This document shows positions 1 through 64,000 of a stretch of 64,000 nt of DNA, piece by piece. How positions within the stretch are numbered: position 1 is the first letter of the stretch; the number at the start of each line of letters is the position of its first letter. The notes beneath the pieces are model-generated. The model saw nothing but the letters and a program-made list of their open reading frames with translations, had not been told where the DNA came from and did not search any database. Source of the DNA: Sphingomonadales bacterium 12-68-11 (GTDB taxonomy: Bacteria; Pseudomonadota; Alphaproteobacteria; Sphingomonadales; Sphingomonadaceae); assembly GCA_002279825.1 (NCBI GenBank), contig NCCV01000002.1:43148-107147 (forward strand), read 5' to 3'. The translations under genes were made by a program, and so were the position numbers.

Positions 1-539
1 GGCGCGGGTGGTAGCAGTTCCTCGACGGTGGGCTGGGCAAGCGTCTCGCCCCGCGACCATTCATAGGCGCACAGGATTACCGCCTGGGCCAGATTGAGCG
101 ATTCGAATTCGGGGTTGATCGGCACGGTGACGATCGTGCGCGCCAGCGCGACGTCTTCGGTTTCGAGCCCCGACCGTTCCGCCCCGAACAGGATCGCGCT
201 GCGTCCTGGTTGCGCGGCGATCTCGCGGGCGGCGACCTCGGGGGTCAGGACCGGCTTGGTCACTTCGCGCTTGCGCACGGTGGTGGCATAGACATGCGCG
301 CAATCGGCCACGGCTTCGGCGGTGGTGGGAAACACACGCGCCTGTTCCAGCACGCGGTCGGCCCCGGCTGCGGCCGGTCCTGCATCCGGGTTCGGCCAGC
401 CGTCGCGCGGATTGACCAGTCGCAGCTCGGTCAGCCCGAAATTGAGCATCGCCCGCGCCGCCTTGCCGATGTTCTCGCCGAGCTGGGGGCGCACCAGAAC
501 GACGATCGGCGGTTCAGCCCGCTCCGGCATCGCGCACAT
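1..539 (-). CDS. trmJ: tRNA (cytidine/uridine-2'-O-)-methyltransferase TrmJ, truncated by window edge
   Basis: SpoU-family SPOUT methyltransferase that would 2'-O-methylate the anticodon loop of tRNAs. The reverse strand translates without a stop to the window edge, so the C-terminus is missing. The three SPOUT motifs are visible: [19 protein letters not shown] near the start, [10 protein letters not shown] in the middle, and [18 protein letters not shown] before the edge. The start is ATG at 539 or the in-frame ATG at 530. Both lie inside the 3' end of nrdR, so the two genes overlap and translation is probably coupled. It is the last visible gene of the rpiB-glyA-nrdR operon. The family assignment is secure; the exact modified nucleotide is inferred. 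Confidence 0.85.
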
Positions 540-1002
540 CCGTGTCTTTGCCGGCTTCCTGGATCGCGCTGGCGAATGCCTCGAAGTCGCGCGCCTCGGA
601 GAAATCGCGATAGACGCTGGCGAAGCGGATGTAGGCCACCGAATCGAGCTGGCGCAGGCCTTCCATCACCATTTCTCCGATCCGCGCCGACGGGACTTCG
701 CTGTCTCCGGTGGTCTCGACCTGCCGCTGGATGCCCGACACGAGCTGGTCGATCCGTTCCTGCTCGATCCCGCGCTTGCGGCACGCGAGCGCGACCGACT
801 GCTCGATCTTGGAGCGCTCGAACGGCTCGCGCTGGCCGCCCGACTTGACCACCGTCAGTTCGCGCAGTTGGACGCGCTCGAAGGTGGTGAAGCGCCCGCC
901 ACAGCTTTCGCACTGGCGCCGGCGGCGGATCGCGGTGTTGTCCTCGGTCGGCCGCGAATCCTTCACCTGGCTGTCGTCATGCGCGCAGAACGGACACCTC
1001 AA
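514..1002 (-). CDS. nrdR: Transcriptional repressor NrdR
   Basis: ATP/dATP-sensing repressor of ribonucleotide reductase genes, 162 residues. The N-terminal zinc ribbon is complete (MRCPFC at the start, then CESCGGRF about residues 33-40), followed by an ATP-cone domain containing [14 protein letters not shown] and the [11 protein letters not shown] signature. The conserved MRCPFC begins exactly at a TTG codon (1002-1000), one base after the stop of the upstream small gene, so the start is probably TTG and coupled to upstream translation. It overlaps trmJ at its 3' end. It sits in a minus-strand operon with glyA and rpiB, a common alphaproteobacterial arrangement. Confidence 0.95.
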
Positions 1003-1003
1003 G

Positions 1004-1225
1004 TTACGGCCGGATCCGCTTGTAAAGCATGAATCCGGCGCCGGCGATCAAGCCGATCGGCCAGGTCACGACCGGCAAAATGCCCGCCGCGAGCGCGCCG
1101 AGCGCGCCACCCACGATCACGGGCTTGGCAGAGGGATGGGACAGGCCTTCCTTGCCCATCGCTTTCACTTCGTCGAGCGCGTCGGCCAGAATGCGGTTGT
1201 CGATGGGCTTGTTGGGATCGTTCAT
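1004..1225 (-). CDS. Small hypothetical membrane protein
   Basis: A 73-residue protein with a hydrophilic N-terminal third ([20 protein letters not shown]) and a long hydrophobic C-terminal half (about residues 35-68, [20 protein letters not shown]). That half could form one or two membrane segments and ends in KRIRP. The gene lies three bases after glyA and one base before nrdR, so it belongs to the same operon. I do not recognise a family. Its position suggests a conserved lineage-specific operon member rather than a chance frame. Confidence 0.7.
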
Positions 1226-1228
1226 CGC

Positions 1229-2557
1229 TTACCTCCCGGGATAAACGGGGAATGCCTCGCACAGTTCGATGACCCGGCGGCGCACGCCCTCTTCGATCTG
1301 TGCGTCGCCCTCATCGCCGTTCTTGCGCATCCCTTCCAGCACTTCCGCAATCATCGCGCCGACTTTGCGGAATTCGGCGGGGCCGAAGCCGCGCGTGGTG
1401 CCGGCCGGCGTGCCGAGACGCACGCCGCTGGTCTTGGTCGGCGGCAGCGGATCGAACGGGATCGCGTTCTTGTTACAGGTCAGGAAGGCGCGATCGAGGC
1501 CCTTCTCGGCGGCCTTGCCGGTCACCGCCTTGGGGCTGAGATCGACCAGCATCAGGTGGTTGTCGGTCCCGCCCGAGACGATGTTGAGGCCGTGCTCTTC
1601 GAGGCTGGCGGCAAGCACCTTGGCATTCTCGACGATGGCGTGCGCGTAGGCCTTGAACTCGGGCCGCAGCGCCTCGCCGAACGCCACCGCCTTGGCCGCA
1701 ATCACGTGGACCAGCGGGCCGCCCTGCATGCCCGGGAACACGGCGGTGTTGAACTTCTTGGCCAGCGCCTCGTCGTCGGTCAGGATCACGCCCGAACGCG
1801 GCCCGCGCAGGCTCTTGTGCGTGGTGGTGGTGACGACGTGCGCATGCGGGAAGGGCGAGGGGTGCGCGCCCCCCGCAACCAGGCCCGAGAAGTGCGACAT
1901 ATCGACCAGCAGCCAGGCGCCGACTTCGTCGGCGATGCGGCGGAACTCGGCGAAGTCCCAATGGCGCGGATAGGCGGTCGCACCGGCGATGATCAGCTTG
2001 GGCTTTGTCTCGCGCGCGAGGCGCCGGACTTCGTCCATGTCGAGCCGCTGATCCTCCCGCCGAACTCCGTAAGGCACCGCGTTGAACCACTTGCCGCTCA
2101 TGTTGACCGGCGAACCGTGCGTCAGGTGGCCCCCGGCGGCCAGGTCGAGGCCCATGAAGGTGTCGCCCGGGGTGAGCAGAGCGAGGAACACCGCCTGGTT
2201 CATCTGGCTGCCGCTGTTGGGCTGGACGTTGGCGAACTTGCAGCCGAACAGCCGGGTCGCCCGCTCGATCGCGAGCAACTCGATCTCGTCGGCATGGTCG
2301 CAGCCGCCATAGTAGCGGCGGCCGGGATAGCCTTCGGCGTACTTGTTGGTGAACACCGAGCCGGTCGCCTCGAGCACCGCCGGGCTGGCGATGTTCTCGC
2401 TGGCGATCAGCTCGATCCGGTCCCGCTGACGGCCGAGCTCGCGACCGATGATCGCGGCGACGGCGGGATCGGCGTCTTCGAGAGTGTCATGCCAGAACCG
2501 CTGCAGCGGATCCCCCGCCTTGGCGGGGGCTGGCTCGAATGTGGGGTTGGAACTCAT
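1229..2557 (-). CDS. glyA: Serine hydroxymethyltransferase
   Basis: PLP enzyme that interconverts serine and glycine and supplies methylene-tetrahydrofolate; 442 residues. Family signatures include [31 protein letters not shown], the PLP-lysine motif [14 protein letters not shown], and a C-terminal [11 protein letters not shown]. The start ATG at 2557 overlaps the TGA of rpiB by four bases (ATGA), which indicates translational coupling. An open frame continues further upstream, but that part is rpiB read in the wrong frame. The N-terminus carries about 20 residues before the conserved core, as in some alphaproteobacterial homologues. Confidence 0.97.
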
Positions 2558-3003
2558 GAGGTCACTTCCTGCGGAACGTCGGTCAGCTTCGCCACGCGGG
2601 GTCCGTGGCGGCCGCCGGCGAAATCGGTCGAAAGGAATGCGGTCACACAGGCCTTGGCCATGTCGATGCCGATCAGCCGCCCCCCGAGCGCGATGGCGTT
2701 GGCGTCGTTGTGCTCGCGCGCCAGGGCGGCGGAAAGCGGTTCGGACACCAGCGCGCAGCGCACCGCCGGATTGCGGTTCATGGCGATCGAAATGCCGATC
2801 CCCGAGCCGCACAAGGCGATACCTCGATCGGTCGCGCCGGTCGCGATCGCCTGGCCGAGCAGGTAGCCGAAGTCGGGATAATCGACGCGGTCATCGCCGT
2901 GTGTGCCGAGATCGCGCACTTCGTGCCCCTCGCTCGTCAGCCAGGCGACGAGCTGGTCCTTGAGCGCCACGGCGGCGTGGTCCGAAGCAAGAGCGATCCT
3001 CAT
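2554..3003 (-). CDS. rpiB: Ribose-5-phosphate isomerase B
   Basis: RpiB/LacAB-family isomerase for the non-oxidative pentose phosphate pathway; 149 residues from [11 protein letters not shown]. Visible motifs are the N-terminal ALASDHAA phosphate site, the catalytic Cys in [12 protein letters not shown], and [11 protein letters not shown]. The start is set at ATG 3003 because the conserved N-terminus begins there; thirteen upstream codons in frame are not family-like. It is first gene of the rpiB-glyA-small protein-nrdR-trmJ operon and divergent from the aldo/keto reductase at 3111, leaving about 107 bases for both promoters. Confidence 0.93.
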
Positions 3004-3110
3004 GATGAGGCGCACATAGGCACTGCCCGCGCGCTGTTCCACCGCAAATGGGCTTTGTCCCCAAGCAGGGGGGCTATAGGCTGTGCGGAAGAGCCTGTTC
3101 GGGAGAGATC

Positions 3111-4115
3111 ATGGACTACCGCTATCTCGGCCGCAGCGCGCTGCGCGTCTCGCCGCTGTGCGTCGGCACCATGATGTTCGGCGGCGCGACCGACGAGCCG
3201 GTCGCCACGCGCATTCTCGACCAGGCGCGCGGGGCCGGGATCAACTTTCTCGACGCCGCCGATCTCTACAACATGGGCAAGACCGAGGAAGTGGTCGGCC
3301 GCGCGATTAAAGACCACCGGCACCATTGGGTGGTGGCGACGAAGTTCGGCCACCGTATGACCCAGGAACCCAACGAGGGCGGGCAATCGCGCAAGTGGAT
3401 ATTCCAGGATGTCGAGGACAGTCTGCGCCGGCTCGGCACCGACTTCATCGACGTGCTCTATTTTCACAAGGCCGACACTGAAGCACCGCTCGAGGAGCCG
3501 TTGCGCGCGATCAAGGACCTGATGACGCAAGGCAAAGTCCGCTACTATGGTGTGTCCAACTTCAAAGGCTGGCGCATCGCCGAGCTTTGCCGCATCGCCG
3601 ACCAACTCGGCATGGACCGCCCGGTGGTGAGCCAGCCGCTGTACAACCTGGTCGACCGCACGGCCGAGGTCGAGCAACTGCCCGCCTGCGGCCACTACGG
3701 GATCGGCGTGGCGCCCTATAGCCCGCTGGCGCGTGGGGTGTTGTCGGGCAAGTACGATCCGGGCGCGCCGCCGCCGCCCGACAGCCGCGCCGGGCGCAGC
3801 GACGTTCGCATCATGCAGACCGAGTGGCGGCCCGAATCGCTGGAGATCGCGCGCGCGGTCGCGGAACGCGCGGCGGCCAAGGGCGTCACCACGATCGCCT
3901 ATGCAATTGGCTGGGTGCTGAGGAACCGCCTGGTCAGCTCTGCAATCGTCGGCCCGCGCACCGAAGCGCAATGGCACGCCTACCTGCCGGCGCTCGATGC
4001 GGTGCTCGATGCGGAAGACGAGGCCTTCATCGATGCGCTGGTCCCGCCCGGGCACGCCTCGACGCCCGGTTACACCGATCCGGCCTATCCGGTCGAAGGA
4101 CGCGTTGCCCGCTAG
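3111..4115 (+). CDS. Aldo/keto reductase
   Basis: NADPH-dependent AKR-superfamily oxidoreductase of 334 residues. The catalytic tetrad is recognisable: Asp and Tyr in FLDAADLYNMGKTEE, Lys in VVATKFGHR, His in DVLYFHKAD. Cofactor-binding segments occur near the C-terminus (SSAIVGPRTEAQ). A ribosome site (GGAGAG) lies a few bases before ATG 3111; upstream in-frame codons are ignored. It is monocistronic and transcribed away from rpiB. Its substrate cannot be told from sequence. Confidence 0.88.
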   Translation: MDYRYLGRSALRVSPLCVGTMMFGGATDEPVATRILDQARGAGINFLDAADLYNMGKTEEVVGRAIKDHRHHWVVATKFGHRMTQEPNEGGQSRKWIFQDVEDSLRRLGTDFIDVLYFHKADTEAPLEEPLRAIKDLMTQGKVRYYGVSNFKGWRIAELCRIADQLGMDRPVVSQPLYNLVDRTAEVEQLPACGHYGIGVAPYSPLARGVLSGKYDPGAPPPPDSRAGRSDVRIMQTEWRPESLEIARAVAERAAAKGVTTIAYAIGWVLRNRLVSSAIVGPRTEAQWHAYLPALDAVLDAEDEAFIDALVPPGHASTPGYTDPAYPVEGRVAR

Positions 4116-4116
4116 C

Positions 4117-4719
4117 TCAGACCGCCTGCCGCCGCCGGCGCAGCACCCACACGACAGCCCCTTCGATCAGGATCAGTCCTATAACTGCCAGGATCGTGGC
4201 CCTCACCGGATCCCAGCCGAGGGTGTGGAGGCCGTAACCCATGCCGATGAAGCCGCCCACCCACAGCGCGCTGCCGAGGAACACCGCGAGCGCGAACGTG
4301 GCGAGCGGCAATGCGAGGATGCCGGCCGGCAGCGACAGATAGCAGCGCACCACGGGAATGGTCTGCCCGACGAAGGTGGCGACGAAGGCATTGCGTTCAT
4401 AGCGCGCGGCAAGCGATAGATAGAGTGGTTCCTTGAGCCACACGAAGCGGCCGTACCTGACGACAGCACGGTGCGTGCGCTCCTCGCCGAGCGCGTAGCC
4501 GATGCCGTACCAGCCGATTGCGCCGAGCGTCGAAGCAAGCGTGGTAAGCAGGATGAGCGGCACCAGATCGATCGGCCGTTCTGCCAGTGTGCTGCCGAGG
4601 AAGATGAACAGGCCGTACGAGGGCACCACCGGTACCAACCGCTCTGCCAATGCCAGAAGGAAGGCGCCAAGCAGGCCATAGGCGGCGAAAGCCCCAAGCG
4701 GGACGATGGACTCGGTCAT
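4117..4719 (-). CDS. DedA/SNARE-associated family membrane protein
   Basis: Integral inner-membrane protein of 200 residues with several hydrophobic segments. The DedA signature region is present as FVGQTIPVVRCYLSLPAG (family pattern F-x-G-R-x-x-P-x-x-R...S-x-x-A-G), with Gln in place of the usual Arg. The N-terminal re-entrant PVVPSYGLFIFLGSTLAE segment also fits. DedA proteins are linked to lipid-carrier flipping and membrane homeostasis. It is convergent with the preceding aldo/keto reductase with almost no gap and lies downstream of rpoD on the same strand. It ends with a basic RRRRQAV tail. Confidence 0.85.
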   Translation of the reverse strand: MTESIVPLGAFAAYGLLGAFLLALAERLVPVVPSYGLFIFLGSTLAERPIDLVPLILLTTLASTLGAIGWYGIGYALGEERTHRAVVRYGRFVWLKEPLYLSLAARYERNAFVATFVGQTIPVVRCYLSLPAGILALPLATFALAVFLGSALWVGGFIGMGYGLHTLGWDPVRATILAVIGLILIEGAVVWVLRRRRQAV

Positions 4720-4754
4720 CGCGCGCGTTCCGGCCGGAGCAACCGCACGCGCGG

Positions 4755-6785
<2,031 letters not shown>

Positions 6786-6795
6786 AGGCTCTGGT

Positions 6796-8700
6796 TCAAC
6801 CCGTTTCCTGTCGGTCGTCCGGCGCCACCCCGGCCTCCGAACGCTCGTCCTGCAACGCCGCGGAAGCGGCACGTTTGCGGGCCATCTGCCCGAGTCGCGC
6901 GCGCAATTCCAGTTTTCGTTTGGTCAGCCGGCCCAGTTCGGCAACCGTGCCGTCGGGGTCGGTATCCCAGCGGGCCGTGGCTGCATCGATGGCGCTATCG
7001 ACCGCCGGCCATTCGACCAGCAGCGCCATCGCTTCAGCCAGGTCTTCGCGCGCCATCGTCGGATCGGCGCCTTCCATGAGGAAGGAATAGTGCGCCTGGT
7101 CCGGCGGCGGCGAAGAAATGCCCGGCCGCGATATGGGATGCATGGCGGAGCCTTCAACCCCGGGACGGTGGTCGAGCAGGGCGTCGATCGCCGCTGCCAG
7201 CGCGGGTTCGGCGGCGGCGAGTTCCAGCAAGCCTTCGGAATGGCGCGCAATTTCGCCAGGATGGCGCGCGAGCCCGGCGAGCACCGCCTGCGCGAGCCCG
7301 TCGCGCGCGCCGCCGCCCGTGGTCGCCCGGCGGAGCCGATCCGCGGTGCCGGGGGCGAGCGGGCCGATCGTCAACTGGCCCCAGCGCTTGCCGGGTGCGG
7401 CCCGCTGCTCGCGCGCCGGTCGGGGCGGGCGCGGCGGAAACGCGAACGCCGAAAACCGGTCTAGCCACTCCCGGCGGTAAAGCGCGCGGATATCGGGGTG
7501 CTGGATCGCTTCGGCGTGCTCGATCAGGCGCGCCTTGAGCCCCGCCTTGTCCTCGGGCGAGGCAAGGGGGCCCGCCGCCTGTTCGCGCTCCCACACCAAG
7601 TCGAGCAGGCCTTGCGGACTGGCGAGCAGGCGTTCGAGCCCCGCGCGGCCGTCGCGCCGCACTACGTCGTCGGGGTCCAAGCCTTTGGGCAGAGTAACGA
7701 ACTCGAGGCTGTACCCGGGCTTGAGCATCGGCAAAGCCCGCCCGACCGCGCGCAGCGCCGCCTTCTGGCCCGCCGCGTCGCCGTCGAAGCACAGCACCGG
7801 CTTTTCCGCTTGGCGCCACAGCAGCTCGAGCTGGGTCTCGGTCAGCGCGGTGCCCATCGGGGCCACCACTTCGTCGATTCCCGCAGCGGCCAGCGCGACC
7901 ACATCCATCTGCCCTTCGACGACCACGATCCGACCGACCTTGCGCGCAGCGGGCGCGGCGTGGTGCAGGTTGAACAGCGTGCGCCCCTTGTCGAACAGCG
8001 GCGTGTCCGGCGAGTTCAGGTACTTGGGCGCATCCTTCTTCGCCGCATCGAGAATGCGCGCGGCAAACCCGATCACTCGTCCGCGGGCGTCGTGGATGGG
8101 AATGGTCAGGCGGTCGCGGAACCGGTCGTAAGGGGCCTTGTCCTCGGCCGCGATCAGCATCCCCGCCTCGCCGAGCAAGGCCTCGTCGAACTGGGGAAGC
8201 GCCTTCTTGATGCCGTCGCGCCGGTTCGGGGCATAGCCGAACCCGAACCGCGCGACCGTGCGCGCGTCGAACCCGCGCGTCTTGAGATAGGCGCGGGCGT
8301 GGCCGGCTTCGTCGCTGGCGAGGTTCGCCTCGAACCAGGCCTGCGCCGCGCCGGTCACATCGTGCAGCGTGGCGCGCTGCTCGGCGGCCCGGGCGGCGCG
8401 CGGATCGGGCGCGGGCACGTCCATTCCGGCCTGCGCGGCCAGTTCCTTGACCGCGTCCATGAAGGCCAGCCCGCGCTGGTCGGTCATCCAGCGGATCGCA
8501 TCGCCGTGCGCCCCGCACCCGAAGCAGTGGTAGAAGTGCTTCTCGTCATTGACGTAGAAGCTGGGCGTGTTCTCGTTGTGGAACGGGCAACACGCCTTCC
8601 ACTCGCGCCCCGCACGCTGCAGCTTGACCGTCGCCATGATCACGCCCGACAGCGTGATCCGCGCGCGCAGTTCGTCCAGCCATTGCGGGGAAAGGGCCAT
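6796..8700 (-). CDS. dnaG: DNA primase
   Basis: Synthesises RNA primers at the replication fork; 634 residues. The N-terminal CHC2 zinc site is intact (Cys38, His41, Cys59, Cys62 in CCPFHNE and [11 protein letters not shown]). The catalytic core follows with YAPNRRDG, and a Toprim domain with [17 protein letters not shown] and [13 protein letters not shown]. The C-terminal helicase-interaction part is less conserved. It sits between yqeY (8-base gap) and rpoD (10-base gap), the macromolecular-synthesis operon, here without rpsU. Confidence 0.96.
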
Positions 8701-8708
8701 CCCCGAAT

Positions 8709-9176
8709 TTAATCCGAGAGCGAAGCCTTCACCAGCCCGCTGGCCTTGCTCATGTCGAGTTGTGCACCGTGCCGCGCCTTGAGCTCGGCCATGACCCGGC
8801 CCATGTCCTTGAGGCCGGTGGCGCCGAGTTCGGCCTTGATCGCCTCGATCGCCGCCAGGGTCTCGGTTTCGCCGAGCTGCTGGGGCATGAATTCCTCGAT
8901 GACTGCCAGTTCGCCGCGCTCTTGCGCCTCGAGCTCGGCGCGGCCGCCGGCCTGGTACATCTCGATCGATTCGCGGCGCTGCTTGGCCATCTTCTGCAGC
9001 ACGTCGATCACCAGCGCGTCGTCGTCGATCGGTTCGGCGCCCGCCGCGAGCTTCGGGCGCAGCTCGATGTCCCGGTCCTTGAGCTTGGCGGCGATCAGCC
9101 GCAGCGCCGCGGTGCGCTCCTTGTCGCCGCCCTTCATCGCGGCGATGGTTTCCTGCTTGATCCGCTCGCGCAGCAT
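8709..9176 (-). CDS. GatB/YqeY domain-containing protein
   Basis: Cytosolic protein of 155 residues in the YqeY family, which resembles the C-terminal tRNA-binding domain of the amidotransferase subunit GatB. Family motifs: LRERIKQETIAAMKGGDKER at the start, KMAKQRRESIEMYQ in the middle, and GRVMAELKARHGAQLDMSKA near the end. It is first gene of the unit with dnaG and rpoD. The family role is not firmly established; linkage to dnaG-rpoD suggests co-expression with growth. Confidence 0.9.
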   Translation of the reverse strand: MLRERIKQETIAAMKGGDKERTAALRLIAAKLKDRDIELRPKLAAGAEPIDDDALVIDVLQKMAKQRRESIEMYQAGGRAELEAQERGELAVIEEFMPQQLGETETLAAIEAIKAELGATGLKDMGRVMAELKARHGAQLDMSKASGLVKASLSD

Positions 9177-9315
9177 AGTGGCACTCTTTCTCTGTGGTGA
9201 CGCTCGGCCGGGCGGCTTAGCGACATATTTCGCCGGTGGCGAGGTTGACGGGGGCGAGGGCGGGGCTTAGCGGCCACGGCTTAGCACCATCGCTGGAAAC
9301 CCGTTCGGAGAGCCA
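9177..9315. promoter_or_regulatory. Divergent promoter region yqeY/carA with three GGCTTAGC repeats
   Basis: This 139-base gap separates yqeY (minus) from carA (plus) and must hold promoters for both. The octamer GGCTTAGC occurs three times in the same orientation, at 9214, 9264 and 9278. A TTGACG at 9245-9250 could be a -35 box for carA, but no convincing -10 follows, so I do not call the promoter precisely. A GGAGAG ribosome site precedes the carA ATG. Confidence 0.35.
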
Positions 9316-10542
9316 ATGGCCCTGTCCGCCTCTTCTGCTGCGCAACCCAAGGGCGCGACTGGAGTCTTAGTCCTCGCCGACGGCAGCGTGCTGTGGGGCA
9401 CCGGGTTCGGCGCCGCCGGCAGCGCGGTCGGCGAAGTCTGCTTCAACACCGCGATGACCGGTTATCAGGAAGTGCTGACCGATCCGTCCTACGCGGCGCA
9501 GATCGTCACCTTCACGTTCCCGCACATTGGCAATGTCGGCGCCAACGAGGACGACATCGAATCTCGCGTCGAAGGCGCGGTCGGCTGCGTGGTGCGCGAA
9601 GCCGTGACCCGCCATTCGAGCTTCCGCGCCGAGCGCGAGTTCGCCGAATGGCTGATCGGGCATGACAAGATCGGCCTCGCCGGGATCGACACCCGCGCGC
9701 TGACCCGCCGCATCCGCCTTGGCGGCGCGCCCAACGCGGTGATCGCGCACGATCCGGCCGGGAATTTCGACATCCCCGCGCTCATCAAGCGCGCGCAGGA
9801 CTGGCCCGGCCTCGAAGGCATGGACCTCGCCCGCCGCGTCAGCCGCGAAAAGCACGAGGGCTGGGACGGCGGCCCGTGGTCGCTCGGCGGCGGCTATGGC
9901 CGCATTTCCGAAGGACCCGAGCCGGCCGGGAAGGGCCCGAGCGTGCTCCACCCGTTCCGCCGCAAGACCGACGGCAAGCCGCGCCCGCACGTGGTCGCGA
10001 TCGATTACGGCTCCAAAGACATGATCTTCCGCAACCTGGTCAAGGCCGGCGCGCGGGTGACCGTGGTGCCCGCGCAGACTAGCCTTGAGGCCATCCTCGC
10101 GCTCGAACCCGACGGCGTGTTCCTCTCCAACGGCCCAGGCGATCCGGCGGCCACGGGAATCTATGCAGTGCCGACGATCAAGGCGCTGCTCGACAAGGAC
10201 GTGCCGATCTTCGGCATCTGCCTCGGCCACCAGATGCTCGGGCTCGCCGGCGGCGCGCAGACCACCAAGATGAACCAGGGCCACCGCGGCGCCAACCACC
10301 CGGTCAAGCGGTTGGCCGATGGCGCGGTCGAGATCACCAGCATGAACCACGGTTTCGCGGTCGATCGCGATACCCTGCCCGAGACGATGGAAGAGACCCA
10401 CGTCAGCCTGTTCGACGGCTCCAACTGCGGCCTCGCCATCAAGGGCAAGAAGGCGTTCGGCGTCCAGTACCACCCCGAGGCGAGCCCGGGCCCGCACGAC
10501 AGCTACTACCTGTTCGAGAAGTTCGTGGGGATGTTGGGGTGA
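9316..10542 (+). CDS. carA: Carbamoyl-phosphate synthase small subunit (glutaminase)
   Basis: Class I glutamine amidotransferase subunit that supplies ammonia to CarB for arginine and pyrimidine synthesis; 408 residues. The N-terminal CarA domain shows VGEVCFNTAMTGYQEVLTDPSY. The amidotransferase triad is present: Cys in GICLGHQMLGL, and His and Glu in VQYHPEASPGP. The start at 9316 has a GGAGAG ribosome site. Its TGA overlaps the ATG of the next gene by one base (TGATG), so the downstream stranger gene is translationally coupled. Confidence 0.97.
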   Translation: MALSASSAAQPKGATGVLVLADGSVLWGTGFGAAGSAVGEVCFNTAMTGYQEVLTDPSYAAQIVTFTFPHIGNVGANEDDIESRVEGAVGCVVREAVTRHSSFRAEREFAEWLIGHDKIGLAGIDTRALTRRIRLGGAPNAVIAHDPAGNFDIPALIKRAQDWPGLEGMDLARRVSREKHEGWDGGPWSLGGGYGRISEGPEPAGKGPSVLHPFRRKTDGKPRPHVVAIDYGSKDMIFRNLVKAGARVTVVPAQTSLEAILALEPDGVFLSNGPGDPAATGIYAVPTIKALLDKDVPIFGICLGHQMLGLAGGAQTTKMNQGHRGANHPVKRLADGAVEITSMNHGFAVDRDTLPETMEETHVSLFDGSNCGLAIKGKKAFGVQYHPEASPGPHDSYYLFEKFVGMLG

Positions 10543-11258
10543 TGGATGAGGAATTTTCTCCATCTCGAATCGAACTAGCTTTGCTCGGAGAGTTGCTCCG
10601 ACATGAGCAGAACTTTCCAATGTCGCCGATCCTTCGAATGGACGACCTCTTTTCGAGAGTTCTTGGACAGAATGACCAGTTCACGAACGCGATATTGCAA
10701 ACTCACATCGAAGACTTGGAGGACGTTGGGCTGGTTGCGAGCAAAGAGGACATTATCGAAGATTCCGACATGCGGGCGGTAAAGGTCCGCTTGACCGCGG
10801 GTGGCGTTCATTATTGTGTATCCCGAGCATATCTTTTTGCCGAGCAAGAGCATGGTCTCACCGAAGATATGTCGCCAGACTATTCCGATTTGACTTTTGT
10901 ACTGGCAAAGAGATTTGGTGTAAATCAGAGCGAGTTAGTTTCGTCCGAAGATCGTCGGGTAAGCTTGGTTCATAATCAAACAGAAGTCGCGAATCTTTCA
11001 AAGAAGTTGGATAATATTATTGCGCTAGTTTCAGCAGACAATGAGTTTGCTTCTCGCGATGCAACATTCAGAGATGAAAAGATCGCTAAACTGAGAGAAC
11101 TAAAGGACGCTTTGGCGGATCCGGAAGCTCGCGTCGATTACCTCATGTTTCTCGGAATTCAGACGCTATTTTGGATTGGCGCCGCGTTCGCTGATAAGCC
11201 CGTTGGGGCTCTGGCAGATCAAGCCTGGTCCGCCCTCAAATCAATTGCTGGTATGTAG
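10542..11258 (+). CDS. Hypothetical protein inserted between carA and carB
   Basis: Encodes 238 residues of no family I recognise. The N-terminal half reads like a small winged-helix-type alpha/beta domain (LLGELLRHEQNF, LQTHIEDLEDVGLVAS, VRLTAGGVHY). A charged helical middle follows (VANLSKKLDNIIALVSADN), then a hydrophobic C-terminal stretch (LMFLGIQTLFWIGAAFA) that may be a membrane segment. Base composition is clearly lower in GC than the flanking car genes: one 60-base line I counted (10561-10620) has 29 G+C. It uses codons such as ATA, TTT and AAT that are rare next door. The start ATG 10542 overlaps the carA stop and carB begins three bases after its stop, so it is embedded in the operon. 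Probably acquired horizontally. Confidence 0.85.
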   Translation: MDEEFSPSRIELALLGELLRHEQNFPMSPILRMDDLFSRVLGQNDQFTNAILQTHIEDLEDVGLVASKEDIIEDSDMRAVKVRLTAGGVHYCVSRAYLFAEQEHGLTEDMSPDYSDLTFVLAKRFGVNQSELVSSEDRRVSLVHNQTEVANLSKKLDNIIALVSADNEFASRDATFRDEKIAKLRELKDALADPEARVDYLMFLGIQTLFWIGAAFADKPVGALADQAWSALKSIAGM

Positions 11259-11261
11259 ATA

Positions 11262-14200
11262 ATGCCCAAACGCACTGACATCTCCTCGATCCTCGTCATC
11301 GGCGCCGGCCCGATCATCATCGGCCAGGCCTGCGAGTTCGACTATTCGGGCACCCAGGCGATCAAGGCGCTGAAGGAGGAGGGCTACCGCGTGGTCCTCG
11401 TCAACTCCAACCCGGCGACGATCATGACCGATCCCGAGTTCGCCGACGCGACCTATGTTGAGCCGATCACGCCCGAGATCGTCGCCAAGATCATCGCCAA
11501 GGAGCGCCCCGACGCGCTGCTTCCGACGATGGGCGGGCAGACCGCGCTCAACTGCGCGCTGGCGCTGTTCAACGACGGCACGCTGGCGAAGTACGGCGTC
11601 AAGATGATCGGCGCCGATGCCGACGCGATCGACAAGGCCGAGAACCGCCAGCGGTTCCGCGAGGCGATGGACAAGATCGGGCTCGAAAGCGCCCGCTCGG
11701 GCGTCGCCACTACGCTCGGCGAGGCCCTCGCGGTGCTGGAGCGGACCGGGCTGCCCTCGATCATCCGGCCCAGCTTCACGCTTGGCGGCACCGGCGGCGG
11801 CATCGCCTACAACCGCGCCGAATTCGAAACCATCGTCCGTTCGGGGCTCGAGGCGTCGCCCACCACCGAAGTGCTGATCGAGGAATCGCTGCTCGGGTGG
11901 AAGGAGTTCGAGATGGAAGTCGTGCGCGATCGCGCCGACAACGCCATCATCATCTGCGCGATCGAGAACGTCGATCCGATGGGGGTCCACACCGGCGATT
12001 CGATCACCGTGGCGCCCGCGCTGACGCTGACCGACAAGGAATACCAGATCATGCGCTCGGCGAGCATCGCCGTGCTGCGCGAGATCGGGGTCGAGACCGG
12101 CGGCTCGAACGTCCAGTTCGCGGTCAATCCCAAGGACGGGCGGCTCATCGTGATCGAGATGAACCCGCGCGTCTCGCGGTCCTCGGCGCTCGCGTCCAAG
12201 GCGACCGGCTTCCCGATCGCGCGCGTCGCCGCCAAGCTGGCGGTCGGCTACACGCTCGACGAGATCACCAACGAGATCACCGGCGCCACGCCCGCCGCGT
12301 TCGAACCGACGATCGATTACGTGGTCACCAAGATCCCGCGCTTCGCGTTCGAGAAATTCAAGGGCACCGAGCCCTTGCTGTCCACGGCGATGAAGTCGGT
12401 CGGCGAAGTCATGGCGATCGGCCGCAACTTCAAGGAATCGCTGCAGAAGGCGCTGCGCGGGCTCGAGACCGGGCTCGACGGGTTCAACCGCCAGCTCGCG
12501 CTCGAAGGCGCCAGCCGCGATGTCGTCGTCGCCGCGCTCAGCCGCGCCACGCCCGACCGGCTGCTCCAGGTCGCGCAGGCGTTCCGCGAAGGTTTCACGG
12601 TCGACGAAATCAACGCGATCACGCACTACGATCCGTGGTTCCTGCGCCACATCGAAGAGATCGTCGCCGAAGAGCAAGCGATCTCCGCCAACGGCCTGCC
12701 GACCGACGCTGACGGGTTGCGGCGGCTCAAGGCGATGGGCTTTTCCGACAAGCGCCTCGCCACGCTGGCGGTGCGCTCGGTGGGCGTGGCTGGCGGCATG
12801 GCCGAGACCCAGGCACGCCGCTCCGGCCTGCTCCACGACGCGCTGCTGGCGATGGCCGGGGCGACCAGCGAGGACGAAGTGCGCGCGCTGCGCGAGCGGC
12901 TCGGCGTGCTGCCGGTGTTCAAGCGCATCGATAGCTGCGCCGCCGAGTTCGAGGCGATCACGCCCTACATGTACTCGACGTACGAGGCGCCCAGCTTCGG
13001 CGAACCCGAGAACGAGGCCTGGCCGAGCGAACGCGAGAAGATCGTCATTCTCGGTGGCGGCCCCAACCGGATCGGGCAGGGCATCGAGTTCGACTATTGC
13101 TGCGTCCACGCCTGCTTCGCGCTGAGCGAGGCGGGCTACGAAACCATCATGGTCAACTGCAACCCCGAGACCGTCAGCACCGACTACGACACGTCGGACC
13201 GGCTCTACTTCGAACCGCTCACCGCCGAGGACGTGCTCGAAGTTCTGCGCGTCGAGCAGTCGCGCGGCACGCTCAAGGGCGTGATCGTGCAGTTCGGCGG
13301 GCAGACCCCGCTCAAGCTCGCGGGCGCGCTCGAAGCCGCCGGGATCCCGATCCTCGGCACTTCGCCCGACGCCATCGACCTTGCCGAGGACCGCGAGCGG
13401 TTCGCCAAGCTGGTCAACAAGCTCGGCCTGCTCCAGCCGCAGAACGGCATCGCGCGCAGCCGCGACGAGGCGCTCGCGGTCGCGCACCGTATCGGTTACC
13501 CGGTGCTGCTGCGGCCGAGCTACGTGCTCGGCGGGCGCGCGATGGAGATCGTCGACAGCGACGCCCAGCTCGATTCCTACATCGCCACCGCGGTCAACGT
13601 CTCGGGCGATAGCCCGGTGCTGATCGACCAGTACTTGCGCGACGCGATCGAATGCGACGTGGATGCGCTGTGCGACGGCGAGCAGGTCACGGTCGCGGCA
13701 GTCATGCAGCACATTGAGGAAGCCGGCGTCCATTCGGGCGACAGCGCCTGCACGCTTCCCCCTTACAACCTGCCCGCCGAAATCATCGCCGAGATGGAAC
13801 GCCAGGCCGAAGCGCTGGCGCTCAATCTCGGGGTGGTCGGGCTGATGAACGTGCAGTTCGCGGTCAAGGACGGGCTGGTCTATCTGATCGAAGTCAATCC
13901 GCGCGCCAGCCGAACGGTGCCGTTCGTCGCCAAGGCGATCGGCCAGCCGATCGCCAAGTTCGCGGCGCGGATCATGGCCGGAGAGAAGCTCGCCGACCTG
14001 CCGCCGATCAAGCGCAAGATCGACTACATGGCGGTCAAGGAGGCGGTGTTCCCGTGGGCGCGCTTCCCCGGCGCCGATCCGGTGCTGACGCCCGAAATGA
14101 AATCGACCGGCGAAGTGATGGGCATCGACCGCGATTTCCCGACCGCCTATATCAAGTCGCAGCTCGGCGAGGGGACCGTGCTGCCCGAACGCGGCATCGT

Positions 14201-14585
14201 GTTCGTCTCGGTCAAGGACAGCGACAAGACGCATATCCTCGAGCCGGTTCGCCAACTGGTCGGGCACGGCTTCGACATCATCGCGACCGGCGGCACCCAG
14301 CAGTTCCTGGCCGAAGCGGGCCTCCCGGTCGAGCGTGTGAACAAAGTCGCAGAGGGCCGCCGTCACATCGTCGACCGCATCGTCGACGGCGAGATCGCCT
14401 TGATCTTCAACACCACCGAAGGCTGGCAAAGCCTGCAGGACAGCAAATCGATCCGCGCCTCGGCGCTGCAGATGAAAGTCCCGTACTATACCACCGCGGC
14501 GGCCTCGGCCGCGGTCGCCCTGGCGATAACCTCGGTCAGGGTCAGCGAACTTGAAGTGCGTTCGTTGCAAGACTATTATACTTAG
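11262..14585 (+). CDS. carB: Carbamoyl-phosphate synthase large subunit
   Basis: 1107-residue synthetase with two homologous ATP-grasp halves. The first half opens with [21 protein letters not shown] and the second with [19 protein letters not shown], each followed by the nucleotide-binding [10 protein letters not shown] or [11 protein letters not shown]. The C-terminal allosteric MGS-like domain is present (residues about 950-1107, [18 protein letters not shown]). It combines ammonia from CarA with bicarbonate and two ATP. It is separated from carA by the foreign gene but still in one transcriptional direction. Confidence 0.97.
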
Positions 14586-14685
14586 GAACCAGAAACCCTC
14601 ACCCCGACATCGGAGCCCTCGCGATCCGCCTCCCCGGCGGGCTAGGGTTCCTTTGACAGGGAGTCACGGACGAACAGGGAACGAC

Positions 14686-15153
14686 ATGGAACGAGTGCCG
14701 ATGCTCGCCGAGGGCTACGAAAAGCTGACGGCCGATCTCAAGGTTCTGCGCGAAGAGCGCCCCCGGATCGTCGACGCGATCGAGGAGGCGCGCGCGCACG
14801 GCGACTTGTCCGAAAACGCCGAATACCACGCCGCCAAGGAACGCCAGGGCCAGGTCGAGGCGCAGATTTCCGAGATCGAGGACCGGGTCAGCCGCGCGCA
14901 GATCATCGATCCGGCCTCGCTGTCGGGCACCAAAGTGGTGTTCGGCGCGACCGTGACCGTGCTGGACGACAACGACAAGCCGCAGCGCTACCAGATCGTC
15001 GGCCAGACCGAGGCGGACGCCAAGCAGGGCCGCATCTCCTACGATTCGCCGCTCGGCCGCGCGCTGATCGGCCGCTCGGTCGGCGACGACGTCGAAGTCA
15101 CCGTGCCGTCGGGCGACCGGTTCTACCAGGTCAAGAAAATCGAATTCATCTGA
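14686..15153 (+). CDS. greA: Transcription elongation factor GreA
   Basis: Rescues backtracked RNA polymerase by stimulating transcript cleavage; 155 residues from [14 protein letters not shown]. The N-terminal coiled coil carries the acidic tip ([20 protein letters not shown]), and the C-terminal FKBP-like domain contains [22 protein letters not shown]. The start at 14686 is preceded by AGGGA; the open frame upstream lacks similarity. It lies 100 bases after carB, a common alphaproteobacterial neighbour order. Confidence 0.95.
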
Positions 15154-15160
15154 CCTGGTC

Positions 15161-15177
15161 CGCTCCTAACGGGAGCG
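15161..15177. terminator. Short hairpin between convergent greA and DUF4170 gene
   Basis: CGCTCC-TAACG-GGAGCG forms a perfect six-base-pair stem immediately after the greA stop. There is no T-run on either strand, so it is at best a weak or factor-assisted bidirectional terminator. Its position between convergent genes is the main support. Confidence 0.35.
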
Positions 15178-15181
15178 ATAC

Positions 15182-15409
15182 TCAGGACGCCGGCAGATCG
15201 GGCTCGAGCAGCCGGTGCAGGTGGACGATCACGTACCTCATCTCGGCATCGTCGACCGTGCGCTGCGCGTGGCTGCGCCAGGCTTCTTCGGCCTCGGCAT
15301 AGCTCGGGAAGATCCCGACCACGTGCACTTCTTCGAGATTCTGAAACTCGAGCGTCTGGGGGTCGGTCACGCGACCGCCCATCACCAGATGCAGCAACTG
15401 CTTAGCCAT
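15182..15409 (-). CDS. DUF4170 family protein
   Basis: A 75-residue cytosolic protein matching the alphaproteobacterial DUF4170 pattern: MAKQLLHLVMGGRVTD at the N-terminus, EEVHVVGIFPSYAEAEEAW in the middle and DAEMRYVIVHLHRLLEPD at the end. The function of the family is unknown. It is convergent with greA. Confidence 0.85.
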   Translation of the reverse strand: MAKQLLHLVMGGRVTDPQTLEFQNLEEVHVVGIFPSYAEAEEAWRSHAQRTVDDAEMRYVIVHLHRLLEPDLPAS

Positions 15410-15480
15410 CGATAACCCCCGGACAGCGCCTGTTGGCGCCGATCCTTAGGCAATTGGCTTCGCGCCGCAAGCGGTGCGGC

Positions 15481-15966
15481 TCAATTGACGCGGTCGTGGA
15501 ACGCTTTCGAGAGCCGCTTGCCGGCCCGGCGGGCCATCGACTGCGCGGCAGAACCGCCGTCGCGGGCGCGGTCAGCCACCGTTTCGCCCAGACCGCCAAG
15601 CGTATCGACACCGACTTTGCGGGCTTCGTCGGCCGCGGCCAGCGCCTGCTGGGCATAGCCGAGCGCGAGTTCGGCACCGAGCGCCGCCAGTCCGGCCGCG
15701 CGCGATCCGGCCCGGCTCGCCGCCTTACGCGTCGGCGAGCCGCGAAACAGTGTGCTGGCCAGCACGCCCAGCGCGATCCCGCCCGCGATCGTGGCGACCG
15801 GATGCTCTTTGGCGAAGGCGATGACCCGATCCTTGGTCTCGATGGCGCGCTCTCCCGCGCGATCGACGATCGTGGTCCGGCCGCGATCTTCATTGCGGGC
15901 CACGCCCTTGGCGACCTTCTCGCGTATCTGCTGACGCTTAGCTTCGGCCATCGCTTGCTCCACCAC
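15481..15966 (-). CDS. Hypothetical protein, Ala-rich with one membrane-like segment
   Basis: Up to 161 residues; ATG at 15951 (MAEAKRQQIREKVAKG) is an alternative and perhaps better start. A basic amphipathic N-terminus is followed by a hydrophobic stretch about residues 60-72 (ATIAGGIALGVLAS), then an Ala-rich helical C-terminal half. It is the last gene of a four-gene minus-strand run with YqjE- and YqjD-like proteins. The hydrophobic segment preceded by FAKEHPV resembles the anchors of DUF883/DUF3618 stress-associated membrane proteins, but the match is loose. Confidence 0.7.
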   Translation of the reverse strand: MVEQAMAEAKRQQIREKVAKGVARNEDRGRTTIVDRAGERAIETKDRVIAFAKEHPVATIAGGIALGVLASTLFRGSPTRKAASRAGSRAAGLAALGAELALGYAQQALAAADEARKVGVDTLGGLGETVADRARDGGSAAQSMARRAGKRLSKAFHDRVN

Positions 15967-15974
15967 CCGTTGTT

Positions 15975-16304
15975 CTAGTCATCGTCCGAACGGTCATCGG
16001 CATCGTCGGGTTCCGCGTCGGGATCGTCGAACAGCGAAGAAATCGCGCGCAGGATCGGGCCGCGCGCCAGCCACAGCACGAGCGCGATCCCAAGCGCCGC
16101 GATCTTGCCGCGATGCGCCTCCGCATAGTCGACCGCGTCGTCGACCATGTCCATGGTGCCGTCGCCGATCCGGTCGGCAAGCCGCGTCCCGAGCCCGCGC
16201 TCGCGCAAGTCGGCGCGCAGCAGCGCGAGGTCGGACTTGAACAGACCCAGCGCCGCATCGCGCAGTGCCAGATCTTCCGCGAGTTGGCGTTCGAGCCGGT
16301 TCAT
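15975..16304 (-). CDS. Hypothetical membrane-anchored protein (DUF3618-like)
   Basis: 109 residues: an amphipathic helical N-terminus (LERQLAEDLALRDAALGLFK), a hydrophobic segment about residues 68-88 (KIAALGIALVLWLARGPIL) and a very acidic tail (DDPDAEPDDADDRSDDD). The start overlaps the stop of the upstream holin-like gene by four bases. The layout recalls DUF3618 or other small ribosome- or membrane-associated proteins; I infer only a peripheral membrane role. Confidence 0.72.
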   Translation of the reverse strand: MNRLERQLAEDLALRDAALGLFKSDLALLRADLRERGLGTRLADRIGDGTMDMVDDAVDYAEAHRGKIAALGIALVLWLARGPILRAISSLFDDPDAEPDDADDRSDDD

Positions 16305-16762
16305 TCGCCGCTGGTCCGCTCCGGCGCGATCAGGGACAGCAGACCCACCCAGCGCTTCGCGGAGGCGCGTGCCGCCAGTGCGGCCGCCAGCATCAAGAGC
16401 CCCACCACCAGCGCAGCGGCGCCCCAGGCCGTCAGCAACGGGGCGAGCGCGATGATCGCCCCGACGGTCAGCCCGATGAGCGCGAGGAAGCCCAGCAGCA
16501 TCGCCACCGCGCCAAAGATGAGCGCGGACTTGGCCCGATCGGCAACCACCGCCGCGCGGGTCTTCTGAAAGGCGAATTCGGCTTCGAGGTAAGTCTTGCC
16601 GTCGTCGATCAACGCTTCGACATCGTCGAACAACGAGCGCGCCTCGATATCCTCGTAGGCGCTGTCGTTGTCGGGCGCCGGATCACCTGCCGTGTCCGGC
16701 ATGTCTTGCAAACCTGCTCCCAGCCCCCCCGGACCGGGCCGGTCGTCCGCCGGCTCGGTCAC
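16301..16762 (-). CDS. Phage-holin-III-like/YqjE-like membrane protein
   Basis: 153 residues with an acidic N-terminus, a central helix (LEAEFAFQKTRAAVVADRAK) and two adjacent membrane segments (ALIFGAVAMLLGFLALIGL and LLTAWGAAALVVGLLMLAA). This is the topology of the YqjE/DUF1469 putative holin superfamily. In E. coli yqjE sits beside yqjD; here too the neighbour at 16769 looks YqjD-like. The name reflects topology rather than phage origin. Confidence 0.72.
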   Translation of the reverse strand: MTEPADDRPGPGGLGAGLQDMPDTAGDPAPDNDSAYEDIEARSLFDDVEALIDDGKTYLEAEFAFQKTRAAVVADRAKSALIFGAVAMLLGFLALIGLTVGAIIALAPLLTAWGAAALVVGLLMLAAALAARASAKRWVGLLSLIAPERTSGE

Positions 16763-16768
16763 CGGGTC

Positions 16769-17314
16769 TTACTTGCGGCGCAAAATGCGGGCGACCAGAA
16801 ATCCGGCAAGCGCAGCCAAGCCGACCGCGGCGGCCGGGCTCTTGCGGACCAGCTCGCGCGCATCCGCGCCAAGTTCGTCGAGACTCTTCTGATCGAGCTT
16901 GCTCGCGGTGTCGCCGAGAGTCTTCGAGGCCGTGCGGGCGTAGTCGCCGTACCGCGCACCCAGCTTCTCGTCGATCGTCCCGGCATTGTCGTCGATCACG
17001 CGCGCGAGACCGGAAATCGCCTCGCTGGCGCGGGCCTTGCCTTCGACCGCCAGTTCACCGGCCTTGGTCTTGGCTTCGGCGACCCAGTCCTCGCTCCGCT
17101 CGCGCGCCTGCGAGCCATAGGCATTGGCCTTGTCGCGCGCTTCCGACTTCAGCGCGACCGCACCGGCGCGCGCTTCGTCGAGCGCGGCATTGAAGCGCGA
17201 GCGCGCCTCGGAAGTGCTGGCTCCGGCTGCGGCGGCCTCGGGAGCAGCCACGACGGCGGACCCCGCGGCGGGCTTGCGTTTGGGGGTGGTGGACTTGGCA
17301 GCGGTGTCGGCCAT
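16769..17314 (-). CDS. YqjD-like (DUF883-type) C-tail-anchored protein
   Basis: 181 residues: a Lys/Ala/Pro-rich disordered N-terminus, a long charged helix (SRFNAALDEARAGAVALKSE onward), and a C-terminal segment ELVRKSPAAAVGLAALAGFL followed by RRK. This resembles the DUF883 ending of YqjD/ElaB, in which an ENPW-like turn precedes the anchor. The start is ATG 17314 with an AAGGGAAA ribosome site; the frame further upstream is not family-like. It is first gene of the four-gene set and divergent from eno. YqjD and ElaB are known to associate with ribosomes and membranes in stationary phase; that role here is inferred. Confidence 0.75.
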   Translation of the reverse strand: MADTAAKSTTPKRKPAAGSAVVAAPEAAAAGASTSEARSRFNAALDEARAGAVALKSEARDKANAYGSQARERSEDWVAEAKTKAGELAVEGKARASEAISGLARVIDDNAGTIDEKLGARYGDYARTASKTLGDTASKLDQKSLDELGADARELVRKSPAAAVGLAALAGFLVARILRRK

Positions 17315-17409
17315 ATAATTTCCCTTTCCGTGACGCGCGGACGGCTCACGCCGCCGGTCGTACATACCTCTTGCGAACGCGACTTGCACCCCTTGGTTCC
17401 GTTGCATAG

Positions 17410-18762
<1,353 letters not shown>

Positions 18763-18766
18763 GCGC

Positions 18767-19657
18767 TCAGCTCAGATAGAAATCCTTCGCCTGGAGCGGC
18801 TCGGGCGCCGGTTCGCCGAGGTGCGGCGCTAAGCTGATCTCGGCGGCGCGGCAGATCGCGTCGAGCGGCAGGGCATTGGGCGTGGTGCCGAACGGATGGC
18901 TCAGTTCCTCGCTGACTTCGGCAAGGCCAAGGAACACATAGGCCACGATCCCGACCACGACCGGCGTAAACCAGCCCGCCGCGCTCACCAACGACAGCGG
19001 CAACAGCAGGCAGAACAGATACGCGGTCCGGTAGATCAGCAGCGAATAGACGTAGGGCAGGGGCGTCCCTGCGATCCGCTCGCACCCCGCCTGCTGCGCG
19101 GCCATCGCGCCGAGCCGCTCGGCCAGCGTGCGCGCCCCGAACCCGTCGATCGTCCCATCGGCGAGCCCCGCCGCGACTTGCTCCGCCAGTCGGTCGAGCG
19201 CGGCGCAAGGCGGGTGCGGGGCGTCGCGCAGCTCCGTAGACAGCGCCGCCGTCGAGTCATCATCGCCGAGCTGGCGCAGGTTCCGGCGGTGCAGGTGCAG
19301 GAACGCCAGCGCCAGCCGCAACATGGCCACACGCCGGGCGGGGTCGCGGACGAAGATCTCGGTCTCGCGCGCCAGACTGCGCATGTCCGCCAGCAACCCA
19401 CCCCACAGCTTGCGGGCTTCCCACCAGCGATCGTAGGCGGCGTTGTTGCGGAAACCCAGGAACAGCGACAGCGCGATGCCGAAGATCGCGAATCCGAGAT
19501 CGGCGACTTCGGGAAAGGCGTCCCACCGGTCATGCAGCACGACCATCAGCGCAGAGACCGCCATCAGGAACGCGATGCTCGGCGCGATCACCGGCACGAT
19601 CGAACCGCGCACCGCGAACAGCAGGTCGGACTTGCGAGGGCGGTCGCGGACGATCAT
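18767..19657 (-). CDS. Bestrophin-like (UPF0187) anion channel family protein
   Basis: 296 residues, the usual length of bacterial bestrophins. The hallmark FLGFRNNAAYDRWWEARKLWGG follows the first two membrane segments, and two further segments lie near residues 210-250 (LIYRTAYLFCLLLPLSLV). The C-terminus carries HPFGTTPNALPLDAICR, also family-typical. Bacterial bestrophins are pentameric channels conducting anions or cations. It is monocistronic and convergent with eno. Confidence 0.88.
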   Translation of the reverse strand: MIVRDRPRKSDLLFAVRGSIVPVIAPSIAFLMAVSALMVVLHDRWDAFPEVADLGFAIFGIALSLFLGFRNNAAYDRWWEARKLWGGLLADMRSLARETEIFVRDPARRVAMLRLALAFLHLHRRNLRQLGDDDSTAALSTELRDAPHPPCAALDRLAEQVAAGLADGTIDGFGARTLAERLGAMAAQQAGCERIAGTPLPYVYSLLIYRTAYLFCLLLPLSLVSAAGWFTPVVVGIVAYVFLGLAEVSEELSHPFGTTPNALPLDAICRAAEISLAPHLGEPAPEPLQAKDFYLS

Positions 19658-19724
19658 CGCATCGGCCTATAGCCGAACAGCCGGGTTAATCGACCGGGGC
19701 GTCCACACTGTTCCTACGGAGCGT

Positions 19725-21638
19725 CTACCGCCTCGGCAGCGCGAACGTCACGTAACGGTTCGGGCCGGCCTTGGGCGCGCCGAGCTGGTTGTGGAGGCCT
19801 TCGCCGCCGACCGGGATCGTCACGAACTGCCGGCCGCCCGCTTCGTAAACTGCCGGCACGCCTTCGGTGGCGGCGTCGAGCTGGTGCTCCCACAGCACTG
19901 CGCCCGTGTCCTGGTCGCGCGCGCGGAACATTCGGTCGCCAGCGGTACCGACGAACAGGAGCCCGCTCTTGGTGGTGACCGGTCCGCCCCGCGGCGCCTG
20001 GCTGCCGACATCCTCGGTCACGCCGCGCTCGCGTAGCACCCAGCTGGTGCCGTTGGGGATCCGCCACAGGATCTCGCCGGTGTTCATGTCATAGGCGGTC
20101 AGGAACGAGAACGGCGGCTTGATCGCCACCATGCCGTTGGCCGAGCGCAGGAAGTCGTATGGCGAACCGTAGGCGAGGTCATCGGGCCCGCGATTGGGGA
20201 TCACCGTCGTCGCGTTGGCGTTCGGCGGGGTCAGCTTGATCAGCACTGGCGTCTCGCGGCTGACCACGAAGAACCGCTGCCGCGCTGGATCGACCGCGCT
20301 GTTCCCCCAGTTCACGCCGCCGTTGTGGCCCGGCACCGAGATCGAGCCGCGCAGGCTCGGCGGAGTGAACAACCCCTCGTTGCGGCTCTCGCGCAGGATC
20401 TGGCGGATCCGCGCCTGATCCTCGGGCGGCAAGTGCGGGTTGATGTCGGCCTCGGTGAACTCCATTCGCACGAACGGCTGCGGCCAGGTCGGAAACGGCT
20501 GGGTGGGGGAGGTATCCTCGCCCGGCACGTCGCTTTGCGGCACCGGGCGTTCCTCGATCGGCCAGACCGGCTCGCCCGTGCGGCGGTCGAACACGAACAC
20601 GAAGCCGTGCTTGGCCGCGACGATCACCACCGGGATGCGCTTGCCGTCCTTGGTGATGGTCATCAGCTTGGGGGCATTGGGCAGGTCGAAGTCCCACAGG
20701 TCGTGATGCACGGTCTGGAAATGCCACAGCCGCTTGCCGGTGCGCGCATCGAGCGCGACGATCGAGTTGGCGAACAGGTTGTCGCCCGGGCGGTTGCCGC
20801 CGTAGAAATCGCCGCGCGCGGTGCCGGTCGGCACGAACACGATGCCGAGTTCGCTGTCGACGGTGAGCTCCGACCAGTTGTGGACCCCGCCGAACAGTTC
20901 GCGGTCCTTTTCCGGCCAGGTGTCCGACCCGAACTGCCCGAGGCGCGGCACGACGTTGAACACCCATTTCAGCGCGCCGGTGCGAATATCGTAGGCCTGG
21001 ATGTCGGCCGGGTGCGAGGCGTAGCCGCCCCCGGCGGGCAGCGAGACGATGAAGGTATCCTCGAAAACCCGGCCGGGGTTGCTGGTCATCAGCGGGCGCG
21101 GCGTCGGCGCATGCCCGTCGGGCAGTGCCTCGCGAATGTCGACGCTGAATCCGGGGACGTACTTGCCGGTGCGTGCATCGATCGCGCGCAGCAGGCCTTC
21201 GTTGAGGAATACCAGCCTGCGGTCGCTGCCGTCGGCGCTCTGCCAGTAGTTGATGCCGCGCGTGCTGATGCGCCCGGTGGCCTCGCTGATCCACAGCTCG
21301 CGGCCGGTCGCCGGGTCGAGCGCGGCGAGCCTGCCGTCGGCGCGCAGGACGTACATCGTGCCATGCACCACCAGCGGGTTGAACTGGGGCGCGGCGCCGT
21401 CGCCGGCCGGATACTCCCAGGCGACTGCGAGCTGATTCACGTTGCCTTTGTCGATCTGCTCGAGCGCCGAGTACTGCGCGCTCTCGGCCCCGCCCAGGTA
21501 GGCGTCCCAGCCGCGATAGTCGAAAGGCTCGCGCGGCAGCTCGGTGCTCGCGCCCGGGGCTTGCTGAGCATGCGCGGGCAGTGCCGGCAAGACGAGCGCC
21601 GAAGCGGCCAGCAGCGCGGCCTGGGTGACATGACGCAT
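19725..21638 (-). CDS. Secreted PQQ-dependent dehydrogenase (quinoprotein, glucose dehydrogenase type)
   Basis: 637 residues from MRHVTQAALL, with a Sec signal peptide ending in PAHAQQ. The beta-propeller carries tryptophan-docking repeats such as ALDPATGRELWI, ALDARTGKRLWHF and DQDTGAVLWEHQL. The fold resembles membrane-type glucose/quinate dehydrogenases without their N-terminal membrane domain, so it should act in the periplasm. No PQQ biosynthesis genes are in the window. An open frame continues past 21638 but crosses the end of the next gene and is ignored. The substrate is unknown. Confidence 0.88.
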   Translation of the reverse strand: MRHVTQAALLAASALVLPALPAHAQQAPGASTELPREPFDYRGWDAYLGGAESAQYSALEQIDKGNVNQLAVAWEYPAGDGAAPQFNPLVVHGTMYVLRADGRLAALDPATGRELWISEATGRISTRGINYWQSADGSDRRLVFLNEGLLRAIDARTGKYVPGFSVDIREALPDGHAPTPRPLMTSNPGRVFEDTFIVSLPAGGGYASHPADIQAYDIRTGALKWVFNVVPRLGQFGSDTWPEKDRELFGGVHNWSELTVDSELGIVFVPTGTARGDFYGGNRPGDNLFANSIVALDARTGKRLWHFQTVHHDLWDFDLPNAPKLMTITKDGKRIPVVIVAAKHGFVFVFDRRTGEPVWPIEERPVPQSDVPGEDTSPTQPFPTWPQPFVRMEFTEADINPHLPPEDQARIRQILRESRNEGLFTPPSLRGSISVPGHNGGVNWGNSAVDPARQRFFVVSRETPVLIKLTPPNANATTVIPNRGPDDLAYGSPYDFLRSANGMVAIKPPFSFLTAYDMNTGEILWRIPNGTSWVLRERGVTEDVGSQAPRGGPVTTKSGLLFVGTAGDRMFRARDQDTGAVLWEHQLDAATEGVPAVYEAGGRQFVTIPVGGEGLHNQLGAPKAGPNRYVTFALPRR

Positions 21639-21700
21639 CCGGGAAATCCTCTCGCTTTTGCCGGCGACAGTAAGCCCGCGCGCGGGCTCGTCAATCGCGG

Positions 21701-22009
21701 CTAGCGCGCCTCGGCCTCGACCTCGCGCTCGATCCGCTCCGCTTCCTGCTCGACGCGCTCGAGCACGGCTTTCTTCTTCGGATTGAGCAGGTACTGCCAC
21801 ACGCCCCAGGCGTTGATCAGCAGCAGCACCGCGTTCATCGCGGCGATCGGCAAGGCATCGCTGGTCAGGCCCGAAACGATCCAGGTCGCTGCCACCGCGC
21901 AGAACAGCACGAAGCCCCAGCCGGTCACTTTGCGCCCCAGATCGGCGGCAACGAGCGCGGCGGCGATCATCGTGCCGAGCGCGGCGATCCATTCGAGCGG
22001 GCCGTTCAT
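21701..22009 (-). CDS. Small three-segment membrane protein
   Basis: 102 residues with three hydrophobic segments (LEWIAALGTMIAAALVAADL, GFVLFCAVAATWIVSGL, AAMNAVLLLINAWGVWQYLL) and a charged helical C-terminus (KKKAVLERVEQEAERIER). It lies 14 bases downstream of the DUF1501 gene on the same strand and may share its transcript. I do not recognise the family with confidence. Confidence 0.7.
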   Translation of the reverse strand: MNGPLEWIAALGTMIAAALVAADLGRKVTGWGFVLFCAVAATWIVSGLTSDALPIAAMNAVLLLINAWGVWQYLLNPKKKAVLERVEQEAERIEREVEAEAR

Positions 22010-22023
22010 GCCCGCCTCAGCGC

Positions 22024-23409
22024 TCAGACGAAGCCGAGGTTCCAGGTCGAGGGATTGTAGTTGGCGATGTTGGGCACCACCGTCAGCAGGTCGGTGTTGG
22101 AAACCCCGAACCAGCGCGCCAGCGTCGCCGCATACTGATCGACCGACATCGTCGGGATCAGCCGCCCCTGGCCGACGTCATCGGGCGTGTTGTTGCCCAC
22201 CGCCGGCGGGCTGCCGTAGAATCGCCCGCCTTGTACCGCACCGCCCAGCGCGAAGTGCATCGAGCCCCAGCCGTGGTCCGACCCGTCCTCGTTCGACTGT
22301 AAGGTGCGCCCGAAATCGGACGCAGTGAAGGCGGTCACCCTGTCCTGCACGCCGAGCGCCACCGTAGTGTCGTAGAAAGCGCGCAAGGCATCGGAGACTC
22401 GCGCCATGAGCACCGGGTGGCTCGTCGCCATCGCATCGTGCAAGTCGAACCCGCCGAGCGAGACGAAGAATACCTGCCGCTTGGCGCCGAGCTCTGCGGA
22501 GACCGAAATCATCCGCGCCACGATGCGGAGCTGGTCGGCCAGGCTGTTGCCGGTTGGGAACAACGGGAAGTTGGTCGCCGGCGCGCCCGCCAGCGCGGTC
22601 GAGACTTGCGCGTAAGTGTCGAGCGCACGCTGGCCGACTTTGGCGTGCTCGTCGCCGAACATATGACCAGCGGGCGTGCTCATCAACGAGCGCAGGGTGG
22701 TCGCGGCGGTCGCCGACCCGTAGAGCGTGGTCGCGCGGTTGAGCAGCGCGATCGGCCCGCCGCTGCCGATCGAATACTGCACTGCCGTGCGACCGGTCAG
22801 GTAGATCGCATTGCCGCTGGCGTTGATGCAGGTCAGCGCAGATGCGCCGTTGCCGCTCTGCAGCAAATCGCCCATTCGTCCGCCCCAGCCCGAAGTCGCG
22901 CCTTCCGGGTTAGAAGCTTGGAAGTAGCTCTGCTGGTCGTTGTGACTAAACAGCTTGGGCGGCAGCCGCACGCTGTTGGCCTGATAGGCGGCCTTGCTGG
23001 TCGGCTCGACCAGCGTGCCGACGTTGAGCATAACCGCCAGCTTGCCCGCGTTGAACAGCGGCAGCATCGATCCCATCGACGGGGCCAGCGCATATTGCCG
23101 CCCGCCCGCCAGCGGCACCGACGGGTTGAGCGTCGTCGCCGCCAGGTTGGCGAGCGGGTGCGCGAAACCGGGGCGCGCCGCCAGATAGGCGGCATGGCCG
23201 GCGGCATCGACCGGCGGCAGCGTATTGGCGTAGTCGTTGCCGCCGTAGAGGAACACGCACACCAGCGCCTTGTAGTCGGTCGCGGTCGCCGCGGCCGCTT
23301 CGCCGATGCCGGCAAGGCTGGTGACGAGCGGGGTCGCCACCCCGGCGAGGCCGAGCGCGCTCGACCGCTTGAGGAAGGCGCGGCGGGACTGGTTCTGGCC
23401 GATATGCAT
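22024..23409 (-). CDS. DUF1501 family Tat-exported protein
   Basis: 461 residues. The N-terminus is a twin-arginine signal (QSRRAFLKRSSALGLAGVA) ending near AAAATATD. Family motifs: LVCVFLYGGNDYANTLPP, LFSHNDQQSYFQ, and a C-terminal AFTASDFGRTL with GSDHGWGSMHFALGG, an alkaline-phosphatase/sulfatase-like fold. It starts three bases after the DUF1800 stop, and the two families habitually occur as a pair. Their biochemical role is not established; an exported enzyme-like complex is inferred. Confidence 0.88.
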   Translation of the reverse strand: MHIGQNQSRRAFLKRSSALGLAGVATPLVTSLAGIGEAAAATATDYKALVCVFLYGGNDYANTLPPVDAAGHAAYLAARPGFAHPLANLAATTLNPSVPLAGGRQYALAPSMGSMLPLFNAGKLAVMLNVGTLVEPTSKAAYQANSVRLPPKLFSHNDQQSYFQASNPEGATSGWGGRMGDLLQSGNGASALTCINASGNAIYLTGRTAVQYSIGSGGPIALLNRATTLYGSATAATTLRSLMSTPAGHMFGDEHAKVGQRALDTYAQVSTALAGAPATNFPLFPTGNSLADQLRIVARMISVSAELGAKRQVFFVSLGGFDLHDAMATSHPVLMARVSDALRAFYDTTVALGVQDRVTAFTASDFGRTLQSNEDGSDHGWGSMHFALGGAVQGGRFYGSPPAVGNNTPDDVGQGRLIPTMSVDQYAATLARWFGVSNTDLLTVVPNIANYNPSTWNLGFV

Positions 23410-23412
23410 CGC

Positions 23413-25119
23413 TTATCTCACCGTCAGGAAGTCGGGCGATGCCAGCGTCAGCAGGATCGCGATGCCGACGCGGTTGATCGGGCCGTTGGTGGCGGTGGCG
23501 GAGACGCTTTCGACCGCAGTACGGATCGCCGTCACGGTCGCCGCCGAAAGCTGCCCCGCCGCCAGCACCAGGTTGATCTCGTCGACCAGCGCGGCCGCGT
23601 CGGCCGCCTTGGTCAGGATGGCTGTGTAATCCGCCTTGGTGTCGCCCGCGCCGTTGGCGACCAGCGAGTTCATGTAGTTGACGTAGCCGACCACCGACTG
23701 CTCGTTGGTGATCTGGAACTCGGGCGCGACCAGCCCGGCGGTCGCGATCGCGGTGTTGGGCGGCGTGTATCCGGGGCGGAAGAAGTTGAATACCGTCGGG
23801 CTGCGCCCGAACGACTGGCCGAGCCGGGTCGACTGGCTCGAAGTGTCGCCGATCGCCCAGGCATTGGTCGGGGAATTGACCCCGAAGGCGCGCGCCCAGC
23901 CGGTCAGCCGCATCACCGGCTCGCGCAGCTTGCCGAACCCGTTGGCGGTGATCGCCGCATCGCTGCGCGCGTCGGTGTCGAGCAGGATCGCCCGCACCAC
24001 GGCCTTGAGGTCGCCGCGTACGCCGTTGCCGTTGTTGGCGAACACGTTCGCGATCCGGGCCACATAGGCAGGCGTCGGGTTGCTGGTCACCAGCCGCTGG
24101 ATCAGCTGCTTGGAGATGAACGGCGGGACGTTGGGATGCGCGAAGATGGTGTCGAGCGCCGCCTGCACCGCGGCCATCCCGCCGCCGGTCGTGCTGGTCC
24201 CCAGGAAATTGGCCGTCCCGGTCTCGTTGATGCCGGCATTCATCACCAGCGGCATGCGGTACCGGTCGGGGGTCTCGTTGTTGCTGTTGGCGAGCGACAG
24301 CCCGGTGAACACCCGCGCCAGGCCCGCCACGTCGGCCTGGGTATAAGTCTCGACCGGGCGTCCGTTCACCAGCCGCACGGTGCCGTCCATTTCGAGCTGG
24401 TAGAGCCCGATCGTGAACAGTTGCAGGATCTCGCGGGCATAGTTCTCGTCGGGCACTGCGCCATTGCGCGCCTTGCGATTGCCGAGGAAGGTCACGAACG
24501 AGGCCATCGCCGCATTGGTGGTCATCGCCTCCATCAGCGTGCGGAAATTGCCGAACGCGTTGTCGAGCAGCACGTCGACATAGGCGGCCATCGCGAACTG
24601 CCGCCACGACAGGTTGATGCCGTCGATCCCGACCGCGAGGATGTCGAGCAACGCCATGCCGACCCGCTGGCGCAGCTGGTCCGGCGCGGTGATCAGCGTG
24701 CGCCACATCGTCGGATCGAACCCGGTGGTGCCGTCGCGGTTCGCGACTACCGCGTAGCCGTTGTCGACCAGCCACTGCCAGTGCGATCCGGCCCGCGGCG
24801 TGGCCAGTTGATCGTCGACCCAGCCGGTGATCCCGCGCGTCACGACCCCGTCGATCGAGGCGCGGGTCGCGCCCATGGTGGCCTGCGCGAGCAGCCGGCT
24901 GGCCTGCGTGGCGGTCGGCGGCGGAGGCGGGGGAGGCGCCGGCGTGCCCCCGCCGCCCGCCGGGCCCGAACCGCTATCGCCGCCGCCGCAGGCCGCGAGC
25001 AGCCCGGTGGCCGCGAGCGCGCCGGCGGCCCGGCCGAGGCCCAGCGCGGCATCGCCCGCCGTCTCCGCATCGGGCAGCGGCCGCACCTGCGCTTCAACCG
25101 CGTCCATCGTCTCGGACAT
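23413..25119 (-). CDS. DUF1800 family lipoprotein
   Basis: 568 residues from MSETMDAVEA. A lipobox-like LLAACGGG around residue 45 is followed by a Gly/Pro-rich linker of eight consecutive prolines. The DUF1800 domain then begins with ASRLLAQATMGATRASID and includes YAREILQLFTIGLYQLEMDG, FISKQLIQRLVTSNPTP and a PTVFNFFRPGY ending. The start choice discards 22 upstream codons. It is paired with the DUF1501 gene, so both products likely work together outside the cytoplasm. Confidence 0.87.
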   Translation of the reverse strand: MSETMDAVEAQVRPLPDAETAGDAALGLGRAAGALAATGLLAACGGGDSGSGPAGGGGTPAPPPPPPPTATQASRLLAQATMGATRASIDGVVTRGITGWVDDQLATPRAGSHWQWLVDNGYAVVANRDGTTGFDPTMWRTLITAPDQLRQRVGMALLDILAVGIDGINLSWRQFAMAAYVDVLLDNAFGNFRTLMEAMTTNAAMASFVTFLGNRKARNGAVPDENYAREILQLFTIGLYQLEMDGTVRLVNGRPVETYTQADVAGLARVFTGLSLANSNNETPDRYRMPLVMNAGINETGTANFLGTSTTGGGMAAVQAALDTIFAHPNVPPFISKQLIQRLVTSNPTPAYVARIANVFANNGNGVRGDLKAVVRAILLDTDARSDAAITANGFGKLREPVMRLTGWARAFGVNSPTNAWAIGDTSSQSTRLGQSFGRSPTVFNFFRPGYTPPNTAIATAGLVAPEFQITNEQSVVGYVNYMNSLVANGAGDTKADYTAILTKAADAAALVDEINLVLAAGQLSAATVTAIRTAVESVSATATNGPINRVGIAILLTLASPDFLTVR

Positions 25120-25245
25120 CGCAGACCCCGTCCAGCCGCCGCCCCCCTGGCGACGGACCCGCAATCGGCCCCGAACAGTTACCACCGCCTTACGCCGCAG
25201 GCTGAGGGGGGTGTTAACTATCCGATATGTGGCACCCTGCCGCGC

Positions 25246-25530
25246 TCAGGCGGCCGCCGCCAAGGCGACAGCATCGGGACCCGCAGGATAGCGCAAGCGA
25301 TCCGACGCATCGTGCACAGCCGCCCAGATCGCTTCCGCCACGTCCGACTCGGCGGTCACCAGAGCGGGCTGGGCGAATGCCGTGAGGATCGGCTGCGCGA
25401 ACACCGCGTAGGCTTCGGGTATTACGTCTTCCAGCCGCAAATCGGTGTTCTGGCTGAAGCGCGTCGTCGGGCCATAGCCGGGCTCGACCAGCTTCAGGTG
25501 AACGCCGCCGTTGGACACCGCGGTCGATCA
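25246..25530 (-). pseudogene. C-terminal remnant of a short-chain dehydrogenase/reductase
   Basis: About 90 residues in frame read GGVHLKLVEPGYGPTTRFSQ and continue to PAGPDAVALAAAA, which is the C-terminal third of a classical SDR: the substrate-loop side after the catalytic Tyr. The Rossmann fold and the YxxxK site are absent. Sequence immediately upstream shows no SDR similarity in any frame I read, so the 5' two-thirds appear deleted. No ribosome site precedes it. Probably decayed and not functional. Confidence 0.7.
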
Positions 25531-25558
25531 TCAGTGGAAGCCTCGACAGTCGGGGTGG

Positions 25559-26086
25559 TCAGCGGCCTGATGCCGGCGCCGGCTTCGGATTGACCATAAT
25601 GACTGGCGGGAGCCGCAGCGAGTTGGGCGAGTAGCCCGACGCACGCGCGATCAGGACCATCCAGGCTGTGCCCCTGCGGAAAGCCATGCCGAGCAGGATT
25701 TGCTTTTCATCGAAAACAACAGTGCGATTGGCAGCAACCCACTCTTTCCAACCCTTGGTATCGGGTAGGGGATTGGCAAGGCGGGGCGATTGCTCTGGGT
25801 CCTCGCCCAATTTCTCCCACGCCTTGGTCGTGGCTTCCGAGGCATCTGCGGCGGTTGGAATGTACACGTTCACGATAGCCAAATCCCCTTCGGGCGGCGT
25901 GTACATCCAATTGCCTTTGAAATTGCTGGCCATCCAGAGATTCGGAATGCGAAGCGATATACTCCCTGTGGATTCATTTTCCGCACTATCCGATGCCTGA
26001 TCCGCCGCGGCTTGAAGGAATGGGGCGGTCATCATCAGCCCCGCGCTCAACGTTGCTACGCCTCGAAGGCGACCCGATGTGGCCAT
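25559..26086 (-). CDS. Hypothetical exported protein
   Basis: 175 residues with an N-terminal signal sequence (LRGVATLSAGLMMTAPFLQAAAD) and an apparently soluble C-terminal domain (MASNFKGNWMYTPPEGDLAI, GWKEWVAANRTVVFDEKQIL). A strong ribosome site (AGGGGGAT) precedes ATG 26086. I recognise no family. Codon use is less GC-skewed than its neighbours, so it and the adjacent SDR remnant may mark a small insertion or deletion site. Confidence 0.75.
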   Translation of the reverse strand: MATSGRLRGVATLSAGLMMTAPFLQAAADQASDSAENESTGSISLRIPNLWMASNFKGNWMYTPPEGDLAIVNVYIPTAADASEATTKAWEKLGEDPEQSPRLANPLPDTKGWKEWVAANRTVVFDEKQILLGMAFRRGTAWMVLIARASGYSPNSLRLPPVIMVNPKPAPASGR

Positions 26087-26162
26087 TTCATCCCCCTACT
26101 GCCCGCGCACTCACTTACTATTCACTTGCTATGAGGCGAGGCCCCCGCAAGGCAATCGCCAT

Positions 26163-27113
26163 TCACAATCCCGCAGCGGCTAGCCGGTCCAGTTGGTCCT
26201 GGCTCAGCTCCAGCCCGAGCGCTTCAAACTGGATGTCGAGCTGCGCCGGCTCGCGTGCGCTGGCGATGGGCGCGGCCACGCCGGGCTGCTTGAGCAGCCA
26301 GGCCAGCGCGATCGCGCCGTGGCTGGCGCCGGTCTCGGCGGCGACCGCGTCTAGCGCCGGGAGGACGGTCAGCCCCTTGTCGAAGAACCGCTCGATGCTC
26401 GATCCGCGGTTGTGGCGCGCGAGATCCTCGCGCGTCCGGTACTTGCCGGTCAGGAACCCGGCGGCGAGCCCGAACCACGGCAGCATGGCAATGCCCTGGC
26501 CGGCACACAGCGCCTGGAGGTCGGGGCCATAGGCCGCGCGCTCGACCAGGTTGTATTCGTTCTGTAGGATCGTGAAGCGCGCCGTCCCATTGGAATGTGA
26601 TGCCGCGTTGAGCGCGGTAAGCCGCTCGGCCGTATAGTTCGACGCGCCGAGTTCGCGCACGAGGCCCTGTTGGACCAGCGTGCCGAAACCCTCGGCGGCT
26701 TCCGCGAGCGGTGTCGCAGCGTCGTCCCGGTGCGCGTAATAGAGGTCCACATAGTCGGTCTTGAGCCGTTCAAGGCTTTTGTGCAGCTCTTCTGCAACCT
26801 TGCGGGCACTTAAGTCGCCGGCTGCGCCATTCATCCCGGTCTTCGTCGCGATCCGCATTTCAGCGCGAACGCCGCGCGATTTCAGCCACTTGCCGATCAC
26901 CAACTCGCTTTCGCCGCCCTCGTGGCCCGGGACCCACACCGAGTAGCCCTGCGCGGTATCGACCATCCGCCCGCCGGCTTCGTAGAACCGGTCGAGCACC
27001 GCGAAGCTGGCATGCTCGTCGGCGGTCCAGCCCAAGACATTGCCGCCGAGGACCAGCGGGATTCCGGCGATCGACCAGTGACTTGCGCTGACCTGAGCTT
27101 GTCCAACGGTCAT
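26163..27113 (-). CDS. Aldo/keto reductase
   Basis: 316-residue AKR-superfamily oxidoreductase. The tetrad is visible: Asp and Tyr in [14 protein letters not shown], Lys in [10 protein letters not shown], His in [14 protein letters not shown]-site residues occur near [14 protein letters not shown]. It differs from the AKR at 3111. Its ATG overlaps the ribH stop by four bases, so it is the third gene of a ribB-ribH transcript. A link to flavin metabolism is only inferred from that coupling. Confidence 0.88.
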
Positions 27114-27529
27114 GCGAACCGCTCCCGCAATGCCATGAGCGCCAGCGCCGCTTCGGCCGCCCCGCCGCCCTTGTCGGCTTGCGCCGGATCGGCCCGGACC
27201 AGCGCCTGCGCTTCGTTCTCCACGGTCAGGATGCCGTTGCCGACCGCCAGCCCGTCCAAGGTCAACGCCATGATCCCACGCGCCGATTCTCCGGACACGA
27301 TTTCAAAGTGATAGGTCTCGCCGCGGATAACCACTCCGAGCCCGACGAAGGCCTCGTAGCGCCCGCTTTCGGCGGCAAGGGCGATCGCCGCCGGCACCTC
27401 GAGCGCGCCGGGCACGGTCAGAACTTCCACCGAGTGTCCTGCCCGCTCCAGCACGCCGCGCGCGCCTGCGATCAGCAAGTCGTTGAGATGCGCATAGAAC
27501 CGCGCTTCGACGATCAGCACAGTGGCCAT
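27110..27529 (-). CDS. ribH: 6,7-dimethyl-8-ribityllumazine synthase
   Basis: 139 residues forming the penultimate step of riboflavin synthesis: condensation of 5-amino-6-ribitylaminouracil with 3,4-dihydroxybutanone-4-phosphate. Signatures: [31 protein letters not shown] containing the catalytic His, and [16 protein letters not shown]. The start ATG 27529 overlaps the ribB TGA by one base (TGATG), so the two are coupled, matching adjacent steps of the pathway. Confidence 0.95.
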
Positions 27530-28836
27530 CACAGGCTCCCTTCGGGCCCGATCGGCCGCTCGCCGACGATCGACAGGCCGTAACCTTCCAGCCCGACCAG
27601 CGCGTGCCGCGTGTTGGTCAGCAGCACCATGTCCTGCACGCCGAGCTCGGCGAGGATCTGCGCGCCGACGCCGTAGTCGCGCTGTTCGGACGGTTCGCCG
27701 CTCATGTCCTCGTCCGGCTCGGGCTTGCCGAGCGCGCCTATCGCGGCGCTGGCGTGGCCGGGGGCGGGGCGGTTGATCAGCACCACCACGCCCGCGCCTT
27801 CCGCGCCGATGATCCGCATTGCGCCTTCGAGCAGGCCCTGCCGCTCGGTCTCGCGCGCGAACACGTCGTCGAAGATCGATAGGGCATGCATCCGCACCAG
27901 CGTGGGCCGGGCGGGATCGATGTGGCCTTTGACCAGCGCCATCGTCTCGCCCCGGGTGGCCTTGTTGTAGAACGCGAGCGCACGCCAGTCGCCGCCCCAG
28001 CGGCTGGCGAAGCGGCCTTCGGCGCGCAGTTCGACGAGGTGATCATGCTTGCGGCGATAGGCGATCAGGTCGCGGATCGTGCCGATCTTGAGGCCGTGGC
28101 GGCGCGCGAAGGCGATCAATCCGTCGAGCCGCGCCATCGAGCCGTCCTCGGCCATGATCTCGCAGATCACGCCCGAGGGGTTGAGCCCGGCCAGGCGGGC
28201 GATGTCGACGGCCGCTTCGGTATGCCCGGCGCGGACCAGCACGCCGCCCTCGCGCGCGACCAGCGGGAACACGTGGCCGGGGCTGACGATGTCGTCCGCT
28301 CCGCGCGCGGCATCGATCGCGACCGAGATGGTGCGCGCGCGGTCGCCGGCGCTGATCCCGGTGGTCACACCCTCGCGCGCCTCGATCGAGGTAGTGAAGG
28401 CGGTTTCCATGCGGCTGCGATTGGTGCGGCTCATCGGCGCAAGGCCGAGCGCCTCGACTCGTGCCGCGGTCAGCGCCAGGCAGATCAGCCCGCGGCCGTG
28501 AGTGGCCATGAAGTTAATCGCATCGGGTGTCGCCATCTGCGCCGGGATTATCAGATCGCCCTCGTTCTCGCGGTCCTCGTCATCGACCAGCACGAACATC
28601 CGCCCGTTGCGCGCTTCCTCGATGATCTGCTCGATCGGCACCAGCACCGGCGAGGTTTCGTTCTCGGCCAGGAACCGCTCCAGCTTGCCGAGCGTGTCCG
28701 CAGTCGGGTTCCAGCTCTCCTCGCCGCACTCGCGCAAGGTATTGGCATGAAGCCCCGCGGCACGCGCTAGCCCGGCGCGTGTCATGCGCCCTTCAGAAAC
28801 TAGTTTTCTCACATGATCAATAACTAAAGACGACAT
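27529..28836 (-). CDS. ribB: 3,4-dihydroxy-2-butanone-4-phosphate synthase with N-terminal HTH and degenerate GTP cyclohydrolase II domain
   Basis: 435 residues in three parts. Residues about 14-60 look like an XRE-type helix-turn-helix ([17 protein letters not shown], then [14 protein letters not shown]). Residues about 70-275 are a complete RibB domain ([55 protein letters not shown]). The C-terminal part is RibA-like but lacks the three zinc-binding cysteines (the SECxxGD...CDC region reads [17 protein letters not shown]) and the catalytic RxxGRGIGL loop, so it should not hydrolyse GTP. This is the RibBX-type layout, with an added DNA-binding-like head. The start at 28836 has a GAGG site within the preceding codons. 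Confidence 0.93.
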
Positions 28837-28850
28837 GGTCAGCCTCATTC

Positions 28851-28891
28851 ACATCACAGTGTGATGTATGAGAATCGCAAACACATTGCAA
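28851..28891 (-). promoter_or_regulatory. Predicted ribB promoter overlapped by a 17-bp perfect palindrome
   Basis: On the minus strand TTGCAA (28891-28886), a 17-base spacer and TACATC (28868-28863) make a plausible sigma-70 promoter for ribB, with initiation expected near 28856 and the ATG at 28836. ACATCACA-G-TGTGATGT, a perfect inverted repeat at 28851-28867, covers the -10 box and the start point, the classic place for a repressor operator. The short leader leaves no room for an FMN riboswitch. The same gap must also serve the divergent flavin reductase gene. Confidence 0.55.
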
Positions 28892-28923
28892 GGGGAGGGT
28901 TGCGCCCACCCCCGCTCCACCCC

Positions 28924-29451
28924 ATGACCCCAAGCGTGACCGAGCCCGCACCGACTCACTCCGCGCTGCTGGAAACCTATCGCGCGGCGATGCGTCACGT
29001 CGCGGGGACGGTCTATGCGGTGACCACCGCGCAAGGCGGCGAGCCCTGCGGGATTCTTGCCACCGCGGTGAGTTCGCTAAGCTTCGATCCGCCCTCGCTG
29101 CTCGTCTGCATCAATCAGGCAGCCTCGCTGCATGGCCCGCTGGCCTCGGCCGAGACGTTCTGCGTCAATGTCCTCGGCCTCGGCAATCGCGATGTCGCCG
29201 AACAGTTCGCGCAGGGGCGCGGAGAGGAGCGCTTCGGCGTCGGCGAATGGGAACAGTGGCACGGGCTGCCAGTGCTGGCGACCGCGCAATCGAGCTTCGT
29301 GTGCCGCCGCGCGCATCGCCATGATTTCGGCACCCATACGATCTTCATCGGCGAACTGCTCGCCGCGCGCCACCGCCCGCACGCCGCGCCGCTCACCTAC
29401 TACGACCGAAACTATATCGATATCAGCCACGCGCCCGCCTGCCCGGCGTGA
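28924..29451 (+). CDS. Flavin reductase family protein (FMN-binding)
   Basis: 175 residues from MTPSVTEPAP. The flavin-reductase-like split-barrel fold shows YRAAMRHVAGTVYAVTTAQG, VSSLSFDPPSLLVCIN, HGPLASAETFCVNVL and HTIFIGELLAAR. Such proteins use NAD(P)H to reduce FMN for a partner oxygenase. An alternative start at 28864 (MYENRKHIAR) would place its N-terminus over the palindrome; neither start has a good ribosome site, though AAGGGGAGG lies between them. It is divergent from ribB, so flavin supply and flavin use meet at one control region. Confidence 0.85.
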   Translation: MTPSVTEPAPTHSALLETYRAAMRHVAGTVYAVTTAQGGEPCGILATAVSSLSFDPPSLLVCINQAASLHGPLASAETFCVNVLGLGNRDVAEQFAQGRGEERFGVGEWEQWHGLPVLATAQSSFVCRRAHRHDFGTHTIFIGELLAARHRPHAAPLTYYDRNYIDISHAPACPA

Positions 29452-29458
29452 CCGCGGA

Positions 29459-30436
29459 TCACTCGAACGGTGCGTCGCGCCGAGCGAGCAGGTGGCCCGG
29501 CCAGGTGGGAGCGGCACCCCCCGCAAGATACTCGGCCACTTCGCGTTCGACGAGCTGCGCGCGCGCTTCGGGCGAGGGGTAGGTGCTGCTGCGCAGAACG
29601 CCGCGCCCCGCCCGGCGGCCCAAGCTGCTGCGCCAGAACCCGGGGGCGATCGCGGGATCGTATCCGGCATTGGCCAGCAAGTGCACCGACAGCCGATCGG
29701 CCTCGACTTCGACCTGGCGGTTGTACTGCTGGTTGCGCCCCAGCTCGCCGAAAAACCCCTTCACCACGCCCGCTTCCTCCAGCCGGCGACGATGCTCGAG
29801 CACCACATGCGCCAGTTCGTGCGCGAAAGTGACTGCGAGTTCGGCGTCGCTGGCGGCGGCGGCGAGGCCATAGCTGATCTGGATGACCCGGCCATCGGAG
29901 CGCGCGTTCAGCCCGTTCCCCGCCGCGATCTCGACCAACGCGCGGCATGCTGGGCGCGCCGGTAGCGTCACCACCCGCTCAGTGCCGCCCCGCGTGATGG
30001 TCACCGCGAGCGGAGCGTCCACGGGCTGATCGGCCAACACCGCGAACACCGCATCGCGCAGCGGCGCGCCGGTTTCGGGATCCGCGCGCAAGTCTGCCAC
30101 GCGCGTCCGTCCGACCGCGACCAGGCCGTCGCCCGCGCGCAGCTCCGAGGCTGCCGGCGATTCGGCGACCACTCCGGAGATCGCCACCGGTCCGTTGGCA
30201 AAGTAGTCGCCGGTATCGGAACGGTACTGGTCGCGGCTGTGGATAAGCATGCCTGTCGCAGGCATCAGCCGCCGGCAGAGCGCCCGATTTGCGCCCATGA
30301 GGCGCTCAGCAACGACCGCCAGACGCACGTCCTGGCCCAGCAGCGCCGCAACCCGGTCATCGACCTGGGCCGCTGACTGTTGCCCCCACGCAACTGCCAT
30401 GAGGGCAATCACCAGCTTGACCGAACGTTTCATCAT
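29459..30436 (-). CDS. Exported M48-family metallopeptidase with PDZ-like domain
   Basis: 325 residues with a Sec signal (VKLVIALMAVAWGQQSAAQ). Residues about 83-160 resemble a PDZ domain (AISGVVAESPAASELRAGDG). The M48 zinc site HELAH is at residues 206-210 and the third ligand lies in VEVEADRLSVHLL near residue 245. The family comprises periplasmic or membrane-associated proteases such as BepA and LoiP that maintain the envelope. The start is ATG 30436 or 30433; the ribosome site is weak. It is convergent with the flavin reductase gene. Confidence 0.88.
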   Translation of the reverse strand: MMKRSVKLVIALMAVAWGQQSAAQVDDRVAALLGQDVRLAVVAERLMGANRALCRRLMPATGMLIHSRDQYRSDTGDYFANGPVAISGVVAESPAASELRAGDGLVAVGRTRVADLRADPETGAPLRDAVFAVLADQPVDAPLAVTITRGGTERVVTLPARPACRALVEIAAGNGLNARSDGRVIQISYGLAAAASDAELAVTFAHELAHVVLEHRRRLEEAGVVKGFFGELGRNQQYNRQVEVEADRLSVHLLANAGYDPAIAPGFWRSSLGRRAGRGVLRSSTYPSPEARAQLVEREVAEYLAGGAAPTWPGHLLARRDAPFE

Positions 30437-30556
30437 CGACACAACTACGGCCGTCGCAATCTTAAGAAAACCGCAAACTTTGCATTGCATTGGGCTTGTG
30501 ACGCAGGCGTGCGACCCGCGCTTCGAACGACTGGTCGATGAAGCGTTGGGGTAGGG

Positions 30557-30584
30557 TTGACGAGGAAGCAGGTCGTGTTATGGC
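30557..30584 (+). promoter_or_regulatory. Predicted sigma-70 promoter of the small membrane-peptide gene
   Basis: TTGACG (30557-30562), a 16-base spacer and TATGGC (30579-30584) lie about 27 bases before ATG 30612. The -35 box is close to consensus; the -10 is moderate. The isolated position of the gene downstream supports a dedicated promoter. Confidence 0.45.
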
Positions 30585-30611
30585 GCGGCCGAAGTAATGG
30601 AAGGGCAGGCA

Positions 30612-30830
30612 ATGGTTATTCGCAAAGTTCTCGCCGGTCTCGCTGCTGCGGGTCTGGTTTTCGGTTCGACGGCTGCCGCCGCTGCTCCGTCCGACGCTCG
30701 CACCGGTTCGCCGGTTGGTGAAGCCGAAGGTCTGAGCACGTTCGCGATCATCCTCGGGCTGCTGATCATCGCCGGTGTTATCGGCGTGATTGCGTCCGAC
30801 AATGGCGAAGATCTGCCGGCCAGCCCGTAG
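30612..30830 (+). CDS. Small exported or single-span membrane peptide
   Basis: 72 residues from MVIRKVLAGL. A signal-like N-terminus (VLAGLAAAGLVFGSTAAAAAP) is followed by a short polar linker and one membrane segment (TFAIILGLLIIAGVIGVIAS) with a short acidic tail. The start at 30612 is favoured over 30597 because GGAAGGGCAGG then forms a ribosome site at good spacing. It has its own promoter and a strong terminator. I recognise no function; small proteins of this design are frequent in sphingomonads. Confidence 0.8.
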   Translation: MVIRKVLAGLAAAGLVFGSTAAAAAPSDARTGSPVGEAEGLSTFAIILGLLIIAGVIGVIASDNGEDLPASP

Positions 30831-30856
30831 TCTCGTTCGGCAATTCGGATTTGACG

Positions 30857-30886
30857 GGCGGCGGAGAGTAACTCTTCGCCGCCTTT
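30857..30886 (+). terminator. Rho-independent terminator after the small peptide gene
   Basis: GGCGGCGGAGA-GTAAC-TCTTCGCCGCC forms an 11-base-pair GC-rich stem with one G-T pair, directly followed by TTT. It lies 27 bases after the stop at 30830, the clearest intrinsic terminator in the window. Confidence 0.8.
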
Positions 30887-31019
30887 CCGCTTGCCGCGCG
30901 GAGGCGCAGGCGGCTAGGCGACAGCCTTAAAAGATTGTCCGTGTGCCGCACGATCGGGCGTGGCGCGTGTAAACGGACCCAAGAACTCGGGTTCGGACGC
31001 GCCGCGCACAGGGGGCATA

Positions 31020-32018
31020 ATGGACGTTCTGGTTACCGGCGCGGCAGGCTTCATCGGAGCCGCGGTCGCCGAAGTCCTGCTGCAACGCGGAGACCGGGTA
31101 CTCGGAATCGACAATTTCGATCCTTACTATTCTACATCGTTGAAAGAAGCGCGCTGCCAGCGCGTCAGTGTGATCGGGGCCGATCGCTTCGAGCTGATTC
31201 GGCAGGATTTCGCCGACATGGCCGGGCTCGAACAGGCGCTCGCGGGGCGCAGCTTCGACCGGATCGTGCATCTCGGCGCCCAACCCGGCGTACGCTATTC
31301 GCTGACGCACCCGCACGCCTATTCACGCTCGAATCTGGTCGGCCACCTCAATATTCTCGAAATCGCGCGCGCGCGCGAAGTCGAGCACCTCGTCTATGCG
31401 AGCTCGAGCTCGGTCTATGGCGGCAACGCCAAGCTGCCGTTCGCGGTCGAGGACCGGGTCGATCATCCGCTCTCGCTCTACGCCGCGACCAAGAAGGCCG
31501 ACGAGTTGATGAGCGAGACTTACGCTCACTTGTTCCGCCTGCCGGTCACCGGCCTGCGGTTCTTTACCGTCTACGGGCCCTGGGGCCGTCCCGACATGAT
31601 GGTCTGGCGATTTACCGAGCGGGTGCTGCGCGACGAACCGATCCCGGTCTACAACGGCGGCGAGATGATGCGCGATTTCACCTACATCGACGACATCGTC
31701 GCCGGGGTGATCAATTGTCTCGACGCCCCGCCCGCCGACGACGGGACTGCCAAGGCCGGCGGCAGCACCAAGCCGCACGCGCTCTACAATATCGGCAACA
31801 ACCGCTCGGAGCCGGTCATGAAGATGATCGGGCTGATCGAGGAGGCGTGCGGGCGCAGAGCGCAACTCGATCTGCTGCCGATGCAGCCGGGCGACGTCAC
31901 TCAGACCCACGCCGACATTACTGCGATTTCGCGCGACCACGGTTTCGCGCCGACCACGCCGGTCGAGATCGGCGTGCCGAACTTCGTGAATTGGTACCGC
32001 GCGTTCTACGGGATCTGA
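31020..32018 (+). CDS. NAD-dependent epimerase (UDP-glucuronate 4-epimerase type)
   Basis: 332 residues from MDVLVTGAAGFIG, an extended SDR. The NAD-binding GAAGFIG, HLGAQPGVRYS, catalytic Ser in YASSSSVYGG and Tyr-Lys in YAATKKADEL are all present. TGLRFFTVYGPWGRPDM and the C-terminal QPGDVTQTHADI match UDP-glucuronate/galacturonate epimerases of polysaccharide synthesis. The ATG at 31020 has AGGGGG upstream. It stands alone; no polysaccharide cluster is nearby. Confidence 0.9.
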   Translation: MDVLVTGAAGFIGAAVAEVLLQRGDRVLGIDNFDPYYSTSLKEARCQRVSVIGADRFELIRQDFADMAGLEQALAGRSFDRIVHLGAQPGVRYSLTHPHAYSRSNLVGHLNILEIARAREVEHLVYASSSSVYGGNAKLPFAVEDRVDHPLSLYAATKKADELMSETYAHLFRLPVTGLRFFTVYGPWGRPDMMVWRFTERVLRDEPIPVYNGGEMMRDFTYIDDIVAGVINCLDAPPADDGTAKAGGSTKPHALYNIGNNRSEPVMKMIGLIEEACGRRAQLDLLPMQPGDVTQTHADITAISRDHGFAPTTPVEIGVPNFVNWYRAFYGI

Positions 32019-32025
32019 CTGCCGT

Positions 32026-33171
32026 TCAACCGGGCGCGAGCGCGCGCACTTCCGCGACCGAACGCGCGCCCAGCATGGCCATCGTGCGCACCGTCTCGCT
32101 GCGGAGCAGTTCGATCGATCGCGCCACGCCGGCTTCGCCAGCCGCCGCCAGGCCATAAAGTGGGGCCCGCCCGGCCAGTACCGCGTCGGCCCCGAGCGCC
32201 ACGGCCTTGATGACATCGCTGCCGCGCCGCACGCCGCTGTCCAGCAGCACGGTCATCTTGCCGCCGACCGCGGCGACAATCTCGGGCAGGGCGCTGATCG
32301 AGGCGACCGAGCTATCGAGCGCACGCCCCCCATGGTTCGAGACGACCACGCCATCGGCCCCAAGTTCCAGCGCGCGCCGTGCATCGTCCGGATGCAGGAT
32401 CCCCTTGAGCACGAACTTGCCCGGCCAGCGGTCGCGCAGCGCCCGCACGCCGTCCCAGTCGAGATCGTCCTGCTTGAACAGCGCGCCGGGCATGGCCGCG
32501 CGCGTGACTTTCGAGCGCAGCCGATCGGGCAGGTTGGCCTGGGTCGGAATGCCGCCGCCGAGCATGTAGCGCCCCATCGTACCGAGCAGCCAGCGCGGAT
32601 GCAGCGCCACATCGAGAGCGTTGCGTGCATTGAGGCGGAACGGCGTGCCGAAGCCGTTGCGGTGGATGTACTCACGGTTGGGGGGCACCGGCAGGTCGAG
32701 CGTGACGAACAGAGCCTCGCAGCCGAGCGCGGCGGCGCGGTCGACCACCGCGTGCGAGAGCGCGCGGTCTTCCCATAAATAGAGCTGGAACCACAGCCGA
32801 CCGCCGGCTTCGGCGATCTGCTCAAGGTCCATGGTGCTAGCGCTGGAGATCGTGAACGGCACCCTGGCCGCAGCGGCAGCGCGGGCGAGGGCGAAATCGC
32901 CGTTGTGCCACATCAGCCCGGCGGCGCCGGTGGGGGCGAGGGCCAGAGGGAAGGGGATGGGCCTCCCGAACAGTTCGGTCGAGGGATCGACCGTGTGAAC
33001 CCCGCGCAGCACGCGCGGCCGGAACGTCACCGCTTCGAACGCCGCGCGGTTGCGCGCCATGCCGGCTTCGTCCTCGACGCCGCGTTCGAGGTACTCCCAG
33101 ATGCCGAGCGGCAGGCGCCGACGCGCGCGCTCGCGCAAATCGGCCACGTTGTAGCACGCGAGATCGCGCAT
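32026..33171 (-). CDS. FMN-dependent alpha-hydroxy-acid dehydrogenase (LldD/glycolate oxidase family)
   Basis: 381 residues from MRDLACYNVADL. The TIM-barrel flavoprotein signature is complete: PLALAPTGAAGLMW near residue 80, TISSASTMDLE, the catalytic His-Arg region VVSNHGGRALDSS, and the FMN phosphate site LLDSGVRRGSDVIKAVALGADAV. It oxidises L-lactate or a related 2-hydroxy acid; the substrate is not certain. It lies 17 bases downstream of the SDR on the same strand and may be co-transcribed. Confidence 0.9.
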   Translation of the reverse strand: MRDLACYNVADLRERARRRLPLGIWEYLERGVEDEAGMARNRAAFEAVTFRPRVLRGVHTVDPSTELFGRPIPFPLALAPTGAAGLMWHNGDFALARAAAAARVPFTISSASTMDLEQIAEAGGRLWFQLYLWEDRALSHAVVDRAAALGCEALFVTLDLPVPPNREYIHRNGFGTPFRLNARNALDVALHPRWLLGTMGRYMLGGGIPTQANLPDRLRSKVTRAAMPGALFKQDDLDWDGVRALRDRWPGKFVLKGILHPDDARRALELGADGVVVSNHGGRALDSSVASISALPEIVAAVGGKMTVLLDSGVRRGSDVIKAVALGADAVLAGRAPLYGLAAAGEAGVARSIELLRSETVRTMAMLGARSVAEVRALAPG

Positions 33172-33188
33172 CGGATCGCCTCGAGGCT

Positions 33189-33917
33189 TCAACCGCGTCC
33201 GAGGAACGGCAGCTTGTTCTGCACCACCAGGCCTTCGTAGAAGTTCAGGTGGTCGGGGATGTCGGCCATGTGGACGATCACCGAGGCGATATCCATCGGA
33301 TCCGCGCTCATGTCGTCCGCCAACTTGACCGCGCCGGGAGCGATTTCGGTGGCGACGATGCCGGGATGGAAGATCGACAGCGCGATGTTGTGCTCGCGCC
33401 CGTCGATCGCGAGCGAGCGGGTCAGCCCGTCGAGGCCCCATTTGCTGGCGGCATAGGCCGGGCTGTGCTGGCGCGGCACCCGCGCCGAGATCGAACCGAT
33501 GTTGATGATCCGGCCGCGGCCCCTGCCTTTCATCACCCGGAACGCGGCCCGGCTGCAGAGGAAGGCGGAGGTCAGATTGGTTTCGATCACGCGGTTCCAC
33601 AGCTCGAGCGCCATTTCGTCGACCGGGGTGCTGTCGGCGATGCCCGCGTTGTTGATGACCACATCGACGGTGCCGAAGCGCGCCACTGCTTGGTCGAACA
33701 GGTTCTGCACCGCGGCCTCGTCGGTGACATCGGTGGGGACGGCGAGCGCCTGGCTGCCGAGAGCCTCGATCTTCGCCACCAGCGCCTCGAGCCGCTCCGC
33801 ACGCCGTGCCGCCAGAACCACGCGCGCGCCCTTCTGCGCGAAAGTCAGCGCGCAGGCCTCGCCGATCCCCGAACTCGCGCCGGTCACCAGGGCCACACGG
33901 CCCGCCAGAATGCTCAC
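33189..33917 (-). CDS. SDR family NAD(P)-dependent oxidoreductase
   Basis: 242 residues starting at GTG 33917 (VSILAGRVALVTG) with AGGGGAAG as ribosome site. The Rossmann motif is VTGASSGIGEA, with NNAGIADS and the active site Ser in NIGSISARV plus YAASK. The open frame runs 65 codons further upstream through the tRNA remnant and is not used. This is the last chromosomal gene before the island junction. Confidence 0.9.
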   Translation of the reverse strand: MSILAGRVALVTGASSGIGEACALTFAQKGARVVLAARRAERLEALVAKIEALGSQALAVPTDVTDEAAVQNLFDQAVARFGTVDVVINNAGIADSTPVDEMALELWNRVIETNLTSAFLCSRAAFRVMKGRGRGRIINIGSISARVPRQHSPAYAASKWGLDGLTRSLAIDGREHNIALSIFHPGIVATEIAPGAVKLADDMSADPMDIASVIVHMADIPDHLNFYEGLVVQNKLPFLGRG

Positions 33918-33985
33918 GTTGGCTTCCCCTCTCAGTGCCGTCGTCTGAGCGGATCGCCTAGACGCGCTGGTCGTCGAGGGAAAGG

Positions 33986-34032
33986 TGGTGGACGCACTTG
34001 GGCTCGAACCAAGGACCCGCTGATTAAGAGTC
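33986..34032 (-). other. 3' half of a tRNA-Lys(CUU) gene: probable left attachment site of the island
   Basis: Read on the minus strand, this is a tRNA from the anticodon loop to the encoded CCA. The loop CTCTTAA carries anticodon CTT; it is followed by TCAGC, a GGGTC variable region, a perfect T-arm (CTTGG-TTCGAGC-CCAAG), the acceptor strand TGCGTCC, A and CCA. The 5' half (acceptor, D-arm and most of the anticodon stem) is missing: pairing fails just past GA, near 34032. The rest of the 328-base gap to 34245 holds nothing else I can identify. The intact copy should lie at the island's right end, beyond the window. Confidence 0.75.
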
Positions 34033-34245
34033 TGGCCAAGGACCATTTTTCCAAGTCGTTCCACCCTGTCCGAAATTCTCCAAGCGTGTCTTGAGAGAGT
34101 GGAGTAAAGCACGGAAATAGATGAAATTATTTTCAGCGGGTCTCTTCCGAGTTTGTCCCGAAGAAGCTACTTTCGTCCCGTGTCGACCACCTCATTTTGT
34201 GAACCCATAGGGAACCCATAGCAAGCAGCAAGGAGCACTAGATCG

Positions 34246-35532
34246 ATGGATCGTGGGCTTACCAAGGCCGCACTCGAGGCTGCCGCCATCCGCGCCCGCG
34301 AGTCGCTTGAGCGGATCGAACTTCGAGACGACCGAGAGCCGGGTCTGAGGTTCCGGGCGGGCGAGCGGTCGGCGGGCTGGTCGTTGCTGGTGCAACTGAA
34401 GACCGGCCAGCGCAGTCGCGTCAAGCTCGGGACTTGGCCGGGCATGGGTTTGGCCGAGGCTCGCGTTGCTGCACGCGATACCCGCACCCGAATCGACAAG
34501 GGCGGGGACCCGAACGCCGAGAAGCGGGACGTCGCCAAGCAGGCGGCGCGCGAAGCGCGCAATCGGATCACACTATGCGAAGTGCTCGACACCTACGAGA
34601 CGCTGGTGCTGGCGACGCATCGCAAGGGAGCTGAAACAAGGCGTGCGCTCGATGGCAAGAAGGGGCTTCTTACTTCGCTCCGTACGAGACGACCGACTTC
34701 GATCACACGGCAGGAGATCGTCGACCTTGTCCGGAAGGGCGCGCGTACCGCGCCGATCGCCGCCAATCGCAAGCTTGCCTACGCCTCGGCGTTCTTCAAC
34801 TGGTGTGTCGACCAGGGCATTCTCGAAACCAATCCAGCCGTCAAGATACGCAAGCCGGGCCGCGAGAACGTGCGCGACCGGTTTCACACGCTGGCAGAGC
34901 TGCGCGAAATCTGGGCGGCGGCCGGCACACTCGGGTATCCATTCGAACAGATGTTCCGCCTGCTGATCGTCTTGCCCAACCGGCGGGACGAGATCGCCTC
35001 GCTGCCCCTTGCAGAATTGACACTCGGAAATGTGGCCGAGCCGTTCGACGAGGCCGTGTGGGTGCTTCCGGCTAGCCGGACGAAGCGGGCCAATGCGCTT
35101 CGGATACCCCTGTCGCCGCTAGCTCGTGAAATCCTGATCGCGGCCATCCATCATCCCGACCGCCCGAAGGATTCTAAGCTGGTGTTCACCACGACCAGCG
35201 AAACACCGATATCGGGCTTCGCCAAGGCGCGGCGGCGACTCGATTTGGCGATTGCGCGAGCACGACAGGATCTAGCGAGCGCATCCGGGGAAGATCTCGA
35301 TGCCTGCGAAAACATGCCTCACTGGACCGTTCACGATTTGCGGACCACGTTCAACACGCACGCCTGTGAGATTCTTGACGTTCCCCCACATGTAGCGGAC
35401 CGCATTCTCAATCATGTCGCTACGGCAACGCGTTCCAAGGTCATGCGAGTATATAACAAGTCCGAGCTGTTTGAACCGCGTCGAGAAGCGTTGAATTCGT
35501 GGGCTCACCTTCTCAGGCAGCACGTTCTATAG
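34246..35532 (+). CDS. Tyrosine recombinase/integrase with DUF4102 arm-binding domain
   Basis: 428-residue phage P4-type integrase. Residues about 25-95 are the arm-type DNA-binding domain (PGLRFRAGERSAG, KLGTWPGMGLAEARV), followed by a core-binding domain (FFNWCVDQGILETNPA). The catalytic set is complete: Arg246 in LPNRRDEI, His363 and Arg366 in VHDLRTTF, His390 in ILNHV, Tyr403 in RVYNKSE. It sits immediately beside the tRNA-Lys fragment and reads into the island. AGGAG precedes the ATG by 11 bases. Full length, so probably active. Confidence 0.93.
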   Translation: MDRGLTKAALEAAAIRARESLERIELRDDREPGLRFRAGERSAGWSLLVQLKTGQRSRVKLGTWPGMGLAEARVAARDTRTRIDKGGDPNAEKRDVAKQAAREARNRITLCEVLDTYETLVLATHRKGAETRRALDGKKGLLTSLRTRRPTSITRQEIVDLVRKGARTAPIAANRKLAYASAFFNWCVDQGILETNPAVKIRKPGRENVRDRFHTLAELREIWAAAGTLGYPFEQMFRLLIVLPNRRDEIASLPLAELTLGNVAEPFDEAVWVLPASRTKRANALRIPLSPLAREILIAAIHHPDRPKDSKLVFTTTSETPISGFAKARRRLDLAIARARQDLASASGEDLDACENMPHWTVHDLRTTFNTHACEILDVPPHVADRILNHVATATRSKVMRVYNKSELFEPRREALNSWAHLLRQHVL

Positions 35533-35664
35533 CGCACTGGCATGATGAGATTCTGTGTAGGACTGCCGGCTAGAGCGCTCGAAAATCGGTTTGCCTTAAC
35601 AAAGCGCGCGCAGTCAGATGTATGGACTGGTTTTTTACCGGCGGCCGGAGGAACCTGATCGAGG

Positions 35665-36306
35665 CTAGGGCACAAGCTCGCGCTTATGCTCTCCCAAGGC
35701 ATCGAAGATGCGCGAACCGATCAGAGCACCCGAAGCATCAAGCGTCAGCTTGACCGGCTCAAAGCTGCGGTTCTGCCAGTACCAGCCGTGAATGCCTGTG
35801 AACGGTGCGACATAGCGGCCCTGCATGCTGCTTCGCGCCTCGATGCTGTAGCTCTCGGTAAGGTCGGTGCCGCCTTCGAAAGGATGCGCGTGCATGTCGT
35901 AATCGAGCGGGCCGGTCGCCTGCCAACGGAAGGTCATCGCCTTGCCTTGAGCGATCTCGTATTTGAGTTCGATTCCCTCGTAAGGCTGTATCTCGAACTC
36001 CCAGTGATCCCTGGCGCCCGGCTCTGCCGGCGGTGGCGTGTCGCCGAGGGTTAGCACGCCTTCGCGCTGCAGGCCTTTGCGCAGGTAGACGTTCATGCCT
36101 TTCGGATTGGCGATTTCGGTGAGGCGGGTGGCCGTGCCGACGCCGGTGGGATCGATGCCAAACTCGGCGGGCAGGACGAAAAGTACCGTGATGGCGGCAC
36201 CCACTACCAGGGAGGCGGCGCCGCCGATCAGGATGTGACGCGCCGATGGCCGGACGAACTGGACGTCCTCAGTCATCGCTTGGTCAATGGTCGGAATGGT
36301 TGTCAT
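35665..36306 (-). CDS. Transmembrane anchor protein, copy 2 (HupE-linked)
   Basis: 213 residues: a short cytoplasmic N-terminus, one membrane segment (ILIGGAASLVVGAAITVLFV) followed by LPAEFGIDPTGVG, a helical linker, and a C-terminal periplasmic beta domain ending FTGIHGWYWQNRSFEPVKLT. It overlaps the HupE stop by four bases (ATGA). A related protein at 38956-39588 shares the LPAE-IDPTG stretch and the GxHGWxWxNRS motif. No function is established; constant pairing with HupE suggests a partner subunit. It is the last gene of the island's minus-strand operon. Confidence 0.82.
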   Translation of the reverse strand: MTTIPTIDQAMTEDVQFVRPSARHILIGGAASLVVGAAITVLFVLPAEFGIDPTGVGTATRLTEIANPKGMNVYLRKGLQREGVLTLGDTPPPAEPGARDHWEFEIQPYEGIELKYEIAQGKAMTFRWQATGPLDYDMHAHPFEGGTDLTESYSIEARSSMQGRYVAPFTGIHGWYWQNRSFEPVKLTLDASGALIGSRIFDALGEHKRELVP

Positions 36307-36995
36307 GATCCGAAGTACCTCATGAGCTGGTAGCCGGTGAGCACGAGCCCGGCGATGATCAGGACGACGTTCGCTGAGAAAGCGCCCTTCCTGAAGCTCG
36401 GGGTTCCGCGCCACAGGTTCAGCAGCGAAACGACCAGGAACAGCACGATAACCTGACCGACTTCGACGCCGATGTTGAACCCGATCAGGTTGGTCAGCAG
36501 TCCGTTCGGGGACACTTGCAAGGCAATGAGCTTGGTCGCCAGGCCCATCCCGTGACACAGGCCGAAGACGAGCACCGCCAGCTTGGTGTTGATCTGGAGG
36601 CCGATCTTGCGGAAGCCGCCGAGGTTCTCGACGCCCTTGTAGACCACCGACAGGCCGATGATCGCATCGACGACGTAGGAATTGGCGCCCGTACCGAGCA
36701 GCACCCCGAGCAGTAGCGTGGTGGAGTGGCCGATGGTGAACATCGAGACGTAGAGCACCACGTCTTTGAGCCGGTAGAGGAAGAACACCACCCCGATCAG
36801 AAACAGGATATGGTCATATCCGGTGACCATGTGCTTGGCCCCGAGATACATGAACGGGATGAAGGCGGGCCCGTCGATGCTCTCGACGAAGGCCTTGTCA
36901 CCTTCCGCCACGTCATGGGCGAGCGCGGCCACCGAAATCAGCAGCAGCCACAGGCCGGCGAGCTGATAACGCCATTTGGCCAGCAGCGCAGTCAT
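36303..36995 (-). CDS. HupE/UreJ family membrane permease, copy 2
   Basis: 230 residues with a signal-like first segment ending ALAHDVAEGDK, then about six membrane spans. Conserved polar residues in the HupE/UreJ pattern: GAKHMVTGYDHILFLIG, FTIGHSTTLLLG, and LCHGMGLATKL. HupE and UreJ are nickel permeases; this branch may carry another divalent metal. Both ends overlap neighbouring genes by four bases, so cytochrome, HupE and anchor are translated as a block. The paralogue at 39605 is very similar along its whole length. Confidence 0.86.
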   Translation of the reverse strand: MTALLAKWRYQLAGLWLLLISVAALAHDVAEGDKAFVESIDGPAFIPFMYLGAKHMVTGYDHILFLIGVVFFLYRLKDVVLYVSMFTIGHSTTLLLGVLLGTGANSYVVDAIIGLSVVYKGVENLGGFRKIGLQINTKLAVLVFGLCHGMGLATKLIALQVSPNGLLTNLIGFNIGVEVGQVIVLFLVVSLLNLWRGTPSFRKGAFSANVVLIIAGLVLTGYQLMRYFGS

Positions 36996-37462
36996 GCAGC
37001 GCCTCCCGTGGCGGACGCGCCCGGTTCGGGAGTGCTGGCCGGGAAGGCCTGATGGCAGGCGCTGCACACGCTGTAGATCGTGCCGCCAACCTCAAAGATG
37101 GCTTCGGGTTTCTTGTCGGCGGCGGCCTTCTCAGCCTGTTTGCTGATATCGATCAGCCCTTGGCTGAACTGAACCCAGGAAGCTCCACGCTCCGCGGCAT
37201 AAGCATCGCTCTTGAGGAGTTCGCCGAGCTTGCCGAGATCCTCGGCGGCCTTGCGGGTCCGCTCCCATTCGGCATCGTTCTTCGGAACAATGTCGTGATC
37301 GCCGGTCTCATCGCTGATGTACTGGACGGAATCCCAGTAGAGCTTGGCGGTCGGCTGAACCTTGGTGGCCATCAACTCCTTGACGGTCTCGGTCGGCGCG
37401 GCGTTCTGGCCGCAGGCCGAGAGCAGAAGCGCTCCGGCTAGCCCGATGAATTTTGCTTTCAT
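36992..37462 (-). CDS. Cytochrome-c-like lipoprotein with one CxxCH
   Basis: 156 residues from MKAKFIGLAG, with a lipobox (LLLSACGQ) placing it on a membrane facing the periplasm. The body is helical and a single haem motif CSACH lies close to the C-terminus (about residues 135-140), the arrangement of cytochrome c' four-helix bundles. A GGAGAG ribosome site precedes the start; the stop overlaps the HupE ATG. It is present only in the second of the two HupE modules. A redox role near a metal permease is inferred. Confidence 0.8.
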   Translation of the reverse strand: MKAKFIGLAGALLLSACGQNAAPTETVKELMATKVQPTAKLYWDSVQYISDETGDHDIVPKNDAEWERTRKAAEDLGKLGELLKSDAYAAERGASWVQFSQGLIDISKQAEKAAADKKPEAIFEVGGTIYSVCSACHQAFPASTPEPGASATGGAA

Positions 37463-37565
37463 GGCACTCTCCATTTCAATGGCTCCGCTAGGAGCGTCGG
37501 CGGTGTTACGCAGGTTAATTACGGTAATCGGGGGTGACCCAGCCGGGTTACGGGGCAGGCCCAGT

Positions 37566-38897
37566 TCATCGCGGCCATTCCGGGTGCCTGGCATCGATCA
37601 CGAACGGATGGGATGCACGCCCTTGCGCATGGCTCTCCTGCACATGGGGGTGATCGGGCGGTAGGTCGTCGTGGGTATGCGGGACGACGTCAGGATCGCG
37701 AACCGGCCAGATCCACCACGCCAGCACGACGCCGGCAAAGGCCAGGGCTGCGCTAACGCCGAATGCAGCACCCATCCCCAACCGTGCTCCTATTTGACCC
37801 GCGAGCGGATAGGCGATCAGCCAGCACACATGGCTGAGTGCGAACTGGGCGGCGAACAGGGCCGGGCGGTCGCCCGCCTCGCTCGATCGCCGCAGCAACC
37901 GGCCACCGGGCGTAATCGCGGCCGAATAGGCAGCACCCAGCGCGAACCAGCCGCCAAGCAGGCCGAACCAATAGGCGGGTACTCCGTTGAGCGGCCATGT
38001 TAGGGCAAGAAGCAGCAAGGCCGCGGTGAGCACGGCCGCCGCCGCAACCATGATCGTTCGGTCACTCACCTTGTCGAGCAAGCGCGGCAAGAGCAGGGCC
38101 GCGATCATCGAGCCCGCGCCGAAGGCGGCGAGGGTGATCGCAACCTCGGTTTGGCCGCGGCCAAGCGCTTCTCGCACCAGCACGGGTGTGTTGACGATGA
38201 CCATCGCACTGGCGGCTGCGGCTGCGAGCGTCACCGCCAGCAGTCCGCGCAGGCGGGGCGTCTTGAGGTAGATCCGCGCCCCGCGCGTGGTCTTGTCGTA
38301 TATGCCGCCATCGCTGGGCGTCGACTTCGCCTTTGGAAGCACAACGCTCACCACCAGCAGGGCCGAACAGATGAACCCCACCGCCGTGCCGCTGAACAGC
38401 CAATGGAAGTTCATGACGGTCAGCAAGGCGGCCGCGAGGATCGGGCTGGTCAGGGTTTCCATGTCGTAAGCCAGCCGCGAGAGCGACAGCGCTTTGGTGT
38501 AGTCCTTCTCCTCCGGAAGGATGTCCGGGATGGTCGCCTGGAAAGTCGGGGTGAAGCCTGCCGACGCGGACTGCAGCACGAAGATCAGCACGTAGATTTG
38601 CCAGACCTGGTCCACGAATGGCAGCGCGAGCGCGACAAGGGTCCGGATCACGTCCATCGCGACGAGGAAGGTTCTGCGGGGAAGTCGCGACACGAAGGCA
38701 CCCACGACCGGCGCGACGCCGATATAGGCGACCATCTTGATCGCCATCGCCGTGCCCAGCACCGCGCCCCCGTTGGCTCCGGCGATGTCGACTGCCAGCA
38801 ATCCCAACGCGACGGTGGCCAGGCCGGTGCCGACCAAAGCGACGACCTGCGCCAGGAACAAATGCCCGTAAGTGCGGTTCGCGAGGACTGACAGCAT
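37566..38897 (-). CDS. MFS transporter with His-rich C-terminal tail
   Basis: 443 residues, twelve predicted membrane spans, major facilitator superfamily (ALGLLAVDIAGANGG at the start; RLPRRTFLVAMDVIRT as the loop 2-3 motif). After the last span a cytoplasmic tail contains seven His residues (PHTHDDLPPDHPHVQESHAQ), as in NreB-type nickel exporters. It lies between the two HupE-anchor modules on the same strand. Metal export, perhaps nickel or cobalt, is inferred from tail and context. Confidence 0.85.
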   Translation of the reverse strand: MLSVLANRTYGHLFLAQVVALVGTGLATVALGLLAVDIAGANGGAVLGTAMAIKMVAYIGVAPVVGAFVSRLPRRTFLVAMDVIRTLVALALPFVDQVWQIYVLIFVLQSASAGFTPTFQATIPDILPEEKDYTKALSLSRLAYDMETLTSPILAAALLTVMNFHWLFSGTAVGFICSALLVVSVVLPKAKSTPSDGGIYDKTTRGARIYLKTPRLRGLLAVTLAAAAASAMVIVNTPVLVREALGRGQTEVAITLAAFGAGSMIAALLLPRLLDKVSDRTIMVAAAAVLTAALLLLALTWPLNGVPAYWFGLLGGWFALGAAYSAAITPGGRLLRRSSEAGDRPALFAAQFALSHVCWLIAYPLAGQIGARLGMGAAFGVSAALAFAGVVLAWWIWPVRDPDVVPHTHDDLPPDHPHVQESHAQGRASHPFVIDARHPEWPR

Positions 38898-38955
38898 CGC
38901 TCAGGTTTCCTCTTTCTTGAGGAACGGCGCTGGATATCGCGGGGTTGCGGCTCGC

Positions 38956-39588
38956 TCAGACAAGGCGGCGAACTTCGCTGTACTGACCCGAGGTGCGCAA
39001 CGTGACGGTGACCGGTGCGTCGGAGCGGTTGCGCCAGAACCAGCCGTGCTTGCCGTCGAAAGCGGCCACCAGGCGGCCTTCTTCGCCGGTGGATTCTCGG
39101 CCTTTGCCGTAACCATGATAGAAGTCGCGCGGCGCGTTCGGCGGGTCGCCGTGGGTGTCGAAGTTGACGTGCCCGCCCTCGACCGACCAGGCGAACTGGA
39201 TCTGGGCTCCCTTGTTGGCCGTGACCTTGATTTCCGCGCCTTCACCGGGCGCCAGCGTGAGCGTGGTGGTGTCGGATCGCGTATCGGCAGACGGGGCTGG
39301 AGACCCCGTATCGGTCGCGGCGACCACGGCTCCGCTGGCCGCCCGGTCAGCTACGGCGGTCTCAGCCGCGGCATCGAGCGCGGCCTCTTGGGCCAGCTGC
39401 ACTTTGGTCTCGCCCATCTCGGTCATGCCGAGCGCGCGGCCGATGCCCGTTGGATCGATGGCGTATTCGGCCGGGAGAATGACGGCCACCAGAAGGGCGG
39501 CGGCGATGACCGCGGCGATGCCGGTTGCCCCCAGCAACTGGCGGTTGGTGGGCAGGTCCTCGTCCCGCGGGCGTTGTGAGTTGAACAT
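38956..39588 (-). CDS. Transmembrane anchor protein, copy 1 (HupE-linked)
   Basis: 210 residues with one membrane segment (ATGIAAVIAAALLVAVI), LPAEYAIDPTGIG, a long Ala/Thr/Ser-rich linker and a C-terminal beta domain with FDGKHGWFWRNRSDAPVTVT. It is a homologue of the protein at 35665 with the linker rewritten. AGGAG precedes the start, 16 bases after the HupE stop. Together with HupE it makes the first of two modules. Confidence 0.82.
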   Translation of the reverse strand: MFNSQRPRDEDLPTNRQLLGATGIAAVIAAALLVAVILPAEYAIDPTGIGRALGMTEMGETKVQLAQEAALDAAAETAVADRAASGAVVAATDTGSPAPSADTRSDTTTLTLAPGEGAEIKVTANKGAQIQFAWSVEGGHVNFDTHGDPPNAPRDFYHGYGKGRESTGEEGRLVAAFDGKHGWFWRNRSDAPVTVTLRTSGQYSEVRRLV

Positions 39589-39604
39589 CGGAAGCTCCTG
39601 ACGA

Positions 39605-40339
39605 CTAGCTGATGGCGAGGCCCGCCAACTGATAGCCGACCAGCGTGAAGCCGGCGGCCATCAGGGCGGTGTTGGCTGCGAAGGCATGGCGCATGAAGCT
39701 GGCGGTGCGGCGGCAGTAGCCCATGACGATAAGGATCGCGCCGAGCGCGAGCAGCTGCCCCAGCTCGACGCCGATGTTGAAGGCGATCAGGTTCGGCAGC
39801 AGCCCATCGCTCGAGATTTCGAATTCGATGATCTTGGTCGCAAGACCGAAGCCGTGGAAGAAGCCGAATATCAGAGTGGCGATCTTGGTGTTCGGCTGGA
39901 AGCCGAACCATCGCTGGAAGGCACCGAGGTTGTCGAGCGCCTTATAGACGACCGACAAGCCGATGATGGCGTCGATTACGTAGGCGTTGGCGCTGATTCC
40001 CGTCAGCACCCCGAACAGCATCGTGGTCGAATGCCCGATCGCGAACAGGGTCACATAGGCGGCGACGTCCTTCAGTCGGTAAAGGAAGAAGATAACGCCG
40101 AACAGGAACAGCAGGTGGTCGTAACCGGTCACCATGTGCTTGGCGCCGAGATAGACAAAAGGCAGGAACAGTACCCCGCTGCTTTCCTGGATATAGCCCT
40201 TGTCTCCCTCGGCGACGTTATGGGCATAGGCATCGGCAGCGCCGAGAAGCAGCAGGGCCAGTCCGGCCAACGCGAGGATCAGAAATCTTCGCGCTGCCAC
40301 GGTGTTCAAGGTTGGTCTGACAAGCATCGTGTTTCCCAT
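39605..40339 (-). CDS. HupE/UreJ family membrane permease, copy 1
   Basis: 244 residues; a signal-like segment ending DAYAHNVAEGDK, then GAKHMVTGYDHLLFLFG, FAIGHSTTMLFG and FFHGFGLATKI as in copy 2. It starts two bases after the czcA stop (ATG at 40327 is an alternative), so it is joined to the czcCBA operon. By family it moves a divalent metal such as nickel or cobalt; the direction is not determinable from sequence. Confidence 0.86.
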   Translation of the reverse strand: MGNTMLVRPTLNTVAARRFLILALAGLALLLLGAADAYAHNVAEGDKGYIQESSGVLFLPFVYLGAKHMVTGYDHLLFLFGVIFFLYRLKDVAAYVTLFAIGHSTTMLFGVLTGISANAYVIDAIIGLSVVYKALDNLGAFQRWFGFQPNTKIATLIFGFFHGFGLATKIIEFEISSDGLLPNLIAFNIGVELGQLLALGAILIVMGYCRRTASFMRHAFAANTALMAAGFTLVGYQLAGLAIS

Positions 40340-40341
40340 GT

Positions 40342-44794
<4,453 letters not shown>

Positions 44795-44795
<1 letters not shown>

Positions 44796-46027
44796 CAAAG
44801 AGCCTCCTCGGCCAGATTGGCATAGCGGCCCGTCAGGCGGTCGAGCTCGACCTGGGCCTCGTGATAGCGGCGTGCCGCGTTGACCACCCGCTCGGCTGCG
44901 TTAGCGAGAGTGGTTTGTGCGGCGATGACATCGGCAAAGCTGAAGAAGCCGCGATTGTAGCCGAGACGAACTTCGCGCAGGGTCTGCTCCGCCTTGGGCA
45001 TGACCTGCTGCTGGATGGCTTCGGCTTCGTGGCGCGTTTCTTCGGCTTGTGCGGCGGCGTGATCGATGGCCCGGACTAGGCCGATGCGTTCGACTTCCCG
45101 ATCGGCATCGATCCGTTGCCGGTCGGCCTGGGCTTCCAGTACGCGGGCTTCGGCAAGACGCCGGCCACCCAGCGGAAACGAGACACCGGCGACCAAACCG
45201 ACGTCGCCGGTGCCGATTATCCGCGGGCCCCCCGAGAAGGTGGGATCGCGCACGGCACTTGCGCGGACGACGTCGATCGCGGCATCCGCCCGTGCTCCGC
45301 GCGCCTGATAGACGGCGAGCGCCACAAGCGAGGGTTCGAAGGGGCCGAGGGGGGCGGCCAGATCGAGAAACCTGTCCGCAGGAATGCTCACGCCGTCCGG
45401 AGAGCCACCCCACAAGGCGACCAGTCGCGCCACGGCCGCATCCCGCTCGCGAACGGCCAGTTGCAGATCGACTTCAGCTTCCGCGACGCCGGTCTGCGCA
45501 CGGGTGCCGGCAAAGACCGGGTCGCGTGCTGATGCGACACGGCGGTCGACCTCCTTCTGCAGTTCCTGGGCGATCTCCAGCCGGCGCCGCGCCAGGCCGA
45601 TGGCGGCTTCCGCGGCTTGCGCCCGCACGAAGTGTCGCTGGACGTCGGCGATGAGCTCGAGGCGCTGGGCGAGATATTCGGCTTCGACCACGTCGATGTC
45701 CCGGTCGGCAAGCGCCACGCGGGCTTCTCTCTTCCCTCCGCGTTCGATCCGCTGGCTGTAGGAACCGGTGATCTGGAACTGGTCGTAGAGGTTGCCGATC
45801 GGCGGGCCGAAGTTCTCGGCCGTGACCTCGATACTTGGCGCAGGGCGCAACCCGACGGCGGTACGGCTTGCACGTAGCGCCTCGACCCGGGCCGACACGG
45901 CGGCCGTTTGCGGGGCCGCGTCGAGCGTACGCCGCGCGGCATCGTCGAATGTCAGCTCGGCCTGGGCCCAGGCCGGCGACGGGATGCATATGGCCAACGC
46001 CAATGCCACCCGCAAAGCGGTATGCAT
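44795..46027 (-). CDS. czcC: CzcC-type outer-membrane factor (TolC family)
   Basis: 410 residues with a Sec signal ending SPAWAQAE. Two TolC-type repeats of long helices (LAQRLELIADVQRHFVRAQA and AEETRHEAEAIQQQVMPKAE) and the strand segment LRPAPSIEVTAENFG are visible. It forms the outer-membrane exit of the CzcCBA pump and heads the core of the minus-strand operon, 65 bases after the His-rich peptide gene. Confidence 0.9.
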
Positions 46028-46092
46028 GTGTAATACTCCTGATCCGAACGTGAGCGGACGCGCCGAGGCACGCCGCGTTCAACAGTCGCGGA

Positions 46093-46449
46093 TCAGGCTA
46101 TGGGGGGTTCGGAAATTGAGCTCAGGTCTGCTGACGTGAGCGCAGCATCATCGACAGGCACAAGCGGACCTGAAGCAGTCGCCAACGAGCTGAAATCTGC
46201 TCTGAGCGGCGCGACGGCATCCCCCACGACATGATGGTGGCTACCGAGCGGCGTGGGGCCTTTCTCGCCCTGCGCATTGCCTTCATCGGCCTTGTTCAAG
46301 GCCGTATCGTGCGAAGTAACGGCATCGTGATCGTGATGGGCGGACACCGCGTGATCAGCGTCATGTGCCGGATGCAAGATGGCAGCACTTAGCGGCCCGT
46401 GTGTACAGGCGAGTAGGAAGATCAGCAAACCTGACAGAAGGCGGCGCAT
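46093..46449 (-). CDS. Small His-rich exported protein heading the czc operon
   Basis: 118 residues from MRRLLSGLLIF, with a signal peptide (LLSGLLIFLLACTHGPLSAA) followed by a stretch dense in His and Asp (HPAHDADHAVSAHHDHDA) and a second GSHHHVVGD. The C-terminus ends SSISEPPIA. An in-frame extension to 46632 is unlikely because it lacks a signal start. Position and composition suggest a CzcI-like periplasmic metal-binding or sensing peptide; this is inference. Confidence 0.75.
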   Translation of the reverse strand: MRRLLSGLLIFLLACTHGPLSAAILHPAHDADHAVSAHHDHDAVTSHDTALNKADEGNAQGEKGPTPLGSHHHVVGDAVAPLRADFSSLATASGPLVPVDDAALTSADLSSISEPPIA

Positions 46450-46839
46450 CGGGACGCAGCATATACGCGAGGCGTCCTCCCAAGCAATCCAATTCAGTGC
46501 GGTGTCCCCAGGCGGCGATTTTCTGCCTTTTCGCCTTGGGGTGCCCCGGCTGTCCGTCGTTCCAACGGTCAACGGGTTCACTCGGAGCGTAGTTCCTGTA
46601 AGCGCTTCCCGAAGGCAGTGGGCGTATCGCACGCGCCTCGGCGTTTGTGCATTCCGGACCGGAATGCGGCAGTTCTCTACTGCTCACTCCCGGTGTTCGA
46701 CTGTCAAGCTGTCCGTCATGCCTCGGCCACGAGGGTTGCTCGCAGTTGTGAAGGTCCCCGGCCGCTTCCGAACGGCACGGGACTTGACCTCCCATGTTGT
46801 ATGACGAGGCGTTTTGAGGCAGTGCGCCCTTCAGTGATC
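46450..46839. promoter_or_regulatory. Divergent control region between two czc operons
   Basis: 390 bases without a gene separate two metal-efflux operons. Near the centre is a perfect 19-base palindrome GCATTCCGG-A-CCGGAATGC (46649-46667). At 46506-46541 an imperfect hairpin (CCCCA...GGCGA / TCGCC...TGGGG) could form in the leader of the minus-strand transcript. The decamer GCTGTCCGTC occurs twice (46549, 46708). I could not place confident -35/-10 boxes. No regulator gene is adjacent. Confidence 0.55.
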
Positions 46840-47187
46840 ATGAGATTCGGCCCTTCCTCTGCCTACCGCGCGCTAGCAGCGCTGTGCATGCTGCTTTCCG
46901 TGCTTGTCGGTGGAGCGATCGAGGCTGCGGCCTGCGGGCCCGAAATTGTTGCGTTCGAACAGGTAGATAGCTCTGCTCCCGATAACTCGGGTCAGGACGG
47001 CGATAGCCAACCGGACAAGCATGCAGTTTGTGCTCACGGCCACTGCCATCACGGCGCACAGGTTCTCTCATCGACCGACCACGATTCGGCGCCGTTGATG
47101 CCGGCGACGACGCTGCACTTTGCGCTGCCGGATGAGACATCGCGCCAGCCGGCGCCTAAGCTGGTCAAAGAACCACCTCGCGCCTGA
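46840..47187 (+). CDS. Small His/Cys-rich exported protein heading the second czc operon
   Basis: 115 residues from MRFGPSSAYR, with a signal peptide (ALAALCMLLSVLVGGAIEAAA), an acidic middle and a metal-binding-like cluster HAVCAHGHCHHG; the tail is Pro-rich (KLVKEPPRA). ATG at 46801 is an alternative start. Its mirror-image location to the peptide at 46093, and similar size and layout, suggest equivalent roles for the two operons. Confidence 0.75.
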   Translation: MRFGPSSAYRALAALCMLLSVLVGGAIEAAACGPEIVAFEQVDSSAPDNSGQDGDSQPDKHAVCAHGHCHHGAQVLSSTDHDSAPLMPATTLHFALPDETSRQPAPKLVKEPPRA

Positions 47188-47390
47188 CACCCGTGCGCCG
47201 CCGACGGCGGCGCGTCTCCTGGTGTCAGCAGAGGATTTCTTGAAACATGCCTTCCAGAATATGGGGCCGCGCCGCAGGCGCGCGGTCGATTCTTCAGCTA
47301 CGCTGGGGGATCAGTAGCTGGTGCGGCGAGCAATTGCGCATTGGCCAGCGGCCGAAGTCCAGCGAAGAATCCGGGGCCAGGACGTACGCC

Positions 47391-48728
47391 GTGCCCCGCG
47401 CCGTCGCGGGCTGGAGCGCTGTCGCACTCGCCGGCCTAGTGTTCGGTGGAGCGCCCGCCGCCGCCCAGGTCAGCACGCCTGGCACTCCCCAGGTTGGCTC
47501 GCCGACGGTCGGACCACCGGCTCCGCGCAATAACTCGGCGGAGAGTGCCACGCTGCCGTTGCTGGTTCCGAGGACGGAGCCGCTGCCAGCCAATCTCACG
47601 CTGGCACGGGCGCTGGAAGAGGCGGAGGCAAGATCCCCGGCAATCGCGGCGGCGGTTGCCAACGTGGCGGCTGCGCGGGGACGGCTTCGCCAGGCGGGTT
47701 TCCGATCAAACCCCGAACTCAGCGTTGAGGTCGAGAATTTTCTCGGCACTGGTGAATTGAGCCGTCTGCAAGGTACCGAAGTGACGGTGGCCGTTAGCCA
47801 GCGCCTCGACTTGGCCGGCCGGCGTCCGGCCCGGCAGGCCGTGGGGCGCGCGGAGCTCACGGTGAGCGAACTGCGGTTGCGTATTGTCCAGGCGGAACTG
47901 GCGCAGGCGGTCAGGCAGCAGTTTGCCGGCGCCGTGGCGGCGCGCGAACGCGTTCGCGTCGCCACCGAGAACGAGGAGCGATTCCGCGAGCTCGCTCGAA
48001 TAGCCGGCATTCTCGTAGACGCCGGGCGCGAACCGCCTCTGCGAGCGCTGCGGGCGCAATCGGCCGCCAGCCAGGCGCGCGCGGAACTGCGCGCCGCCGA
48101 AGCCGAAGATGCAGCCTCGCGCCGAACACTGGCGGCGCTGTTCGGTGTCGAAATCGCGCCCGAGGCGGTGGCCGGCAGCCTGACCGATATCCTGCCGACA
48201 GCAACTTCAAATGTGGAATCGCTCGACGTGCGCCTGGCCAATGCCCAGGTGGCGCTGGCGGAGGCCAATCTGCGGCAGGCGTCGGTCGAGGGGCGCCTGG
48301 ATCCCGCCGCCGGCTTGGGCATCAGGCACATCCAGGCAACGGGCGATCAGGCATTGGTGGCGGGCTTTTCGATGCCGCTGCCGATCAGGGACCGCAACCA
48401 GGGCAACGTGGAAGCTGCGCGGGCCGAAATCCTTGCCGCCGAGGCCGAACGGACAGGCGCAAGGGTTGGGGCAACCGCCCGAATTGCGAACGCTACGGGA
48501 AATCTCAGCGCGGCTTCGGCCCGTGTCGAGGCCCTCGAGGAAGCCGCGATCCCGGAGGGCCGCGAGGCGCTCCGTCTTGCCCAGCTGTCCTACCAGGCCG
48601 GCAAGATCGAACTGATCGAACTGATCGATGCGCAAGCCGCTCTGGCAAGCGCCGAAACCGACCTGATCGCCGCCCGCCTTGCCCAGGCCCAGGCTGCCGC
48701 CGAGCTTGCTCGCGCCACCGCCCAATAA
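47391..48728 (+). CDS. Outer-membrane factor of the second czc operon (TolC family)
   Basis: 445 residues if GTG 47391 is used, which puts a clean signal peptide (WSAVALAGLVFGGAPAAAQ) at the N-terminus with AGGA eight bases upstream. ATG 47247 would add 48 residues unlike a signal. TolC repeats are visible (AVANVAAARGRLRQAGFRSN, and LAQLSYQAGKIELIELIDAQ near the end). It passes metal ions out with the adaptor and RND pump that follow. Confidence 0.85.
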   Translation: MPRAVAGWSAVALAGLVFGGAPAAAQVSTPGTPQVGSPTVGPPAPRNNSAESATLPLLVPRTEPLPANLTLARALEEAEARSPAIAAAVANVAAARGRLRQAGFRSNPELSVEVENFLGTGELSRLQGTEVTVAVSQRLDLAGRRPARQAVGRAELTVSELRLRIVQAELAQAVRQQFAGAVAARERVRVATENEERFRELARIAGILVDAGREPPLRALRAQSAASQARAELRAAEAEDAASRRTLAALFGVEIAPEAVAGSLTDILPTATSNVESLDVRLANAQVALAEANLRQASVEGRLDPAAGLGIRHIQATGDQALVAGFSMPLPIRDRNQGNVEAARAEILAAEAERTGARVGATARIANATGNLSAASARVEALEEAAIPEGREALRLAQLSYQAGKIELIELIDAQAALASAETDLIAARLAQAQAAAELARATAQ

Positions 48729-48738
48729 GGACGTGACC

Positions 48739-49926
48739 ATGGATTTAGATCGCACTGATGACCGCCGGAAACTCTTCGCCGTGGCAGGGGGTATCGCGTT
48801 GCTTGCGGGGGTTGGCGGCCTCCTCATTGGCCGCACAATGGCCGAGCCGACCGCTGCCGAACCTGCGGCCGAAGCCGGGGAGCATGGCGAAGAAGAAGAA
48901 AATGGACCCGAAGGGTTTGTGGCCGTTGCCGCCGAGAACGTCGCCTCGATTGGCATCAAGACCGAAAAGGTAGCCGCTGGCGCATTGGGCTCCGAAATCC
49001 TCGCGCAAGCCACGGCCACCGCTCCGCCGCAGGGTCGCTCATCGGCGACCGCGCGTGCCGATGGCGCTCTGACGAGCATATCCAAGCGGTTGGGCGACGC
49101 CGTCGGCGCCGGTGAGACAATCGCTCTGCTCGAGAGCCGCGAAGCTTCGGCGATAATGGCTGAACGGGCTTCCGCGGCAGCACGCGCACAGGCCGCCACG
49201 TCCGCGCTCAATCGCGAGCGGCGTCTTTTCGAAGAGAACATCACCGCGCGTCAGGACCTCGAGGCCGCGCAGGCCGAAGCCGCCCAGGCTCAGGCCGAGT
49301 TGCGCAGGACCGAAGCCGCCGTCCGGGCCGCAGGGGTCACCTCGGACGGCCGCCACATCGCTGTGCGAAGCCTCATCAGCGGCCGTATCACCAAGATGGA
49401 CGCCGAACTGGGGGCCTTTGTTTCGGCGGGAACGGAGCTATTCGAAATTGCCAATCCCCGCAGCGTCCAGATCGAGGCCGCGGTGCCGTGGGCTGATGCC
49501 CAACGTGTCCGACCCGGCGACCCGGCGGTGATCGAGCTAGGGGGTGGGGAAACCCTGCAGGCGTCGGTCAGATCGACGACGCCGTCACTGGACCCTGAAA
49601 GCCGAGCCGCAACCGTGGTGCTTTCTCCAGCGGGTGTCCCGGCGGGTTTGACCCAAGGTCAGGCGTTTCGCGTGCGGATCACGCCGCGCGGTTCTGCCAC
49701 CGACAGCCGCATCGTCCTGCCGGAAGGCGCCGTGCAATCGGTCGAGGGCCGGGATGTCGTCTTCGTTCAGGTGCGGGGAGGCTTCCAGGCCACACCGGTG
49801 ACCGCGGGCGGACGCAGCGGTGGCCGTATCGAGATTCTCGAAGGTCTCAAGCCGGGTGCGGTGGTGGCGACCGAGGGCGCGTTTGTCCTGAAATCGCAAC
49901 TCGGCGCCAGCGAGGCGGAGCATTGA
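48739..49926 (+). CDS. Periplasmic adaptor of the second czc operon
   Basis: 395-residue RND membrane-fusion protein. One N-terminal membrane segment (LFAVAGGIALLAGVGGLLIG) is followed by an acidic linker (EAGEHGEEEENGPEG), a hairpin of long helices (AERASAAARAQAATSALNRE) and beta-barrel domains (ALTSISKRLGDAVGAGETIA, SLISGRITKMDAELGAFVSA). The start at 48739 has AAGGA. The architecture matches CzcB/CnrB-type adaptors rather than the lipoprotein adaptor at 43557. It is followed by a 106-base gap with nothing visible. Confidence 0.9.
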   Translation: MDLDRTDDRRKLFAVAGGIALLAGVGGLLIGRTMAEPTAAEPAAEAGEHGEEEENGPEGFVAVAAENVASIGIKTEKVAAGALGSEILAQATATAPPQGRSSATARADGALTSISKRLGDAVGAGETIALLESREASAIMAERASAAARAQAATSALNRERRLFEENITARQDLEAAQAEAAQAQAELRRTEAAVRAAGVTSDGRHIAVRSLISGRITKMDAELGAFVSAGTELFEIANPRSVQIEAAVPWADAQRVRPGDPAVIELGGGETLQASVRSTTPSLDPESRAATVVLSPAGVPAGLTQGQAFRVRITPRGSATDSRIVLPEGAVQSVEGRDVVFVQVRGGFQATPVTAGGRSGGRIEILEGLKPGAVVATEGAFVLKSQLGASEAEH

Positions 49927-50032
49927 TCCGCGACCATCAAGTCTGCCGATGCGACCGCCAGACGTACGAGCCTGCTCGCGTCACCACCGATAACGCCCGG
50001 GCTCCGAGCCTCGGCCGACCAGGAATGAGTTC

Positions 50033-53000
50033 ATGCTAGACCGTCTTCTTGACGCTGCCATTCGCTTCCGCTGGGCGGTGATCGCACTGACCTTGCTCGT
50101 GGCTGCCTACGGGGCCTTCCAGCTCCTGCGCCTGCCGATCGACGCGGTGCCGGACATCACCAACAAGCAGGTGCAGATCAACACGCAGGCGCCCGCTCTT
50201 GGGCCGCTCGACATGGAGCGGCTTGTCACGTTCCCCGTCGAGACCGCCATGGCCGGCATTCCCGGTCTCGAAAGTACGCGCTCGATCTCGCGCAACGGCT
50301 TCAGCCAGGTGACGGTGATTTTCGAAGACAATCTCGACATCTTCTTTGCGCGCCAACAGGTGGCCGAGCGGCTCAACCAGGCACGCGAAAGCCTTCCCGA
50401 AGGCGTGGAGCCGCAAATGGGTCCGCTTTCGACCGGGCTCGGCGAAATCCTCATGTGGACCGTCGATTACAAGCGACCGAACTCAACCAAATCCCCGACG
50501 GTCGCGGGGCGGCCGGGATTTCAGCCGGATGGCTCGTTCCTCACGCCCGAGGGCGAGCGGCTGACGACTGATGTGCAGAAAGCAGCTTACCTGCGGACGC
50601 TCCAGGATTGGGTCGTCAGGCCGCAGCTGCGCAGCGTCGAAGGCGTTGCCGGCATCGACTCGATTGGCGGATACGAGAAGCAGCTCGTCGTCCAGCCTGA
50701 TCCGAGCCGGATGGCGGCTTACGGCGTCTCCTTCGCGGAGCTCGCCGAAGCGCTCGAGCGGGCCAACATTTCGGTCGGGGCTAACTTCGTGCAGCGCGCC
50801 GGCGAGGCGTTCCTAGTCCGCGCCGATGCCCGCATCCGCACCGAGGACGAAATTGGCCGCACCGCCATCGGCACGCGCGGCGGTGTGCCGGTATTGGTCC
50901 GCGATGTCGCCACCGTGCAAAGCGGGGGCGACCTGAGGACCGGCTCCGCTTCGATGAACGGGCAGGAAGTAGTCGTGGGCACAGCGCTCATGCTGCTCGG
51001 CGGCAATAGCCGCATCGTCGCGCAGGACGTGAGCGAGCGCCTTACGGAAGTATCTAGGGCGATGCCCCCCGGCGTCGAAGTCAAGGTGGTCTACGACCGC
51101 GCGGCGCTCGTCGACGCGACGATCGGCACCGTCGAGAAGAACTTGCTTGAGGGCGCGATCCTGGTGGCCGCGGTCCTGTTCTGGCTGCTCGGTAACATTC
51201 GGGCGGCGATCATCGCCACGCTCGTGATCCCGCTCTCGTTCCTCTTTATGGCCATCGGCATGAACCGTTTCGGCGTCTCGGGAAACCTGATGAGCCTCGG
51301 CGCGCTCGACTTTGGACTGATCGTCGACGGGTCGATCATTATCATCGAGAACTGCCTGCGGCGACTGGCCGAACGGCAGCATCATGAAGGCCGGCTGCTG
51401 ACCTTGTCTGAGCGCCTGCATGAAGTGTTCGAGGCGTCCAAGGAGATGATCCGTCCGACCATCTATGGCCAGGCGATCATCCTGCTGACCTTTGCACCGC
51501 TGCTCACCTTTACCGGTGTCGAAGGCAAAACCTTCTCGCCGATGGCGATCACGGTCATGCTGGCGCTGGTCGGCGCTTTCATCCTCTCGCTGACTTTCGT
51601 GCCCGCGATGGTGGCCGTTCTGATCCGCGGCAAGGTCGCGGAAAAGGAAGTGAAAGCGGTCGCTTGGTATAAAGCGCGGTACGAGCCGGTTCTTCGCCGC
51701 GTCGTACTGCGGCCCTGGCCCTGGATAGGCGCGGGTCTCGCGACCCTGGCCGCGGCCTTCCTCATCTTCCAGACGCTGGGCCGTGAGTTTATCCCGACCC
51801 TCGATGAGGGCGATCTCGCGATGCAGTCGCTGCGCGTCCCCTCCACCTCCCTCGAACAGTCGACCAAGATGCAGTTGGCCGTGGAGCGGGCAGTCTCAAG
51901 CCTGCCCGAGGTCGCCTACGTCTATTCGAAGACCGGCACTGCCGAAGTGGCTTCGGACCCGATGCCGCAGAACGCGTCCGACGCCTTCATCATTCTCAAG
52001 CCGCGCGCTCAATGGCCGGAGGGGGTGGACAGCCGCGAGGACATTCTCGAACGGATCGACGGGAAGCTGAAAGGCCTCGTGGGCAATGCGTACGAGACAA
52101 GCCAGCCCATTGAGCTTCGTTTCAACGAGCTGATCGCCGGCGTGCGCGGCGACATTGCCGTGAAGATCTTCGGCGATGACATGGATGTGCTCAACCGCGT
52201 CGCCGGACAGGTCGCTGCCGCGATGAGCGGTGTCGAAGGAAGCGCGGACCTCAAGGTCGAGCAGACCGAAGGCTTCCCGACGCTGGAGGTGCTCTTCGAT
52301 CGCGAAGCCATCGCAAGGTATGGTCTGGCGATGGAGGACGTTACCGATACGGTCGCCGCGGCGCTCGGCGGGCGCGAGGCTGGTCTGGTGTTCGAGGGCG
52401 ACCGGCGGTTCGACATCATCGTTCGACTTGCCAACTTCAACCGCGACAATCTCGACGTGGTCGGCTCGCTTCCCGTCATGCTTCCGGAGGGAGGCTCGGG
52501 CGTCGGCACGTCCGTGCCGCTACGCGAACTGGTCACCTTCCGAACTTCGGAAGGGCTGAACCAGGTCAGCCGTGAGAACGGCCAGCGGCGCGTCGTCGTT
52601 CAGGCCAATGTGCGGGGACGAGATCTCGGTTCCTACGTCGACGAGGCTCAAGGCAGGGTAGCGAAAATCCAGCTGCCTCCAGGGGTGACGATCACCTGGG
52701 GCGGTCAGTTCGAGAACTTGCAGGCGGCCTCGCAGCGGATCGCGCTCATCGTTCCCGTGGTATTCCTGTTGATCTTCGGCATCCTGTTCCTGGCCGTGCG
52801 CAACCTGCGTTCCTCGCTTGCGGTCTATTCGGCAGTGCCGCTCGGACTCGCCGGCGGCGCGTTCGGGCTCGCACTCGCGGGCCTGCCGTTCTCGATCTCG
52901 GCGGCGGTTGGCTTCATTGTGCTGTCGGGTGTGACGGTGCTCAACGGCCTGGTCGTCATGACCAGCGTTCGTCAGCGGATCGATGCAGGCCGTCCGGTCG

Positions 53001-53284
53001 ACGAAGCGATCATCGAAGGCACCTTGGAACGCGTACGGGCGGTGCTCATGACGGGCATTGTGCCCGCGATCGGGTTTGTGCCGATGGCCATCGCTACCGG
53101 CCGGGGCGCAGAGGTCCAGAAGCCGCTCGCCATTGTGGTCATTGGCGGCCTGATCGTCGCCACCTTCATGACGCTCTACGTGCTCCCCGCGATTAGCCAC
53201 CTGATCTTGCGGAAGCGCGGTGAGAGCCATCCGCCAGGCGACTTCGATGAGGTGGCTCCGGTTGCTGAACCCGTATCCGTCTAG
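50033..53284 (+). CDS. czcA: CzcA-type heavy-metal RND efflux pump of the second czc operon
   Basis: 1083 residues, HME-RND family. The motif [15 protein letters not shown] gives Asp426, Asp432 and Glu439, equivalent to the essential trio of CzcA. Compared with the first CzcA it has an insertion near residues 148-185 (KRPNSTKSPTVAGRPGFQ) that shifts numbering by 24, a mark of the CnrA/NccA-like branch. AGGAATGAG lies before the start. Substrates are divalent cations by motif; which ones is uncertain. Confidence 0.93.
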   Translation: MLDRLLDAAIRFRWAVIALTLLVAAYGAFQLLRLPIDAVPDITNKQVQINTQAPALGPLDMERLVTFPVETAMAGIPGLESTRSISRNGFSQVTVIFEDNLDIFFARQQVAERLNQARESLPEGVEPQMGPLSTGLGEILMWTVDYKRPNSTKSPTVAGRPGFQPDGSFLTPEGERLTTDVQKAAYLRTLQDWVVRPQLRSVEGVAGIDSIGGYEKQLVVQPDPSRMAAYGVSFAELAEALERANISVGANFVQRAGEAFLVRADARIRTEDEIGRTAIGTRGGVPVLVRDVATVQSGGDLRTGSASMNGQEVVVGTALMLLGGNSRIVAQDVSERLTEVSRAMPPGVEVKVVYDRAALVDATIGTVEKNLLEGAILVAAVLFWLLGNIRAAIIATLVIPLSFLFMAIGMNRFGVSGNLMSLGALDFGLIVDGSIIIIENCLRRLAERQHHEGRLLTLSERLHEVFEASKEMIRPTIYGQAIILLTFAPLLTFTGVEGKTFSPMAITVMLALVGAFILSLTFVPAMVAVLIRGKVAEKEVKAVAWYKARYEPVLRRVVLRPWPWIGAGLATLAAAFLIFQTLGREFIPTLDEGDLAMQSLRVPSTSLEQSTKMQLAVERAVSSLPEVAYVYSKTGTAEVASDPMPQNASDAFIILKPRAQWPEGVDSREDILERIDGKLKGLVGNAYETSQPIELRFNELIAGVRGDIAVKIFGDDMDVLNRVAGQVAAAMSGVEGSADLKVEQTEGFPTLEVLFDREAIARYGLAMEDVTDTVAAALGGREAGLVFEGDRRFDIIVRLANFNRDNLDVVGSLPVMLPEGGSGVGTSVPLRELVTFRTSEGLNQVSRENGQRRVVVQANVRGRDLGSYVDEAQGRVAKIQLPPGVTITWGGQFENLQAASQRIALIVPVVFLLIFGILFLAVRNLRSSLAVYSAVPLGLAGGAFGLALAGLPFSISAAVGFIVLSGVTVLNGLVVMTSVRQRIDAGRPVDEAIIEGTLERVRAVLMTGIVPAIGFVPMAIATGRGAEVQKPLAIVVIGGLIVATFMTLYVLPAISHLILRKRGESHPPGDFDEVAPVAEPVSV

Positions 53285-53307
53285 GTGAGCATCTCAGGAG
53301 AGCAGAG

Positions 53308-55779
53308 ATGACCGAGCACGTACGGCTGGATCTGCCGGTAATTCTTCCCGAAGTTCCGGTTGAGGCTGATCGCTGTGTCACTAGACTGCTCGCCGAGCTT
53401 CGTGGTCGAACTGGCGTGTCCGACGCCCACATCGTCGGCGCGACAGCGACCGAGCCGGCGAAGCTTTGCGTCCACTACGATCGAGAGACGATCAGTCTCG
53501 CCCGCATCCGCGAGCTTGCGCATGCGGCCGGCGCAAGCCTGACCTCCCGGTTCGGGCATCTTCTGTGGCAGGTAGACGGGATTGAGCACCAGCGCCGCGC
53601 GCGCACGGTGGCGGAGCACCTCAGCCGGCTCTCCGGCGTCGTCGAAGCAGACGCCACTGCGAGTGGGACGGTTCGGGTCGAGTTCGATCGTGAGGTGGTT
53701 GATGAGGCGCGTATCGAAGCGGCCCTGGCAAAGCTCGATGTGCGAAAACGTTCCCTACCGACCGTCGCGCCGGCTGCGCAGACAGCCCCCGCGGCAACGC
53801 GCGAAGATCACGATCATCAATCGGAAGGACACGCTCACGGCGGCATTCTTGGCCCGAACACCGAGCTGATCTTCGCCCTCGTATCCGGCGCATTCCTCGG
53901 CATTGGCTTTTTGCTCGAAACACTTTTCGACGTACCCGCCGGGCTGCTGACCGTCTTGTATGGTGGCGCTTACGGATTTGGCGGGTGGTTTACTCTCCGC
54001 GAGGCCATCGACAATCTGCGTCTCAGGAAGTTTGAAATCGACACGTTGATGCTGGTCGCGGCTGCCGGCGCGGCGGCGCTCGGCGCGTGGGCCGAAGGGG
54101 CGTTGCTGCTATTTCTGTTCAGCCTCGGCCATGCGCTTGAGCACTACGCGATGGGGCGGGCGAAGCGCGCGATCGAAGCGCTCGCGGAGTTGGCGCCGCA
54201 GACCGCGTTGGTTCGGCGCGGCAACGAACTTGTCGAGGTCGCGGTCGAAACCCTCGCGATCGGCGATATTGTTGTGGTCAAGCCCGACGAACGCCTCCCG
54301 GCAGACGGCTTCATCATCAAAGGGACGAGCAGCGTCAATCAGGCCCCGGTCACCGGCGAGAGCATGCCCGTCGACAAGCGGCCGGTGCCCGACGACGCCG
54401 AGGCTCGGGCGCGGCCCCAATCGATTGACGCCGTCTATCGGGTGTTCGCGGGGACGATCAACGGCAGCGGACTCCTAGAAGTCGAGGTCACCCGTAAATC
54501 GACCGAGACCACGCTCGCCAAGGTCGTGCAGTTGGTCAGCGAGGCGGAGACGCAGAAATCGCCAACGCAGCGGTTCACCGACCGGTTCGAGCGGATATTC
54601 GTGCCCTCGGTGCTCGCGTTGGTGGCACTGTTGCTGTTTGCCTGGGTCGTGGTCGACGAGCCGTTCCGCGACAGCTTCTACCGTGCGATGGCCGTGCTGG
54701 TGGCAGCAAGCCCGTGCGCACTAGCCATCGCGACGCCGAGCGCCGTCTTGTCAGGAGTTGCGCGGGCCGCCCGGGGCGGTGTGTTGATCAAGGGCGGCGG
54801 ACCGCTCGAAGAGCTGGGGTCGCTGAAGGCCATCGCGTTCGACAAGACCGGCACGCTGACCGAGGGGCGGCCTCGCATTACGGATGTCGTGCCCGCCGCC
54901 GGCATCGCTGAGCAGGAGCTGCTGGCGGTCGCGGTTGCGGTCGAGCGGTTGAGCGATCATCCGCTCGCGCGCGCCATTGCGAGCGACGGCATCGAGCGGC
55001 TCGGCGGGCGATCGGTGCCGACGGCGACCGATCTCGCAAGTCTGACCGGCCGCGGGGTCACGGCGAAGATTGCCGGCGAGACAGTCCTGATCGGCAAGGC
55101 CGAGATGTTCGGCACGGACGGTACTGACGCGCTCTCTCCCCAGATGACCCAGGCCATTGCCCGTCTTCGCGACGGGGGGCGAACGACGATGGTCGTTCGC
55201 CGGGGTACGACCGATCTCGGCGCAATTGGGTTGATGGATACCCCCCGGGCGGAGGCGAGGGAGGCGATCGCCCGTATTCACGCGCTCGGCATAACCCGCA
55301 TGATCATGATCTCGGGCGATCACCAGAAGGTCGCCGAAGCCATCGCCAAGGAAGTCGGGCTCGACGAGGCTTGGGGCGACCTGATGCCCGAGGATAAGGT
55401 CGAGGCCATCCGCAAGCTTCGCGCGACGGACAAAGTCGCGATGGTCGGCGACGGGGTCAATGACGCGCCCGCCATGGCCAGCGCGACGGTGGGGATCGCC
55501 ATGGGGGCAGCCGGGTCGGACGTCGCGCTCGAGACTGCCGATGTCGCCTTGATGGCCGACGATCTGGCGCACCTTCCCTTCGCGGTTGGGCTAAGCCGCG
55601 CGACGCGGTGGATCATTCGCCAGAATCTCGTGGTCAGCCTGGGCGTCGTCGCGCTGCTCGTCCCCGCGACGATCTTCGGGCTCGGGATAGGGCCGGCCGT
55701 CATAGCGCATGAGGGTTCCACCCTACTGGTGGTGTTCAACGCCCTGCGCCTGCTGGGCTATCGGGAGGCTACGCGATGA
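53308..55779 (+). CDS. P1B-type metal-transporting ATPase, P1B-4-like
   Basis: 823 residues. Phosphorylation site DKTGTLTEG (Asp512), metal-site SPC at 468-470, His551-Pro552, hinge GDGVND (714-719). The last span has HEGST (801-805) before NALRLL, the signature of P1B-4 ATPases that export Co, Zn, Cd or Fe. The N-terminus contains two ferredoxin-like domains without the usual CxxC, then a His cluster (residues 168-177, HDHQSEGHAH). It moves metal from cytoplasm to periplasm, feeding the RND pump encoded just upstream. AGGAGAG precedes the start. Confidence 0.92.
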   Translation: MTEHVRLDLPVILPEVPVEADRCVTRLLAELRGRTGVSDAHIVGATATEPAKLCVHYDRETISLARIRELAHAAGASLTSRFGHLLWQVDGIEHQRRARTVAEHLSRLSGVVEADATASGTVRVEFDREVVDEARIEAALAKLDVRKRSLPTVAPAAQTAPAATREDHDHQSEGHAHGGILGPNTELIFALVSGAFLGIGFLLETLFDVPAGLLTVLYGGAYGFGGWFTLREAIDNLRLRKFEIDTLMLVAAAGAAALGAWAEGALLLFLFSLGHALEHYAMGRAKRAIEALAELAPQTALVRRGNELVEVAVETLAIGDIVVVKPDERLPADGFIIKGTSSVNQAPVTGESMPVDKRPVPDDAEARARPQSIDAVYRVFAGTINGSGLLEVEVTRKSTETTLAKVVQLVSEAETQKSPTQRFTDRFERIFVPSVLALVALLLFAWVVVDEPFRDSFYRAMAVLVAASPCALAIATPSAVLSGVARAARGGVLIKGGGPLEELGSLKAIAFDKTGTLTEGRPRITDVVPAAGIAEQELLAVAVAVERLSDHPLARAIASDGIERLGGRSVPTATDLASLTGRGVTAKIAGETVLIGKAEMFGTDGTDALSPQMTQAIARLRDGGRTTMVVRRGTTDLGAIGLMDTPRAEAREAIARIHALGITRMIMISGDHQKVAEAIAKEVGLDEAWGDLMPEDKVEAIRKLRATDKVAMVGDGVNDAPAMASATVGIAMGAAGSDVALETADVALMADDLAHLPFAVGLSRATRWIIRQNLVVSLGVVALLVPATIFGLGIGPAVIAHEGSTLLVVFNALRLLGYREATR

Positions 55780-56261
55780 TCGAAGCTGAAAACGACATCC
55801 AGCTCGCTTCCTCGTGGGACACGGTCTGGCGAACGTTGACCGATTTCAAGCACTACAAGGCCTGGCATCCCTACAACCGAATAGAGGGTGCTGCCGAGCT
55901 CGGCAGCAAGATCGACTATACCTATTTCAGCACGCTGATCGGGCCCCGGTCCCTCCACATTCCCGGACGCATCACTCGCCTCGAGCCCGGAAGGATTCTC
56001 GAATGGCGCGTGGGCTTCCGCTTCGTGTTCATCTTCACCGAGACCTATACCTTGGAGCCGGCGAACTATGGCACGCACCTCGTCCACCGGATTGAGTACC
56101 GCGGACTGGGCGCCACCTTCAATCGCAAGCGAGCCGGTGGCCATGCACGGACTTTGATCAGCAAAATCGATGCCGCCCTGGCCAGATATCTCGCCCCCTC
56201 TGCTGCACGCCCGCGACTTGGGAAACCGAAGATGGCCGGCAGCAAGAGCCGTAAACGCTGA
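55776..56261 (+). CDS. SRPBCC-fold protein
   Basis: 161 residues of the START/polyketide-cyclase-like fold: MIEAENDIQLASSWDTVWRT, FKHYKAWHPYNR, SKIDYTYFSTLIGP, and LEPGRILEWRVGF followed by THLVHRIEYRG. Such domains bind small hydrophobic ligands. Its ATG overlaps the ATPase stop by four bases, so it is translated with the pump, but no metal-related role is known. The tail is basic (GKPKMAGSKSRKR). Confidence 0.8.
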   Translation: MIEAENDIQLASSWDTVWRTLTDFKHYKAWHPYNRIEGAAELGSKIDYTYFSTLIGPRSLHIPGRITRLEPGRILEWRVGFRFVFIFTETYTLEPANYGTHLVHRIEYRGLGATFNRKRAGGHARTLISKIDAALARYLAPSAARPRLGKPKMAGSKSRKR

Positions 56262-56391
56262 CGTTGGATGGGAGATACTGACCTTCCGAGGACTGGCCAA
56301 GACTCGGCGCCGGCAGGCGCAGTCAGGAAGCCCACAGCATCGGTTTCGCCAAAGCTGTCTACGATCAACAGCATGCCAGGATGAGACCGTG

Positions 56392-56994
56392 ATGTCTTTC
56401 GGGGCCCCATCGAACGTCCGCAAGCGCTTCCGAACTGCGCCGAAAACAGCGGTCGCCGCATGCGCGCTCACCATGGCAATAGTTGGCCTGGGCTACGTGA
56501 TGCTCGGACTGCTCCCCGCGGCGCTGTTTACGTTTGGCTTTCTCGGGGGGCTTCTCGCGTGGTTTGTCGTGCCGACCGCAGCAAGCTTCGGAGAAATCAG
56601 GACACCGTTCTTTCTCACGCTCGGCTTGTTCGTGGTCCACAAGCTCGAAGAGCGATATCTGGACTTCTTCCCGGCGCTTTCGCGCATCACGGGCGTTCCC
56701 GTGCCGGACACCAACAGCATACTGGTCTATCTGCTATATGGCCTCGCGAGCACGTGGCTGCTGACACCCTGGCTCATGAAGAGAGGACATGCGTTCGGCC
56801 AGTATCTCGCGTGGACCTTCTTTGTATCCATGGGCGTCGTAGAGCTCGCCCACTTCGCATTCCCACTGCTGACACCGGGCTCCTATGAGTATTTCCCGGG
56901 CATGGTGAGTGCCCTCCTGCTCGTGCCGGCCGCCTGGTGGGGCATCAGGCGTCTCGCACGCCCCTCGACAGCCGGCCCGCGCTTGCTCGACTGA
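56392..56994 (+). CDS. HXXEE-domain membrane protein
   Basis: 200 residues from MSFGAPSNVR, with about five membrane segments (AVAACALTMAIVGLGYVML, LPAALFTFGFLGGLLAWFVV and others). The sequence FVVHKLEERYLDFFP carries the HxxEE motif of an uncharacterised membrane family. The start is chosen at the ATG before the first hydrophobic region; the open frame upstream is long but unlike a protein. It ends the second czc transcript before the convergent MerR gene. Confidence 0.7.
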   Translation: MSFGAPSNVRKRFRTAPKTAVAACALTMAIVGLGYVMLGLLPAALFTFGFLGGLLAWFVVPTAASFGEIRTPFFLTLGLFVVHKLEERYLDFFPALSRITGVPVPDTNSILVYLLYGLASTWLLTPWLMKRGHAFGQYLAWTFFVSMGVVELAHFAFPLLTPGSYEYFPGMVSALLLVPAAWWGIRRLARPSTAGPRLLD

Positions 56995-57057
56995 GGATAT
57001 TCAAACACCGGCCGGATCGCCGTCTTCCGGTTGAGCTGACATCGCATCCGGTCCGAC

Positions 57058-57474
57058 TTAGCGCGGGTGATCGGGACTGCTTCCAAGGGCCTCGAGCACT
57101 CGACAGCCGGACACCTGCCCACCTGCACACAGCGCGCTTATCCGTGTCAGTTCATCCCGGAGGAGCGCAAGGCGCTCGATTTTGGTCTCCACCTCACGGA
57201 GATGACAAAGGGCGATTGCATACACCTCGGCACAGTCGCCTTTGCGATCGGCGGCGAGCGCGAGAAGCGAGCGGACCTCGTCTAGGTCGAAGCCGAGCGC
57301 GCGCGCGCCCCTGACAAATCGGAGCCGCTGCAAATCGTCCGGGCCATAACTTCGCCGGCCGGAGGGGGTCCGGGAAGGTTTGGGAAGAACCCCCGCATCC
57401 TCATAAAATCGGATCGTGGTCACCTTTACGCCGGAGGCGCTTGCCAAATAGCCGATGCTCAAGGTGCCAGCCAC
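57058..57474 (-). CDS. MerR-family metal-responsive regulator
   Basis: 138 residues starting at GTG 57474, preceded by a strong AGGGAGG. The N-terminal winged HTH shows LSIGYLASASGVKVTTIRFYEDAGVL; a dimerisation helix follows. Cysteines at 81, 90, 116 and 124 are placed much as in ZntR/CadR-type sensors of Zn, Cd or Pb (the loop LCAGGQVSGC). It is divergent from the CDF gene and should bind the dyad in the gap between them. Confidence 0.9.
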   Translation of the reverse strand: MAGTLSIGYLASASGVKVTTIRFYEDAGVLPKPSRTPSGRRSYGPDDLQRLRFVRGARALGFDLDEVRSLLALAADRKGDCAEVYAIALCHLREVETKIERLALLRDELTRISALCAGGQVSGCRVLEALGSSPDHPR

Positions 57475-57539
57475 GAAAACCTCCCTGCGCAAGCGTCAGC
57501 GACCGCTCACCTTGTTGCGAGCCGTTCGTAAGAAAGCGC

Positions 57540-57570
57540 TTGATCCTCTAGTCACTGGAGGTTGTAAAGC
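57540..57570 (+). promoter_or_regulatory. MerR-type promoter and dyad operator of the CDF-FTR1 operon
   Basis: TTGATC (57540-57545), a 19-base spacer and TAAAGC (57565-57570). The spacer carries CTCTAGT-C-ACTGGAG, a 7-base inverted repeat with one mismatch. The overlong spacer with a dyad inside is the hallmark of promoters activated by MerR-family DNA distortion. Initiation would fall around 57577, one or two bases before the ATG at 57579, so the mRNA may be leaderless. Confidence 0.75.
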
Positions 57571-57578
57571 CTCCCCCC

Positions 57579-58232
57579 ATGAATGACCCCACCGGAGCAG
57601 GCAGTTGTGGCTGCCACGCGGACGCGCCGCGGGCTGCGCGAGATCCCGCCTATCGTCGAGCGCTCGGTATCGTGGTCGCGCTGAATTTGGGTTTTGGCGT
57701 GATCGAGGTGATCGGAGGGTTTGTAGCTCGCAGCGAAGCGCTCAAAGCTGACTCACTCGACTTTCTTGGCGATGGCTCAATCACCTTGGTGGGCCTGCTC
57801 GCGCTTGGCTGGAACGCCAAGGCCCGAGCCACGGTGGCACTCGCGCAGGGGCTGTTTCTGGGGCTGCTCGGCTTGAGCGTTATTGGCTACGCCTTCTGGC
57901 GGGCTTGGCATGCGGTTCCGCCCGAAGCCGGGTTGATGGGCGGTATCGGCGTAGTCGCTTTGCTCATAAACGTTACCGCCGCGCTCGTGCTGACCCCCTT
58001 CCGCGAAGGCGACGCAAACGTTCGGTCAATCTGGCTCTTCTCGCGCAATGACGCTCTTGCCAATGTCGCGGTGATAGCGGCGGCCGCATTGGTCGCGTGG
58101 ACCGGAACGGCCTGGCCAGACATCGCGGTAGCCGCCGTCATCGCGCTGTTGTTCCTCCACTCAGCCCGGGAAATCATCTGGGATGCCCGCAAAGAGCTGC
58201 GTCAGGAGAGCGCGATGAGAGGGACGAGGTGA
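57579..58232 (+). CDS. Short CDF-family cation transporter
   Basis: 217 residues, about six spans, without the C-terminal cytoplasmic metal-binding domain of full-length CDF proteins. A CGCH motif (residues 10-13) precedes the first span. Span 2 has the DxxxD site (Asp61, Asp65 in SLDFLGD); span 5 reads FSRNDALAN, so the customary HxxxD His is not seen. It exports Zn, Cd or Co-like ions from the cytoplasm under MerR control. No ribosome site precedes the ATG. Its stop overlaps the FTR1 start (GTGA). Confidence 0.85.
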   Translation: MNDPTGAGSCGCHADAPRAARDPAYRRALGIVVALNLGFGVIEVIGGFVARSEALKADSLDFLGDGSITLVGLLALGWNAKARATVALAQGLFLGLLGLSVIGYAFWRAWHAVPPEAGLMGGIGVVALLINVTAALVLTPFREGDANVRSIWLFSRNDALANVAVIAAAALVAWTGTAWPDIAVAAVIALLFLHSAREIIWDARKELRQESAMRGTR

Positions 58233-60181
58233 GCCTGCGCCGTTTTCTCGCGAGGCTGATGGTGTTGGCCTCGCTGCTGTTCTCTTCGCCCGCCTGGTCC
58301 GCCGGTGAGGAAACGGGGCCGGGGCGCGTCCAGGTCGCCTGGCGACTTCTGGACTACGTCGCAGTGGACTATCCGGAGGCGGTTCGAGGCGGGCGGATCG
58401 TAAACGAGGCTGAATATGCCGAGATGCTCGAGTTCTCGGCGGCGGCCGCTCGGCATGTCAGTGAGCTGCCAGCTCATGCAGCCAAAGCCGATTTGCTCGC
58501 TCGCTCTTCCGCGCTGATGGCCGCGGTCAGGGAGAAACGTGATCCCCAGGAGGTCGCTCGACTGGCAAAAGCGTTAGGCTCGCAGCTGTTACGCGCATTT
58601 CCCGTTCCGCTGGCTCCGAGCCGAACCCCCGATCTGACGCGGGGCGCCGCGATCTATCAGGAACAATGTGCTGCCTGTCACGGGCGTACCGGCGACGGCA
58701 AGGGTCCAGAGGCAGCAGGGCTCGATCCGCCTCCTATCGCTTTTGCAGACCGTGCACGCGCGGCACAACGCAGCGTGTTCGCGTTGGAGCAAGTGATCAA
58801 TCAGGGGCTCGAAGGCACGGAGATGAAGAGCTTCGCTCAGCTCTCGCCGGAGGACCGATGGGCGGTGGCGATGCATGTAAGCCGGCTGTCGTTCTTTCCG
58901 AGCGAAGTGGCCGAGGGCGAGCGCCTGTGGTCGAGCGACCGATCGCTACGGCAGCGCGTGCCGGACCTGCAGGCGCTCGTCTCGCTCACGCCCGTGACCC
59001 TCGCGGACGAGCTCGGCGACAGGAGCAAGGCGGAGGCGGTGATTGCCTTTCTCCGCAGCCACCCGGAAGCGCTTCAAGCAACCGTTGCAGGCTCGCTTTC
59101 CCTAACACGCGACCGTTTGGCTCAGAGCCTGGAAGCGTACCGGAGCGGCCATCGCGGAGAAGCGCGTCAGCTGGCGCTGTCGGCATATCTGGACGGCTTT
59201 GAGCCTGTGGAGCCGACGCTTTCCGCCCGCGACGGACGGCTCATGCGCCAGATTGAACAGGCGATGGCCAGGTTGCGAGAGTTGATAGGATCCGGTGCGC
59301 CGGTCTCGGATGTCGAAGCGCAAGTCGCCACGCTGGACCATCTCTTTGCTGAAGCGGAGACCATTCTGGCCGACGATCGGGGCACCGATCTTTCAGCAGG
59401 CATCAGCTCGTTCACCATCCTGCTTCGCGAGGGTCTTGAGGCGTTGCTGGTGGTGGTGGCGATGATCGCATTTCTGCGAAAGGCGGAGCGCACGGAAGTG
59501 ATGCCGTACGTGCATGCGGGATGGGTTGCGGCGCTTGCCGCGGGTGCTGCAACGTGGCTTGCGGCTACCACGTTAATTGAAATTAGCGGTGCCAGCCGGG
59601 AGCTCACTGAAGGCTTCGGAGGATTGTTTGCGGCGGTGGTTCTCATCTCGGTGGGCATCTGGATGCATGGCAAGGCGCAGGCAGGAGCGTGGCAACAGTA
59701 CATAGCTGAGAAGCTTGACCGCGCCCTGTCCCGGAAGTCGGCGTGGTTCCTGTTCATGCTTGCGTTTGTGGTCGTCTATCGGGAGGTTTTCGAAACGATC
59801 TTGTTTTTTGCGGCCATGTGGGCGCCTGGCCGCGAGGGGGCGATATTAGGAGGCGCGCTCAGCGGGGCAGTTGCTTTAGCAGCGATTGCATGGGCCATGC
59901 TTCGCTACAGCCACGCGCTGCCCATCGGTACCTTCTTCCGGTACAGTTCATGGCTCCTTGCGGTGCTGGCGGTGACGCTTGCCGGCAAAGGCGTCGCAGC
60001 CTTGCAAGAAGCCGGCACTTTCGGCGTGACAACCCTGGATTGGGTTCCGCAATTTGACGTATTCGGCCTGTACCCAACCCTGGAAGTTGTCGTGGCGCAG
60101 CTAGTGGCCGTGTTCGCTCTGGTCTTCGGTTTTAGGTTTGGAAGCAGGCCGCATCCGCGAGCCGACCAAGATCGAGCTTGA
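58229..60181 (+). CDS. Cytochrome c-FTR1 iron permease fusion
   Basis: 650 residues from GTG 58229 (GAGGGA upstream). Signal peptide (VLASLLFSSPAWSA), a helical region, then a cytochrome c domain with haem motif CAACH at 147-151 and distal-ligand region TEMKSFAQLSPEDRW. A further helical periplasmic segment precedes a C-terminal FTR1 permease with two REGLE-type motifs, REGLEALL (from residue 400) and YREVFE (about 517-522), the iron ligands of FTR1/EfeU. It may couple haem-mediated oxidation of Fe(II) to uptake. It overlaps the CDF gene by four bases. Confidence 0.88.
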   Translation: MSLRRFLARLMVLASLLFSSPAWSAGEETGPGRVQVAWRLLDYVAVDYPEAVRGGRIVNEAEYAEMLEFSAAAARHVSELPAHAAKADLLARSSALMAAVREKRDPQEVARLAKALGSQLLRAFPVPLAPSRTPDLTRGAAIYQEQCAACHGRTGDGKGPEAAGLDPPPIAFADRARAAQRSVFALEQVINQGLEGTEMKSFAQLSPEDRWAVAMHVSRLSFFPSEVAEGERLWSSDRSLRQRVPDLQALVSLTPVTLADELGDRSKAEAVIAFLRSHPEALQATVAGSLSLTRDRLAQSLEAYRSGHRGEARQLALSAYLDGFEPVEPTLSARDGRLMRQIEQAMARLRELIGSGAPVSDVEAQVATLDHLFAEAETILADDRGTDLSAGISSFTILLREGLEALLVVVAMIAFLRKAERTEVMPYVHAGWVAALAAGAATWLAATTLIEISGASRELTEGFGGLFAAVVLISVGIWMHGKAQAGAWQQYIAEKLDRALSRKSAWFLFMLAFVVVYREVFETILFFAAMWAPGREGAILGGALSGAVALAAIAWAMLRYSHALPIGTFFRYSSWLLAVLAVTLAGKGVAALQEAGTFGVTTLDWVPQFDVFGLYPTLEVVVAQLVAVFALVFGFRFGSRPHPRADQDRA

Positions 60182-60200
60182 CGAGCCGCGGCTATCCTTC

Positions 60201-60216
60201 GGAGACGGATGTCTCC
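60201..60216. terminator. Short hairpin after the FTR1 gene
   Basis: GGAGAC-GGAT-GTCTCC, a perfect six-base-pair stem 20 bases after the stop, followed by CCTC rather than T. At best a weak terminator. The remaining bases to about 60420 hold no recognisable feature. Confidence 0.3.
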
Positions 60217-60423
60217 CCTCGATCCTCTGCCCGGGCGCGTTAGAGTGCGGTAGCAGCGGTAAGCAAGTGCCGAGCCATTCCGAAGCCTGACGGCAAAGCA
60301 GCAATGGCATACAGAATGCCGGCGCCTTACTTGTGGCCGTCCGCTTGCGCGGTTCGCTTCACTGCGCACCTTGGCTCGTCCTCACAAATTGACTCTTTCC
60401 GGCTTCCAGCGCATCCACGGCGC

Positions 60424-60801
60424 GTGCCCAAGCTTGTTCGCCTCCTCGTCTGCTGGACCATATTGGTTGGCCTTGTGGGCAATGGCGTTGCGCTAGCCTC
60501 TCCCTGCATTCTGATGCCGACCGTTCAACAGCAGGCTTCTGCGGAGATGGAAGCATCCTGCCACTCCGAACGGAGCTGTGCAGACTGCCCCATGCAGGAC
60601 GAAGGCGCACCGACGCCCCCGAAGGAAAAGGCGTCGGGATGCCTGGCTATGGTCGCTTGCGCGGCGGTCCTGGAGTTGCCCGCGACTGGCGACCTAGATG
60701 CTTCGGATCATTCCGGCCTTGGTGATTTTCCGGCCAATGTGATCGCGCTTGCCGGCCGGAATCTGGCCCCGGAACCGGAACCACCCACTCAGTCAATCTA
60801 A
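60424..60801 (+). CDS. Small Cys-rich exported protein heading the cus operon
   Basis: 125 residues if GTG 60424 is the start, which puts a signal peptide (LVRLLVCWTILVGLVGNGVA) first; ATG 60304 would add 40 residues unlike a signal. The mature part has Cys clusters (ASCHSERSCADCPMQDE, ASGCLAMVACAAV) and a Pro-rich end (PEPEPPTQSI). Size, export and location just before an RND operon repeat what is seen at 46093 and 46840. Metal binding by Cys and Met suits copper or silver. No ribosome site is obvious. Confidence 0.68.
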   Translation: MPKLVRLLVCWTILVGLVGNGVALASPCILMPTVQQQASAEMEASCHSERSCADCPMQDEGAPTPPKEKASGCLAMVACAAVLELPATGDLDASDHSGLGDFPANVIALAGRNLAPEPEPPTQSI

Positions 60802-60937
60802 GGCCTCTGGCTTTCATGCTCGATCGAGCCCGGCGTGTTCGTCGGGTCTCGTCGAGCACAATGAGTGGTTTGGAAACGGAGCACTGGCCTCCCGAGAGCG
60901 AGCGCCACCCGTTTTCCCCGACTTCAGGATAACGCGC

Positions 60938-62176
60938 ATGCGTACGATTTTGGTTGCGACCATGCTCGCCGCCATCCCCGCTTCGGTGATGGCCGAGCCG
61001 ATGAGCTTTGAGAGCGCGCTCGCCCTAGCCGCGGTCAACGGGCCTTCGGTTGAAGCGGGCCGGCTAGAAATCGAGGCACGACGAACAGCCATCGCCGCGG
61101 CCGACGAATTGCCCGATCCCAAACTCGGCGTCCGTGTCGAGAACTTCCCCGTCTCCGGTCCACCGGCATTCTCCTTGATCGAGGACGACATGACCATGAC
61201 GGTGATCGGATTGAGCCAGGAAGTGCCGAGCGCGGCGAGACGTCGCGCGCTGGCCGCCAGAGCCACCGCCGACGTTACCGAGGCCGAAGCGGCTCAAGCC
61301 CTGAGCGTGCGTGAGGCGAGGATTGCGGCGGGCGTCGCCTGGCTAGATCTCGCCTTTGCGGAGCGGCGCCTGGCAGCGGTCAACACGGCCATGGATACGA
61401 TCGCCACCTATCGAACCAGCGGCGCGGCGGGCGTGGCCTCCGGCTCGGTCCGGCCCGCCGAAACCCTAGACACTCAGATGGCACTGGTTGAACTTGAGGA
61501 CATGCGCTCGGAAATACTGGCAGAGCGCCAGCGTGCGAGGGTAAGTTTGGTGCGCTGGACCGGCGATCCCGATCCTGCGGTAGCAGGGTCTCTCCCGCAT
61601 CTTGAAATCGATTCCGTCCGATTGCGGAGGTCCGTCGACGAGCTTCCGCAGATCGAACTGGCGCACGCACAATGGCAGCAGGCGCAGTCCGAGACGGCCC
61701 TGGCCGTTGCCGGAAAGCGCCCCGACTGGATGTTTGATGTAGCCTATCAAAGGCGGGCATCTCGCTATGGCGACATGGTTTCAGCCGGCGTTACCGTCAG
61801 CTTGCCGCTGTTCACGGCTCGTCGCCAGAACCCGACCATTGCCGCGCGCCAAGCGGACGCCCAGGCTGTGCTTGCGCGCAGGGAGGACCTCCGGCGCTCG
61901 CTGGCCGCCGACCTCGAAGCGAGTCTTGCCGATCACGCCATGCATCACGATCAGTGGGAGCGCGCACGCGATACGCTCCTCCCCTTGGCTCGACAGCACG
62001 CCGATCTGGAAATCGCCAGCTATGCGGCCGGCCGCGCCAGTGTCCAGGACGTGATCGCGGTACGTACGGCAGGGGTCCAGGCCGAACTGCTCGTTCTCGA
62101 ACGCGAGGCGGAGGTCATGCGCGACGCCGTGCGCATCAACCTCACCTTCGGAGGGTCAGTCGATGCCGCTCACTAG
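60938..62176 (+). CDS. Outer-membrane factor of the Cus-type pump (TolC family)
   Basis: 412 residues from MRTILVATML with a Sec signal (TILVATMLAAIPASVMAEP). TolC-type helices (LAARATADVTEAEAAQALSV, GVQAELLVLEREAEVMRDAV) and PDPKLGVRVENFPVSGP are visible. Its 3' end overlaps the adaptor gene by 14 bases, so the two are coupled. By neighbours it is the CusC-like channel for Cu(I)/Ag(I). Confidence 0.87.
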   Translation: MRTILVATMLAAIPASVMAEPMSFESALALAAVNGPSVEAGRLEIEARRTAIAAADELPDPKLGVRVENFPVSGPPAFSLIEDDMTMTVIGLSQEVPSAARRRALAARATADVTEAEAAQALSVREARIAAGVAWLDLAFAERRLAAVNTAMDTIATYRTSGAAGVASGSVRPAETLDTQMALVELEDMRSEILAERQRARVSLVRWTGDPDPAVAGSLPHLEIDSVRLRRSVDELPQIELAHAQWQQAQSETALAVAGKRPDWMFDVAYQRRASRYGDMVSAGVTVSLPLFTARRQNPTIAARQADAQAVLARREDLRRSLAADLEASLADHAMHHDQWERARDTLLPLARQHADLEIASYAAGRASVQDVIAVRTAGVQAELLVLEREAEVMRDAVRINLTFGGSVDAAH

Positions 62177-63620
62177 TCGACGCACCTTGGGGGCCGCAGC
62201 GGCGGCTATCGCGCTGATCGCGGGGACCACCGGGTACTTCGTGGCCGAATATCGCGGCGACGCGAACAATGACGCGGGCGGCCGCCGCGTGCTCTATTGG
62301 TATGACCCGATGGTGCCCAGCCAGCACTTCGAACAGCAGGGAAAATCGCCCTTCATGGATATGCAGCTAGTGCCTCGCTACGCTGACGAAGGCGAGGCCG
62401 AGCCAGGCGTCCGCATCGATCCAGCGCGGACGCAGAACCTTGGTGTGCGCGTGACCACGGCGCGGATGGGAACGCTCGACAGTCGCTTCACCGCCACCGG
62501 CACGATCGATTTCAACGAACGCGACGTAGCAATCGTGCAAGCGCGCGCGTCCGGCTTCGTGCAAAAGGTCCATGGCCGGGCCCCGGGCGATGTGATCGCC
62601 GCCGGCGCGCCGCTCGTTGACCTCCTGGTGCCCGAGTGGGGTGGGGCTCAGGCAGAATATTTGGCGGTACGCCGCACCGGAGACGAAGCCCTGACCAGCG
62701 CGGCTCGTCAGCGTCTGACCTTGCTTGGCATTCCGCCCGGCGTCATTGCGGCGGTCGAGCGCACCGGGCGCCAACAGAACGTGCTCACCGTCAGCACCCC
62801 ATCGGGTGGGCTCATCAAATCGCTCGGGATACGGTCGGGAATGAGCGTAGCGGCGGGCCAGACGCTGGCCGAGATCAACGGGCTCGACACGGTGTGGCTC
62901 AATGCCGCCATTCCCGAAGCCGTTGCGGGACGGCTGGCTGTTGGTCAGCCGGCGAATGCTACGCTCTCGGCCTACCCGGGTGCGGGGTTCCCGGGCCGGA
63001 TCGCGGCGATCCTGCCCACCGTGGCGGGCGAGAGCCGCACGCTCACAGCGCGCATCGAGCTCGCCAACCCAGGCGGACGCCTTCGGCCGGGAATGTTCGC
63101 CGAAGTCGCGCTTGGGGGCAGTGGACGCGCGGCACTGCTGGTGCCCGACGAGGCGGTGATCCGCACCGGCACCCGAGTGATCGTCATGCTGGCCTTGCCG
63201 GGCGGGCGATACCAGCCGGCGGAAGTGCGAACCGGCGCTACCGGCAACGGCCAGACGGAGATCCTCGAGGGATTGGCCGAAGGAGAGCGGGTCGTCACCT
63301 CCGGCCAGTTCCTGATCGACTCCGAGGCGAGCCTGACGGGGGCCCAGGTCCGTTCGCTCGGCCTAGCCAAGCCGGCCACGGCCGGAAGCCCGCAAGAGCT
63401 TTTCGAGGCGGACGGGGCGATCACCGCCATCGATGCCCGGAGCGTGACTGTCAGCCACGGTCCGGTCCCGGCGCTCAAATGGCCGGCGATGACGATGCGC
63501 TTCTTGGCCGAGCCCGCCCTGATCCGCGGCTACAAGCGTGGCGACCGCGTGCGGATTGCCTTCGACCAGCCTTCGGCGGGGCCGACCCTTCGCCGCATCG
63601 CGCGGATAGCGCAGCGGTGA
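62163..63620 (+). CDS. cusB: CusB-type adaptor fused to a CusF-like metal-binding domain
   Basis: 485 residues. One N-terminal membrane segment is followed by the CusB heavy-metal segment ([20 protein letters not shown], then [11 protein letters not shown]), barrel and hairpin domains ([20 protein letters not shown]). A C-terminal CusF-like domain about residues 419-485 follows. His432, Trp440, Met443 and Met445 in [15 protein letters not shown] repeat exactly the spacing of the Cu(I)/Ag(I) site of CusF. The chaperone is thus built into the adaptor. It overlaps the pump gene by four bases. Confidence 0.92.
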
Positions 63621-64000
63621 TCGCTTCGGTGATCCGCTGGTCGATTGCCAACCGGCTGGTGGTCGCTGTGGCGGCTGCGGCGTTGCTGGTGGCCGGGCTG
63701 CTCGCGGTGCGCGCTACGCCGGTCGATGCCTTGCCCGATCTGTCCGATACCCAGGTCATCATTCGGACCACCTATCCGGGCCAGGCCCCCCACATCGTCG
63801 AGAACCAGGTCACCTATCCACTGGCGACAACAATGCTGTCCGTGCCCGGCGCGAGAACGGTGCGGGCCTACTCGTTCTTCGGCGACAGCTTCGTCTACGT
63901 AATCTTCGATGAAGGGACCGACCTCTACTGGGCGCGCTCTCGCGTTCTCGAATATCTGAACCAGGCGCAGCAGCGGCTGCCAGAAGGCGCACGCTCCGCC
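63617..64000 (+). CDS. cusA: CusA-type Cu/Ag RND efflux pump, truncated by window edge
   Basis: The first 128 residues, from GTG 63617 overlapping the cusB stop (GTGA). The N-terminal span [40 protein letters not shown], and [20 protein letters not shown] are characteristic of CusA/SilA rather than CzcA. The rest lies beyond the window. Confidence 0.92.

Follow-up and report, generated by a model that had tools for sequence, protein, structure and literature searches.

The window analyzed here is a 64,000-nucleotide stretch of contig 2 (43148-107147) of the Sphingomonadales bacterium 12-68-11 assembly, which comprises 2.87 Mb in 9 contigs. On the minus strand, positions 34032-33986 correspond to nt 30-76 of a tRNA-Lys(CTT), a span that runs from the anticodon stem through the CCA (GACTCTTAATCAGCGGGTCCTTGGTTCGAGCCCAAGTGCGTCCACCA). 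The T-arm of this tRNA half is perfect (CTTGG-TTCGAGC-CCAAG), and the CCA is encoded. ARAGORN called no tRNA anywhere in the window, and Rfam returned no tRNA match in 33000-36000; both programs were silent at the half because half a gene falls below their models. The half is preceded on the left by a short-chain dehydrogenase gene and followed on the right by a tyrosine recombinase gene and a long run of metal efflux genes (Table 1). Features beyond the window are given in extended-window coordinates (contig position minus 43147), which continue the window numbering rightward.

Table 1 Features at the tRNA-Lys(CTT) half and across the right part of the window.
Feature	Coordinates	Strand	Pfam models and remarks
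Left flank: short-chain dehydrogenase gene	33189..33917	minus	PF00106; adjoins tRNA-Lys(CTT) in relatives
Left att core: tRNA-Lys(CTT) 3' half (nt 30-76) + 3 bp	33983..34032	minus	50-bp exact repeat
Putative arm-type integrase site TGTGAACCCATAGGGAACCCATAG	34198..34221	plus	24-bp exact match; second copy at extended-window 130519-130542
Tyrosine recombinase (integrase), 428 aa, intact	34246..35532	plus	PF13356 arm-binding domain, PF22022
Two HupE/UreJ-type genes, MFS transporter, small genes	35665..40339	minus	PF13795, PF07690
Metal-type RND efflux operon (pump, membrane fusion, outer membrane)	40342..46027	minus	PF00873, PF16576, PF02321
Second RND operon, P-type ATPase, SRPBCC, cation efflux protein	47391..58232	plus	PF02321, PF13437, PF00873, PF00122, PF10604, PF01545
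FTR1 permease and start of cus-type efflux operon	58775..63620	plus	PF03239, PF02321, PF16576, PF11604

The tRNA-Lys half falls within a perfect direct repeat of 50 bp, with one copy at 33983-34032 and the other at extended-window 130615-130664. The right copy (contig 2 173762-173811) lies on the same, minus strand, 96,632 bp rightward, and sits within a complete tRNA-Lys(CTT) gene called by ARAGORN. A preliminary description of the window had recognized the half, from the anticodon loop to the CCA with a perfect T-arm, and had predicted that an intact minus-strand tRNA-Lys(CTT) sharing the same repeat would be found beyond 64,000. The whole-genome search bore out both the reading and the prediction, and the repeat extends 3 bp past the interval originally delimited (33986-34032). 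The contrary outcome that had been envisaged, an intact tRNA-Lys with no matching repeat bounding the island, was not what we found, as the 50-bp repeat bounds the segment. In the whole assembly, a 45-mer of the tRNA-Lys half occurred at no more than two sites even with up to 3 mismatches allowed, the right one at contig 2 173765-173809, and GACTCTTAATC was found genome-wide only at the same two sites; chance was therefore excluded. From these searches, tRNA-Lys(CTT) appears to be a single gene in this genome.

DNA of the left flank matched sequences near tRNA-Lys at 72-83% in five other genomes (G001, G004, G005, G018 and G019), and the chromosome resumes to the right of the intact tRNA-Lys(CTT). 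In G019, which belongs to another genus of the same family, both flanks aligned at a spacing of just 261 bp, and one tRNA is present; the segment that separates them here was therefore inserted. In the congeners G001, G004 and G005 an EF-G-like gene intervenes, and the distance between these flanks is ~2.3 kb. Because this gene separates the flanks, the congeners offer no exact empty site, and the precise pre-insertion site is unseen within the genus. In G003 the EF-G-like gene adjoins the dehydrogenase gene, and no match to it was found in the genome of the window itself. The EF-G-like GTPase of G001, G004 and G005 is ~690 aa and is encoded between the dehydrogenase and tRNA-Lys. Together, the alignments indicate that the flanks belong together and that the 96.6-kb segment is extra. 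The features by which tRNA islands are recognized in Islander (PMC4383910) were found at this locus: an intact tRNA at one end, a displaced 3' fragment in the same orientation and on the downstream side at the other, an integrase gene within the segment, and an island-free site in a relative, here G019, with no exact empty site in the congeners. An element to the left of the tRNA half was also considered and was ruled out by orientation and flank synteny.

The integrase, which matches arm-binding and central domain models, is encoded by an intact open reading frame, the ATG of which lies 213 bases past the repeat. Alignment with five relatives showed no variation at the candidate catalytic residues R247, K280, H363, R366, H390 and Y403; the catalytic domain model PF00589 did not match the integrase, and these residues are assigned from the alignment only. 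A scan of named genomes identified relatives with 57-66% identity in Sphingopyxis, Sphingobium and one sphingomonad MAG. The same tRNA-Lys half was present 207-241 bp upstream of the integrase in all six close relatives, and no intact tRNA was found at any of these six loci. All 18 displaced halves, from 13 genomes that form a non-random set since several were found via the integrase, start at tRNA nucleotide 30, 31 or 32, which places the crossover at the anticodon loop. In many tRNA islands the integrase lies beside the intact tRNA. Here it adjoins the displaced half and the intact tRNA is 96 kb away; in G017, G018 and G022, too, an integrase is found beside the displaced half. A search of the genome for a second related functional integrase yielded a remnant only. 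Rows of tRNA-Lys(CTT) copies and halves were observed in G022 (contig 1 802141-1025051) and G033 (contig 2 398213-414117), with the T-stem variants CTTGG, CTAGG and CCAGG, and G022 has apparently two complete tRNA-Lys(CTT) genes. Through insertion, lineages may be exchanging 3' halves of this tRNA.

Both ends of the segment carry a further exact match. The 24-bp motif TGTGAACCCATAGGGAACCCATAG is located inward of each att core, at a distance of 165 bp on the left and 72 bp on the right, and its 21-bp core occurs only twice genome-wide within 3 mismatches. The relatives have different tandem repeats in a similar layout upstream of their integrase. We interpret these repeats as putative arm-type integrase sites. 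Next to the right end is a small HTH_17 (Xis-like) gene (130136-130336).

The left part of the segment is dominated by genes for metal efflux. The RND operon on the minus strand has 74-75% DNA identity to CusA/CzcA-annotated genes of Sphingobium and Blastomonas plasmids, and the cus-type operon that begins after the FTR1 permease gene runs past the end of the window. By family assignment, the left part also encodes, up to ~79 kb, P-type ATPases, a multicopper oxidase, CopB, CopC and CopD. We infer that the cargo is Ni/Co/Cu-type efflux and confers metal resistance. An ECF sigma factor, FecR and a TonB receptor are encoded in the middle of the element. Searches against plasmids returned only partial similarity, in cargo and transfer genes, and no near-identical element. 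Within the HupE/UreJ-type genes at 36611-36910 and 39916-40215, which are 3.3 kb apart, a 300-bp stretch is 72% identical, and the pair is, judged from the sequence, an old local duplication.

The right part of the segment encodes conjugation functions. An RlxS relaxase gene was identified at 111682-113640 (887.5 bits; cut-off 850), and TraG, TrbE and TrbB likewise scored above their family cut-offs (1130 against 674, 1372 against 1020, and 401 against 305, respectively), as did TrbJ, TrbL and TrbG above theirs. Genes for TrbC and for VirB3-type and VirB8-type proteins are present, and TraG together with trbBCDEJLFGI runs to 129905. A relaxase (RlxS), a coupling protein (TraG) and a type IV secretion system (trbBCDEJLFGI), the components expected of an ICE, thus all lie between the att sites.

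Candidate regulators are encoded in the same part of the segment. There are one LuxI and two LuxR proteins, and an FseA-type protein (93268-94068) in which PF20109 (DUF6499) and PF10074 (DUF2285) occur in a single ORF. Directly before traF lies a gene for a 90-aa HTH_17 protein (95528-95800) that is RdfS-like by domain and position. Other products of this part are a TraF-like peptidase, a transglycosylase, a Toprim protein, ParB-like, SSB and zeta-toxin-like proteins, and a STAND-type protein that had no match in PADLOC. There is also a gene for a type IIG restriction-modification protein. This gene and its neighbor (114419-118170) are 88.8% DNA-identical to a Mameliella alba plasmid and the remainder of the element is far less close, which suggests that the type IIG region is a separately moving defense module.

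These results indicated, with high confidence, that the tRNA half marks the left boundary of a 96.6-kb ICE inserted at tRNA-Lys(CTT) through an anticodon-loop crossover. The element is probably self-transmissible, as judged from its gene content, and probably carries Ni/Co/Cu-type efflux as cargo. The preliminary description had proposed integration into a tRNA 3' half, and this is supported by the repeat, the orientation of the intact tRNA and flank synteny in relatives. It had also noted a complete tyrosine recombinase after the half, which the intact reading frame confirms, and had called every gene to the right accessory, which holds up to 130,614, with the flanking chromosome resuming at the tRNA. 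Its term metal-resistance island was too narrow, since the complete conjugation module makes the element an ICE; about two thirds of the element lies outside the window, where that description could not see it.

In this reading, recombination by the integrase on entry joined attP to the chromosomal tRNA-Lys(CTT) gene through a crossover at the anticodon loop. The 3' half carried by the element thereby completed the resident 5' half, so that the right end now bears a whole tRNA gene, and the resident 3' half was displaced to the left end at 33983-34032. We infer arm-site function, excision, transfer and regulation as follows. The integrase would bind the arm-type repeats inside both ends (34198 and 130519) and, with the RdfS-like and/or the Xis-like helper, recombine the 50-bp cores to give a 96,632-bp circle arranged as trb operon - xis - attP - int. 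This circle would then be transferred by RlxS, TraG and the Trb system. By analogy with ICEMlSym(R7A), the LuxI/LuxR pair and the FseA-like activator probably gate excision and transfer.

Although the element is now bounded as a unit, it need not have arisen as one. It is quite conceivable, if somewhat short of an even chance, that two tandem islands at tRNA-Lys(CTT) have fused, the left contributing the living integrase and the metal genes and the right the conjugation genes and a decayed integrase. A deletion would have taken the middle att site, so that the outer att pair now bounds the whole; such an origin refines the ICE reading more than it opposes it. A C-terminal remnant of a related integrase does lie at 79627-79803 (contig 2 122774-122950), directly after the metal genes and in the same orientation. 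It comprises the last 59 aa, is 59% identical and has His where the catalytic Tyr is expected, yet a lone remnant is equally explained as a captured fragment. Similarly, GC content is ~0.64-0.66 up to 68 kb and ~0.70 from 68 to 76 kb, but this shift near 68 kb falls away from the remnant. Tandem arrays of tRNA-Lys halves are known in G022, G033 and G063, whereas no inner tRNA half is left inside this element. The remnant and the tandem halves in these three genomes suggest a fusion of two islands, though short of proof. As a general model, offered a little more tentatively still, sphingomonad tRNA-Lys(CTT) ICEs might grow by tandem insertion with later deletion of the inner integrase and att site, which would fuse a cargo island to a conjugation backbone and keep the outer att pair. 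In the integrated element the xis-like gene and the integrase are 96 kb apart, and they would come together only in the circle (xis - attP - int).

Whatever its origin, the element could be a relic that entered as an ICE and no longer excises or transfers. The identity of the two cores is compatible with this, as it fits any recent insertion, but the reading frames of the integrase, relaxase, TraG and trb genes run unbroken across their family models. The two att cores and the two 24-bp motifs are intact as well, and we consider a relic unlikely. A chance or duplicated origin of the tRNA half, with no relation to the integrase, is refuted by the presence of the same half upstream of the integrase in all close relatives examined and by the concordance of repeat, orientation and flank synteny.

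With the 96.6-kb ICE as the preferred reading, a metal-resistance ICE is now defined by its exact ends, its size and its machinery, and a 47-base clue has become a testable mobile element. The results also suggest that tRNA-Lys(CTT) is an integration hotspot used repeatedly in this bacterial family, and the tandem arrays at this gene could reveal how ICEs acquire cargo.

Known elements resemble this ICE to differing degrees. The PAPI-1 / ICEPae1161 family of Pseudomonas includes an ICE of ~100 kb in a tRNA-Lys gene, with 48-bp repeats, the integrase at one end and mercury resistance as the cargo of ICEPae1161 (PMC6945700), and the element described here carries metal cargo too. In ICEPae1161, int and a ParA operon occupy opposite ends (PMC6945700); here, the end away from the integrase holds trbI, a DUF2274 gene and the HTH_17 gene, and no ParA operon was identified there. 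The conjugation genes are of the trb/RlxS type, which places the element outside the PAPI-1 / pKLC102 family. Islander tRNA islands (PMC4383910) have a restored tRNA and a displaced 3' fragment at their ends and an anticodon-loop crossover, as here, and may form tandem arrays in which each member has its own fragment and integrase; there is no essential difference from the present element.

In the ICEMlSym(R7A)-type ICEs found in Mesorhizobium, the backbone consists of the trb genes, traG, rlxS, traF, msi107 and rdfS (PMC8627217), and their regulation proceeds in the order TraR - FseA - RdfS (PMC10359603). The present element has in common with them (PMC8627217, PMC10359603) trbBCDEJLFGI, TraG, RlxS, TraF and the transglycosylase (msi107), and likewise LuxI/LuxR, a two-domain FseA-type activator and integration into the 3' part of a tRNA; the RdfS-like 90-aa protein is a candidate counterpart of RdfS. 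DUF736 (msi110), listed as universal in the Mesorhizobium elements, had no Pfam match among the proteins scanned, a set that included only part of the small ORFs. The two differ in target, which is tRNA-Lys(CTT) here and tRNA-Phe in the ICEMlSym(R7A)-type, and in cargo, which is metal efflux here and symbiosis genes there. In addition, the FseA-type protein is encoded in one frame here, whereas a programmed +1 frameshift joins DUF6499 and DUF2285 in ICEMlSym(R7A). Literature searches, the coverage of which was incomplete, returned no description of an ICE at tRNA-Lys in sphingomonads. The element is a new instance of a known ICE and tRNA-island kind, in a sphingomonad-type tRNA-Lys(CTT).
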